Below, piece after piece: positions 1-64,000 of a DNA stretch of 64,000 nt. This DNA is from Ceratodon purpureus (Eukaryota > Streptophyta > Bryopsida > Pseudoditrichales > Ditrichaceae): assembly GCA_014871385.1 (NCBI GenBank), contig CM026424.1, positions 5,162,064 through 5,226,063 of the forward strand, in the 5' to 3' direction. The notes under the pieces were generated by a model that worked only from the letters and a program-made list of their open reading frames with translations, made no database searches and had not been told where the DNA came from. Both the position numbers and the translations under genes were made by a program. Numbering within the stretch: position 1 is the first letter of the stretch; each line of letters opens with the position of its first letter.

Positions 1-1937
1 CTTTATCTGGAACATCTATTCTCGAAGGCCAGTTATCTTTTTGGAAGTAGAACAGAGTGGCATGGGTATGTTTATATGAGTGTAGGGCTTTTCTATGTGC
101 TAGCTTTAGGCCTTGTTTTGCTAAGTAATCTGCTTCTTCGTTGCCGTCAATGTTGATGTGTGCTCTAACTCTGTATAGTGAAATTGGTTGTGTTCTTTGT
201 TGGAGTAGTTCTACTATGGAGGCAAGTGTGGTTTGATCGGGGTGACTATTATGTAGTGTGGGATGTTTTATTTGTGTATTAAGTAAGTATACTACATTTA
301 GATAGTCGGTAAATATATATGCTGGTTCGTTGGGGAATTGTGTGTTGATAATTCTGAGTGTTTTGTGTACTGCCATCATTTCTGCACGTAGTATATTTTG
401 GTGTCCGTGGAGTCTTTTGGGGATGTTGAGGCCTTTGGGGCTGTAAATACCATATCCAGCTCTTTCTCTCAGCCATTTACCGTCGCCAATTTCTTTTGAG
501 AGTTTCAATGATCCATGTGCGTAATAACTGAATTGGGGGTGGAATTTTAGTGGTTTATTTGTTTGGTAATTTGGTAGTTGTGGGATAGGTGTTGAGTTAT
601 TTGCGGGGGTGTTTGGATAATATAATTTGGACCATTTTTTACTGGGATTGACATGGGTGTTTAAGGGAGTCGGAGATGCAATTTGTGTGTGAATTTGTAA
701 TATTTGGAGATTGTTAATTGTGTGAACGAGTTGATTCATTTGCTCGTAAGTACCTATGTTGTTGTTTTGGTGGTGGATACAGAGTATTCAGAGCGTAGAA
801 AGTTCTTTTCTTTCGAGTTTAAGTTTGGGGGGAATTGTTGGCTCTTCATATATAATGGTGTCTGTAGCAAAATGGGCAATAATGTGTGTGTCCGGGAATG
901 GGCCGGTGTAGGGGTTAAAATTTTGGTACCAGTTAGTATTGGGAGAGATGAGTATGGTGATAGTGTTTGGGTCATTTTTTGCCGCAAGGCGAGCCCAATG
1001 AATGGCTTGTTGTAAGTCGGTTTCATTGTGGGGATGAGCATAGCCAATTCCTTTCCATTTATGATCAAATGCTTTTCCTAGGGAGCCAAATATTATATCT
1101 TGTGAAAATGGTGAGTAAAATTGGGTAAATTGTGTAGGGCATGTAACCGGTGATGAAAAGTAAGATTGGTGGATGTTGAATGTTGCTATTAGTAGGTCTA
1201 GTATTTCATTTGGTATTGTATATTGAACACATTTAAGTGGATCATTTTTTGGAATACGATATTTATATCTTTGATATAGCCACACAATTTCGGTTTCAAA
1301 TGATTGGGTGGATGGCTCAAGGTCGTGTGGGGTATTTTTTGCATGTTGATATTGTTTCCATAGCCATAGTAGTATAGTTTTCGGGATGGTGATGAGGTGC
1401 ATGCCATTATCTTCGTATATATATGCGATGTCATGTTGTGTTTGGATAATGTTTGAGTCCGTTTCGATGTCATTTTCTGGGTTGCATTCATTAATAGAGA
1501 CATGTGCTAGTGGAATAATTGTGGCCGGAGTAACGTATCTTGTGTCTTTTTATTGTTCTATGGAGAAGTGTTTTTCGATGATGTTTAAAAAGTGTTTATG
1601 TTGTTGTTTAGTGTAGTATTGGATAAGTAATTCAGTATTGTGGAGACAAGTGTTAGTGTCACTCCAAGGGAAAAGTTCGCTTTGACTACGCCATTTGTTG
1701 TATGTGTTATTATTTGGCGTGGTCCATTGGCATAGATATGTTGTATCTTTATAGTTTATTCCATTTGGATCTTTGATTTTACGTTGTTTGTGGTTTAGTA
1801 TTGTGTGTATGGAGAATTGTCTTGGATGTTTAAGCATATTGTTGGGAGGATGAGGAAGTTCGGGAACAGGAGGGTGGGGAGGGTGTATTGGGGGGTTCAG
1901 TTGTTGTGGTAGAATGTTGTGGTTTAATAATATGTAA

Positions 1938-3358
1938 TCATTTTTTTAGAGTTCTTGGGGGGAAGTGGAATTGGAATCGGCATGGTATTTGGCATCTTTG
2001 ATGGCAAGTGGGTTGACAGAATAATTGACTAGCAATATTTAGCGCACTTTTTATGAGTTTTGTGGGGCTAGAGTGGTATATTTTAAAGTCGTTTGGATTC
2101 ATTAGGGTGGTACCGTTAGGCATGGTTATTTGTTCTAATTTTATTATATTATGTAATAGTAGTTTTTGTAGTAGTTTGAGAGAAGTTTTGGGATTTAGGC
2201 CATGTAGGTATTGTGCTTCTTGCATCCATGCAGCTCTGTTTGGGGATGGGTTTAATAGAAAAGTTTCTATTGTGCTTTTAAGGTGGACTCCAGCTTCATG
2301 TTTAAGTAAAAACAATGTTCTAGTGATAGGGGATCTCACGCAATCTTGATATTTGATGCGGTCTATTTCTTCGGAGCCTCCAAATTTTGCAAGTGTGAAC
2401 TGTATCAAGCCAAAGTATATTTTACCGAATCTGCCTTTGTCATTGAGAGCATTTTGTAATTGTTCTCCAATACATCGTAGATAGGCATTTTTTAATGAAA
2501 TGGCTTCCATTCCAAATAGATCATGTGGGAGTTGTGTAGCAAAATTAGATGTACTTTTTGGTAGTCTACATATTGTTTTGTGGAGTGCTATGATCTTTTT
2601 GTCAAGTTTTCTAATGGCTGGCATAGAGTATGGTACTGCGTAGAAGCAGTATGCAATACCGACACGTATGACTGTATCGGCCATATTGATTTTTTGTTTT
2701 ATAGTGGCTGGGCAAGCCACTAAGGCTTGGCATTGTTTGATGACTTTAGCTGCGGTGGTGTTTATTTGTGTTTTCCATTTAAGTGATGATGCAAGGTTTA
2801 TTCCAAGGTATGTATAAGGATCATGTTGGTCCAAAACTGGTATTGGTTGGTTTCTGTAGTTTATATTGGTGGCTTGGATCTGTGCCTTGAATGCTATGGG
2901 GTTCATTTTTGATTTATTTGGGCATCCAGTCACTGCACATTTAGGTATACCAAGATCCATTCCAGCCCATTCGCAGAATTTGTCTAATTTATTTAGTTGT
3001 ATTTGTAGTGATGCTAATTTGTTAGTAATAGGTGCTAAATCATCAGCATATGCTGCAGATGAGATTGTAACTTTGGATGTACCAAAGGTGTATCCATTGT
3101 CACCTTGTTGCAACCATCTAAGAAGTGGTTCTAAGAATATTATAAATAAATATGGACTAAGAGTATCTCCTTGTATTGTTCCTCTTTGGATGGGAATAGG
3201 TAGAGTTTTACCAAAGTGTTCTCCAGAAAATATAGTGGAGGATTGTGAGTATATATTTTCTATCAGGTTTATGGCATCGGTTGGATATCCAAGATCTTTC
3301 ATTATGGCTAAGAGTCTCGCATGGTCAATGGAGCCAAAAGCATTTTTGAAGTCAATGT
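1938..3358 (-). pseudogene. LINE reverse transcriptase region
   Basis: This is an open stretch of about 470 codons from the TA microsatellite to the stop at 1938. It starts with YIDFKNAFGSIDHARL, which carries the first catalytic Asp block. It then has the QGDTLSPYLFIIFLEPLLRW block and AYADDLAPITNK, the YADD-type active site. After the palm and thumb come a tail with conserved-looking hydrophobic segments and a His/Cys-containing end (CQPTCHQRCQIPC) that resembles the Cys-rich knuckle after many LINE RTs. The upstream fingers lie on the other side of the microsatellite (GFRAERGTSRQLQLLIAALE near 3540-3470). No start codon of its own is expected; this is a part of a longer ORF2. Confidence 0.9.
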
Positions 3359-3361
3359 AGA

Positions 3362-3363
<2 letters not shown>

Positions 3364-3450
<87 letters not shown>
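3364..3450. repeat. (TA)n microsatellite inside the LINE RT
   Basis: About 43 uninterrupted TA units. The flanking LINE codons read ...ARFTNQYIYI on one side and ILYIDFKNAF on the other. The array therefore most likely grew from a short native ATATAT tract within the RT gene rather than arriving as an insertion. It destroys the frame. Confidence 0.98.
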
Positions 3451-3451
<1 letters not shown>

Positions 3452-4128
3452 ATTTGTAAATCTTGCATCTTCTAAGGCTGCAATAAGTAGTTGAAGTTGT
3501 CTGGATGTTCCTCTTTCTGCTCGGAATCCTTCTTGGCTGTCATGCAGAATTTGATGTCTTTCACCGTAAGTGGAGAGGATAAAGGTTAATGTGCTAGTAA
3601 AGAGTTTGTATATGGTGTTTGCTAAGGCAATAGGCCTATGGTTTGTAAGTTGTGATGGATCACCTTTTTATATAATAAAACAGTTAGACTGGTTTTCCAT
3701 GTTGCAGGTATTTATTTTTGTTTGTAGCGGTGTTTAAAAAATAGAAATACTAATTTGTGGAATCGTGGAGGCATGTTTTTCAGAATAGAGTTAGGTATTT
3801 TGTCTGGGCCTGGGGCTTTGTTATTTCCTAGGTTTTTGAGGCATAAATCGTAAGTTTCTTGGTCAAAATATGTGTGTAGGGGATTTGTGGTTCTCCGCGT
3901 TGATCAATTGTGAGTCCGTCCAATTCATGCCATGGGTATTGTCTAGCGCTGCATGTGCATTGTGGAGGGTGTTTATTTTGATAGTGACATGTGGAGGCTG
4001 TTGGCCGGTTACTAATAGATTGTTGGATGTATATTTCTTGAGCAATATCTTCCAGACTAGTTAAGATGTTATTTTGTCTATCCATTACAGAGTCAAGAGG
4101 TGAAGTTTCAGAGTTTTTGAAGACTTTT

Positions 4129-5322
4129 CTATTTACTTTTTTGGGGTTTTTTTTCATACAATTGTCGATATTTTGATACGGCTTTGCGGATGCAATCTTT
4201 AGTGTATTTTGTGGTTATTTTCCTGGCTTTTTTGTTAGCAGTTTTTGCGATATTAGCTATGACATCAATCCATTCGTTTGGTATAGAGTCCGTTACTGGT
4301 GGATGTGGGATTTGTACGTATTGGTGGCTACGTATTTTGTACAGTATGGGGTGTGTTTGCCATTGTGGGTTGTTTTTTGCGATGTATATAGTTTTTTTGA
4401 TAAGATGATATGTGGCAAGATGTTTTTTCCATTCTTTGGCTAGTTTTCGAGGTAAAAAGCCGCCTTGTTGCCTTGTTCTATTTGTGAGTTGTGGTAGTGG
4501 GGTTGCGTTACATGTTTTTTCAATGGTTTCTGAGATTTTTTCTACGATTTTGTCTAAGGATGCGCAAGCTTCTTGCCCTAAAGCGGGGGTAAGATGGTCA
4601 TTATTTTCTAATAGTCTGGTTAGTTCATTTATTTGTATAGAATTTTTTTCAAAAAATTCAATATTAAATTTTTCTAAGTTTTCTCGAGGTATTGGGTTTA
4701 AGATTCTAATTGTTGGGGTAGTGATGGGGGCCGATGGCCTGGCTATCAGTAGGTTTTGCGGAATGTGGAAGGTGAGTGGATAGTGATCTGAGTTTAGATT
4801 GAGATTTATATTTGTCGTGGAGGTGAATCTAGTATTGTCTAGGGATTTTATGTAGAAACCATCTATGAGGCTAGTTGATGTGTAGTTGTAGCCACCTTGT
4901 CTAGAGAATGTTGTGTTTGTTGGGATGTATTCTAGATTTAGTGAATTGGTAAAGTTTTTCCATTGAATGTCTTCTTCTTGTGGTGGAGTATTGGTGTTGT
5001 GATTTTGTCTTCCGTTTAGTGATACATCACGATTGAAATCTCCACACAAGATGTATGTATGATTAAGGTGTGCAATTATTTGATTTGTGATTGTAGTTTG
5101 GATGTGGGGGATGAGGCGAGTGTCTTCTAGGTGTGTGGGCATATATAACTGTATGATTAACCATGGTAGTAACGGATGGTTGTTAATTTTTATTATTTGT
5201 AGATATGGGGAGATGTTTGCTGGTGTAGGGATTTTGGTAATATTTCCAAGGATAGCATATTTATTGTGTATAAGTGTGAGTAGGCCTCCTCTTCCGGGGG
5301 TGTGAAATCTACCAATCCACAA
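4129..5322 (-). pseudogene. LINE AP-endonuclease region
   Basis: This open frame of about 398 codons resembles the APE-type endonuclease at the start of LINE ORF2, which nicks target DNA for priming. Visible blocks are GRGGLLTLIHNKYAI, YILCGDFNRDV (the catalytic GDFN motif), TSTSLIDGFYI and NLNSDHYPLTFHIP (the SDH motif). The N-terminal metal-binding Asn and Glu blocks are absent, because the element is cut at 5323. The C-terminal 200 residues are the linker to the RT. The frame ends at an A-rich run near 4150, and related sequence resumes in another frame (4157-3828). Confidence 0.88.
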
Positions 5323-5339
5323 GTGTTTTTTAGAAACTT

Positions 5340-5950
5340 TTCAGAACTACACATGTTGGTAGTTTTTGAATGTCTTTTTATGTTTGAATCTTTTGAACTT
5401 GAAATTTGTCACACATATTCTCAACATAGAGATAATATCATGCCAAAATTTTCATGGTAAATAAACAATTTTTCAACCCTCGAGAGGATGTGGAAGTGCG
5501 TAGTAGTGAAATTGTTTTTTCAAAAAAAAAATATATAAAATATAAAAATATAAAAATATAAAAATATGAAAAAAAAATTAAAAATTTAAAAAATTTAAAA
5601 AATCTTGTGGATTGGTAGATTTCAAATACCTCTTTGTGGTCAAATCTTTTGAAGTTGAGATTTTTACCCCATATTATCAACATAGAGATGATCTCGTGCT
5701 AAAATTTTCATGGCCAAATTCTCTTTTTCCATTCTTTGGGAGGTTGTCAAGGGTGGTAGTATTAATTTTATTTTTCTTAGCTACACATGTTGGTAGATTT
5801 TGAATATCTTTTTTTTGTAGATTTTCTGGCCTTGAAATTTGGTACATGTGTTATTAACTTGAAGATGATGTTGTGGTAAAAATTTCATGGTTAAATACCA
5901 GTTTTTGAGCTCTTAGGAGGGCGGCAAAGTTGGCAGTAATGAAGGTTTTT
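5340..5950. repeat. Three degenerate tandem units next to the LINE 5' end
   Basis: Three related blocks follow one another: about 5340-5520, 5605-5775 and 5776-5950. Each carries the same ordered landmarks: ACATGTTGGTAGATTTTGAA or a variant, then CTTTTGAACTTGAAATTT, then CAACATAGAGATGAT, then AAAATTTTCATGG, then a GAGAGG-like piece and a GTAGTAaT-like piece. The unit is about 175-185 bp. An A/T-rich simple stretch (5521-5602, built of AAAATAT) is inserted between units 1 and 2. Identity between units looks like 65-75 percent by eye. No coding signal is seen. Confidence 0.7.
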
Positions 5951-8900
5951 TTCCCTTACGAAAACAAGAATTCGTAATTGAGCTGTACCTGACTTTACAC
6001 TCCTTGGCCTACCAATGGTTTGCTTGATTCTAAAAGACAATTTTCTCTTTTTGAAAATTTGCCTACGTTCGTTGTGATGTCAATTATAGATGAAAACTTT
6101 TGTGAACATAAGGAAAAACAAGATTTTTGTAAGATTTCTTTTTTTTTTCTTTTTTTTTTTCAATTAGACATGTAGAAAAATAATTATGGTACAGAAAGTG
6201 GAATAGGGTGTTTGGCGGGCAGTTTGACTAACCATGCTAAATACCTTTAATTTTTTTCCTGTAAATGCTTGTTGTCGTCATCTTTGAGATCCCCGAAAGA
6301 AAACTTCTTTCATTACAAGATGCTCATTCTACAAAAGATCAAAGTCTCCACACTATTTTGGGACAATGTTTCAAAAGAACTTCTTTTTTCCTTCATAAAA
6401 GTTCAAAAAAACAAAAAATAATTTTTTTCCCAATTAAAGAATAGATATCAATCTTTAATTTGACCATTTGGATTGGGAATTTAATGAAATAATGGATTGG
6501 AGAAGAAATATGAATTTGTACTATTATCTATTCAATTTAATGAACATATTATTTTCAATATGCTACTTTTGTCTTATATGTGTGAATTTGTTTATACAAT
6601 TAGCTAACTCCGACCTCTTCGTCAAACACCAAAACCCCAAAATCCAGAGTGCATAAATTCAAAAAGAAAATAATTTAAAATGGATTACTCAACTTAGAAA
6701 CCCTACCCAAAACATTTGTTTTCAAATTTGAATTCCTATAATCATCTAGGAGTACTGTGTAAAGACAATTTTGATGAACTTTTTACTCTCTACCACATTA
6801 ATTTAAGTAAAGATTTTACAATCTGAGTTAGAAGATGATGATCATGTAGTCATTCATGTTATTTGTATTAGAAATGGCATTTTTTTAGCATTTTTTGGTC
6901 AAACACAGTAAACAAACTTAAGGGGTGAAATAGTGAAAATCCAAACTTTGGGGGCCGCACACACTAGTACCAAATTGAGAGTTCGACAATCAAAATTTCA
7001 GCCCAAACATAAGCAACAGAGTCAACTCTTTTTGCTTAAAGAAAACATATTAGCATACCAATCTTCACAAAGGAAACCGCCAAAGCCCACGCCCCATACC
7101 ATTTGCAAAGGCTCTAATTATTTTTCATAACATGAATGGATAATTTTTATTACATAAATCGATTGTTTTTCTATACATGAATAGATCAATTTTCTCATTT
7201 CTTTCCCTCTAGCACTTCAACTATTGATTCTAGAAGCGAATGAATTATTATTTTGCTTTTGGTTCCTATGGTCATGAAAGACGTCATTGTAGGCATTTTG
7301 GCATTGTAAAAACTTGCAATTATTCAACAAAATGTTCAAATGATGATGATGGTCGTTATTCATTACATGACGACAACGAGTGAATTTTGGAAGGTATTGT
7401 TTGTATTTCCAAAGATATGGAGAATATTTGGAGCATAGTTTATAGGATCATGTTTTCAGAAGAAAGAATTTCAAAAGCAAATGAAGGTGGATTCACCGGC
7501 GTTTAAGTCTTCTTAGAATCTATGGGGCTTATTTTAAAGAAAAAGGTTACATATTTAGAAGAAAACATTACCATTGACTATGTGCTTGTTGTAACACTTT
7601 ATAGATCAACAATTGATAATTTAAATATAGAATAGGATTGAAAACAACTCTAGAGATTTTAAATTCTAATAACTCATTTGTTTTTTTCAAAAAATTCAAA
7701 AAATCTTTAGTAGGTTTTACCAAGTTTTGCATAAATCTCAATGAATTTATTCTAGAAACCTTACTTATTCTTTGAAGTTGATGGTGGTTTTGAAATTGGA
7801 TATCATCACAACCATCTTAATGTGAAATCTCAACCAAATACCAATTCTTACAATCAAAATATGAAATATCATCTGAAAAAAATAAATTTAAATGGTAATA
7901 AATAAGCATTTTTAGCACATGTAGTCAAACTCCAACAAGGAAAACAATTCTTTTAAATGAAGCCAAAAGATTCATTTTTTCACCCAAAGAAGTAGTCGGT
8001 TGGTCTATTTGTCAAAGGCTACAAGGATCTCATGTAAAATACACAAATATAATAGATGGTTAAGTACTTCAAAACTACCTAAGAACCTTAATTCAAGTCA
8101 TCCACTTATCAAAGCTGAAAGAATGTGTGCTATACTTGAAATAAGATATAGGTGTTGGAAAATGACTCATGATTGTCACTTCATCTTCTACTTTCTTCTA
8201 CGAGCTCTATTTGAAATGTTAAGATGTAGCCAAATATGGAACTTAGAAATGGTTTTATATTACAATGTAGAATTTTACTTTTGTGTCAAATTAAACACCC
8301 TTCTATCCTACATTCATGTTGTCGATAATTTGACAACATTTATTAAAGTTTTTTAAATAAAACTTTGAAAATTCAATAAATATTTTAAATATAATTTGAA
8401 ATCTATTAATTATAATATTGTGAACCCTAAAAATACATTGACCATTTGTCACCTAAAACATTCTCAAATTGTCATTTCTAAAGCAAATGTAATTGAAAGA
8501 ACAAATGTAGAATTTTGCTTATTAGGTCTAGAAGATCACATATAAAATTTTCAATAAATTTGAACGTATATATTAAAATATTATAGAATTTGAAGTAAGT
8601 AAAATCGTTGTTTTGTATTCCACCAAAATATGATCATTAGACTTTGACTCCTCTTGATGTCAAAGTTTTGCACTACATAAGGTCTAAATATTATACCTGC
8701 ATGGTATGCATGATGTTGGTGTTGGTTTTTTGTACTCCAAATTTTAAACATTGCAAAGGAGTGTAGCATTGCAAAACAAATTGTGAATGGAACATGTGTT
8801 CAATACACATATTGTGAGTACACATTTTTTTCTTTTCTTTTAACTCAATTTCTTGTAGAGATGGGATCTATAAGGTCAAAAAAATGTTTAATTTCAATTA

Positions 8901-9480
8901 CTAAAGTAGAAAAAATTAAATAAATAAAAAGGAATAAAATCTCATTATTTTTTTGTTATAAAGAATTTTTTTTTGCATCTTGATCAATTATGGAATGAAA
9001 ATTTTCCACTATCAATCAAGTTTTTTTAACAACATCATAAGCAATCATGTTTGTTAGTTGAATAAAAGAATCTCAAAGGTATTAAAGGGATGTAGCAATT
9101 TATTTGGAGTAACCATAGTTGAGGAACAATAGCTTTAAGAAGCATAATTTTTTTTCTAGAAGTCAAATGAAAAAAAGTAACATGTTCATATGAAGCTCTT
9201 GTGATTCTCAATATCCACAATTTTTTTCAAAAAATCACATTCAAAATTGACATTGTAAAAACCTACCCAAAATTGCAGATGTATCTTGCAACAATAGGCA
9301 TTGAGGAGTTACCTACCATCAGCACCAAAATGTAACTGTTGCATTGGTCCTACCTTGCTGAAATATCATACACAAGGTGCCTCTTTTTACAACATCAAAA
9401 GTCGACCAGGTCACTGACTTCGTTTTGATAAAACACACATGGTATACAAAAATATTACTCAACACCGGAGTATGATTAAT
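5951..9480. other. AT-rich intergenic DNA, no gene recognised
   Basis: About 3.5 kb of AT-rich sequence with frequent homopolymer A and T runs. Open frames are short (at most 118 codons, 8000-8356) and match nothing I know. Some stretches near 7380-7620 and 8000-8160 have a faint look of very old retrotransposon coding DNA, but I could not read any motif. I see no RNA gene. Confidence 0.5.
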
Positions 9481-9529
9481 AGTGTTTCACAAGAACAGGG
9501 GTCAAGAGACAACTAGTCAAGAGACAACT

Positions 9530-10175
9530 TCAGAAACAAGATTAGGGCTGGTGGTTTTGGTGACCTGTTCTACGGCAAACTGCCAAACGATCAGAGAGAT
9601 TGCAGCCAAGGTTCTATCAGATGAATCTCATCAGAAGCAAGCAGGAGTTTTCCAACGAGGTGGGCGCTCAGGATTTGGCTAATTCATTCCACCATCAAGC
9701 AATCACTCTTAAGCCTTGCAGCATGACATTTATCAGCTTATGGTTTCGATATGTGAGGTTTTAATCAAAGTCCCGAGCACCCTGAATTCATTTGGCTCTC
9801 TTTTGGCAGACATCAAATGCATAGTGCTAGGAGGGTAAGAAAGGGAGGCTGTTTTTCTATGATCAGTTCTTTTGAAATGACGACGGTTTTGTTCAAACGT
9901 CAGTACGCTTGAATGCTGAAACAAGTGCTTAAAGTGTCAATAATTGCTGATGGATAGTTTGCTGAAGCCTGGAGGTTAGAGCAATTCGATGGTTTGCCAG
10001 ATCCACATTTGAGAGTGGAGTATGAAAATGAGCCTCGTAGAGTCGTCGTCGCTTTGGTGCACAAGTGTAATAGGGAGAGGCCATTCATACGTTAAGTTGT
10101 GCGAAGGCTTCAAGATTTGGGTTTCGCTCCACCTGAGCCATCGCAACCTGATATCATACTGGTTGATGAGGGTCA
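9530..10175 (+). pseudogene. Decayed receptor-like kinase pseudogene (kinase domain scraps)
   Basis: Two pieces of a plant receptor-like kinase lie in order on the plus strand. At about 9545-9650, read across two frames, are GAGGFGDLFYGKLPNDQ (a glycine-rich loop like GxGxFGxVYYGKLP) and EIAAKVLSDESHQKQ (the AxK lysine block, normally EIAVKVLS). At about 9960-10130 are AEAWRLEQFDGLPDPHLR, then VVVALVHKCNRERPF, then VVRRLQDLG, which fit the end of a kinase domain (ALLCVHKSANRRPF, VVRxLE). The catalytic loop and DFG part are missing between them. At least two frame changes and an internal stop show that it is dead. It resembles malectin-type or LRR-I/VIII receptor kinases and differs from the intact receptor kinase at 30-34 kb. 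Confidence 0.72.
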
Positions 10176-10840
10176 ACAGGTCACTAGTAAACTCCTCTGA
10201 GTTCCCTTTGACATTGATTTAGACAACTCAGAGGATTTTACTAGTGACGCTTTGCTTTTCAAAAGTCTCCTTCTGGCAGCATGAGTCCTAAAATTGTAAA
10301 GCATCCGAATAGGCAATATCGTAAGAGCAGTCGTCTTTGGTTCACAGCGCGGTTCATAATCAGAAACCTATCTCCTTTCTAGTACTGTATCTTCCATTAT
10401 CCACCTATGAATGGAATCCTGTAACGTGGTTGTCAAAAGAGAAGGTTGCACCTCAAAATATCTTGAAGAGAAGATGAATTTTTAATGAGTCTTCCGAAGT
10501 TGTGGCACATAGATCACGCTACTGTACATGATGACAGCGATGCAGAGCTAATTTAAATAAAATGCAACATCTTACACGCAGAAGCGATGACGCGGTACAC
10601 AACAACGCTCACAGAACGAGAGCAGGTGCAAAGCAAGAATGACATGGAAGATAAAAATGTTTTCACCTTAATTTCTTGGCAAAATTTGCTTCAGTCTAAG
10701 TTAAGACCAGATTTGGCCCCCAAAAAATTGCCGTACGCTAACATATCGACAAATCTTATTAGCTGCACCATCACATTGTCCTAAACTCCCATAATGCTCA
10801 GAACCTGTATGAAAATCGAAATAAAGCTATGAGCTCTTCT
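10176..10840. other. Intergenic DNA, 3' flank of COX7a
   Basis: Between the kinase pseudogene and the COX7a stop I see no coding region. The part nearest 10841 should hold the COX7a 3' UTR (minus strand). I could not pick a convincing poly(A) site. Confidence 0.45.
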
Positions 10841-11047
10841 TTAAGCCTTCAAACCTTGCCCTGTTGCCATATGGTAGACCCCCCGACCCATGAGCGAGAG
10901 TCCAGTAGCAACCAAAAGACCAGGAATGATCACGGATGTGAGTCTGTCACCTGGTGCCTTGAGATGAGTCAGCCTGTGCACGCTTTGAAAAGCCTTCTGC
11001 CTCTCCATCACCCACTCCGGCAACTTCCCAATGTTTTCCGAGGCCAT
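10841..11047 (-). CDS. COX7A: Cytochrome c oxidase subunit 7a-like protein
   Basis: This 68-residue protein is read without an intron from ATG at 11047 (MASENIGKLPEW) to the stop at 10841. Its middle and end match the plant COX7a-like small subunit. A basic N-terminal stretch has QKAFQSVHRLTHLKAPGD. It is followed by one membrane segment (VTSVIIPGLLVATGLSLMG, about residues 38-56) and the conserved tail GRGVYHMATGQG. In plants this protein sits in complex IV of the mitochondrial inner membrane. The upstream in-frame codons include an AG just before the start region, so a 5' UTR intron is possible. Upstream DNA (11.2-11.5 kb) is rich in CT on the coding strand and contains a telo-box, as is common for plant housekeeping genes. 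The call rests on remembered family pattern. Confidence 0.83.
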   Translation of the reverse strand: MASENIGKLPEWVMERQKAFQSVHRLTHLKAPGDRLTSVIIPGLLVATGLSLMGRGVYHMATGQGLKA

Positions 11048-11303
11048 TGCGACTTCCTGCAAGTAATCCAACTACTCAGCACCGAAAAAATGAACAACCC
11101 GCCGCCTCCGAAAAACCACACAGCAGTGTGAGTAGATACAACGACGACAAGAATGAGAATTAGAGGTGTATTGCAATGCATAGTAAGCAAAGTGCTCCGT
11201 CTCTGGAGAGCACACGAGTAGAGAATGTACGTAAGTTGATACGGTACCAGGCAAGTGGGGGACGGTGGTGCGGCGGTGGCGATGGCGATGGCGATGGAGC
11301 TGG

Positions 11304-11312
11304 AAACCCTAA
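11304..11312. promoter_or_regulatory. Telo-box (AAACCCTAA) upstream of COX7a
   Basis: AAACCCTAA stands about 260 bp upstream of the COX7a ATG, within a CT-rich leader-like zone. In plants this motif is enriched near transcription starts of ribosomal and mitochondrial genes. Its role here is inferred from position only. Confidence 0.45.
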
Positions 11313-11477
11313 GAAGAGAGTTCCTTCCGGGCAGGGTGGTATAAGGAATGACCTCCACCTGAGAGAGTGTGGGTCACCGCTCTCCCACTGTGAGAGAGTG
11401 CGCGAGTGAGCGAGAGAGTATGTGCGAGTGAGTGTGCGAGTGAGCAAGCGTGGGCTGGGGGCCTTTCACGGCGCTCT

Positions 11478-11478
<1 letters not shown>

Positions 11479-11532
<54 letters not shown>
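11479..11532. repeat. (GGGACA)9 hexamer array
   Basis: Nine perfect GGGACA units, directly followed by GGGCCC and a GTCCCT that is complementary to the unit. On the COX7a sense strand this is a TGTCCC array about 430 bp upstream of the ATG. It sits beside GAGTGAGC-like repeats (11390-11450). Confidence 0.97.
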
Positions 11533-11537
<5 letters not shown>

Positions 11538-11689
11538 CTCGTCCCTATTTTTAACTTTCCTTCCGCCAACTGCCAGTGAACTGTCATGAGTTCTAAGTCA
11601 TGACACGGTCACCCACCCACTCTCCCCCGGCTGCACCGGTACTTGTCCCGCACACGGGTCTGTCTGTCTGTCTGTGCAAGGGTATGTAT

Positions 11690-12080
11690 GTTCACTGGTC
11701 AGTGGTGTCGGATACCAGCTTCAACTGCTTTGGAGGCAACCTAGGCTCATACCAGGATCATACCCGGGCACTGGATCTCCATGATGATAATCTTCAACCG
11801 GGTAGCACACTTGTTACCCTCTAAGTGGAAGTCCACAAGTAGTTACTTCAAGTTATTCTATTCGGAGGTCCAAACAAGTTTGCCTACTCATGTGATTGGA
11901 AGAGAGATCTCAGAGAGATGGTGGTTCCTTCTAAAATTAGGGTTCATAATGACACAGGCCCATTGCCCCTTTAAATACATGACCCCCGGTTTCAGTATGC
12001 ACATGCACATGTACAAGCACCTCTGCAGTTTACTAAGCCATCTCTCAGCAATTCCTTGGTCTCATTTGTGCACAACAAAG
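11690..12080 (+). mobile_element. Solo LTR-like fragment, copia type
   Basis: This stretch shares ordered landmarks with the DNA after the copia coding remnant at about 55.95-56.15 kb: ATTCGGAGGTC, then a GATTGGAAGAGA block about 30 bp on, then a CCTTC..A..TTAGG block, then a promoter-like AT motif (TTTAAATAC here, TATATACCC there). No coding region follows. It looks like an old isolated long terminal repeat fragment of the same family; the ends are not clear. Confidence 0.55.
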
Positions 12081-12119
12081 ACAGTTAGTGGAAAGCATTG
12101 GACTCCTTGTCATTTTTGA

Positions 12120-12559
12120 TTCTGAACTTCATTATTATGGAAGAGAAGTTGTTGTGCCTTGAAGTAGATGTAGAGATGTTTTATATTTCTTTAATGCAAA
12201 AATTTCATATAATCTAATTTCATATTGTGCACTACTCACGTTACTTGCATGAAGCTCTAGGGCTTGCGTCTCGTGTTTGTTGATTCAAATTCAAGGAATT
12301 TTTGTAGATGATTACCATCAAGTCAATTCATACAAAGCAACATATTGAAGAGTTCAAGACTTTGTGAAAACCAATGCTTCCATTAAAAGTAGTTGCAATG
12401 CAAGAATAAGTTATTTGGCAGGCTTTGCAGAAAAAAGTTGTTAGGATATTGTTAGCTAATCAGTTCATCTTTATGAAACCATCTACAGAAACAACATTCT
12501 AGTTCTATTGACAACATTTATTTTCTCATCATATCATATGGAGTGTTTTTTAAAACCTT
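12120..12559. other. AT-rich spacer, no feature seen
   Basis: Between the LTR scrap and the LINE scrap I see no gene, RNA or clear repeat. The sequence is AT-rich and all frames are short. Confidence 0.4.
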
Positions 12560-13190
12560 TGAGGGCTTTTGTTTGATGTCTCTAACTTGAAGTGTCACTA
12601 GTCATTTTGGAAATGGTTTAGTGTTGCATGTGCATGTTTGTATGGGTGTTTTGCCCATTTGTACGTGCCCTTTATCTTTACCATGTTTAGCTAATTCATC
12701 TCCTCTTTCATTACATCCTATGTCAACATGGACTTTGATTTTATACATAATGGATTTTTTGGACCATTTTTACTATAGAAGCAAATGATATTTAGTATGG
12801 ATGACTAGACTACAATGTAGGATTTTTTATTTTATTTTTATTTTTATATATGTGTAGTGAATGAGCATAAAACATTTAACAAATATGTGAATATATGATA
12901 TGGTTTGTTTGGAATTTGCGTGGTAATCAATTGTTGGATCATGGAAAGGGCCGTCATTTAAGTATAGATAATGTTTTGTGGTCCACCTAGTGTTTTGTGA
13001 GAACATGTTTCAAAATGGAACAACATATTCCAAATCTAGTGGTTTTCCTTTTCCACATACCATGACATATTTTCTAAGGTTCTTTGAGTCATTCATTTGT
13101 ATACTAACAATATTGTGGAGAAGATTTTAGTGGAAGGTTTGTTTGGTAGTTGATGGTAGGCAAGGCAATGTGTATGTGCATGGATTGGAT
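12560..13190 (-). mobile_element. Old LINE fragment, RNase H part
   Basis: This stretch aligns by eye, in order and on the same strand, with positions 1-470 of the LINE at the left edge. Minus-strand translation near 12730-12680 gives KVHVDIGCNERGDELAKHG, the same RNase H motif as HINIDGNEEADYLAKQG in the left-edge element. Shared landmarks continue toward 13190: the pieces matching the ACTATTATGTAGTGTGGGAT, AATATATATGCTGGTT and CCATATCCAG stretches of the left-edge copy. Identity is perhaps 60-65 percent with many small gaps, so this copy is much older than the left-edge LINE. Endonuclease and RT parts are missing. Confidence 0.72.
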
Positions 13191-13256
13191 TTGGTGTATG
13201 TTTACAATATTGGTGGATTGATTTACTTGGAGCATGCGTGAACGGTCGAGTGCCGG

Positions 13257-13571
13257 GATCAATTGGCTACTGGGGCTTCGACAACGGCAGAATCACCTCC
13301 GGCCCCGCTCAAACCACCTCCCGGCCCGCAACCCCCAATGACCATTTCTTCACGCCAAACACCTTGGATTCTGGGACTCTTATCTTGGTTGGCAGTTTCT
13401 CATGATGGTGGCATAGAGGAAGAAGCAAGCGGAGAGGGTGGCATTAATGCGCATAGAGTTTACAATAGCAATTTGCAGCCAATCGAATTAGATGGATACC
13501 ATGAAAATGTTGTGAGAAATGGACAAAGTGTAGGTGTTGGTTTAAGCCTTCATGGCCTATATCATTTATAA
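13257..13571 (+). other. GC-rich open reading patch of unknown origin
   Basis: A sudden GC-rich patch (13230-13440) lies within AT-rich DNA. One frame stays open for 102 codons without an ATG start (LATGASTTAESPPAPLKPPP...). A second frame reads SIGYWGFDNGRITSGPAQTT then RPATPNDHFFTPNTLDSGTL, which looks more protein-like up to about 13398. I recognise neither. It may be a captured or broken exon of a host gene. No start, stop pair or splice set could be made. Confidence 0.25.
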
Positions 13572-13676
13572 ATAAAATTAGGCCCTAGTGTCTTTTAATC
13601 CCATAAATGCTCAATGAGATTCCCCCTGAGTCCATATTGTGTGTCCTCATTCTCAATCTCACGTGTATTTGGATTC

Positions 13677-13750
13677 GGTTGAGTAGTTTGTGACTAATGT
13701 GACTATGTTGAAAAGAGGCATTAGTCACATTAGTCACAACCTACTCAACC
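13677..13750. repeat. Near-perfect 28-bp inverted repeat (foldback hairpin)
   Basis: Left arm 13677-13704 and right arm 13723-13750 are reverse complements at 27 of 28 positions, with an 18-bp loop between them. A transcript would fold into a tight hairpin. It could be the end of a foldback element, a small hairpin RNA precursor, or a recent inversion-duplication. Nothing around it resembles a known gene. Confidence 0.9.
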
Positions 13751-14160
13751 TGGTGCTAGCTCTCACATGTTGACCTCTACGATCATCCAAGGCATCGTTA
13801 ATCTTTTTATCAGTGCTAAATGAAGGGATAGCCATGAATTATTGAGATTTATCCATGTTTTTTTAGTTTTACGGGAGTTTGCAGTTTTGCCAATGTAAAA
13901 GTCGTAAAAACTTGTAAAAGTGTCCAATGCTCACGAAACTTTATTGGAACATGCATGACATGGTGGGACTCTACAAAAAATTTGGGAACGAAGGGTTTAG
14001 GGTTTGAAAATGACGGGAGATTTAGTAAGGTGTGAGTAATATGACAAATGCTGAAAACTTAAAAGGGGCGATTGCAAGAGTGGCGATTGAAAGAAGGCGT
14101 GCATGTGCTGTGGCATGCGTGAGAAAGAAGCGCAGATCAAAGGATGGGACAGTGCCAATG

Positions 14161-14600
14161 GCCATCTCAAAAATGTTGAAGAGTAACTTTCATGAAAAAT
14201 CTACATGATTTTACATATTGTAACTTGCAACATTGCGTGTTATGTAAAAGTTACATGAAGGTTACACTTGTAACTTTCATGTGTGCTTTCCATTGTAATT
14301 ATCACATAAATGTTTTGAAAATAAATGTTACAAAATCTTTAGAGATGTTTTATATAATTTCTACATAATGTTCATGTACATGTCCTACGTAAACAGTTAT
14401 AAGATCGTGACATGAAATTTATGTGGATGTTTCAAAAGCAGTTGACGTGTAAATGTTACAAGAATTTCATGTAAAAGTTTCATAATGGTATAGTTTACAC
14501 GCTTGTTACATGCGTGTTGTAAATTTAAGATATACTTTCTTATACAAATTCCATATAACATGTACATTACAACTTCTCATTAATAAATAATGAAAATAAT
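14161..14600 (+). repeat. Interspersed repeat, copy 1 (GTTACA/TGTAAC-rich)
   Basis: It starts with a 21-bp sequence at 14161-14181 that is exactly the reverse complement of 26684-26704. Both copies then run on with many TGTAAC, GTTACA and CTACATGATTT words. The two copies face opposite ways and both stop abruptly at the shared end, so this end is a real element terminus. The other end is not clear. No coding capacity is seen; a short non-autonomous DNA transposon is the likeliest identity. Confidence 0.6.
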
Positions 14601-14791
14601 AATTTGCAAAATGATGGGGTTCTGTGATAATAATAGTAGGTACATTATACATAACCCAGGCTTTATTCACTTATACCATGAACAAGGCATACTTACAAAT
14701 TTGCATTAAAAACAATTATGATCAAATCACTTCTCACAAATCTATATAATCTGGCTGTCAACCTGCTGGTACTTATGAGGCCAAAACTGTA

Positions 14792-15964
14792 CTACTGCAA
14801 TATGCTAATAAAACAACCCTCACTCGATGGGAAGCTCACCCAAACCTCATTAACACGGCCCAAGATCTTGAATGGGCTGCTGTACTGAGCGATGGTATAA
14901 GCATCCTCACCATCCTTTGGCTCCGAATCAGTGATGTTTGCCCATTTCGAGTTCTGAAGGCTAGCCTCCAGCTGAGCTGCTTCTTGAGCAACGTTTGTGT
15001 CCTTCGCAAAGCCACTGAAAGCACGCACAGCAACGCACTTCTCATCCCAATTCTCTACTGTAAGATCAGAATCGAGAAGGGGGAGCGGTGGGCTGTCTTT
15101 GAATTCATGTGGCACAAAAAATCGGAATGCAGTGGAGCAGAAGGGACCAGCCGAGGGAACAATCCCTGTCAACACGGGTGTGGTCATTTCAACTCTAGAG
15201 TTGTTAAGATTTGCTCCTTGAATGTATTGAAACAACCTGCTCACCAAACACAATAGAAACTCGTTCAGAACCATTTTCATCCAAACTCTGGGAATCGCAT
15301 TACGAAAACCTGAAAGTTTCTAATAGTGCAATTGTGCAAGAACTGGGAGATCAGATGCGCGATATGAAACCAAGAAATGTCTGTAAGCTCCATCCAAATC
15401 TGCCCTTGCATAAGCTTGCCTAACGACAACTCACGAACCATTTAATATTAACCATGTACTGGTTAAGCTATAATTTCGAGTTGCACACTCAATAATAACT
15501 TCCCTCCACAAGTTCGACAACGACGGAATCAGAAAAAACTGTGCAACGTCATTCACTCGATCACCAGTGCATAAGCATTTCCAACAGAAAACTGTTCTAC
15601 GTTCGACTATCCACGAATACGAGAAGATGGCCACACAAAGAGACCATTCCACACGCAGGATCTGAATAAGGCACGGCGACCTGATCTACTATCCCCAGTA
15701 AACATTCCACTCAATGGCTACAAAAGACAAGAAATCACAAGGTTCAAGAACATACTTGTGGAATCCAATCTGCGTCGCCTTGCTGAAGGAAATATCCTCC
15801 ACCGGCGTCGTAATCCATGTCGAAGGACGGTACAGCCGGATCTCAAAGTCCGATTCCGCATGCACCACAGTATATGGCGGGCTCTCAATGCTGTCCGCCC
15901 CAGCTGCAGCGCACACCACGGCAGCCATAGCCAGCACCATCCACACGCTCAACTTGGGCCCCAT
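14792..15964 (-). CDS. SOUL family haem-binding protein, secreted type
   Basis: Two exons: 15964-15756 and 15236-14792, joined through a GT-AG intron of 519 bp; the product is 217 residues. The start is the ATG at 15964 (MGPKLSVWMVLAMAAVVCAA). The first 22 or so residues form a signal peptide ending near AAAGA. The SOUL domain follows: SPPYTVVHAESDFEIRLYRP, then GFHKLFQYIQGANLNNSRVE across the splice, MTTPVLTGIVPSAGPFC, FRFFVPHEF, VAVRAFSGFA, and a final Trp-containing strand NEVWVSF. SOUL/HEBP proteins bind haem or tetrapyrroles; vacuolar, cytosolic and chloroplast forms exist in plants. The signal peptide points to the secretory path here. The splice restores the KLFQYIQG motif, which supports the intron call. 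Confidence 0.9.
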
Positions 15965-16416
15965 CCTCAATCAAAACACCAACACGCACCTCTGCAGCAC
16001 AGCAACCGCAAAGAAAAAAACTCTAGTAACTCCTCTTGTCCAAACCACAAAAACAGACCTCTAACCCACATGTCAGAAAAATCCATCTTCAACATGTGCC
16101 CACGTAAAACAACGAAAACATCATCTGACATAACCCTGCCATCACCCAAGAAACCAACATCCGGTTACCTCAACAATAACGCAACATACAACATGGATAC
16201 GTCAAGAATTGACATGAACAAGGTGACCACCGACTCATGTCGTTAACCCTCGCCGTCACATCCAGGCACCGAGCTTATCTTACCTGGCACCAATTGTAGA
16301 CAGGATTACGAAGTGTGATCGTGCACTTCAGTTGTTCCCGGCCGTTTTAAAGGCGAGGATGCGTGGGGGAGAAGATTCGCCGAGTATGTATTCAATACTT
16401 GATGAGATGCTGTTTG

Positions 16417-16890
16417 ATTGGTACATCGAAGGCTCAATGAACGAGCAAATCTTCACTAACCAAATGATCTCACTCACCACTACCGACTGAACACTAAACC
16501 ACGACAACAACCAGCGTCAAGACAGCTTGTTTTCCTGTATGGTAATACTGAATCCTTTGCAGAATTAAGTTTCCATTCGATAGACTGAAGCGGCTCAGTG
16601 AACCAGCAAATCTTCACTAACCACAAGAGATCGCACGCTGATCATGATTTAGAGTAGCGTGAGAACAGCATACCTTGCAAGCTAATTTTCTCCCAGGATT
16701 ACGTGACTGATCGGTACATTGAACGCTCAATGAACGAGCAATCTTCACTGGCAACATAATAGCACACACGGATTTCACTAACTATAGATCGAATGAAGCC
16801 TCGAACGCTAATCACGACATTTAGAATAGCATTAAGACATGTTGGTATAAATTACCTTGGAAGCTAAATCCTTGCCAGGATTTGGATTTC
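16417..16890. repeat. Three degenerate repeat units upstream of the SOUL gene
   Basis: The phrase GCTCAATGAACGAGCAAATC (or a near variant) with a following TTCACTAAC recurs at about 16431, 16592 and 16720. Units 2 and 3 also share a later block: GCTGATCATGATTTAGAGTAGC versus GCTAATCACGACATTTAGAA, then TACCTTGCAAGCTAATTTTC versus TACCTTGGAAGCTAAATCC, then CCAGGATT. The units are about 125-165 bp. On the minus strand the second block reads as an exon-end-like AAG followed by GTA, so each unit carries a potential 5' splice site. Confidence 0.68.
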
Positions 16891-17080
16891 GTTCCGGTGC
16901 AATTTTCGCAGAGGCCTGCTTGCAGTTCGCCCGCCATAGCTTCGCCAACTTCCCGAGCGACGACAATCCCGGCGACGCGAATTTCAACCAGTTCAAAAAA
17001 ATTTGCGAACGCATCAGAAATGCGTGAAGAGAAGGGCCCGGTTGATCAACATCTGTTTCTTTAAAAATTGGTGAAGCCAC
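16848..17080 (-). other. Possible unplaced exon or 5' leader, minus strand
   Basis: This is an open frame of about 77 codons from an ATG at 17080 to a donor-like AAG/GTAATT at about 16857 (MASPIFKETDVDQPGPSLHA, then KLAKLWRANCKQASAKIAPE). I do not recognise the protein. It lies between the 3' end of the PRXL2 gene and the SOUL gene, both on the same strand. It could be a non-conserved first exon, a leader of SOUL, or chance. The downstream repeat units contain copies of its donor-like end. Confidence 0.25.
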
Positions 17081-17369
17081 TGATCAAGTGGTCAATCAGC
17101 TTCTCATAAAAATATGAAAAATCCTGTCACACGATTCAATCAAATGAAAGCCGGCAACATCCGAGAGTTCAAGCTTTAGTTCTTCTACATGTGGTATTAT
17201 ATCCGCTCAGAGCATATTCTAGAGAAGTTCTTTCACCGCAAAAATCTTCACTTTGAAAGTGTGTCTCTCTACACATGTGAAGCAAACAACATCCTCTAAT
17301 AATCCATAAATGCAATGGTAAAAATAATTCATCTATACAGCTATCTACCGACTCACTTGGGTGCAATTG

Positions 17370-18876
17370 TTAACAGTAGAGCTTTTCATTCTGCTCCACC
17401 ATCAACGTCGTCAGACTCAGGAAACAGAAGACTGTCCATGACAGCTTACTAATTAGCTTGGCTTGAATCCAAGCCAAGTGCTTCAAGGATTTCTGCGTTC
17501 GTTGGCTGATCACCAAGTCCTTTTGACGGTGGTCGAGCAGCATCTCTCCTCCTTTCGCCATCACAAAAGTTGCTCCTAATTGCCTGCGGATAAACAAACA
17601 GTTCTATCAACTTCAAGAGAAGGACAACATATTTCCATTCCAAAACTAGCCAGTCACGGATGTTGCGTCTGACGATCTGACCCAGACTGGAAAGAGACTG
17701 ATTTTGCACCATTCTGCTGCTCTTGCCTAAATCTTACAAGGACTGCGTTAGATTAGTCCTCGGAAGGATATTATACAAAATTGACTACGATTAGACACCT
17801 TCTTTCACTTGTAAGAAGTAAGTCGTCATCGTTTCCTGAATTCATTCAAAATGATTTCATTTGCATAGAACTCACACTCTTGGACCAAACCTCCATATGA
17901 AAGCCAAGGAAGAAGTATGTACCTGCCGTCACCCTGAAAGTTACCAGGCGTGTCCTTGGTTTTCTCTGCAGCTTCCTTGACCGACTTGTTGGCAAAAAGC
18001 ATCATAAATGTTCCCACCCATCCCACCTTTGTGAGTGCCAGGGCATTGTGTATCTTCTTCCCGTTGTCAATGTACAACTCACTCTTCCAGTACTTCTTCT
18101 TCTCGAACTCCTCCATGCCAAACTTCTCAAGTCCTGCGCATGACAAACAAATACAACCCTGCCTTATGTCCAAGTTCCCTGGAATTATTTGACTTGTTTC
18201 ATCTTCAACGATAGGGGAAGTCTGAAATGAAACAAAAGTTACATGAGTAAACATACCAATGCCAATGACTCGGACATTGTTAGCCTCCAACTGAGGCAGC
18301 ATTTTGGCCATTTCGACGGATTGACCGCGGCAAAGCTGGCAGCCGAATCTTCGAAGCAAGTGAATCACCACCGGCTGTACAAAACATAACACGGCATCAT
18401 GGAGTCAGTCCCACTTGCTACCTTAAAGGCCAAACCTCTGTTTACTTCCCAGAAACTTCAAAAACGGTGCAACTCCTCTTATAACATTTGCTGACAGTAG
18501 GCAATAAACCCTAATTTCTATTAACATAATATGAAGCAGATTTCCAACCCACTTGTGGGTGTAGGAGTTTTTCCTGTGCATGTAAGTGCAATCCAAGAAT
18601 TTTGAGCAGCTATCAAACTGTGCACGATTTGGGACGTAAATGTAAATACCTGATCCTCCCAGAAGGAGCCCAACTTGACACTTGTAGAATCTCCAGGGCC
18701 GCGGATCTTCTCCAACTCAATGTCCTTGATTGCGTCAGCAACCGCCCTTGAACCTTTCTCAGTCCCCGTAGCTGCATCTCACAAACAAAATCCCATCAGT
18801 CTCTCCCTCAAGCTCCGGCATCCTAACGAAACAGCGACAAACCAGCACCAGTTGCACGCAAATTCTTCCCCTCCAT
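17370..18876 (-). CDS. PRXL2 / AhpC-TSA-like thioredoxin-fold protein
   Basis: Five exons were read by eye: 18876-18843, 18771-18650, 18374-18257, 18133-17923 and 17583 onward; phases agree at every GT-AG junction. It starts MEGKNLRATGA and continues IRGPGDSTSVKLGSFWEDQ. The thioredoxin-like core is PVVIHLLRRFGCQLCRGQSV with a CxxC pair (C64, C67). Next come GLEKFGMEEF, VGWVGTFMMLFAN, and the signature QLGATFVMAKGGEMLLDHRQ. Members of this family (PRXL2/FAM213, prostamide-synthase-like) are presumed redox enzymes; plant roles are little known. No transit peptide is seen. Oddity: the expected ending GDQPTNAEILEALGLD (stop 17449) lies in a different frame from DHRQ. The change falls at an A-run near 17522, consistent with one missing A or an error. 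Without a shift the protein runs on about 40 unrelated residues to 17370 (232 residues). Confidence 0.8.
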
Positions 18877-19554
18877 ACCTTCCTCTAAGACACACCCTGA
18901 ACGCGCAAAGCCAAACTCAAAATAGAGATCCCAATCCAGCAGAACTCGAAGGTAGACAAACACACCCAAACCTCAAAAATTTGAGCTCAACAGCTAAGTC
19001 ACAACAACAACAACAACAACAGACCACCTTCCGCACCCAAAGTGCTGTTCAAAACTTCACCTCACTACCATCAAACAACCAGCTCCAACACATATTCCCA
19101 TCCACATTGCTCCATATCCTCAAAAATCCAGGAACATCACAAACCATACAATTCTCTGTAACACTTAATTCCCACACAATCCCACATATCCCTTCCCATA
19201 TCCCTCAACAACCAAGCAAGAAACAGTTACACAAAACATACGGCGATGGGCCGACGAAAATGAGCATTCTTGAATAAATCGTCACTTTCCTTTTAAGCCT
19301 TTCAAATTCTGACTTTTACCTTCCTCATATGCCTATCACCCCCTTCTTATATACCAATTTTAAAAAGTTGTGATCGTATCCAATATGGAATTCAGTATTT
19401 GTTGGGGAATTCAGCCAGACATAGTGAATACTTTATTACCTTTCAAGACTATTGCATAAATACATTTTATTGTCCTCTATATTGCCTGATAAGTACTTCT
19501 TATATTATAGAATGCTCATTCCGCAAATGATATCGTTTGAAGACAATTTTACCA
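18877..19554. other. PRXL2 upstream region
   Basis: This is the 5' flank of the PRXL2 gene. It has a short AAC/CAA trinucleotide run (about 19003-19021) that reads as GTT repeats on the gene's sense strand. A long open frame on the opposite strand (18675-19277) has skewed composition and overlaps two PRXL2 exons, so it is taken as chance. No clear TATA box was picked. Confidence 0.4.
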
Positions 19555-19800
19555 ATAGTTTTAATCTATTATTTTGAAATTATCGATAGTTTTAATTATT
19601 TAATTTTGAAACTATTAACTAATTTTGTAATTCTCAATAGTTTTAATTAATTAATTTTGAAATTATCAATAGTTTTAAATAATTAATTTTAAAACTATTT
19701 TGAAGGAAATTTCATCAATACTTTTAATTAATTAATTTTGAAATTATTTTATTCAAATTAAACTAGTTTAAAAAGTCTTCAAAACTATAATAGTTTTTAT
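19555..19800. repeat. AT-rich tandem repeat, about 5 degenerate units
   Basis: The phrase ATAGTTTTAATTAATTAATT with a following TTGAAATTATC (with variants) recurs about five times, at spacings of about 32-53 bp. Some units contain perfect TTAATTAA palindromes. The following 19800-20240 is AT-rich DNA without a recognisable feature. Confidence 0.8.
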
Positions 19801-20325
19801 AGTTTATTTCAAAAATGGCACTGTAATGAAATGTTTTTAATCTTATATAAAGAATGATTGTTACATTTTTGCCATCTCATGTTTTATTAATTTAATTTGG
19901 TTAATTCAACACAACACACCTTGAACACAAGTAATGCATTATGAAGGAATGACCTAGCTGTAAGAACAATTATCGTAATGTCCTCAAAATTGCTAATTTC
20001 TGGAATGCCATGTAGTAATTTAGATTAGAACTTATCAATAATGTATTGAATGCAAACCTCAAATATGTTGTCAACCGGATCTGACAATTCTATAATTCCT
20101 TTTAGTTAATTGTAAGATATCCATTACTAAAGGACCAAAAACACTTGTGTCTTGGTAACAATATACTTAAGAAGTCCTCTACACATTTCTATAATATTAA
20201 TCCCAATGTTGTCATCAATAGTGTTCTAATCTACTTCAGTCTAAGACACCCGGGAGTTGCATGTCGGTGCTCCCGAGGTCGAGGAGGAGTGTTGGAAAGG
20301 TTCCAAAAAGGTTCTAGAAGGGTGC

Positions 20326-20482
20326 GACCTCGAAAAGACTGGAGATAGAAACTAGAAAGACTGGAGATAGAAAGTAAAAGACTTGAGATAGAAAGTAAAA
20401 AGACTGGAGATAGAAAGTAAAAGGACTGGAGATAGAAGGTAAAAGGACTTGAGATAGAAAGTAAAAGGACTTGAGATAGACT
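20326..20482. repeat. Minisatellite of about 20-bp units (GACTGGAGATAGAAAGTAAA)
   Basis: About seven to eight units of GACTGGAGATAGAAAGTAAA or GACTTGAGATAGAAAGTAAA lie head to tail, with single-base differences between units. It lies about 260 bp upstream of the Plavaka-like transposase start, within the presumed 5' region of that element. Subterminal repeat arrays are typical of CACTA-group elements, where they bind an element-encoded protein; here that role is only a guess. Confidence 0.85.
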
Positions 20483-20742
20483 CTAGTTCCTTTTGGAAAG
20501 GAAATAGTATTCAAAGGCTAGGTGAGTCACTTATTATGTGATTCTCATCTTTATGGTTGGTTGGTGATCCTCAGATAATATATTTTGGTTTATATTTATT
20601 ATATTGTAAATTTTGAGTCTTTAAGCTAAATAAGCTAAAAGGTTCTGGTCAACGCATTATAGGTTCTCTTATTAATATTTTTAGTTCATGAATTGTTCTT
20701 CTAATAAACTTACAATTGTCCTCATAGTTTAAAGTTTCAAAA

Positions 20743-23700
20743 ATGCCGATTTGTGATATGTGTAAAATGAATTGTAAAACTAGATCTGCATTTAGAGAAC
20801 ATAAAAAAAGATGTGAAATCATTACACGTGGTCAATCATCAGTGTTGTCCACTCGGCTCAATGTCAATAGAAATGTTAGAAGAAGACCAATAAATATAGA
20901 TGCTGAAAGAGGAAATTTAAACCAATTTTTAGAAATGGATATCAATGTCCAAAATCAGTCTAATATAGGAACAAGCCAACAACAACCTGAAACTTCTATT
21001 CCATCATGGTGGATAGCTGACTCTTTAACAAATCAAGGAGAAGAAGAAAGTGTTCTAAATAATGTATCAGATGAATCCTTCAATTCCACCTATCATACTA
21101 TAAATGCGTTCCGAAGTTGCAGGAACAATGAAGGCTTGTCTAATGCAGATATGGACTCACTCTTGGGCACAATTTTCAATCCAAGTGTGGATATAAATAA
21201 AGTGGTTGTAAGAAACTCTTAAGATGTCCAAAAGTGGGAAGAAAAAGTATATTCCAAAGAAGATGTAAGTTTCAATTTTTAATACTTATGACAAGAATGC
21301 AAGTTTTTATTATAAAAATTGATTTTATTCCAAATATATTTTTTATATTTTTCACATTTCTAAAATGTGTTTGTGACTTTTCAGGGATGGACAAATCAAA
21401 TTATTTCTGAAGTAGGTGGCCCTGAGTTAACTTTACATTATAGGAATCCTATTTTGGCATTGGCTTCACTGTTTTCATCACCTAAAAATAGTGACGGTTT
21501 TAAAGAGGTGTTTGAATTAGTGAAAGACAATGATGGTGAAAGAATGTACACAACACCAAATACATGCGAGTGGTGGGAGACCATGGAGGTAAAAATTGCT
21601 TATTTCAAAGTACAAATAAAACAATACGTTTGGAATTTTTACTTTATTCAATGATTGTAGAAAATATTCTTAATTGTTTGTATTGTATTATTTGTGTGCA
21701 GAAAGTTGTAGATTGTGATGACAGTGTCATTGCTCCTCTAATATTTTACAGCGATCAAACCGTTTTATCTGGAAACATGCGTGTTAGTGGTTATCCTTTA
21801 GTTTTGACGTTAGGAAACATTTCAAGTGAAAAAAGACAAGAACCAGAAGGCCGTGTTTTATTAGCGGTGTTACCAATCCTTCCAAGCGAAACATGTTTAT
21901 AACCCATACATTTCTAATAATGAGTCTTGCAAATGAATATTTCACTTTAGTTATTTTTTTAAATCAATGCAATCATGATGCATATATCCAATAATAAGAG
22001 TGTTATTGATAATGTTCATATGCTTCAAATATTTAATTATACCTTATTTTATCAATAGGAATAATAAATCATATTTTAATTATATATTATTAGTAATAAG
22101 TTGTGCTTTTTGTTATAATGTGATTATGTGCAGAGAGCATTGTCAAAATACGCTATCTTCATGCATGCTTGAAAATAATATTGCAACCATTAAAAAATGC
22201 AAGCTACAGGTATGATACATAATTTTATTGTGAGCTCATGAGTATATTGATTAGATTAGTACAATAATTTGTTTTTATGAAATTATTGGACATTGGAATT
22301 ACTTTGTGGAAAAAGTTTATATTAATTTTAAATTGTATGTACTTGAAAAATGTCACAGCGGCTTGACGTTGGTGAATCCTCTTGGAGTTGCAAGATTTGT
22401 CTTCCCATTATTATTTGCATATGTTTGCGACCACCCTGAAGGATGTAAGGTGAGACTTTAGTTTTTCATGATTGCCATCTACAAAGTGTATTTGTAACAA
22501 GTATTGTTTTAACTAAAGGATCTATATTTGTTTTACTATTATATATAATATTATATGTGAATAGGAAATATATGATAATAGTACATTTGTTTTTCAAACG
22601 TTATAAGTAAATTAAATATTTTGGTCAATAAATTGTTATATTTGGGCTATTATTTCAGATCACATGTACATATGATTCAAACAAGAGCCAATACCCTTGT
22701 AGCATGTGCTGGTGCAAATCTGAAAATTTGGGCATGGTTGATGAGGTAAATGAAGCTCGAACTGTAGAAAGAATGAAACGCATTGCCCAACAAATGCAGG
22801 CAGCACACAATGAAAGATTTCAAAAAATTATTTCAAAGCAATGGTCTGTGCATCATGTAGAGGTAAGTGACATTATTTTTATATTTGTGTATTTTTTTTA
22901 AATATTTTTTTCAAAAAAGTCAACATTTGGCATGATACTATGTAATTTGTATTTTTAAGTTTTTGTTTTAAAGTACGTTAAAATAAGGATTATAATCATG
23001 GAGAGTTTGTTGTTTTTGTTTTTAGAATGCACTATGGGGATTCAATGGAGAAAACAATGCCATAGGTAATCCTTATCTTGCTTTGCACGTAGATATACTC
23101 CATCAAAGTGACCTGGGTATTTTTAAAATGTTGGTTAACATTACAAGGGACATGTCATCAAAAGCTACCCTGGAAGAAATGGATAGACGTCTTTTTATTA
23201 TGAAAGAGAAATCTAGGTTCTCTTCTTTTCGTATCCCTGGTTCTCTAAGAGCCAGATATTTCTCTGACCAAGTGAACTTTGCTGGATTTGAGCATCGGTC
23301 AGTTATGCAGGTACGTTAAATATCTTAAATATTTTAAAACAAAGTATGGTCATATTGATAGTTTTTTTTTTTTTTTTAATTTTTTTTAATAAAGAAAATT
23401 GATTATTTTAATGTTTTTAAAAATCCAATATGTTTGAGATATCAATTGTTGCCTGCATTTATATACATATATACATATATATACATATATGAATATATAT
23501 GTATACATGTTAAATCATTTTGATATAAAATGAAACAAAAATTGTGCCATTGTAACATGCTATTGCAGGTGATTGTGTTTTGTATGATTGGACTGATTCC
23601 AAGAAACGTCATCAAATGCTTCACAACATTTTTGGAGTGGTATATGTGTGCTACCAGAAATGCTTCTCAGACAAACAGAAGCTTGGATACAATGGACACA

Positions 23701-25377
23701 CTAATGAAAAGGTAAATTTTTGTGATTATTAAAAAATTAGTCTTAGTACAATGAATTTTATTATCATGACAGTGAACAAAAATTGTAGGAATTTTAATTT
23801 TAATTTATATGTACTAATCAATGGTGATGGAAAATGTGAACAGGACTTTGGTGGAATTCAAAGATCATTTACTGCAGTGGCAAAAATCTGATTTTAATAG
23901 TGCAAAGATTCATGCCATGGTTCATTTTAGTTCATCTATTAAAAGGGCAGGTGTACCTTGGGAGTACAGTTCAAATATGTTTGAACAAAAGCACATTGCA
24001 TTAATGAAAAAGGCGTATAGATCTAGTAACAAAAGAAATGCAGATGAACAAATAGTAAAATACCACTGCAGATTAGAAGCATTAAGGGCGGCCGAAAAAG
24101 ATATTGAAGCTTTGGAGAATCAAGCACATAGCAAAGACACCGCACTTAAAAAGGTGAGAGTTTCAATTCAGTTAAAAATTTAATCTAAATTTATGAGATA
24201 AGAATATGTCATGTGTATTTTTTTATTTATTTTTGTATAAAATGTTTTACTCTTATTGATTTTATAAAAAATAAAAAAACATTTATTGTTATCTAAATTA
24301 TTACATATTTATATAGTTTACGAAGTCTTGAATATGTTGAATATAATGGAGGCTTTGCATTTTAAATTGTAGGAGCAAAAGAAGACAATAATTTATTTAA
24401 ATTATCATTGTGCAGGCCATCAAAGAAGGCGAGAATGTGCTGGCACGGGTGGATTTTAATGTACACAGGTTGTGGCTACGAAATGAAATTCCAAGTTCAA
24501 TTCCTACTGTTATACAGGAAAGAAGATCTTATTCAAAGGCTGTGATACCTAAAAAAGTTCAAATTTTGTTGAAAACACAACCAGAAATTAGTGACCATCT
24601 AATCACAGCTATTGCTACCTATGAAGTAGAGCACAACATAACTATTGGAGAGGTACGTCTAAGTTTACTTCAAAATGCTTCAATTTACAATTTATTGGAA
24701 AACATTTTGGGAAATAAATTAAGTCTATAAGTAATATATATAAATTACCATTATCATTAATCGTATATTAATGTTTGTATATATGAAATATACATAAAAC
24801 TTCTGTTTGCTAATACTATAAATTACAATGAGTATGTGGATTAAAAATGAGTATTAATTATGAAATAATAATTCAGGTTATGAGAGTATGTACAGCAATT
24901 GCTATTCCAGGTGGCCCAAGTGATGAGCACGGTGAGTGGCCAATGTATGCTCGTGCAACACACAAGTTTTTTGATTTGCCTTGGTAGAGGAGTGTAGAAT
25001 TGGACACCACGGAGGTGGTACAATTTTCCAATGTCAAATATGGTGAGATCAGATTATTATTACATTGCACAGGATGTTCTTACATTGAAGCGGATGGATC
25101 ACAAGTAGCAGATCATACTCTTGACCTTGCATTCATCCGTCCCTATTATGAGCTAGAATCTGATGGCACTACCGATATTACTCAGTGCAGAATGCTATCA
25201 TGGAATAGACCGACGAACGACATGCGTAGTACTCATGCTAGTAGTAGCTCCCAATTGCATAACATTTCTAATTATCTATTGGTAGATGTTCAGAAGATCT
25301 TAAAAGTGATTCATGTAGTCCCATATTTTGGAGATGTTGATGTAAACAAGGTTTTCATAAACAAGTGGAAATTTTAA
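20743..25377 (+). mobile_element. Plavaka-like (CACTA superfamily) transposase gene, about 11 exons
   Basis: Exons by eye: 20743-21264, 21385-21588, 21702-about 21895, 22134-22209, 22359-22449, 22659-22862, 23026-23310, 23569-23711, 23844-24153, 24416-24652 and 24877-25377; almost all have GT-AG limits and matching phase. The protein begins with a C2H2 finger (CDMCKMNCKTRSAFREHKKRC, less its last residue). Then come the blocks typical of Plavaka transposases: PLIFYSDQTVLSGNMRVSGY with PLVLTLGNIS, VNPLGVARFVFPLLFAYVCD, HVDILHQSDLGIFKMLVNI, FAGFEHRSVMQ, FEQKHIALMKKAYRSSNKR, and a C-terminal VIHVVPYFGDVDVNKVFINK. The copy is slightly broken. There is an in-frame TAA just before the end of exon 1 (near 21220), a frame change in exon 4 (near 22173), and a TAG near 24986. 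Terminal repeats were not found. Plavaka is best known from basidiomycete fungi. Confidence 0.86.
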
Positions 25378-25900
25378 AATCCTAAAATTTAAAATTCAAC
25401 TTAGATTGTTTTAGTGTATAATTTGCTTATGAAAATATATAAATAAATAAATATGTATATATATCCAACGTCCAACGTACTAGGAAGAATCTACCTGTAG
25501 GATCTAGTACCTAACTTGTACATGTATGTATACGCAAAATTTTAGATTGTAAATCCTCACCATTTGGAAGATTGTAAGGTTTGAATTTGAGAAAAAATTA
25601 TTTTTGGTATTGCCTGGCAGGGACAACGACTTCTTGGAGAGTGAAACAGACAATTTTTAGAGATCATGTGGGTGGAGGCTCTTCTGATTTTCATTTAAAA
25701 ATGAGTTGGGAGTATGCTCCCAAAATTTGAGGAGCATACAGTATACAGAAGTACAGAAAACCCACATTTTTGGTGACGAGGGTCATATTAAATGTCCATA
25801 CACTGGCTCCTTTTGAACACTACAAATGCCAATCTCAATCTTCTAATTTTCAAAATCCCAACGGTGAGAACGTCAATTCGTACTAACAATTTTTTTTCCT
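25378..25900. other. Transposon 3' flank, no gene
   Basis: AT-rich DNA after the transposase stop. It contains a short perfect palindrome (TGGGAG-TATG-CTCCCA, about 25708-25723) followed by GGAGCATAC, which repeats one arm with its spacer inverted. This may lie near the 3' end of the Plavaka-like element, but no terminal motif matching the 5' side was found. Confidence 0.35.
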
Positions 25901-26704
25901 AAACCCTAAATCCACTAAAAAAATAAATCCAAAAGAGATATGATTTTCACAACATATTATGAAACGACTTTGTTGATTTATTTATTTATACTCAATGTGG
26001 CTATGATTTATTTATTTATTTTTATTGCTAAAAGGGCCACGCAATGACTTCTTTGTTTTTGCAAGAAGGGCCTCAAAATGGCTTTATTGTTGAACGATTT
26101 ATGTAACGTCTATATAAATTTTATGTAACATCTATAGAATTCTTCCATATTAATTTATGTAACACGCCCATGATTCTTCCAAGTGAAATCGTAAGTAACA
26201 TCTATGTAAACCTTGTACAAATCTTATTCAAAACTTATTTTGGATTATGCTGCGATAACATGTAACTTTTTTATGCATGATATGTACATGTGCATTCATT
26301 ACATTTTAATACAATCAACATAAAGATCATGTTTCTTCAAGATTATGCAAACCAATCAAAATTGTTATATGATATTTTCATTTGAACGATTTATGTAAAT
26401 GTCATATAAAGTATACAAGCAAAAGTTTGCATTAAGAACATGTGCAAAGGCCATTTATAATTTCTACACAAAAAAATTATACTTTTTATATAAGAGTTAC
26501 ATATTCTTTCCAATCATGAAATATTTGTAACATTTACATGATTTGGGTGTAGATTGCACATTTCTAAATAGTATATGCAAATCACAATGGAGATTTTATG
26601 TAGATGTTACATGGTCAGTATATTGTTTTGCTGTAAATGTCACAACTTGTAACATCTACATGATTTCCATGGTGCAAGTTACACTTCAACATTTTTGAGA
26701 TGGC
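25900..26704 (-). repeat. Interspersed repeat, copy 2 (GTTACA/TGTAAC-rich)
   Basis: This is the second copy of the family seen at 14161, in the opposite direction. The shared 21-bp terminus is at 26684-26704. Inward it repeats words such as TGTAACATCTACATGATT and ATGTAAATGTTACA. It ends sharply where GC-rich DNA upstream of Lhca1 begins, so the Lhca1 promoter directly abuts this element. The inner limit at about 25900 is approximate. Confidence 0.6.
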
Positions 26705-27035
26705 AGGGCCCCGACGGATGCTGGCAGGGAGGGGGGAGCAGAGCAACGACAGAAACTGGGGAAGGGGGAGCCTGGGCTGCGGGGGGGGGGGGGGGTGTCT
26801 GCGGGGCCGGGACTCAATCCGGAGGCGGCCAATGGGAGAAAGTGGGGGCGATTCCCGGCCTCTTATCCCACTCTCCACCACCCGCCAGGATAATAGCCCC
26901 GCCAGGATCCCTCCGACTTAGTGCAGCGCCCCCGACTCGCTCCCCGCATTCCGATCCATCCTGCCACCCACACCCACACTCACTCACATTGCCCCGGACC
27001 CAACCCCCCCTCTCGCACCCCCTCTCGGATCCAGC
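26705..27035 (+). promoter_or_regulatory. Lhca1 upstream region
   Basis: GC-rich DNA between the transposon end and the Lhca1 ATG. It holds a run of 14 G (about 26781-26794), a CCAAT box (GCCAATGG near 26828) and a TTATCCC at about 26864, which read on the other strand is GGGATAA, an I-box-like light-response motif. A second GGATAATAG occurs near 26887. No TATA box is clear. Light control is what one expects for this gene family, and is inferred. Confidence 0.45.
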
Positions 27036-28461
27036 ATGGCCTCCGCCATGGCCACTGCCGCTGCCCAGGTGAGCCGCGTGGTCACGGGCGTCGCCCCCGC
27101 TTCTTCGCACAAGTCCAGCTTCTTCGCCGGCTCCACCTCCGTCTCCATGCTGGGCTGCAGCAATGGCAGCCGTGTGTGCATGGCCGAGTGGCTGCCGGGC
27201 AACCCCCGCCCCGCCTACCTCGACGGCTCCGCCCCCGGGTAAGTCACTCTCCCCCTCTCTGCACTTCCTGCCTTCCTGCCTGTGAGTTCCCGTCCTGCAG
27301 AATTGCCGTCATGGATTCCACGCCCGCCCCATGGCATGTCAGCTGTGGTGCGAGGGCACTCGGGCTGTGCCTGCACTGTGAGGCCTCTAGACCCGCTATT
27401 GAATTCCGCACTCCATGCCCGCATGGGCTCGGCATTTGCCACCGTGCGTCGACGAGCCCGCGTCGGCTGCCGGATCGGTATGTCATGATACGCCGGAGCG
27501 GGATTAGGTCATAGAATCTCTCATGCTCGCTTGGAGCGCGTGGCATTGCACGGCGCGACGCCTCGTTCCATTCTGTGTACCTGCCGGGTGATTCGTCCAG
27601 ATCTTATCGGTGAAGGAGATCGCAAGGATCACATGCTGCCGGTGCTGCAATGTGCGCCTGATTTCTGCGGCGGTACGCAGGAGGTGTACGATGGAACTAG
27701 GTCGAGGTCCTTAACGTGACTATGCTGGGCCTGCCTCCTGAGCACGCGGCAGTGTGGAATTCGCCTGACCAGAGACGCGTCATGTGTGCAGAGATTTCGG
27801 CTTCGACCCGTTGGGTTTGGGAGAGGTGCCTGAGAACTTGGAGCGGTTCAAGGAGTCGGAGCTCATCCACGCTCGCTGGGCCATGCTCGCCGTTGTGAGT
27901 GGCCTTCGATGACCTGTGTCGACCCAATTTTTGATTCTGAATCGACTTGCGCCGGTTTCCGTAGCATGATGAGTGTTTGGGATCGTGGACTGCGGAGTTC
28001 TGACTTGGATTGAGTGTTTTGTGCAGCCCGGAGTGTTGATCCCGGAGGCCCTCGGATATGGCAACTGGGTGTCGGCACAGAAGTGGGCCGCCACCCCCGG
28101 TGGCCAGGCCACTTACTTGGGCAATGCAGTGCCGTGGGGTAACCTACCCATCATCCTGGCCGTGGAGTTCCTGGCCCTTGCCTTCGCAGAGTCGCAGAGG
28201 AACGGTGAGGCCGACGCCGAGAAGAGGAAGTACCCAGGCGGTCCCTTCGACCCATTGGGCTTCTCCAAGGGCGCTAACCTCGAGGAGCTGAAGCTGAAGG
28301 AGATCAAGAACGGTCGTCTGGCCCTGGTCGCCTTCTTGGGCTTCGTCGTGCAAGCCATCGCGTACCCTGGAACCGGGCCGCTGGAGAACCTGAAGACCCA
28401 CCTGGCCGACCCATGGCACCAAACCATCGCACAGGTGCTGATCCCCCGATCAGTGGTGTAG
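27036..28461 (+). CDS. LHCA1: Photosystem I light-harvesting chlorophyll a/b protein, Lhca1 type
   Basis: Three exons: 27036-27238, 27792-27894 and 28027-28461; GT-AG introns of 553 and 132 bp; product 246 residues. The first 45 or so residues are a Ser/Ala-rich chloroplast transit peptide. The mature part starts near [20 protein letters not shown]. Membrane helix 1 carries [20 protein letters not shown] (chlorophyll ligands Glu and His, the Arg partner). Helix 2 is [19 protein letters not shown]. Helix 3 is [19 protein letters not shown] with the ENGR-type motif, followed by [20 protein letters not shown]. The [19 protein letters not shown] stretch and the LADPWH ending match Lhca1 rather than Lhca2-4. 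The protein binds chlorophyll a/b and carotenoids in the PSI antenna belt. The ATG at 27036 is preferred because it gives a complete transit peptide. Codons are strongly GC-rich, unlike the surrounding DNA. Confidence 0.96.
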
Positions 28462-30089
28462 ATGCTAAACTCGTCGAGTCTTCATTGCGTAGTTGCTGCC
28501 GTGGTAGTCGGAGAGATGATTTTGCTTCCCCCAGGTGTGGTGGTTGACATATGCACGCCATTGTAATATCATGAGGCTGCTCAATTCGCTGACCTCCCTT
28601 GTACACAAGACAAGCTTTTGCACAGAATCTATATTCGGCCCTTATCCGGAATGACAGTTTGTTTGGAGATTTATAGAATAACAGTCCTTGCGCAGGCGAT
28701 GCCCAGTGACAAGTGTGACCCTGGCTTCCTTACGTCAGGTCGTCGTCCAGAAGGAATCGACATGAATCGCGATTGAAATCAGTTCACAGTAGTCAAGCTC
28801 CGGCACATGTTAGGCAAGGGGAATGGGCATGCGATGACGGTCATGTGGGACTGGTGTTAGAATAATTCGGATCACTGCATAATTTATACACTAAACTGTT
28901 TTTCGAGGTGGAATATGCTGACACGCTTAATATATTTTAGGAAGTGAAGAAAAATGAATTGATAATTCAAATGGCTGGAAGCGGTGTCTCAATACACATG
29001 AATGCAATGTCGTTGACATGAATAAATCAATCGTGATGATCGTAGACAGAATCCGCAGTGAAGATATAACTGAATGTGAATCATCTGTCTGACACTGAAC
29101 ATACGCATTTCACACAATCATAATGATGCGGAGAGGAAAAAGAAAATGAAAAGAACGTAAACGTTTCGACCATTCCGTATAGAAAATTGTCAGACACTTG
29201 TTTACACACTCTCCACAGTTTCCCACTTGAAATGACACAAAGTTTGTACACAGTCAGCGTTGACGGTACTGCGAACTCAAACGGCTGTAAACCAAATCTT
29301 TTCTTGAAGCGCAGCAGCAGCGAATTGTCATGTCCAGGAGAAAAAAATTGCCACTGTTCAACATATACTACGCACGCGTTCATAACTTGTCCAACACTTG
29401 CGCGGTTTGTATGTATTTGAAATCTGCCGTCAGGTTTCAATGAGAGAACCAGTTACCAAAGCCTTCTGGTAGATACCATTACCTTCGGTCGTGGTCAGGA
29501 TTATGTTCCAAGTACGCCCATCTTCCAGTTCAGAAGGTATTCTCTGACTGTTACTCGAGAGGCATATAAGCCCACGTTAGAAAACCCCCGTGAACTGCTA
29601 TGGCGAATTGCGATAGCCTTATGAAATATTTTCTCCGCACTCGATCGCTTGGTTTCAAACCCCCATCGCCAAAAGTCATCTTGTTGACATTAGGCAATCC
29701 CTTTCTTATGCTTGGACGCGTGACTCTGTAAGCGTCGGATCGGAGCTTCCAAAGCTTCCCCTGTTGTCATCGTTGTAAATCTAGGTCGCTTTAATCACAG
29801 ATCTGGGCTTAGAAGGATTATCCTTGGGTCCTTATGAACTAACTTGTAGCACGTATAGCCAGTACTGACAACCAGAGGTTCTCTATGCTCCTCAGTTTGC
29901 GCTGGGCATCGAAGATGACATATTGCCAATGTGCTATTTGTCCGCTCTCGTCTCACTAGTCGCAAACTGTTGGGTGAGGCCCAAATCAACTAATGTCCAC
30001 CACCTCACCACCTCTAGAGATGAGTTCATCTTGCGGGATTGGAGATTTCCAAACACGACCAAACAAAGCAATCTTATCTCCGACTAAGT
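28462..30089. other. Intergenic DNA between Lhca1 and the receptor kinase
   Basis: The two genes converge here, so both 3' UTRs lie in this stretch. AATATCATG near 28565 and AGAATAACAG near 28675 are AT-rich signals after the Lhca1 stop. Open frames of up to 119 codons (29081-29440) match nothing I know and have no neighbour support. I see no RNA gene or mobile element. Confidence 0.45.
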
Positions 30090-33000
30090 TCACCTTTCGG
30101 AATCAGGTGAATCGCACACCTGCTCACTTGACCGAGGAAGCTTCCTCAACATCTCCACGATGGCTTTCATCGTCGGTCGATCGGCTGGATTCTCCATTGT
30201 GCATAGCAAGGCGATCTGTTGCACTCGGAGCATTTCATCTTTGTCAGCCAAATTCGTCGAGCGCAGAAGCCAGGGGTCAAGGACAGATTCACTCATTTGG
30301 CCCTCGTTTTCTTGCACCCTCGTCCGGACCCACTCAGCAACGTGCATGATGTCACCAAAACATGGGTCCACTGGCTGCTTCCCAGTTAACAGCTCCAGCA
30401 ACAGCACGCCATAGGAATACACATCCAGCTTCGGCGTTACCTTCGCTCCATACCCAGCCTCTGCAAAACGGAATAACAACAATTTACGTTTTTACATTTA
30501 CATACAATGGTAAGAAAGAGTACCGAACGCAAATAGAAGATAGGACGCATACGTTCCTTGCACTCTTCAAGGTAAAACATACCATTATTAACAAACAGAA
30601 AATGTCATAAAAGCAACCTAAATGACTTGGTGACGCAGGAGACTCACCGGGGGCAATATAGCCACAAGTTCCCGACACAACTAACGTTGAAGTAATGCTA
30701 GCATCCTGGGGCTGCATCTCGAGCACCTTAGCGATGCCAAAATCTGAGATACGGGGCTCTAAATCATCGTTTAGAAGCACATTACTGGCCTTTATATCTC
30801 TATGAACTATCTGTGGACTGTAATCATGGTGAAGATACGCTAATCCATGCGCTACACCTTCTGCAATACGAAGCCTTAACTTCCAGTTCAGGGCTAGACC
30901 CACTTCCTTGTGATGTAACGCCGCATGAAGGTCCCCATTGGGTACATAATCGTACAAAAGAAGTCCTACCTCTCCCCATTTACAAAACCCTAGTAACTTT
31001 ACGAGGTTTCGGTGCTTGGCGTTCCCTATGGTCTCTATCTCTCTCCAAAAACTTTTATGAACTACACTATTCTCATCCAGGGATTCTATCTTCTTCACCA
31101 CGATGGGTGTACCGGATGCCAACGTGGCCTTGTACACTATCCCATGACCACCTCTTCCAATAATAAAACGATCACTCAAATTTCGTGTCACTGTCATTAT
31201 CTCTTCAAACGTGACAACGAAGCCAGGCGAGCTCATGAGCTCAACTGCAGACTCCAACGGCGCTGGCTCTACGTCCTTCCTTCCAGCCTGCCAGCAATGC
31301 CAGCAACACCAGAAAAGGCAGACCAGAAGCAAGAGTAATACCAGTGTACAACCAAGTATTATGCCCAATATTACCCCCACGGTGAGCTTCTTTCCTCCTG
31401 AAGAACTCGTAGGTGTAATTGAGCTCGAGATGACGCATTGAGGTTGAGTAGTGGTGGTGTACTGAAGGCACAAACCTGGGTTACCCTCAAAAGCACTTGG
31501 ATTGCTACCGAGGAGCTTAGCCCAACTGGAAGGCAGTAAGCCTATTAGATGGTTGTATGAAATGTTCACCCAAAGAAGGGAGACCAATCCCCCAAGTTCA
31601 CCTGGCACTTCGCCTGTGAGGGCGTTATGTGAGAGGTCGAGAATCTCGAGCTGATCTAGCTTCCCCAGCTCTGATGGGATTGAACCGGTGTATCCCCCGT
31701 AGCTCAAGTTGAGATTCTTCAGTGTGGAAATTGTCCCGATTTCTGCTGAAACGGGTGCATTCCAAGGATTCTGCGCAAGGTTAAGTTCCTCTAAGTTGCT
31801 CCAGGACTCATACATGTTAGGATCCACCGTCCCTGTGAAATTGTTGCCTTGGAGGTATAAATTCCGCAGTCTAGAAATGTTGGCAAGTCCAACAGGAATG
31901 GCTCCACTCAGGGAATTGAAGCTGAGGTCTAAACGAAACAACTTCACACAGCTTCCGATGGTGGCTGGCATCTCACCTGTGAAATTGTTCATCGACAAGT
32001 CCAAGCTCTCCAGATTCCGTAACTCGGTGAACACCAGCGAGGAAAGATCACCTGTCAGAGCATTCTCACTAAGAGCCAAGTTGCTAAGATGGCTATAAGA
32101 TCCCAAGCCCTTTGGTAGTGGACCCTCCAGTTGATTCCTTGAAAGGTCCAGAAACTCAAGCAACGAGTTTCTCCCGAATTTTTCCGGAACCTTCGTAAAC
32201 AGGTTGTCTGAAGCGCGGAACCGAACCAAGGTTGGGCACGAAGCAAGAGATGAAGGCACGGGGCCTTCAAACTTATTCAGATAAATATCCACGAAGTCCA
32301 AAGTCCCACCTTTGCACAATCCCTCCGGCAAGGTCCCACTGAAGGAGTTGTTCCGTAACACAAGAGTGGTCAGATTGCTTAACATTCCCAGATCGGCAGG
32401 AAGAGGTCCAGACATGTAATTATCAAACAAGTAAATGTCAGTCAAAGTTGTAATCTTGGAGATTCCAGGTGGGACACTTCCAGTAAGGCTGTTGCTATTC
32501 AACACAAGCTCCGTCAGGTTCTTCAGATTCCCAATCTCCTCTGGAACTGGGCCTGAAAAGTTGTTGTAACTTATTCGCAAGCTAACCAAATCCGTCAACT
32601 TCCCAATTTCCGAAGGAATAGGACCCGAGAACATGTTGTTGGCCAAGTACAGGCTTTTAAGTTCTGTGCAGTTGAAAAGCTCCACCGGGAGAGGCCCCGA
32701 CATGGTGTTGTTGTGCACATCCAGCTCCATGAGATCCACCAATTTCCCAAACGACCCAGGGATGGAGCCGGTGAGATAATTCAGATACAAAATACATACC
32801 TCGAGGGATTTGCAATCTCCAAGCTCCGCTGGAATTGGTCCCTCCAGTTTGTTCGAGTATAAGTGAAGCTCGAGCATGTTCTGCAATTGCCCTAATTCTG
32901 GAGGTATGCCGCCAATGAGATTATTCGTAGACAGGTACAGCTTCTCCACCATAGCCAAGTTGCCAAGCTCGGCGGGGATGGTTCCCGTAAAGTTGTTGTC

Positions 33001-33957
33001 TCGGAGATCTAGAGTGTTAAGATTCGCTAACTTGCCGAGCGCTTTGGGAATCGTGCCGCCGAGACTGGACGCTCCGTTGCTCTGGTTGTTGAGGAGGAGA
33101 GACACCATAGAGGTGGCATTTCCCAAGGACGTTGGCAATGTGCCGCTAAAGTAGTTGTTCTGCATCCAGATATCGCCTATGGCTGGCAGCTTGGACAGCT
33201 CTTCTAACCCTAACAATTCCATTGAAACCGATTAGGTGTACATCGATCATTGCCTGGAAAGCTCACAATAAAGTGTTTTAGATAGCCAATTGGGAAAAGA
33301 GGTGATGGCCATACCTGCGGTGATGTCACCGGTGAGGTGATTGTCGTTGACGTAAAACCATTGAAGATTCACATTCTGGAAAATCATTGGCGGCACCCCA
33401 CCCGTGAGGCGGTTCTCCCCAACGTCAAATGTGACTAACCTAGGCAGGGCAGCGAAAGCAGGGGGTATTTCGCCATCAAGCATATTTGTCGTGAGCACGA
33501 CGTCCTGCAAGAACTCAAGACTGCCGAGCTCCACCGGAATGTGTCCTGAAAGGGCGTTACTGTCGAGCTGCAGCGTGACGAGACGGGTGCAGTTCCCAAG
33601 CTCGGGAGGGATACTCCCTGACAACGAGTTGTTGGAGAGGATAAGCACCTCCAACAATTTCAGCTTCGACAGACTCGGGGAAATCACGCCCTCCAGCCCT
33701 TGCGAGGATAAATCTATGCCCCGAACGCTACCCCTGCGCGTGCAATTGATGCCGCCCCACGCACACGGGGTTTTGTCCACTCTCCTCCAATTCTTGAGCA
33801 AGCCCGAGTAACGCGACAGCTTCAACTTGCTCTTAAATTCCAACAACGCTTCGCCATCGGGGGTCAAGGCGGCCGATCTCCCGGCGAGCAGCAAGCCTAG
33901 CAGAAGGCTAACAATGGCTATGAAAACCCACCTGAGGCCAAACCGCCTCCTCCCCAT
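30090..33957 (-). CDS. LRR receptor-like protein kinase (PEPR-like, subfamily XI type)
   Basis: Three exons: 33957-33315, about 33209-30648 and 30460-30090; phases agree; 1191 residues. The ATG at 33957 begins a signal peptide (GLRWVFIAIVSLLLGLLLAG). The LRR N-cap DGEALLEFKSKL with a CAWGGINC cysteine pair follows, then about 29 LRRs without an island domain. The membrane segment (VGVILGIILGCTLVLLLLLV) ends in a Trp/Cys-rich CLFWCCWHCW. The kinase has GRGGHGIVYKA, the lysine in IVVKKIE, HRDIKASNVLL (RD type), SDFGIAK and GYIAPEAGYG. Its end, ESVLDPWLLRSTN...ALLCTMENPADRPTM, resembles PEPR-group kinases. Such proteins sense secreted peptides at the plasma membrane; the ligand here is unknown. 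The last intron splits the APE motif (P/E). Exon 2 has two acceptors 6 bp apart (AG/GGTTAG/A), which would add or drop Gly-Leu. Confidence 0.94.
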
Positions 33958-34499
33958 GTTTGCCAAAACATAGAGCAGCACCTAAATCTCCAACTCATTT
34001 GCACGCCGTAAAGGCGCAACCTGTGCTCGCCAACCGACCACCACCACCACCACCTACCAAGGAAATCCTCACAACCGATGACCACGACTGCATCTCACAC
34101 TGATCTAAGTTAGATTATTGTCAGCAGCAATTTCGATCAACAAACCCAACCCGGAAGTGCAAGAACTCCGACCTTGCCTCCAGCTCGCAAGGTAAACCTA
34201 AACCGAATCCAGCTCGTGGTAAAACTTGCACATTCTCAAAGAACCAGCAGCATGGAGTTGCAGTACGAAATCATCGCAGTGATCCGACTGCACCCAAGTC
34301 ACCGCAGTCATCCAGAAAGTGTACGAAAAGAGGGAGAAGCACATCCACGAACGACTGCACTTGTCGCATTGGCGATGATGAATCTCACTCCATCTCGTCA
34401 GTAATGTAACCTACTCACTTAACGGAGTGGCTGTTTTTAAGCAAACTGAATGTTCCTCCAGTGGGACATGATTATCGTATCTAACTACATTCCGCGCTG
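33958..34499. other. Upstream flank of the receptor kinase
   Basis: This is the 5' side of the LRR kinase on the minus strand. A short CCA trinucleotide run lies at about 34047-34063. No intact ORF with family support is seen on either strand. The leader of the kinase transcript probably lies here. Confidence 0.4.
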
Positions 34500-34625
34500 T
34501 CTGCTGCAACCACTGTGGCTCCCCACTCTGCCAATGGCCCGCAAAATCGGCGCTACAGCGCGTGCCCCACGTCCACTTTGTCCCCGCCGCACTATATATA
34601 GCGCCTCTTGCTGCCGCATGCAAGC
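34500..34625. promoter_or_regulatory. Promoter-like island with CCAAT box and palindromic TATA box
   Basis: A GC-rich island contains GCCAATGG (about 34532), CCCCACGTCC (about 34566) and CTATATATAG (about 34593-34602). The TATA motif is its own reverse complement, so it could serve either strand. Toward the left it would lie about 640 bp before the receptor kinase ATG. Toward the right, the CCAAT box stands about 55 bp upstream, the usual order for a plus-strand promoter, but only very short frames follow (ATG at 34695 and 35027). Function is inferred from motif layout only. Confidence 0.42.
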
Positions 34626-34679
34626 ATGCATGAATCCTCGCCCCTACGAAGTCCGGGCCTGGCTCCGCTAAGTTAAGGT

Positions 34680-35584
34680 TGGAGTGCAGGCACAATGGCT
34701 TCAACAGACAAAAGGGCTTTGCGGGACCTCTCTCCCTCTCTCTCTCTCGATATATATATAGAAGTTCTGGCGGATCTGTGATGAATGATGCCGGTGCTGT
34801 CCAAGGGGCGGGGCACCGTAAGTTAGTCTTCGCTTGCAGCCAGAAGCGACCTTTAGGCCTACATTACCACCAAGTTCCAACTGCTCCTCCAGTCCTCTCC
34901 TCTGCCCTGCAAGCCCACTGCCCTGCATCATGACCACCACCAAAGTACTCATCATCGGGCGCGTCTGACATCGTACCGTTTAATTAATACACCTGCGAAA
35001 GCTTCCGCGCAACGAAGCTGCCGATCATGGCAACTGTTCAGGAAGGTGCTGTCTCTCATCACTACACATAAACTCAATCCCTCGTGCCTGTGGAAGTTCG
35101 CCCGATTCAATCGCTTTGGCATATATTTCACGTTTCAATCGCTTTCGTTGCAAATTTCAACATTCGTATCATGGGCTAAGGACCTGAGTCGTTGTCCTTC
35201 ACAGTGGTTTGCATTTTGTAATATAAAGGCCGGTGCACGCTCAGGCCAAAGTCGACCTCGGCCCACCACATTCATGCCGAGAGTTCTAAGTCTTTGATTA
35301 CAAAAATATAGTAAAACACTGGCAGATTGGACCTTTTGACCTAGCGTAAAAGCCCCAAAGCTCTTGACCCATGAGTTACATGTTTCAAAATTTGGATGAT
35401 ATATAAAAAAAAATAAAAAATAAAAAATATTGGTGTCAAAATCCATTGATTTGAATATAATAGGAAAAACAATATTCCTTTAAATTCTAGAATTTATAAT
35501 CTGTGTAGTCAAATTAGAGAGAGTTTTTTATACTTGATCTTACAGTAATCTTCAACAAGATCTTATGGTTGGAAATAAATAAAA

Positions 35585-35628
<44 letters not shown>

Positions 35629-36456
35629 AATCTTTCGCTCTTTGCTTTAGAATTGGCAAATAATGGAGCATTTTTTATAATAAATGGTCAACAAACTTTA
35701 GGCATTAAAGAATGTTGAGCTATAGACTCTTATGAACCAACTGTGGATTTATAGATTCTTTATGATTGAACTATAAGTGTGCCAAATTTAATGACGATGA
35801 ATTAATAAAAATAGGCTTATTGCCAATTTATCAACAGATATGTCATTATTAAGTCTCAATTAATGTTTGCAATCTCATAAAGGTAAAATGACATAGATTG
35901 AAGAATTGATAATATTCATTGAATTTGACTTTTTCTAAAATGAACTTTAAATTCATTGATGTCTTGTGTTATGTATGATTTTTCCATAGAATTATTTTTC
36001 AATTTTTGTCATCTAATTTTCAATTTCAAATTCTTACGACAAACATTTTATAAGCAGGATTTTCTAAAAAGACAGACCGTCCGTCCGTCCATCACGGATG
36101 CCGGACAAACCCCCCCCCCCCCTCCTTCCATCTGATAAGGGGCGTTGACTTGTTGACTATGTGTAAGGGTAAAACAAATTTACCTAGTGATGCGGTTCGC
36201 GCACGCGGGTGGGCGCTAGCATTGCGGTTTAGACGGGAAATAGTGAGATTGGGCAACATCAAAAATGTTACAAGACATTTCTGGAGAAGCCAAGTATGAA
36301 GCATTATGCTTTCTGAAAAGTATACCAAAATTATGGCAAACAACCACTCACAAAAAATATTTCCATCATATGATGAACATAGAATATCACATTTCTACCA
36401 TACACATTGTAATTCTAAATCTCGCTGCAGTAGCAACAATCTGGAATTTGGAAATG
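34680..36456. other. Intergenic DNA with poly(T), poly(C) and short CT arrays
   Basis: No gene is recognised. Simple sequences are a CT array with TATATATATA (34731-34760), a run of 41 T (35587-35627), a GTCC array (about 36080-36092) and a run of about 15 C (near 36108-36122). The long T run could be the tail of a minus-strand retroposed sequence, but I found no body for it. Confidence 0.5.
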
Positions 36457-37910
36457 CTAGGGAGGTCCTACCAAATCGGAGATGACCTTTGCCAGGGTAG
36501 AGCGGGACTTGGGGTCGGGGGTTGTCAATTCCTTCAATACCACTCCAAACCTAGACTTCCCCACATCGTCCTTGTCGTCCTCGTTATTCCAAATCCGATT
36601 TGCTATTACCCCAACCGAGAAGGCATCAACTGCTTGCGAATTTAAATGTTTCCTCTGCTGACTTAGCAGTGATGTCTCCGAATTTGGCTTACCGTAAGTG
36701 TACCACAACTCCGGAGCTACAAACCAACCACGATGGTCATGGAAAGCCTTCAATACCTATTGATTTGGGAATCCATACTTTGAAGGTGTCGTCTCACACA
36801 CTCGACTTGCAATGCCCCAATCACATACTCCAATGTATACTTGCTCCATTTTATCCTCTGGGAAGTAAAGCAAGACATTTCCTGGTGAAATGTCATTATG
36901 CATCAAATTTCCTTTATGGACACGGTCCATAAGACAAATCAATGCCCAAGCTAACTTGGCCGTATTAGAGTGGAAGGTATGAATACGTTGAAGTTGTCCA
37001 ATAGGGAATTTGACAGGAGGTTTGAGGAGATTACTATTTTCAATACCCTCTGTGACTAGACTATTCTCCTTTGAAAGAAATTTTTGGATACAATCCCCGT
37101 TCCACCAAAGTGTGTACGCTTCCATGGTATCATCATGCACGGCGCAAAATTTAATAATACCGGGATGTCAAATTCCACAAACCATTACTTCAATCAAACA
37201 CTTCTGTCGCTTTTGGGTAGATCGTCTACGGCCTTTGACTGCTTTCCTGCAAAGACATGGGTCTCGGGTATGTCTACCATCCTAACTATACGTACTTTCC
37301 ATACTTTACCGTATCCGCCTTCCAAAAAGCTTGACAGTGGAAGCACCTTCGTCCCTCTTGGAACTGCTTGAATTGATCCCCACATGTGTTTCTCCGTAGC
37401 ACTCTTAAGTGCGGCTTTGTACCTAGGCATCGCCCTTGTCTTATTTGTTGAAAACTTGCTACACTGGCCTTGGATCCACCTCAGCTTAAGTATAAACTCT
37501 CTTTGCTCCTCCTAATGGTCGCCGTCCTTTGGCTTCTTGTGGACATAGTCAAACGTATGCCTGATGTTTGTAGTGTTTGTTGTTATTTGCTAGTCCAGCT
37601 AGTCCATATAATGAAAGCATATAGAATTACAATCATTGTAAACTTCATGTCCTTCAAGTGCCGTTGAAAACACTCGATATAACTCATCCTGTAATTTCTC
37701 GACTCCATGGATGTCTCCTGTAAAATACTCTCGTACCAACACCTCGCGGGTACGAATACGATAAAAGTCCAAGGCCTTTTCCCTTATGAAGTTGGTGTAT
37801 GCGATAGGCGGAAAGTCAGCATTCTGTTCACTTGCCTTTTTACTGCTCTGCTTCCTTGAAGAGCTGCGATGGTGTTGTAGACATTGCCTGGACCGCATCT
37901 TCTGGAGCAT
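36457..37910 (-). pseudogene. Broken atypical protein kinase gene
   Basis: Kinase blocks run in order on the minus strand, across at least three frames. An N-terminal part, about 37910-37600, has IREKALDFYRIRTREVLVRE. A glycine loop LEGGYGKVWKVRIV with VFAGKQSKA follows (about 37340-37220). Then comes HPGIIKFCAVHDDTMEAYTL (about 37165-37105). The catalytic part LMDRVHKGNLMHNDISPGNV then CDWGIAS is at about 36930-36800. A C-lobe with GWFVAPELWYTYGKP and AVDAFSVGVIANRIWN is at about 36720-36560. The catalytic loop is HND instead of HRD, and DFG is DWG, so the parent family is an unusual kinase lineage. Internal stops and frame changes show this copy is dead. Whether it is a host gene family or a transposon passenger is unclear. 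A TIR element starts 15 bp beyond its N-terminal end. Confidence 0.75.
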
Positions 37911-37924
37911 CGAAGTCTATATAA

Positions 37925-38662
37925 GGGGGGAAGCACAATAAAGTGAACCAAAAAAGTGCTTATCTTTTCACCAATTTCAGCCCCTTCCGTAAACACTAGA
38001 GAAAGTGGGATCTATATTACGTCGATGCAAGATTAAGTTTGGGATACGGAAAGTAGACTTGATCTCCTTCAACTTCTCAAAGTTGCGGGAGAAGACATTG
38101 AGTTTACAATGGAAAACGAAGACGTCGAACTCAGGCAAAGTGAATGGTCTCACTTGGAAAAGTGAACAAAACGGTTTAGGGTCTTGTCCAAAATCACTTT
38201 TAATTTCGCGAGGCCCTCTGTATGTTTAAGAGGTATTCTAAAATAGTCAATTCATATACTCATTGTTTGATTTAGGATTCCAAAAGTATTGCAAGGATGC
38301 TTTTTAAGAAGGTCTTTTCCACGATACTTTTTGTCACTTTTTTTTCACCGAACATTGTTTTTAAATTGAAAAAAACATCATCTAATGACAATAGAGGGCC
38401 CGAAATGAAGAAATCAAGACTTTGGAAAAGTTCATTTTCATGATTTAGGACTAGTGGTCAAATTTAGTGTCAATTCAGGATGTTCTTTTTATGAAGGTGT
38501 ATGTAAGATACCTTATGACACCTTAGAAAGTGACTAAAATGCTCAAAAACTACACCAAAATCCTCAAAATCAGCTTTGAGCCTTCAAAAACAGCACACTT
38601 CATATTTACTTGTTAGTGGTCACATTTTGCACTTTGTGGTCCACTTTATTGTGCTCTCCCCC
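37925..38662 (-). mobile_element. TIR element copy A (GGGGGAGAGCACAATAAA family)
   Basis: The ends are inverted repeats of about 34 bp: the left end reads GGGGGGAAGCACAATAAAGT, and the right end reads GGGGGAGAGCACAATAAAGT from the other strand. The flanks carry ATAA on both sides (37921-37924 and 38663-38666), a likely target-site duplication. Its right 450 bp are the reverse complement of copy B at 57996-58555. No open frame of note is seen, so it is non-autonomous (MITE-like, though 738 bp long). The G-rich terminus and short duplication are reminiscent of Harbinger-like elements, but the superfamily is not settled. Confidence 0.82.
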
Positions 38663-38869
38663 ATAAGCAGGACGTTTTTCAGAACGCCAACATAATGACA
38701 TGATTGATTCCTGAATTGAGCATGAAAAAAAATAAACCCCCCCCCCCCCTCCCCTCCAACCCAATCAGAATGCTCCAACTTCCTGCAGTTTCAAGCAAAG
38801 CAATGGAGTCACAAGCTAGGACAAGGAACCGCCTCGAAGTGGAGACTTAGCAAAGTAAAAAAAATAAGG
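38663..38869. other. Spacer with poly(C)
   Basis: Short spacer holding a C run (about 38737-38749) and a patch beginning ATGGAGTCACAAGC at 38803 that opens only 16 codons. No feature is recognised. Confidence 0.35.
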
Positions 38870-39120
38870 TTGAATCAAGCCTTTTATACTCGCCCAGCCT
38901 GAGGCTCGCGCCCGTCCACTGCGTGGGCACACGCCCGATCACCGCATGCGCGTGCGCTCGACCCACCGTTGCACGCGTTCGTGCCTACGTGTTCGCGCCC
39001 GTTCCTAGTGCCCCCGTGCGCATGCCCGCCCCTGCGTGAGCGCTCCGTCACCGGGCATGAGTACTTAGAAATTTTTTTCAATCACACATTTTCAAATGGA
39101 GAGCACTCATATGATACACA
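38870..39120 (-). repeat. CG-rich repeat family, copy 1 (minus orientation, with TATA box)
   Basis: A patch packed with GCGCCCGT, GCGTGCGC and GCACGC words in otherwise AT-rich DNA. On the minus strand it ends GGCGAGTATAAAAGGCTTG. Compare CCGAGAGTATAAAAGGCTAG at 61158 and CCGAGAGTTTAAAAAGCCT at 59897. The shared order (AT-rich lead, CG-word array, TATA box) marks it as a member of the same family as the direct repeats at 59.5-61.2 kb. Confidence 0.62.
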
Positions 39121-39721
39121 TATTACAAAATACATCAAAGGTAAATGGAATTGTATGGACCGCAGTTCCGCACATAAACCTTTACGGAGCACATCCATAC
39201 AAAGGTTTAGAGTCACAAATATTATAATTACTTGTGTTCTAAGTACAAGTCCATGATCTATGTAGTCAAATTCCACACAAATATAAAATCCATTACTAAT
39301 TAACTATTTTTTTGTAATTTTCTTTCGTTCAATTTTATGCTTAGGTATTATACTATAGCAAGCATAAAATATGGTGACCATGGTCTATTCATCATCATCT
39401 GCTTCCAAAATGGCACGGGCCTATTTGTTGCATAGGGGGTTTCTTTTACGACCAATAGGTGTGACCAATTGTTGTCAAACTACCACATACATCTTTGTTT
39501 GATGGTGCTTCATCACAATCTACGTCTCCGCTATTAGACCGTTCATTGTCAGCTTGTTTCCACCATATTACCCACCAATCCTATTGACTGCAACAGAATA
39601 GTACTTCTAGTGGGAATTGCTAGAATGGCCCTTATTTCTTAATGAGGAGGGTTTTCTTCACGTGAACCTGAATCTGCTTGACTTGATTGCCCCCCCACCC
39701 CCCAATTGCCCCCGCTAGTGG
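39121..39721. other. Flank of the hAT element, no gene seen
   Basis: AT-rich DNA and short C runs (about 39690-39706). Minus-strand reading after the end of the hAT tail shows another acidic patch near 39540-39400 (NSGDVDCDEAP) that may be more of the same tail in another frame. No independent gene is seen. Confidence 0.4.
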
Positions 39722-42700
39722 CTAGTCCGTTCCAGTGAGGTTCACAAACTTCACGTCCATCATTTTCGCATCTCCATCATCGTTATCGTCATCCTCATCG
39801 CCTGCATCGTCATCGTTCATGTCATTATTGTCACTATACAAGTTAACAACAACTCTATCATTGTTGTCTGGATTGCCATTGACGTTTGCATTGGGAACGT
39901 TATGGTCTTGTCCTTCCTCTGCATCTGATGCTTCATCAAAATCCAGAAATGCAGGAACGTAGTCTCCAAAAATGTTTTGGTTTGGGTTGTCAAGGTTATA
40001 CTCTGGTTCATTGTTGAAGTCAAACGCATCACCATCACCACCATCATTGTTGCGCTCATGGCGACCATCATAGTTAGCGTCTTCACCTCCATTGCCACCG
40101 CCATCATTGGCCCCGTCGAGGTCACCATCATCGGCCCCATTTCCCCAAACATCATCGTCATCATCTGTCGGAACACGGAAACGCAACTAACATCCGGATA
40201 TCACTCAAAATGAGTGTAAACTTCCGTATTGTCATTGGATTCCGAGTATCGTCCAGGGATTCAATAGTGCTTCACCAAGTAGTTACTCATGATAGTTCCG
40301 AGCCTTGCCACTGCTCGGATAGTGTTTACGGAACGTATCTCTTCGACTCTCTTCCCTGTTACGGGCAGGTGTTTTCGTCCACAACCCCAACGTCTCGGAA
40401 AGGATACTGCCTCACAACTGACTTAGAATACTCTGGCCAGCAGGTCACACAGGCGACCACTTCCGATCCGTGAGACTACAACGACAAACCGATCCGGATC
40501 TGGGAGAACCAAGACCCGATTATCCCTAGGCGACCCGTGCCACGTTTCGAATCCCCCTCTCACAGAGTGCGGAACCTCTTTAGAAGTTCAGGGAGCCCGA
40601 TCAAGTACCCCTCGATCCGCTTCGACCCCAGCGACGGCTATTCCGCGTGAGGTTGGGTTGGGGACGGAACAGTGAGGCTTCACTCCTACGACAATCCGCT
40701 AAATCTTTCCGCTCAATCCCAGTACCATTCCGATTCGGGTCTCGTCACAACTCCCATCACCTTCCTATCCGAGCTATAGCAGAACTCTCATATCCTTCCC
40801 GGATCATTCACACATAACTGGAAACCACGCACAGTACTTGCAAAACACGAATACTTTACTGATAAGGAATATAGGGAGGAAACATGCAAAACGAAGACCC
40901 GGACTACATTGCCTTCCCCGTTTAAGTAAGCAGGGGCTTCCACAAAAGCGGCGGCGCCGGAAGTTCAATCAAAAACCCTAATTCCTAATTATCTACCTAG
41001 AATCCTACTTTACGATTAAACCGGATCTCCACGATCCGAAATCTACTCCTATAAATCCGGAAAGTGCCTGCCAGTTCCAGTAAGAGGAATCTATCCCATC
41101 TTCGTCTTCTTGTGGCTGTCCTGCTCTCGGTCCTTCTCCTTCGACCGGGTTATCCGGGGCTCGGATCCTCCTGCCTTTGCTGCCCGCTCCGCCTGACGCC
41201 TAGCACTCCGTTCCTCCTTCGACTCCTTCGACTTGATCTCCAAGGAAAGCCGGGTAACGACCCGGGTCTTCGGAGACTTTGGAGACTTAGGCAACATCCG
41301 CGAGGGAGGGATTCTGGATGTCGGGGTCCGAGTCTCAGTTCCGGCTGTCCCAACCGGGTAGCTCGCGTGAGTATCCGAGTCGGACCCGGAAAACGTAATG
41401 GGCCCCTTCTCCTCCGGTTCCTTCCTCTTCCTCAAAACCATCTGACCACCGGAACTGTCAGCGGGGGAGTCCACTACGGGCGTCCCGGTTGGCGTAGGAG
41501 TCACAGTCCCGGTCCGGGCTGTTGGTGAAGGGGTGAGTGTCCCCTCCTGAGTCACTCCGGTACGCCCGGTAGGTGAAATAGATCTCCTCCATTCCGCTCC
41601 GGCCACTTCCCCTTGGTGAACCGGAATGATCACCGACGAACCTAGGGCTGGGGGAACAACCGGCTGCACTGGCCGGGTTACCTCTTCTGTAATTGTCCGC
41701 TCCTCGGATCGCCTGACAGTGACTGTAGTCCCCGTCACCTCTGCCTGTCCGGTGGGGATCGCACAGCCTTGCTGAGCCGTATTGGCTCCAGGTGACGCTT
41801 CCTTGGCTTGAACTTCTCGGATCAGGTCCGCGATCGTATGAGCTGGTGCGAAGATGTCCAAGTCTACCGCCATTTGCTCCTCGAACCGGAGGTTGCGCTC
41901 CATTGGGGTCCTGAACCCTGCACCGCGAGATTCCCCTACCACGGTCCGAGAGGGAGATCCGGGAAGTCTGGTTCCGACGCTGGGACTTCCAACTCCCGGA
42001 TTGAACAACTTCCGAATCTGCTTCAGGATCTGGTTCATCGAGTGCTCGCATTTGGAAAGGATCGTGATGATCCTCTGCCTATTCTCCAATTCAGCCCGAT
42101 GCATCACATTCTCGTCGAACAACCTAGCCTTGTTGACTACATCACCCGGAACTCCTACCAATTTCCGGATCCCACCCAAAGTCTCCTCCTGCTCAGCATG
42201 GAACTTCCGGATCTCCTCGCTCTTCGTCGCCAGTTCCGAGGTAAGCTCCTTCAGCTGCAACTCCAACAGCTTCTTCTTGCTCCGAAGCTTCAGGGCGTCC
42301 TTCAAAAGTTCCACCTCTCGGATCACCTCTTCCGGTAAACAGCCCCCTAGTGATGTGCAGACTCTCCGGAACAGCGTCTCAATCCGATCGTAAGAGGCCT
42401 GCGCCCGGTGAGTTTCTTCCCTGGGTGCCCGGAACGGGTCAACCGGAAATCCTCGCTCGGAACTGACCTCCTTCCGTTCCGTATCTCCTCGGGCCGTGGA
42501 GGGCTCCGCATGCTGCGACGTAGCGCGTTCCGATCGCGACTTGGAGTGGGCCTTCGTAGCGTTGGGATTCGGAACAATCACCGTATCATCTTCCCCTTCC
42601 GTGGACGCCGTATCTGAGGTTTCGCCGTGAGGTAAGACATCGAACCCTGGCGGAACCTCCTGAAAGCAGAGGAGGTTCTTCGCCACCGTAGAACTCTCCT

Positions 42701-45700
42701 CCTCCTTATCCATCAGCAAGCTATTGGCTTGATAGAGGTGATAGAGAAAAGGGGTGATTGGGGTCGGCTTCTTTCCGATCGAGGGTACCATCTTCTGCAC
42801 GGTTTCCGCTATGAGCGCAGCCTAATTCACCGGACGTTGTTCCGTAAACGCTCCGAGGATGGTGTTCCCGACCGTGATGGTGACCTGTTCCGGTTTCAAC
42901 GGATACAGGATCGGAACGAGGAAGGCTAGGACCTGTCTCTGTCTCCTATCCATGCAGGCGTCTATTACGTATCCGTTATTCTTATGGATCTTCCCGTGGA
43001 ACCTATCCTGTACGTACTTATCCGTCCGGGTTGCCCAAAGGAGTCCGTTCTGCTCGAAGTCGTAAACTTCCGCCCACCGTTCCGCACTCCACAGAGTGGG
43101 CTTGCCCCGGATCGTATTGTCCCACCTATTGTCCGGTCCCTCTAGGATCTCCGTCACCATCGCCTCATCCTTGAGCAACCAAGGCCGTGACAGCAAACCC
43201 TCGCACCTCATCCGGGTGAGATCGTCAATCAGCTCGTTCATCTCTGACTCTCTCACCGGAGTGGCGGGGCTGAGAACTCTACACTGAACGTGCGACATTG
43301 CTACGTCTTACTTCTCTCCCTTTGCGATCCGACAGCAAGAAACCCGGCAATCCAACTGCCAGTGAATCGAAAAAGACAAAATACCTCACCGCTCTTTCAC
43401 TCTCTACTCCCAGTCCGCAAAAAGGAACTCCAAACCTTAACAGTCCCGCTTATATACCTATAGCACCATAAACGCCGTGGCGGCGCGTAATTACAGCCGC
43501 CACCGTATCGGGCTCGACATTATCCGAGTCATGATGAGTTCCGCGTCGTTTCGGATCCCAGACGCGGTTACAGTAACGGTCAGTTCTTGGATCGTCAAAC
43601 CGATCCATATTTTCTCTTCCGAGTTTCCGGGATCAAGGTTCCGAGAATACTTCCTGCTTTAACTGTTTTAAGGTTTCTGGAGTATCCGGTTTGTGTTAAC
43701 TCCTAATGCGGCTAGTGTCGAGCTAGTTTTGACCTAAGTAACTGAATTAATTAATTGAAAAATTAATGGAATCCTAACTTCAGATGGGGCCCTTCCGGTT
43801 TATTCTGAGTTTCTCGGATCCCACATCATCTACGTGGCCGTCGTGCATATCATATTGGTCGTCATCATTGTCTTCTTCGCTTGCATCTCCTCCCTCAAGA
43901 TCCGACTCTTCTGACCAATCATTGTTTTTGTACCAAAGGACTAGGTTAGCCTTTGGCTGTATACGGAGGAATTTGTTGTTCGTTTAAATGTACACCAAAT
44001 CCTCTGACGTCTCCATACCCAAGCGGTTATGTATCTTGTTGTAGACAAATGAATACATGCTCCAATTCCTTTCACATGAAGAAGCAGAGCATATTAAAGA
44101 TAAAATACGCTTTGCAATGATTGCCAAGCCCTTACCACCAGTCCTTTGCCACCACTGATGGGGTGCCAAATTTGCTTCGCAAATATTGATTGCCACCTTA
44201 GTGTTGTAAGGGCCACGGTCCTCATCATATTGGGTAAGTTAAGCCATAACCTCGTTGTATGAAATTCCTTGTTGGTCGTCCACTTGATGCACAACGCGAT
44301 TTAATGCCAACTTTGCTTCTCCAGTGTTTTGAAGCTCTCTATGAGCTTTCAAGTAAGGATTTAGCAGCGCAACTGTATAATGGAGATCGGTGTGCATCAT
44401 GTCTCATCTACGGTCAAATTGCTTTTCAAGCCTTGTTGCCTTGGGTGCTTCCCGAAGATTGTACACGTGTTTCTTAAGGTTGTTCATCGTCAACCATGCC
44501 TTTCCCATTGCTGGTTAGTCTCCATTAAACGTCCTCAAAGCTACAAGGACAGATTCTACCATATGCACGGAGTTCTTACACTAAATCCAAAATGAATTGT
44601 CAAGGATTGTGCTTCAAACTCTGGCAGCGCGTGCGTGGGCATGCACACCATTTTGTAGATTGAAGACTCCACCAACAAACTCATGCCCCTCCGGTGCTAC
44701 GACCACTTGCTCCATTGCTCGTTTCATTTGCAAGAGATGGTGTATCATGAGATAGTTACAAGTGAATCTAATTTCCACTGGAATCCCCAATGACAACTTC
44801 AGTGAAAATCGACAAAAAAATGCCATCGTTATATGATGTCTCTTTATGTAAAGACACAAGCTTTTTGCTTTCAAAACGAGATTCTTCACCATTTGTTCCT
44901 TTCCCTAGTCTTGTAGGAGGAGATCAAGAATTTGAGCACAACACCCTTGTTTGTACATATGAGGATATTCCTCTAGAATATCATCCATGGCTCCAAGCAT
45001 ATTACTTGCATTGTCCGTACAAATTTGGGCAACATTGTGAGCAACAACCTTTTCTATATAATTCTTCATTTGTCGCACTATGTAAGCCTTTGTCTTCTTC
45101 TGGCCAATCGTATCAACTAAACCAAGAAATACATCGTCTGCCGGACATACTAGCATGCCATTCATCAATGGTCAGTGATTCACATTATCCCATCCATCCA
45201 AACAAATGGTAGCCCCGTATAATCCGATTGATGTTTTGGTATCTTCATTAATCTTTGCTTGAACTTCCTTGCGTCTTGTTTTGATGTGCATTGTTTGAAT
45301 CGCATTATAAATACGGGGATTGCTGTCAAATTCGGCACTTGCTGTTGAGTTTACTGCCTTTATAAATGTTGAATGTCTGACCACGTTGAACGCCACGTTC
45401 CATTCATATAAGAACAATGCTCACAACATGTCCAATTCTTTTCGCTTTGAGATTTGATATGCTTCATTCATATCATGTTGGTGCATACTCCTTGTGGTAT
45501 TCGAACCTGCACTACTTGGGGCTACACTACAATCCATTGGATCTTCTCCACAATCATTGTTGTTGGGTTCTGATCCACCTAACATAGTATTGTGTGTGAA
45601 AGCGCTTGTGTACAAAAGTTGAACTGGTGCCAAATATGTTGGCCTACTACCATTCATCTCTTCCTCTAACATCTCCTTGGGGACTACTCTACCACAAAAC

Positions 45701-45950
45701 TGAAACTTTCTCTTCACTGCGATAGGTGCATTTTGGCAAATCTGCGATATAGATTTGTGGTCTCAACCATAACGTTGGAAGCACCTCCTTTGGCATAGGA
45801 AAATTTCTTCTTCCAGTACACACATTCCACAATCTTGCCAGACAATGTAACCTCTTTGATGGTGAAATTGAACCATGGCTTCTACTCTTTTGTAGCCCTG
45901 TAAACCGCTTCCATGGCAAAAGATTTGGAACCGCAATCCAAATATTGGAC
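39722..45950 (-). mobile_element. hAT transposon, interrupted by a nested element
   Basis: Minus-strand reading gives hAT transposase parts in order. A zinc-finger-like N-terminal zone (about 45920-45690) is hard to frame. A linker (45717-45421) follows. The DUF659-type core has NPRIYNAIQTMHIKTRRKEV, YGATICLDGWDNVNH and FLGLVDTIGQKKTKAYIVRQ, then ICTDNASNMLGAM and QGCCAQILDLLLQD (45420-44905). The middle is KSLCLYIKRHHITMAFF. The hAT dimerisation end is SCERNWSMYSFVYNKIHNRL then EDLVYI (about 44080-43985). An acidic tail, about 43960-43824, continues at 40158-39722 (DDDDVWGNGADDGDLDGAND and on), giving some 200 acidic residues. Several frame changes and stops break it. Terminal inverted repeats were not found. 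It would have moved by cut and paste. Confidence 0.88.
40166..43823 (-). mobile_element. Unclassified 3.66-kb element nested in the hAT tail, with one long coding region
   Basis: Its ends are TGTCGG at 40166 and ATCCCA at 43823, flanked by the same 7 bp CATCATC on both sides (40159-40165, 43824-43830). Taking it out leaves the hAT acidic tail in one frame. The element has its own composition, dense in TCCGGA and TTCCG words. On the minus strand a promoter-like TATATAAG lies near 43452. A coding region fills about 43.3-41.1 kb, with an N-terminal domain (RWAEVYDFEQNGLLWATRTD, then FLVPILYPLKPEQVTITVGN), a coiled-coil middle and a basic Ser/Thr/Pro-rich tail. It looks nearly whole, with about one break. 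Similar proteins occur in plant transposon-like repeats as I recall. The TG/CA ends suggest an LTR-type element, but I saw no long terminal repeats, no protease, RT or integrase, so it would be non-autonomous. Confidence 0.7.
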
Positions 45951-46169
45951 TACTAAGATCTGAAAATTATTATCTGATATAATTTAGTGTGTCAAAGAAA
46001 TTATCTGACAACTTGATTTTTGAAAGGAAGAATTTTTACATTCTCCCGAAAAAAACCAAATGTCTTCCCAAGCTTCGAGTCTCATGCAAGGAGCCTGCAA
46101 AGACATCCATGACACAAAACACACAATGGAGGAGAGATGATTGTCATCGGAAAGGGATGCAGTTAATAA

Positions 46170-46495
46170 ACTGTCTGACTGTATCGGGCGCACGCAGATG
46201 GAACATGCGGCAGGGGTGGGCGCGATCATTTGGGTGCGATCATTTGGGCGTGTGCACGCGGGCGCGTGCGTGCAGGCAAGAGCCATAGCTAGACCACAGC
46301 CCAAAAAAATAGAACCACATTTCTTCCATGAGGCCGTGGGCGAGCTCTCGGCTGCAAGCGGTCGAGCTCGTTCTTGCGGGCGCTCTCAAAATTCAGACCA
46401 CGAAACTGACTGAGAACCACACTTCCTCGTGGAATTCTATCGCGTGCACTTGGGCGTGTGCGTGCGTGTGTGCAGGCCCTCGCTATAGAGAACAA
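46170..46495 (-). repeat. CG-rich repeat family, copy 2
   Basis: A block of GGGCGCG, GCGTGTGC and GCGTGCGTGC words, with a direct duplication GATCATTTGGGTGCGATCAT (about 46228). On the minus strand the same GCACGCGCCC words as in the other copies are seen. It lacks a clear TATAAAA box. It probably derives from the same family as 38.87, 59.55 and 60.8 kb, but is more decayed. Confidence 0.45.
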
Positions 46496-47640
46496 TCACT
46501 CCTAAATTTATTTATTTTAAATTCATAATTGAATGCTACAAATTTTGAACTATACAAATATTATTTCTTCAAAGTAAACAAACTCATTATCTTATTAAAA
46601 AAATTAGGATACTTAATCGTATTAACAAAGGCAAATATTAAAATTGGACTTTTACAAAATTAATTGGCATATGAGTCCACAATTACTATACAATTAAACG
46701 TTCGTAATAAAGCAGGCTAAAATCCTCAAGAATTGTTTGTCATCGTGTTTAGATTTCACATTACAACACCCTTGAAGCCCGTCAACGATACACTCCATTG
46801 ACATTCTACTTACAAGTTACAATTAGGATACACGGTTGAGCTAATCCATATGTGTTTTTAGATAATCAATGGTAATTCCTTTTAAGTTAATCAAAAACAA
46901 ATGTACCTAAACTTATGGGATTAACTTGGAGAGTCCCAACGTTTAATTGCCTAAAAAGAACATGGGCACGCGTAATTAGGCGAGCACAAGCGGGGAACTA
47001 TCAAATAGAAAGTTGAAGAACGTTGTGCAAGTCAAGGGATTACGCGAGGCCCGGGCGCGTGTAGTCGGGCCCAGACATACGCGCGCGAGAGTACACGCAC
47101 GCACAAGCGGGATCACCCTATATTAATTTCAAAAGTTTAGAAAACGGAATGGAAAAGTTGAATAAAATAAGATTGGATGGGAATGGAAGAGGTAATCAAA
47201 AGATAAATTGGAAGGATACGTAAGCATACACATAAATATATACATGATAGAAGAGTAACGGAATAAAATAAAATAAGAAAGGATTGAATTGGAGAATATT
47301 GGTATAATAAAATTATAAGAGGATGGAGTGGAAGAGCAATGGAAGAATTAAATCTCATTATATTTATCCCAATATTTAGATCCCCAAATAAAGGAAGTGT
47401 AATGGAAAAAAATGATGGATTAAAAGCCATCCTGTGTGACAAACGACATAGTCTCTAATGGATTGATGTATACAAAAATCTTGAATTGATCAACTTGTAG
47501 TCGCTTAAAATGAATACGGATTGCTCTAGTTTAACCAAAATTAAAATTATTCCAAAATTACCTACTTATCTAGTTATCTATGCCTTTTGCTAGTATTTAT
47601 ATTCCGATATCCTATTACAAAAATGTTCTCATCACTCATC
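46496..47640. other. AT-rich spacer with a small CG-rich scrap
   Basis: Mostly AT-rich DNA with no gene. A CG-rich scrap at about 47038-47118 (GCCCGGGCGCG, CGCGCGCGAG) is likely a further remnant of the CG-rich repeat family. From 47150 to 47420 the DNA is rich in GGAATGGAA/GATTGGA-like words and may be old simple repeat. Confidence 0.4.
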
Positions 47641-50090
47641 GATCTCCATCACATTGCGTTTGAGCTGCTTGGTCCTGCATCGTTAGTTCGTGCACAAGAA
47701 CTATCCGCTTCGCTACTTTTAGCTCCATCACCACCAATGAGTTTGCGTTTGGCGTTCTTCTAGCAAAGCCATCTGCTTCTATTATTCCTTCCATGAAGTC
47801 AGATTCTCGCATTTGACAAAGACACGTAGGGATGTTCTTCAAGCAAGTAATTAAGCGCCAAGTTCTTGAAATTATCTCTCCACTCAGATTTGTCTATGTT
47901 CATTGCGAATGTCGATGTCCTCTAGAGTCAGCTGATATAACTCCTTGTGCTGATCCGCGACCGATTTCCCTTCAACATCCACAAAAATCCGCAAGGATGA
48001 GTCTCGAATTGGAACTTGTTTGCACTTTCATCCCAATAGCCACCCATAACTTGATAGAAGAAACTCATCTTTCCTTTCTCTTCATGTGTGGTCCCCCTAC
48101 TAAGGATCTTGTGGCACACCTTTACAATTTCCTCTGGATTATTTTACCAACGGAATTGGATGCTCGTATTGTTCTTGTAGGCCGAGTACGTTTGCATGCG
48201 CCAACCCCAAATCAGATCTTCACCCTACAAAGACAACATGCCTGGTGTATTATCTGGATTTTTCTCCCAACATGGCGGCATCTAAGGCTGCAATCCAAAT
48301 TGCTCGTAAAGGCGCTTGTGAAAGGGAGCCTTGCGTATTGCACAGAACCGACGTATCAAGGCATGGAAAATGAGGCACATTGGATGATACAGCCACTGAT
48401 ATGATACTAGTGACCAACCTCCTTCCAGTCCAAATGGATTGTTACAAATGGAACAACAAGTTCCATCAATAACGAATGATGCTGGTTTTGTCTAGAGGAT
48501 CCTAGACTCCTTTTCATCGCTGGATCTTATTGTCTCGTACCCCCAACCCGCGTTCATCTAGTCTATCGCAGTACTCTTGTGCTTTATAGGCAAATCCTTT
48601 GGAAACATGGCATCCATATGTGGCTATGAAGTAAGTCCAAAATCACTCCTCTGATTTGTTTTGATGTAGTCATTAACAATCTTCGTGAATTCATTGTGCA
48701 TTTGCGTAGCATGGTCCACTAACATAAAGCATACAACCTTCCACTGGTTTGGTCATTTACATGAGATAGGTCTAGAGCAACTCATTGGTAGTATGCAATT
48801 CAAAGGCATCACCAACTATAGGGACCTGTGGAATGTTAGAAAAGACAATGAATCCTCAGTTTCTTGAGGATCCATCAATACTACTTGCTGCAGAAGAAGA
48901 GGCACCACTTGGCTTTGTGGTGGGAAAGGAATAATTGCCCTATTCCTAACTGGAGTCTCAATGGTTTTGAGGATAGCATGCGTGGCCGTACCAATAATGT
49001 TGGCCACTACAGCCTCATTCATTCCAAGGCTATCAAGGGGAGCAACTTCGTATACATCTTGTACTACATTTGAGTTTTTTGCAGCCACAAGCTGTTCTAT
49101 CTCTTCCCTTTGCTTCTTAATACTCTCATTCAGTCTCTTTGCTTTAAGTGCACATATTCTGAATTGTTTTCTCCTGGTGGCAATTAATGTATTCTTTTCA
49201 TTGAGCTGGATTCCAACATGTTCTGAATTGTTTTCTCCTGGTGGCAATTAATGTATTCTTTTCATTGAGCAGGATAAGCAAAGCTTTGTATTCTTCTAAT
49301 TGGGCCTTGTTCTCATTTAATGCCACATCCAACTCATTTGCAAAAACTGCGTCGTCATCTTCATCAGCATTGCTTGGGCCCCCAATATTTGCTGGAGGAG
49401 CAGGAATTGCGGAGCTGTGTCATTTAGCTGCCTTCGCTGCTTTCGTCTTTGAAGGCGCGCGTGATGGCGTACCATCAGAGTCATTATCCTCATTTGATGA
49501 GCTCTAGTGTACATCAGTCCTTCTCGTCCCTCGCTTGTTGGGATTTTTAAATCTTGGGATGCTGGCCCTTGGGTATTTTAATACATCCCTAGGTATAGAT
49601 ACATCTTGAAGAATTCACTTCATAGCCGGCGTATAGAGAATCATCCTCCAATCCACCACCTTTTGAAGTACAAGTTACACCATTCTGCAGCCATAAAGTG
49701 GAGTGTCATGTCTTTGTAGAAGTCGTACATCATTTAGAACTGCATCATCTCCAAATTCCGTTGCCTTAACTCAGGGCACAAGCAATATTTCAAATTTTCC
49801 TTGTTTGTAGTGCGATTTGAACGATGGCAATGTAGCGGAAATTTCTTGCCAATGTGGCACCATTCAATGAACTGCTCACATGTAGACTAAGACCATGGTT
49901 CAGCTGCGTCTTCACACCCTCAAAATGCGTCAGGACGTGGATCCTCATTTGATGTATGTTCCCCCTCCATTCCAGGTGTCCATCCTTTTCCCGCTTCATG
50001 GCCTCAGCCTCCGTTAGCGCATTCTGTCGTTCTTGGTCCATTTGATCTCGGACTAGATATTGGCTGAAGGTCCTCAAAGTCGGCTAGAGT
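47640..50090 (-). pseudogene. Broken transposon-type gene with coiled coil and RING-like zinc finger
   Basis: Minus-strand reading shows one decayed gene. Near 50090-49790 is a Glu/Arg-rich part (QERQNALTEAEAMKREKDGH). Near 49500-49050 is a Ser/Asp-rich stretch (SSSNEDNDSDGTPS), then a coiled coil (LKAKRLNESIKKQREEIEQL) with VAPLDSLGMNEAVVANIIGT. Near 48490-48300 is a RING-like finger: DGTCCSICNNPFGLEGG, then YQWLYHPMCLI, then AIRKAPFHKRLYEQFGLQ. Near 48250-48060 are GEDLIWGWRMQTYSAYKN and MSFFYQVMGGYWDESANKF. The last Cys pair of the finger is reduced (CAIR). Several stops and frame changes, plus a 64-bp tandem duplication, show that it is dead. I have the impression of a repeated, transposon-linked family in non-seed plants, but I cannot name it. 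Confidence 0.6.
49157..49270. repeat. Tandem duplication, 64-bp period, inside the broken gene
   Basis: The 50 bp at 49157-49206 recur exactly at 49221-49270. The 14 bp between them (49207-49220) are not repeated before the first copy. The exact match means the duplication is younger than the decay of the surrounding gene. It shifts the frame. Confidence 0.95.
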
Positions 50091-50329
50091 GACAAATCTA
50101 CGATTATCCCCGATAGTTTAATCACATTTACAATTTATAAACATTTACAACATCATCAAAGTTACTACTCCACTACTAAAGAAATTAACAAATATAACAT
50201 GAAGATGTGTGAATGTAATGGTACCCACCCAAACACTGAGCATCAGCTAACCTAAGGATGTTAAAGGCAAGATGCTCAGAGTGAGGAGGTGTGAAATGAG
50301 GGGAAGGGGACTAAGTTGTTGCTGATGCA

Positions 50330-53300
50330 ATGCATGTGTATGTTCACTACTGTCTTATTTGAAGTGTTTATTTGTACTACTTTATATATTTTATGTAGAG
50401 GAAGGAGAAAGAAAATTCTGCAGGGGTTACGGATGTGGGCAATGAGATTAGGACTGCAAAAGAGAATCCAAATAACGCCGTACGTGCCTGGGCATAAGTG
50501 TTATTTTCATGTTTAGTTAATCTTATATTTGTCTGGCCTACAGTTGCTCTGTGTCCGATTATTGTTTGGTATGAGTTATTATTGGGACTATTACATAATA
50601 CTAGGCGTTGGCCCGTCGAAAATGTCACTATCTTAGTTCGGGATATAAATCTCTTACGAAACCGTAATACTAGAAAAAACACTAGTCTTGTTACGATCGT
50701 CGTTGTTGTCAATGATATTACGCCTGGTAGTAAAGGCAAGAAATTTGTAGATGTAACATGTAATAACAGATATGACTGTTAGATGGGAGTCCTGGAGGTG
50801 GTGCTCAGTTAGGTTGTGATGTATATTTTAATGACGCAACTGATGGGGTGGAAATTGGTCCAGGAAATGGAGAAGAAAAACTCACAAAGACTATCCGCAG
50901 TGGAGAAAACCCAAGCCAAGACCAGTAGACGGCTCGGAGATGTTATGAAAAGTAACCTTGACATACGGACAATGCTACAATCATTTATCAGTAGTTTTTC
51001 CAGTTCTAATGCAACAGAGACTACAAAATTACCTCGCTCAGGGAGCACAAGATAAGGGGAGTCGACATTCAGCGACATGAAACGAACAGCGCCACTGGTA
51101 GGGAGTTCCAGCGGACTCGGAAGCAGTGAGCAATGGTGGGACAGGTTATGCAAAACGTCAGATGAGGAAGCTGCCGATGTTTTTACGGAGAAGCGTCGGG
51201 AGAATTTGAAGAGCACTGTACCGCCAGAGGTAAAATTAAGAAGACTCTTTCGTGAACGATTGAAGTTGATGAATTAGAGTCTATAACTTTTAAGTAATAC
51301 AGTTTTCTCAAGACCGTTTATGTATTATGGTTTTCAATGTGATTTGTTTGTAATTTGATGTTAAATGAATCCTGTTATTCGTTGTCATGAAGCACTTGAA
51401 AAAAATAACGAATTAACTTAATGAATGATATTTTAATGCATTGTCATCGCATTGAATTAGAACAGAGTAACAAATTTGTGGTCGCCGGTTAGTCTGAACG
51501 CTCGCAACGGTGTGGTGTCACACGTATTCTATCTTTTCATCTTGTAAATACTAGTTATGAATAATGGCTGATATAGATCTATTCAGGTTGTTGTTATGAT
51601 CATCTGTCATATATGTAGACGTAGATCAGTTCTTATTTGGTATAGTCTATGTAGTATTTGTTCATTGTTACGCTCGGTGAATATGCATAGACGTAGATCT
51701 GTATTGATTTGGTATAGTCTGTGTGGTATTTGGTCATTGTTACGTTGGGTGAATATGCATAATCATGAATGTTATTAAGCACTTGAGGCATTCTGACTTT
51801 CAGGACTTGGAATTCGGTGAATTAGTTTAGTTAATACTTGGTAAATGTTGACAGGAAGAAGTCACTGTTCATCGGAACAGAGTTGTGCAAGAGAATCCCA
51901 AAACCAGTGACATAGAGGTGAGTACTTAATCTTAACACGTTCATGGTCCATTCTGAAGTTTCAAAACTGAACAGTAGACAGAAAGGTTTCTCTATGATGT
52001 TCTACTAGAACGTTTGAAGAGAAAGAGTGATTGTTTTAAATATATCATGTATGGAAACTAGATAATTCCGTCATTCCGTACCTCACATGTTCAGTGAATC
52101 ATAATAGTGAACATGATAAACTTTACTAGGTTATGTGATTGTAGTGACTTACTCTGTAAACTGAATAACATGCATTTCTCTCAATTTCAAATGTTTATTT
52201 CTGACGAGTTGTGTAGTTCATTTGGAATAGATTGTACGACCAATTTGTTTCACCAAGTTTATAAAAACAGAACGATTTTGAAAAAAAAAAATATTCATAT
52301 TCTCGCAACTGACACCAATTTCGGACTTAGATGATTGGATTGTGTGTACGCACTCGAGTTCTGAATTTCGTACATTATCATCAAACAAGTGTAGATGGTA
52401 GTCTACAGTATTCGCCTTCTTAGTGTAAATCCAACACTTCAGCGGTGGAGGACGACACTGTTTTGCAAGATTCTTTTCTAACGGTATGAAGTCATGCAAC
52501 TATCGATGGTTGTATTTGAATAATTTTTCCATACATAGATGCGGCAGTAAAATCAAATTCTACGTGGTTTACTCACAGGATACGAGAATATGTATGATTT
52601 CAAATTATAGCTAACTGTTATCAGAAAGAACATTATTTCCCTATATCAGAATTATATGATCATGTTCTGGAATGTAGTCATCGGCGCAGCTACAGACTCG
52701 CAGTTTCTGATGTAGATTAAAATGACATTCTCCTACGATGGAACTATGTACTCAGAGTTTGGAAAGTGTTTTCATACGACCACCACACTTGGGGGAGATG
52801 AGGTCATTAATTTATGTGTCCCCATTAGCGAATGTATTGGCGACTGGGTAATTCAACACTTCCCCATAATTTCATCATTTACTGACCCCTTAGCGTTGTC
52901 GACTATGTGCAGAGAGAAAGTGGACCACCTACAACCCAAGGTAGAAATACCCGCTCTAACATGGAGGTCAGTTCTTCCAACACTGATATACTTTTGCTCC
53001 TCGAATAATTTCCTCAATCAAATGTAATTGAGTATGAGACCCCGTAATGTTTACAAATGTAGCCGCTCTCTCATACTTCTCATTTGTCTTTCCAATTTGT
53101 TGATGACGCAGTTCCAAATGGACGACAAAGTGAGGTTGATGAATACTTTATATCCGGAGATAACTGTTGCGACTGGCACTATAATGTCGTTGGGACGACA
53201 CGAGTGTTTCACGGCAAACCTATACCGACACAGTATATACGTGTTACATTGGAGAAGGTGTCTTTGAACCAACCCCTTATGGTTCCTGTGGAAGACGTAG

Positions 53301-53375
53301 AGCAGGTAACTCTACAGGATCCCTTAGGATCCAGTGTACTCTGGTCGAGAGAGCTCACCAGTCTGGAGAAATGAA
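50330..53375 (+). mobile_element. En/Spm-associated gene remnant with DUF8039-like end
   Basis: Exon-like pieces run along the plus strand. Near 50395-50495 is RKEKENSAGVTDVGNEIRTA. Near 50850-51050 is a coiled coil (EKKNSQRLSAVEKTQAKTSR). At 51077-51277 is SSEQWWDRLCKTSDEEAADV. A small exon bounded by AG and GT lies at about 51856-51918 (EEVTVHRNRVVQENPKTSDI). At 52722-53030 there is a mixed patch. At about 53100-53374 is VDEYFISGDNCCDWHYNVVG, then HGKPIPTQYIRVTLEKV, then MVPVEDVEQVTLQDPLGSSV with LWSREL. The last part has the layout of DUF8039, a domain found in plant CACTA (En/Spm) accessory proteins. No DDE transposase accompanies it. Exon joins are incomplete and some frames are broken. 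Confidence 0.55.
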
Positions 53376-54240
53376 GAACCCGGTTGATAAATAGATGCAG
53401 AGCGACGTACTTGTTTCCTATGAGTTATGAAAGTAATCTTACGAAGATCTTCAGAGGTAGCGAAGTAAGTAATTGAACACAGTGTTCACCACTGCAGTAG
53501 AGTTCTTCTCAGGCATGTCAGTAGTGGAGCGTTAGTTCTGATAACAAATTCACATTGCTGTTATTTTGATGACGTCGACGTAGAGGCTCATTCTATGTAT
53601 TGATAATCAATCGGTGATTATCTTTATTAATGCAACCAGATTCCGTTCTGGAATTACTGTTCCCGAAGCTCATTTTCACGGACATACTTGAGACAGACAC
53701 GTGGTAACCGGAACATCTTCCGATACTACTGTTATCTGCCGTTGATTATGAGAGGATGTGTAATACATTGAAGCACTGAAATCCTTCCACGTGTCAGCTC
53801 GTAATTGGGTGAATTATTATCTATGGTTGAATGAGTCCACCATCTCGGACGACTAAAACTTATCCACGTGGTCATCAGCCCGTTGACAACGGCGTCACAA
53901 TCAGATTCACAACCTGGACTGCAATGTACAATAATATTGGAGATTCGGTAGAACTTAGGACAGTACCGTCGAGGTACAAACGATGGAAACTTGCAAATCT
54001 ACACTGAGAAGGGGTAATCGAGGTTACATGAACATTGCAAACTGTTCATATGCAGTTCATTACCAAACTGGGAGTCCACCCGACCAAGCCGCTAGCATCT
54101 GGGTAATTTTGGTCCGGAATGATCCAACACAGGGAATGACCAGTCCGGAATGACCCACACCTCCTCAGTCATTTCCTTAAGCAATTGTCCCAAATGACGC
54201 ATTTTTTGGTCATTAAATCGGTCATTTATACACAAAATTC
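53376..54240. other. Spacer, no gene seen
   Basis: Sequence of mixed composition between the En/Spm-type remnant and the copia remnant. Near 54110-54165 the phrases GGTCCGGAATGA and AGTCCGGAATGACC repeat closely. I see no coding region or RNA gene. Confidence 0.4.
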
Positions 54241-56215
54241 TACTAGTGAGATACTATAACTAAAAGGGCATTAGAAGTAAGACATATCTCCTACCATTCA
54301 TTGCTTCTACTACTTTGTATGGTACACTTGATAGAGCAATCTTCTCTCTTCTTCTTTTAACATCAATAGGTTATGGGCCCACTCATGTGAGTTGCAAGTG
54401 AGAGTTCTTTGATTGCTAAGTAGTTTGGAGGGAGTCCTGTGAGGCATTGTGTGTGTGAGGTGCACAAGGGCTGATTTGGAGATTTGAGGAGGCACATAGA
54501 GTTGCAAGAGTGGTGGAGGTGCTCATTCAAAGCTTTTGGACCTTATAAGTGTTCAAACATTGTAGATGTGCTTGCTTGCTCTCTAAAGGTGCTGATTTGA
54601 GTGATTGAGGTGCATAGATGCTCATTGGAGTCTAGGTGATGTTCTTTGAAGTCATTCAAGGCCATCTTTGCATGTACGAGCAAAGAAAGGAGAGATATAC
54701 TTGAGTGAGGTGCAAAGGTTTGCATTTGAGTTCATTGTGAGAGGACTTGGGTGCTTGAAGTGAACCATTGCACATAGGAGTCTAGAAGGGGCTCACAGTG
54801 AGTAAAGAGGTGCCATAGTGCACATTGAGATCTTGGAGGGGCTAAACGTAGCATAGTGGGTGTCACCATGGCTACATTTGAGAATGAGAGTGCTAGGACC
54901 ATTGACAAGTTCAAGGGGGAGAACTTTAGCCTTTGGAAGTTCAAGATGGAGATGGTGTTGGAGTCCATGGAGTAGTGTGACACCTTTGTTGGTGTTGGTG
55001 GTCGAATCTTCCAAACCAACTTCTTCTAGTGACCATGAGGATGCCAAGAAGGACGAGAAGGAGGATGAAGAAGAAGAAGAGGAGGAGACAAGGGAGGCAC
55101 ATTTACCAACATTATCATCAAGAGAAGGTGAAGGAGGGGGAGGCACTCGCTAACCAAGACGAGTACGGCGTCCACTTGGAGAGTGGTGGAAGAACCACAT
55201 CTTGCCGCAACAAGAAGTGGAACGGGCCAATGTGGCCAACCTTGAAGTCCCATTGAGTTTGTGTGAGGCTTTGCAATCGGAGGATGCAAGCAAGTGGGAG
55301 GCGGCCATGCAAGAAGAGTATGACTCCCTCATTGCTAATGGAACGTGGGAGTTGGCTTCCCTTCCAAAGGGCCGCAAGAGTGTTGGGTGCAAGTGGGTGT
55401 TTCGCACCAAGAAGGATGCTACGGAAGAAGTTGTGCGCCACAAGGCAAGATTGGTGGCCATAGGCTTCTTACAAGTTGCGGGAGTGGACTTCCGTGAGAC
55501 CTTTGCTCCCATGGCCAAGTTCAACACCATTCGGTGCATCCTTACATCAAGGATTTGCTCAAGCGTTTTAACATGGAGGATTTGCAAGCCCATTGGTACT
55601 CCACGTGATGTGAATGTGAAGTTGATGAAGCTTACGGTGGAGGAGTTTGAGGCCATTGAAGGTGAGATGGAGGGAATTCCATACAAGGCGGGAGTTGGCA
55701 TATTGATGTATGCTATGGTGGCCACAGGACCCGATTGGGCCTTTGCGATGAGCATGGTGAGCCAATTCATGTATAGGGCTGGTCCTTTACATTGGAGTGC
55801 GGTCAATTGCAGCATGCGGTACTTGCAAGGTATGAGTTAGCACTAATTGCGTCCATATGAATTAGTCACTATACACATGGCATTCTAACTTTATTCATGA
55901 TATGCTTTAATCGGGAAGTATGGAGGCTAATCGCATTGAATGATGAGAGTACTACGGAGTTACTGTATTCGGAGGTCAATAGAACTTCTGTACAATCATG
56001 ATTGGAAGAGAACTTTTTGATATATGATTTGTGAGCCCTTCAAGATTTAGGATTACAAATGGTGTAGACCGAGGCCTTGCTTTATATACCCATATGCCTA
56101 ATTTAATAAATGCAAATTGGCTAGCCCTTTTCTCTTTACCAACTCATGCCACATGTGCACCATGGGATAAATCACCTTTCTACCTTTGCTCCCCTTTTAC
56201 TCCTCCTTTCTAAAT
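54240..56215 (+). mobile_element. Reduced Ty1/copia-type LTR retrotransposon remnant
   Basis: Two coding islands of a copia element lie on the plus strand. One at about 54870-54975 is the gag start (TIDKFKGENFSLWKFKMEMV). The other, about 55240-55840, is RT and later pol sequence (ALQSEDASKWEAAMQEEYDS, GCKWVFRTKKDA, VRHKARLVAIGF, FAPMAKFNTIRCILT, then a late pol part ending in SAVNCSMRYLQG). Protease, integrase and most of the RT are missing. A Glu/Lys-rich patch lies between the islands. After 55840 the DNA shares landmarks with the LTR scrap at 11.7-12.1 kb, so 55.85-56.2 kb is probably its 3' LTR. The left LTR limit is not clear. It is broken several times, mainly by large losses, and is not recent. 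Confidence 0.78.
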
Positions 56216-57995
56216 GTATGTCAATTCAAACATTAGTATTGAGATTGTCGTAAGTACAAACTACTGAGAACTCAAATATATCTGCAACTACTGCCAACAA
56301 CATTGAACGTTCCTTCACTCAAACTACACCAAGCATGAAGTATGCGAAAGCAAGTTTGGCTTACAAGGGACCTGACAAATTAATAGATCTTGAATTTGTC
56401 AAGCCTAACATATTCTATCATGATTGCAAAAGCAATAGTGGCTTACTCATAAGCTACTAATATATTAATCAATGAAGAAGGTCTTAAAGGCTCAAAGATC
56501 ATTAGTCTGATGATTAAGTAGCTTGAAATGATTGAGCAAGGTGAAATTTTCAATTCTAGCAATGAGCACGAGGTCAAGGAGAGTCTGTACTGAGGAGATT
56601 TATTTAATCTAGTCGAAGGCATCCATCATACAACATTTGTCTAAAAAACCAAATGTGATCTTTCCAAATGGCACTTTACTCAACCTTCAAAGTTATTTAT
56701 ACGAAAGTGCATGACTTTGAAATCCCAAACAAAGAAAATGTGATGCAAAGGTTTTCCAATGAGCTCAAGGCATTCCATTGACTACATATTCTATCAAAAG
56801 AAATTAACGCCATTTTGATTTTTGATACTACTTAGATGACATCAATTGCCGCATTAGAGGGGCCAGTTTGCGAAGGATAGTTGATTGGCCTACTATCCAC
56901 ATAAGTGGCTCGTGAAGATTGGTACAAATCTGACTTTTGTGGAAGTTTTTTATGCTTTAGGAGGTTAGGTTCCATTTACTCTAGCGGGCAACTCTATTTC
57001 CACATCACTTAAACCTTTAGAAAGGCCAAACATTTCTGTAATTTTTAGAAATATATGTGCAAGATGGATCTAAAGGAAGACACTTCCATACACGCCCCTA
57101 CAGTAAGATTATGTGCATTCTTGAGCTATTTGATGTAATGGAAGGACACTATTAGATTCCCCTTTTCCATATACTTGAACTACTTTTTAGGCTCAAGCTA
57201 TGAGCTTCACTAGCCCTCTAATGATTTGATTTTAATTTGATTTATAATAGATTCATTTTGCTTCAAATAAAGAATTCTTATATTATCACTCATTAATAAA
57301 TACAATGATTTTATTTTCAAATTTTGATTTCACACACATACATATGTTTTCAAATTTAATTGAAATACTAAAGATATTTCATTAAAATCTTTGGTCATCC
57401 ACGAACACCCAAATTGTTTTGAATGAGATCTAAGGAGCTAATTTTGAATCTAAAAGACCCATTCATCCACCAAGCCATGGGTCTCTTGGATCCAAGGTAC
57501 CCTTTATCTGATATCCTTTGTTTGATACCCTTTGCTACTCGGATACAACCAACCTTGAAAAAATCGGGAAGTTGGGATCTCAATTCCATTTCACTAAAAA
57601 TGATCTTGGGACCATTTTGTGAACTTAGGACCAAAATTTTTTACGAATATTTTTTTATCTACTCCAAAATTGACCACAAGAACAATCCTAACAAGATACA
57701 ACCGACCTTTAAAAAATGGTCTTAAAAAATTCTCAAGAAATGCTTTTGTTTCTAGAGCCTGATTCTTCAAAAATTTGTATACAAGTTCGGATTATTCTCA
57801 AGTTTAGTGTGTTTCTTAAAAAAATTGTTTTTTTTTTAAAAATCAAAAAGACTTCGCTTGCAGCTTGCAAGAATGCTTTGGTGCATAGACATGGACATGA
57901 ACATGGTCATTGAAAGTATTGGATCATCACCAACTTCTAAATTATGGATAAGAACTAAGATAGCTAGTGATATTGAATATTTTTAAGATGAAAAT
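56216..57995. other. AT-rich DNA, possible old retrotransposon scraps
   Basis: No gene is recognised. Short frames with a faint coding look (56330-56780 and 57423-57725) show no motif that I can name. Two similar phrases, GGATACAACCAACCTTGAAA (57540) and AGATACAACCGACCTTTAAA (57695), lie about 155 bp apart and hint at a decayed tandem unit. Confidence 0.4.
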
Positions 57996-58555
57996 GGGGG
58001 GAGAGCACAATAAAATGGACAACAAAGTGCAACATGTGATCACATGGAAGTGAATATGAAGTGTGCTGTTTTTCCAAGCTCAAAGCTGTTTTTGAGCATT
58101 TTGGTGTAGTTTTTGAGCATTTTAGTCACTGTTTAGGGTGTCATGAGGTATCTCCCACACATCTATGTTAAAAGAACATCTTCAATTGAAACTTAATTTG
58201 ACCACTAGTTCTAAAATGAACTTTTCCAAAGTCTTAATTCCTTCATTTGGTGCCTTCTATTGTCTTTAGAGGATGATTTTTTCAATTAAAAAAACAACGT
58301 TCCGTAAAAAAAACTCACTAAAAGTACCGCAGAAGTGACCCTCTTAAATAACATCTTTGCGGTACTTTTGGAATCCTAAACCAATTCATTAGGCTTATAA
58401 ATTGACTATTTTAGAATACCTCTTAAATATGTAGAGGGCACCACTTCATCAATAGTGATTTTTAGATAATTTTTTATTCTTTCCAATTACTTTTTCAAAT
58501 GACTACATTCAAATAGTTAAGCATTTTTTTGGACCACTTTATTGAGCTCCTGCCC
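57996..58555 (+). mobile_element. TIR element copy B (GGGGGAGAGCACAATAAA family)
   Basis: It starts GGGGGGAGAGCACAATAAAA and ends, read from the other strand, GGGCAGGAGCTCAATAAAGT: inverted ends of about 34 bp at roughly 75 percent identity. AAT flanks both sides (57993-57995, 58556-58558). About 440 bp from its left end match the reverse complement of copy A's right part, with the same landmarks in order: TTTTTGAGCATTTT, GACCACTAGT, GGTACTTTTGGAATCCTAAA and TTTTAGAATACCTCTTAAA. It is shorter than copy A (560 against 738 bp). It has no coding capacity. Confidence 0.82.
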
Positions 58556-59524
58556 AATGGAGAAACTTCTATAAGATCCATATGTTAGAAAGGCATTCTA
58601 ATCTAGTAAGAATGTGATTTTTAAATGGATCATAAATTGGTTAGAAAGCTGCTAACATTATCATTTCTCTATATTAGTTTTGTGATGATTATTTATACAA
58701 TTTAATTTTGGCATCAATGTGACAACTCACCAAAAAATTATGCAACCGAGTTTTTAATTAAGAATACCTTTGATGATATCTTTTTGACCCCCAAATTTTA
58801 TATAAAAATAAAATACTATTTATTTTTTCTTGAATTCAAGTATGATTTTAAAACCACAATGTAATATCTACAAATTTAAGTATTCACTAGATTCTATTTT
58901 ATTTAAAATGATTAATTTGATTAATTTATAAATATTAATGTTGAAATTATGATGACTAATAAAAATTACACATACTAAGCAACTTCTATTCATACTACAA
59001 AAAAATTATTTAGCCAATGATAAATAAATTAAATAAAAGGAATTATAAATCTATAAGTTTCGGATTTTTTTTAAACTTCTTAATAAAATTTCTACAATAT
59101 TTTAGTAGAACATTCACCCTCATAGTCACTGATTTGAAAGAATGCATATTAAGATTTTCACATTTCATTTAACTTCAAAAACGTCATATGAGACATTAAC
59201 TATAGCACATTTATAGTAAAGCCTTTTATTGGTAAACCTTCATTTTTTGTGGAGTGTCTAAGTCATGTCTAATCTTCTTGAAGGCACTTCTAATGACATT
59301 TTTAATAATTAGTATAAAAAGAACAAGCTTTTATGATGGTGCAACCAAAAAAAACATATTAATACAATAAAAAAGATTCAATTAAAATATCAAGAATTTT
59401 AGAAAGTTCACACACCTTAGAAACACGGTTTTCTACATAGACGGGCGAGAGGTTCTAGCCGTCGCTTAGTGACGTGACGGACTTGTCTTCACCGGTCGAA
59501 CTGGACAAGCTTACGAGACGAGCT
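58556..59524. other. AT-rich DNA, no feature seen
   Basis: About 970 bp of strongly AT-rich sequence with no open frame, RNA gene or clear repeat that I can identify. Confidence 0.5.
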
Positions 59525-61190
59525 ATAGTGTCCAGAAAAATTACACATTGAAATTACACGTCACATTTTACAAGAGTTTACCATGCGAATCATGCGATGG
59601 CGCGCATCCCTAGACGCGCGCGCCCGTCCCGCGAGTGATCGGGCCGTTTCCACGAATGATCGCGCCTGTCCATACGGATTCGCGCGCACGTCCCGCATGT
59701 GCTTGCCTGTACGATCTCGCCCGATCCATTGTGCTTGCGCCTGTCCCATGTACGCTCGTGCCCGATCTCCGTCTGCCAGGACCTGCGTGCGCCCGTCGGT
59801 ATACCCGCCCAATACTTAGGCTACTCTACCTACTTGCGCACGTAGACTAGCTGCTCGCGCCCGTATCAAGGCTGCGCGCGCCCACACTCTCACGCCCGAG
59901 AGTTTAAAAAGCCTCTCCCCCCCCTATTTTGTACCTCTCTACTTTGAGCATCTTGCCTTCAACAACCTCAAGGCAGCTGATTGCTTGATGTTTGGGTAGG
60001 TTCTATACAATTGAGTTAACTTCTAAAATGCAAACAAACGTGTGTAATTGTAATCAAATCAATCCGTACATGAGTATATCAAATGGAGCCATTCAACTCC
60101 GCACAACAGATCGTACAAACTTAATCATGTAGAAAATGTTGGAGCGTCTGCAAAATTAATTGAGTTGTTTGAGGATTGGATTTCTCGTCAAGACAATTTG
60201 GTGGCATTTGCGGAAACGGACGACCACTGCTTCCAACTACTGATGAGCAATTGGCAATCCAAGCAAATGTTAAAGATCTTGGTTGTGAGGTTGGAGATTT
60301 CATTAAAGAACTCAATAAAGAAATGACAATACTTTGTGTCTCCAACATCGTCTCAGCTGAAAAAACCAATCATTTTGAAAGGTATTTGAAAATATTAGAA
60401 GATCCATATTTAGATTGTATGGTGCTATAATATGTTACAATGAATCAATATATTTACGAAATAAATAAAGTGTTTTATGTTCATTCAGCTTGTAAGTCTC
60501 GCCTCTGCACTCTCCATCCGCTATTGTGATTTCCCTCATGCTCTTGGCTGCAATTTCTTAACTTTGCAATTTTGACACACTTCCACATCTTTCCACATCT
60601 TGGCCCGGTTTGATATCAGGTTCCCTTTCAGTTCTTCACTCCAACCTCACAAGGTCTTGAATCCACTAATGCTTTTGCCTTTGCATATCTTAATTTTTAA
60701 TCCTCATTCCTGCTTCCTTTGCTTGTGTACCCTCTCCCAAAGTCGCATATGAAATCATTCATTTGGACTCGCTTACAAGAAGAGGTATAGTGTGTCAAAA
60801 ACATACGAATTGAAATAACATTTCACCTTTTAATAATTATCTATTAAGTAATGGCGCCCGTCCCTATGAGTGATTCCGCCCATCTCCGTGAGTACTTGCG
60901 CCCGTCTCTATGAGTACTCACGCCCGTCCATACTACCGCCCTCCACGTCCACTCCTGTGCATGCACCCGTGCGAACGCCCATAAATAGTTGTGATTGCGC
61001 CTATCATGGTGGCCGCTCGAGCCCAATTCCTTGCTTGTCGAGACCCGCCCGCACGCGATCGCACATGTATACCAGCCAATACTAAGGCTACTCTACCTCC
61101 TTGCGCGCGTAGAGTAGTTGCTTGCGCCCGAAGCGAGGCTGCGCGAGCCCGCACTAACGCGCCCGAGAGTATAAAAGGCTAGGCACGGAC
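59525..61190 (+). mobile_element. Small element framed by two CG-rich direct repeats with TATA boxes
   Basis: Two direct copies of about 400 bp (about 59525-59925 and 60785-61190) frame 860 bp. Both begin with an AT-rich lead (GAAATTACACGTCACATTTT against GAAATAACATTTCACCTTTT). Both continue with an array of CGCGCCCGTCC words. They then share AAGGCTACTCTACCT, GCGCGTAGA-like, GCTTGCGCCCG-like and GAGGCTGCGCG-like pieces, and end in CGCCCGAGAGT with TTTAAAAAGCC or ATAAAAGGCT. This fits a miniature LTR element (TRIM-like) with the promoter in its repeats. The inner part has one frame of 84 codons (60176-60430, DLGCEVGDFIKELNKEMTIL) that I do not recognise. No PBS, RT or gag was recognised. Related single copies lie at 38.87 and 46.2 kb. 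Confidence 0.58.
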
Positions 61191-61198
61191 AGATCGCG

Positions 61199-63123
61199 TC
61201 AAAGACGGCTGAATTCAATTGACAAAAACTCAGAGTAGGTGCTCACCACTTTCGCGGCCTTTCCCGCATATCCCAGACGACCAACACGAGGGTTCCGAAC
61301 TACCTTTTTCCTCTTCTCGGTCATCATTTCGGATTCCGCTTTCGAGGTCGGTGTATCCCAGTATTTTTTGATTGCGTCCCACTCCTTCTCTGAATACCTA
61401 GCAGGGGCTTTGAGTTTTCCAGCATGACGCCTCTTCATACGCTCACGGTCTTTTCGCATCCACGTCTTCACCATCTTGTCCAGTGATGCATCGTCTACCT
61501 CATGATCCACGAATTCGAACTTATTTCTCAAGGCCTCTCTGAGCTTGATTCTGGAATCCTCGTACTGGTCTTCATACTTGATGACACTCATGTCCAACAT
61601 GCGCGGTGTTAGTGTACGAATATACTCATGCCACTTCAAATGTCCTGCGCAGGCACTGTCAATTATGCCTGTGGGTTTTACTTGCACTACGTACGGTTTA
61701 AGTCCAGACATCTCCCTTTGTTTTGCAGTTTCGTCTGCGTCCCGTTTGCTAGCTCTCCTGATCCGCTTTTTGACCGAATCGGCTTTAACAGAGAGGGACT
61801 TGAATCTGAGTGCTTCTCATCTCCTTTGGTTCCGACTCCCTGTAGATTTGATGCATTAGAGTGAGGTTTGTCTGCGGCAAATTCCATTGCATAGGAAAAT
61901 GAGAAGGAGTTAGTACAGATGACATGTTCTGCGTGTCCTGCCTAGCTGAAGACTGGGGCAAAGGCACCAAGGTCCAACCAGGAGGAACATGCATGTGCAT
62001 AACATTTTTTTTTAGGAAAAACACTGTCTACTTTCGCATGAGATGAAGTCAAATCAACTCCGCGGGGGTTACGTAGGAGTACTGTCCTTAGGAACACCCC
62101 GGTCTAAACCGCCAAATGCTGTTGCGACTCTTTTTCCCTTCGTATTACATGCTCTACCACTACTGCCAGAGCGTCGTATTTCCCGTCCATCATCTGAACC
62201 GTCGGAAAATGAGTCACTTTCATTGTCCTCTGTTGGTTCAAAATTGTCTGAAAGCAAAGAATATTAAAATCAATGTCATTGTAAAAATGTTTAGGGTCTC
62301 ACTGCCTATTTCTCAAGTTGTCGTTTACGAAATATAATACATGCAAGAGATGCCTCGTTGGCTAAATAAAAAACGACAATGTGACATAAAAATCGACTAC
62401 GACGGCGTCGGTTTCATGCACTGCTATTAACGAAGTCAAACAAGGCAGACAATCTACAGTAGTAAAGTATTTCGATCGCTATAACAAGTGGAAAATTATG
62501 GAATTAGGGTTTCAGTTACGGAGAGAGGAGATTCAAACCTGACGGTCCACTGCCAGATGATTTATTCTCCTTTTGCTCTCCACAGTTGTCCGTTTCCTCG
62601 CCGTTGCGTATATTTGGTTGCCCTCGCTGTTTTTAGCATGACATTCCTTTAGACGACGACTGCGACGACTGGGACCCCCCTCCATCGCTTCTTCTCCTCT
62701 TCTGAGCCTTCGGTTTGTTCCCTCTTAACGAACCATACCTAGAAAACGACAGACCCACATCTCAAATTCTAGCAACAAAGAATCCTAACCAAGATACTTG
62801 CAAATAGAGTTACGGAGGTGAAGAAAACCGCGTTATAAGCAGGAGACGAAAACATCAATTCGGATTACTCTCATCCCACCGTTGAACACGACACGTGTCA
62901 AACATATGCAGAAACTAAGGAACCCCATCTAGGGTTAGTAGGGGGGAGGGGAGACTTACAATGCGTTTGCCAAGTCGACCGATGGTTGTAATAAAGCATT
63001 GTTCCTCGCGATTCTCGAGGCACGCTCCCTCTCATACGGGTTCATCTCCTCGTGGTCCTCGTCTATTTCTGTACTGTTGTTGGCGTCCTCGTCGCGTAGT
63101 TCCTCACAGCTTTTAGTTGCCAT
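61199..63123 (-). mobile_element. Transposase_24 (Ptta/En/Spm)-type gene, decayed
   Basis: Reading on the minus strand from ATG at 63123: MATKSCEELRDEDANNSTEI, then NPYERERASRIARNNALLQP, ending at a GT donor near 62957. A next piece begins near 62740 (YGSLRGNKPKAQKRRRSDGG). A third, at about 62248-62069, is DNFEPTEDNESDSFSDGSDD with KGKRVATAFGGLDRG. The last open part, 61711-61199 (170 codons), holds RIKLREALRNKFEFVDHEVD, VKTWMRKDRERMKRRHAGKL, RYSEKEWDAIKKYWDTPTSK and KKVVRNPRVGRLGYAGKAA. This is the Transposase_24 pattern of plant En/Spm-associated proteins. A stop after GMSC near 62637 and frame changes at 62.07-61.7 kb suggest it no longer works. It begins right after the CG-rich repeat at 61190. 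Confidence 0.68.
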
Positions 63124-63139
63124 CCTGGTCAAACCCAAG

Positions 63140-64000
63140 TACCTAATCCTGTTGAGCTATAAGAAGAAGTACGTCGTGCGAGAATTGAACGATGACACCA
63201 ATCCGATGGAGTTGGGCGTGATGCGTCGAGCGCGAAAGAGATATGCAGCAGAGTCTTTGCACCGGCATTGTGCAAGAGGTGAGTTTCTGTCTCCATGGTT
63301 TGTGAACGAAGTCTGAGCTGAATTTCCTCTCGCATGCAAAACTGGAAGATAACTTCGACTGAATTTAGAAACTTTCACACATTCTCTCCTCCATGTGGAC
63401 TATCTCTCTTTACTTCACTTCGACTGCGCTGTAGTTCTGTAGATATCTCGTTTATCGGCGGCTGAGATGTATCCACTTATTCCATTACAATGTGTTCGTG
63501 TTTACTATCGCGAAGGAATCATATAGCTCAGGGAACTCTGATTTAACCCACGTCTTCATTCCATAGTCTTTTCGCTGCACACAGCTAACAAAAACGTGTC
63601 CCAATTTGATTGATATCTCTGATATAGATCATTGTTATATCGGGCGATGGGCCTTTGTTTATTTAAACATCGGGAAGTAAGCGACGCTGACATCTTTGCA
63701 TTTGTGTTATGAACAGGAATGATTGGTTCACGTGCCAAAGCAGATCATTAGAGGTTTGAATTCCGCTTGACCGGTAAAGCCACGAGGGAGTCGACCTTTG
63801 TTGTATTTCAATTCGGAACAAAGAAGTCCAGAAAGCATAATCTTCAAGGTACAGGTTTTCAATTTTCTATGTTGATGTTCAAAAATGGCTGATGAATAAT
63901 ACAATAAAAACTAACCATGTGGTACTTTCATTTCGGATTAGCCTATAGATATGGAAATTGTTGAAGAATACAGTCACTTGTGCAGCATAACTTGCAAGTA
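63140..64000. other. Upstream DNA of the Transposase_24 gene, no further gene seen
   Basis: This should hold the promoter side of the minus-strand gene ending at 63123. A CACGTG G-box core lies at about 63731. Short frames on both strands match nothing I know. The window ends inside this stretch. Confidence 0.4.

What the first reader, a model, noticed from the sequence alone, without database searches (positions are those of the whole stretch)
20743..25377. Plavaka-like transposase, nearly complete, in plant DNA
Intron-rich gene with the N-terminal C2H2 finger, the YSDQT/LTLGNI block, the VDILHQ block, the FEQKHIALMKKAYR block and the VVPYFG...VNK ending that mark Plavaka transposases. I know Plavaka mainly as a basidiomycete CACTA relative. 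A well-preserved intron-bearing copy beside Lhca1 raises the question of an old plant lineage or a fungus-to-plant transfer. Only about three breaks are visible, so it moved fairly recently.
Basis: partly seen in the sequence, partly recalled or inferred. Interest (0 to 1): 0.82.

Follow-up and report, generated by a model that had tools for sequence, protein, structure and literature searches.

The report
Moss Plavaka transposon carrying host genes
A jumping DNA element of a kind best known from mushrooms sits just in front of a photosynthesis gene in a moss, it moved there recently, and it and its sister copies have taken up pieces of several ordinary moss genes.

Summary
Confirmed and enlarged. 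The transposase gene at 20743-25377 is real: 11 exons, GT-AG introns, 921 codons with three stops and no frameshift; Pfam Plavaka 137.3 bits, E 9e-40, no TNP2 or KDZ hit. It is the right-hand part of a 12,540-bp element, window 14163-26702, with 27-bp terminal inverted repeats and 2-bp target duplications in 10 of 11 copies read at both ends. The assembly fits the moss Ceratodon purpureus. A 99.9% identical inverted duplicate of the flanks, chlorophyll-binding gene included, keeps the empty site with a single GC, so the element moved after that duplication. The left half holds two captured host genes with introns, a SOUL haem-binding and a peroxiredoxin-like gene; chromosomal sources were found at 95% and 97.5%. 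Sister copies carry a glyoxalase I piece or a fourth piece instead, sources also found. Best reading: a gene-capturing ("Pack-like") Plavaka family, moved in trans. Fungus-to-plant transfer could not be tested; two other Plavaka lineages of this genome with largely shared intron positions favour long residence.

The parts
14163..26702 (+). whole Plavaka element, 12,540 bp, target duplication GC on both sides
   Evidence: termini and TSD; empty site:
14163..14189 (+). 5' terminal inverted repeat (27 bp, 26 of 27 matching the other end)
26676..26702 (-). 3' terminal inverted repeat
14190..14612 (.). left subterminal region with short repeats of the TGTAACATYTACAT type
26053..26675 (.). right subterminal region with repeats of the same type in both orientations
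14813..16376 (-). captured host DNA: SOUL haem-binding gene with 5' region and intron, last codons missing; source C4:5774208-5775775, 95%
17137..19249 (-). captured host DNA: peroxiredoxin-like (AhpC-TSA_2) gene with introns, start codon changed in this copy; source C1:4460209-4462319, 97.5%
20743..25377 (+). Plavaka transposase gene, exons 20743-21264, 21385-21588, 21702-21894, 22134-22209, 22359-22449, 22659-22862, 23026-23310, 23569-23711, 23844-24153, 24416-24652, 24877-25377; three in-frame stops
21702..21894 (+). exon with first D (YSDQT)
   Evidence: placed by eye, by the layout stated in PMC12730594; invariant in three moss lineages
22359..22862 (+). exons with second D (CDHPEG) and C(2)C (CSMCWC)
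   Evidence: placed by eye; layout; invariant in three moss lineages
23844..24153 (+). exon with H(3)H (HAMVH) and, 20 residues further, the last E (FEQKH)
   Evidence: placed by eye, spacing; layout
11837..14162 (.). left part of duplicated flank; inverted copy at C4:5112976-5115301
26703..30169 (.). right part of duplicated flank with the chlorophyll a/b-binding gene (ATG at 27036, 333 bp from the element); inverted copy at C4:5109457-5112977

Best explanation
A cut-and-paste DNA transposon of the Plavaka kind in a moss (assembly fits Ceratodon purpureus). A DDE transposase recognises the 27-bp ends, and probably the repeats beside them, and inserts the element with a 2-bp target duplication. 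This copy's own transposase is broken, so it was most likely moved by another copy's enzyme. In earlier rounds the interior of the family was replaced by host DNA, most likely when a gap inside the element was repaired by copying from unrelated chromosomal genes; the chimaeric elements then multiplied. Shown: ends, target duplications, empty site, captured pieces with their sources, presence of the same pieces in several copies. Inferred: movement in trans, gap repair as the capture route, function of the subterminal repeats.
For: Plavaka profile over 304 residues. D, D, C(2)C, H(3)H, E layout as described for Plavaka in PMC12730594 (passages; placed by eye). 2-bp TSD in 10 of 11 copies with both ends read; 15 exact end matches in the genome, control 0. 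Empty site in a 99.9% duplicate. Subterminal motif: 22 of 24 places (two mismatches allowed) lie in the outer 1.1 kb of 12.5 kb. Captured pieces keep introns; each has one matching locus outside the copies: SOUL 95%, peroxiredoxin-like 97.5%, glyoxalase I 96%, in five other copies plus a part in a sixth, and a fourth piece 97% in one copy; the stretches fetched round the four sources hold no exact terminal repeat. In trans: all five copies with the full glyoxalase piece have the same three ruined splice donors, yet lie at different places, four of them with matching 2-bp TSDs (AA, AA, CT, GT); the window copy is 2.4% from its nearest sister (104 of 4376 sites) but sits in a duplicate only 0.1% diverged.
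Against: Ends are CATCTCA...TGAGATG, not exactly the CATCA...TGATG given for PlavakaB. One copy (C2:14.97 Mb) shows no TSD. Of eight capture junctions only five could be compared with native and source sequence: three share 4, 5 and 6 bp, one shares 1 bp (no more than chance) and one none, with two extra bases; so the support for microhomology-guided template switching is slight. The empty site could also be a precise excision from the sister locus, or flank identity could reflect gene conversion. Capture by aberrant excision of neighbouring elements (the route described for Pack-CACTA) is not excluded.
Confidence: 0.85

Rival explanations
1. A Plavaka element that came into the plant line by transfer from a fungus, perhaps a symbiont, and has since spread in this moss.
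For: By title, 8 of the 10 papers listed for Plavaka are on fungi; one is on a green alga and none on a land plant.
Against: Three lineages in this genome at 44-45% amino-acid identity with most judged intron positions shared point to a long stay or to an intron-bearing common ancestor; the sources of the captured pieces lie in the same assembly.
Confidence: 0.15
2. An ordinary plant CACTA/EnSpm element that took up host genes (Pack-CACTA).
For: Same broad clade, subterminal repeats and gene capture as in plant CACTA elements.
Against: No TNP2-type Pfam hit, Plavaka at E 9e-40; termini do not read CACTA and target duplications are 2 bp, not 3 (CACTA features recalled, 3 bp also).
Confidence: 0.04
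3. The host genes were not captured by the element; the element landed in or next to pre-existing gene duplicates.
For: Gene duplicates are common in plants (general knowledge).
Against: The gene pieces lie between the same terminal repeats in several insertions and replace element sequence that other copies still have: SOUL in four copies and cut short at window 14973 in two more, the peroxiredoxin-like gene in two, the glyoxalase piece in five plus one partial.
Confidence: 0.03
4. The captured genes are kept as working genes that serve the host or the element.
For: In the window's SOUL piece, coding sites differ from the source at 8 of 633, non-coding at 42 of 919 (Fisher p 0.0002), and its reading frame is open apart from the lost end. 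Of six pairs among four captured copies, one has significantly fewer coding than non-coding differences (C6:96 and C12, p 0.034).
Against: Private changes among the four captured copies are 13 in 633 coding and 27 in 912 non-coding sites (p 0.33), five of the 13 at second codon positions, so the contrast with the source is better explained by constraint on the source or by differences older than capture. The window's peroxiredoxin-like piece has a changed start codon and the SOUL piece lacks its last codons.
Confidence: 0.08

Closest known systems
PlavakaB elements of Agaricomycotina (PMC12730594, 2025; passages seen)
   Same: Plavaka transposase, 2-bp (or 3-bp) target duplications, CATC...GATG at the very ends, D-D-C(2)C-H(3-4)H-E layout, accessory gene possible
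   Different: in a moss; ends CATCTCA...TGAGATG; carries pieces of host genes, and no TET/JBP gene was recognised (not searched for separately)
Pack-CACTA / Pack-TYPE elements of plants (PMC13317346 passages; PMC8903248 start of abstract in listing, and a term search without hits for mosses)
   Same: captured gene pieces between transposon ends, multiplied by transposition
   Different: Plavaka ends and transposase; the element still carries its own, broken, full-length transposase gene and is 12.5 kb
EnSpm-Plavaka of the green alga Auxenochlorella (PMC12633428; one passage)
   Same: Plavaka in the green lineage, called potentially active there
   Different: no gene capture mentioned in that passage; not compared by sequence
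Plavaka giant repeats of Amoebidium (PMC11244446; passages)
   Same: Plavaka transposase beside cargo genes
   Different: there clusters of intron-poor genes up to 50 kb, many for tyrosine recombinases, not host genes with introns

Membership tests
Plavaka | Plavaka transposase profile PF18759 | tested here: met
   137.3 bits, cut-off 26.3, model 20-322 of 325
Plavaka | D, D, E residues with C(2)C and H(3-4)H between second D and E | tested here: met
   YSDQT, CDHPEG, CSMCWC, HAMVH, FEQKH; placed by eye, second H to E 20 residues, layout; both D and the C(2)C are invariant in two other moss lineages, whose loci were not read as far as H(3)H and E
Plavaka | 2-bp target duplication (PlavakaA) or 2 or 3 bp (PlavakaB) | tested here: met
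   2 bp in 10 of 11 copies with both ends read; single GC at empty site
Plavaka | termini TGT..ACA (PlavakaA) or CATCA..TGATG (PlavakaB) | tested here: inconclusive
   CATCTCA..TGAGATG: shares CATC/GATG with PlavakaB but not the fifth base pair
Plavaka | falls inside the Plavaka clade in a transposase tree | not testable with these tools
   no fungal Plavaka proteins held; searches found no relative
CACTA/EnSpm (plant TNP2 type) | TNP2-type transposase profile | tested here: not met
   only Plavaka above cut-off in Pfam
CACTA/EnSpm (plant TNP2 type) | CACTA ends and 3-bp target duplication | tested here: not met
   CATCT ends, 2 bp
KDZ (Kyakuja, Dileera, Zisupton) | KDZ profile; 8-bp target duplication for Zisupton | tested here: not met
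   no KDZ hit; 2 bp
Pack-TYPE element | host gene pieces between transposon ends, source genes elsewhere in the genome | tested here: met
Pack-TYPE element | moved by transposase supplied in trans | tested here: inconclusive
   five glyoxalase copies share ruined splice sites yet lie at different places; no mobilisation assay possible

The most novel reading that the evidence does not exclude
An old, non-fungal Plavaka lineage in mosses works as a host-gene shuttle: it repeatedly replaces its own interior with nearly whole genes, 5' regions included, and deposits them elsewhere, also on the large sex chromosome, making new sex-linked gene copies.
Probability: 0.2. Interest if true: 0.78.

Novelty: new variant of a known kind. 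Interest (0 to 1): 0.62.

Why it matters
In the papers listed, Plavaka is described mostly from fungi, and the plant gene-capture papers seen deal with other superfamilies. Here both come together in a moss, with ends, target duplications, an empty site and the source genes all readable, so gene capture by Plavaka can be studied step by step. Copies of autosomal genes carried onto the 110-Mb contig, probably a sex chromosome, offer a testable route by which such chromosomes gain genes. The insertion 333 bp before a chlorophyll-binding gene, with a near-identical twin gene without it 60 kb away, is a ready-made test of promoter effects.

Tried and rejected
Relatives outside the genome: viral contigs and bacterial/archaeal genome contigs gave pattern matches (96 and 71 stretches) but no confirmed relative; a PDB profile search gave nothing; NCBIfam gave nothing for the transposase. 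So no tree with fungal or other plant sequences could be built.

Selection on captured genes: an apparent constraint on the SOUL piece was rejected as evidence of function because changes after spread look neutral. An early placing of the H(3-4)H motif at HVDILH (my notebook) was given up on re-checking: its first H is N in the L006 lineage, while HAMVH has the right place before E. Some frame differences listed for other copies lie next to introns and may be alignment artefacts; they were not used, while the three ruined splice donors were looked at directly. The captured glyoxalase piece itself gave no Pfam hit in three unspliced fragments (proteins 5-7); its name rests on 96% DNA identity to the source, whose joined exons match. 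The fourth piece and its source gave no Pfam hit.

Rows dropped from the TSD count: C6:107.6 Mb and C11:13.88 Mb (5' end not found in the stretch fetched), C7:18.67 and C6:67.06 Mb (only 5' end read), C8:3.33 Mb (only 3' end read). Other partial copies were not read at their ends. The two ends of C6:64.7 Mb are 21.5 kb apart and were taken as one insertion with others nested in it.

Literature, judged from titles and starts of abstracts: Plavaka (11 papers, 10 listed), Ceratodon with transposable elements or CACTA or DNA transposon (10 of 17, 5 of 5, 2 of 2 listed), gene capture with CACTA and Pack (15 of 18), gene capture with bryophyte (8 of 8), transduplication with moss (6 of 6). None is an account of gene capture by Plavaka in a plant. 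The Ceratodon genome paper is not among those listed, and most subscription papers are not held. A term search in the Sphagnum genome paper shows CACTA as an abundant repeat class there and nothing on gene capture by transposons.
Full report
Observation. A model with 11 exons between 20743 and 25377 has GT-AG borders at all ten introns and codes for 921 residues with three in-frame stops and no frameshift. Read with X at the stops, it matches Pfam Plavaka (PF18759) at 137.3 bits, E 9e-40, residues 164-467, model positions 20-322 of 325; no other family passes its cut-off. The layout given for Plavaka in PMC12730594 (second D, C(2)C, H(3-4)H, last E; passages seen) can be placed by eye: first D in YSDQT, second D in CDHPEG, C(2)C in CSMCWC, H(3)H in HAMVH and E in FEQKH, 20 residues after the second H. 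The N-terminal finger reads C-x2-C...H-x3-C, and Pfam zf-met stays below its cut-off.

Host. The window is C4:5162064-5226063 of an assembly of 362,488,568 bases in 151 contigs; contig C6 is 110,524,308 bases, 30.5% of the assembly. PMC8000587 (passages) gives Ceratodon purpureus a 360-Mb genome with U and V sex chromosomes over 100 Mb each, about 30% of the genome. The species is therefore an inference, and that C6 is a sex chromosome (the V) is inferred and recalled. The neighbour gene is a chlorophyll a/b-binding protein, so the DNA is from a green plant, not a fungal contaminant. Plavaka-profile matches, counted exon by exon and as a lower bound, number 42 in this genome, 23 of them on C6, and the profile rings in 0 of 14 control genomes.

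Ends. A DNA search with 19300-26700 found copies at 94-97% identity running to the right end of the query, some with pieces to its left end. Many end together at about 26702. The reverse complement of that end occurs once more in the window, at 14163, with one mismatch in 21; no shuffle of 100 gave any match. The element is thus 14163-26702, 12,540 bp, with 27-bp terminal repeats, 26 of 27 matching. In the genome the terminal pattern has 15 exact matches and the pattern read backwards none; two of them bound a 118-bp mini-element on C1. Short TGTAACATYTACAT-like repeats crowd the outer 1.1 kb: 10 of 10 places with one mismatch allowed and 22 of 24 with two. This resembles the subterminal repeats of CACTA elements (established knowledge); that they bind transposase is inferred.

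Target duplications. Both ends were read for 11 copies: 10 have matching 2-bp flanks (window GC, C6:96.3 GC, C13:5.2 AA, C7:6.6 AA, C1:27.6 GT, C12:8.8 GT, C6:53.7 TT, C6:64.7 TA, C6:84.6 CT, C11:13.5 TT), and C2:14.97, whose 5' end is altered, has none. Five more were read at one end at most and are not counted.

Empty site. Window 11837-14162 and 26703-30169 recur, inverted, at C4:5109457-5115301, without the element. The junction there reads one GC where the window has one on each side of the element. Over the duplicated 5.8 kb there are six mismatches and one 54-bp indel. So the element entered the window locus after the duplication, or left the sister locus precisely; either way it moved recently. 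Gene conversion of both flanks is a caveat. The insertion lies 333 bp before the start codon of the chlorophyll-binding gene.

Captured genes. The left half of the element contains, on the minus strand, a SOUL haem-binding gene (PF04832, 123.9 and 39.6 bits for two pieces) and a peroxiredoxin-like gene (PF13911, 37.2 bits). A genome search with 13700-19500 gave source loci: window 17137-19249 matches C1:4460209-4462319 at 97.5%, and window 14813-16376 matches C4:5774208-5775775 at 95%. Introns and 5' regions are kept, so the copying was from DNA. No exact terminal repeat lies in the stretches fetched round the sources. The SOUL piece lacks the source's last codons, and the peroxiredoxin-like piece in the window has a changed start codon, unlike the copy at C6:96.3 Mb.

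Other copies differ in cargo. The copy at C6:96.3 Mb has both genes; those at C6:53.7 and C12:8.8 Mb have SOUL but no listed match to the peroxiredoxin-like piece; matches at C6:64.7 and C7:18.67 Mb stop within SOUL, both at window 14973. In C2, C7, C6:84, C1 and C13 the SOUL place is taken by a 1.06-kb piece, with a partial match at C6:67; its source is C2:19796841-19797895, 96%. The source's joined exons match glyoxalase (PF00903 30.1 bits; TIGR00068 81.3 bits, below that model's cut-off of 120 for the whole protein); the captured fragments alone gave no Pfam hit. In C6:53.7 a fourth piece, source C7:1967468-1968294 at 97%, interrupts 1.08 kb of native sequence that the five glyoxalase copies still have; neither it nor its source gave a Pfam hit. 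In the window the peroxiredoxin-like piece replaced that whole native stretch. Of eight capture junctions five could be compared with native and source: three share 4, 5 and 6 bp, one shares 1 bp, one shares none and has two extra bases; the other three lack a readable native state.

How it probably works. The pieces replaced element sequence rather than adding to it and keep introns; this fits repair of a gap in the element with the repair strand switching to other chromosomal templates. That step is inferred and the junctions support it only slightly. The published alternative for Pack-CACTA is aberrant excision of neighbouring elements (PMC13317346, passages). Movement in trans is inferred from two facts. 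The five glyoxalase copies share three destroyed splice donors but lie at different places, and positions 1, 2, 3 and introns differ between two of them (C7 and C13) without sign of constraint (16/922, 27/921, 24/920, 34/1852). The window copy has 104 differences in 4376 sites from its nearest sister and three stops, yet sits in a duplicate 0.1% diverged. Between C6:64.7 and three other copies compared, positions 1 and 2 change less than position 3 and introns, so the transposase was under constraint earlier.

Are the captured genes used? The window's SOUL coding sites differ from the source at 8 of 633 against 42 of 919 non-coding (p 0.0002), but among the four captured copies private changes are 13 in 633 coding and 27 in 912 non-coding sites (p 0.33), five of the 13 at second positions; one of the six pairs does show fewer coding changes (p 0.034). 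I read this as drift after capture.

Origin. Two other moss Plavaka lineages (L001; L005/L006) are 44% and 45% identical to this one over what could be aligned. L001 shares five of seven intron positions that could be judged and L005/L006 five of six; the intron after LPILPSET is in neither (positions judged by eye). This favours a long stay in the moss line. A transfer from a fungus is not excluded because no fungal Plavaka could be compared.

Verdict. A Plavaka element, a member by profile, motif layout and target duplication, with terminal sequence close to but not identical with PlavakaB, and with captured host genes: a new variant of a known kind.

Noticed in passing
window 788-5340, minus strand: Long frames resembling a non-LTR retrotransposon (endonuclease-like and reverse-transcriptase-like stretches), judged by eye only.
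   Followed up: no
window 40166-43826: A 3.66-kb repeat; besides the chlorophyll-gene duplicate, 28 of 33 matched places listed (72-93% identity, some being pieces of one copy, a lower bound) lie on C6.
   Followed up: no
window 25462-25961: A 0.5-kb stretch inside the element matches 18 other listed places at 77-79%; it may be an older repeat.
   Followed up: no
window 38190-38662 and 57997-58462: Inverted repeats in four pieces of 67-219 bp, 81-89% complementary, 19-20 kb apart.
   Followed up: no
G000:C1:14362678-14362795: A 118-bp mini-element bounded by the same terminal repeats.
   Followed up: no
G000:C11:13527252-13528674: Short internally deleted relative of the element, 85% identical at its ends, TSD TT.
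   Followed up: partly
window 28940: 54-bp indel between the two otherwise almost identical chlorophyll-binding gene duplicates.
   Followed up: no
window 30484-33231, minus strand: 915-codon open frame of a leucine-rich-repeat receptor kinase type, by eye.
   Followed up: no
window 20225-20483: Tandem repeat around GGAGATAGAAAGTAAAAG where another copy (L029) has about 0.67 kb of element sequence.
   Followed up: partly
window 6090-6940: About 0.8 kb that matches many places on most chromosomes at 70-74%.
   Followed up: no
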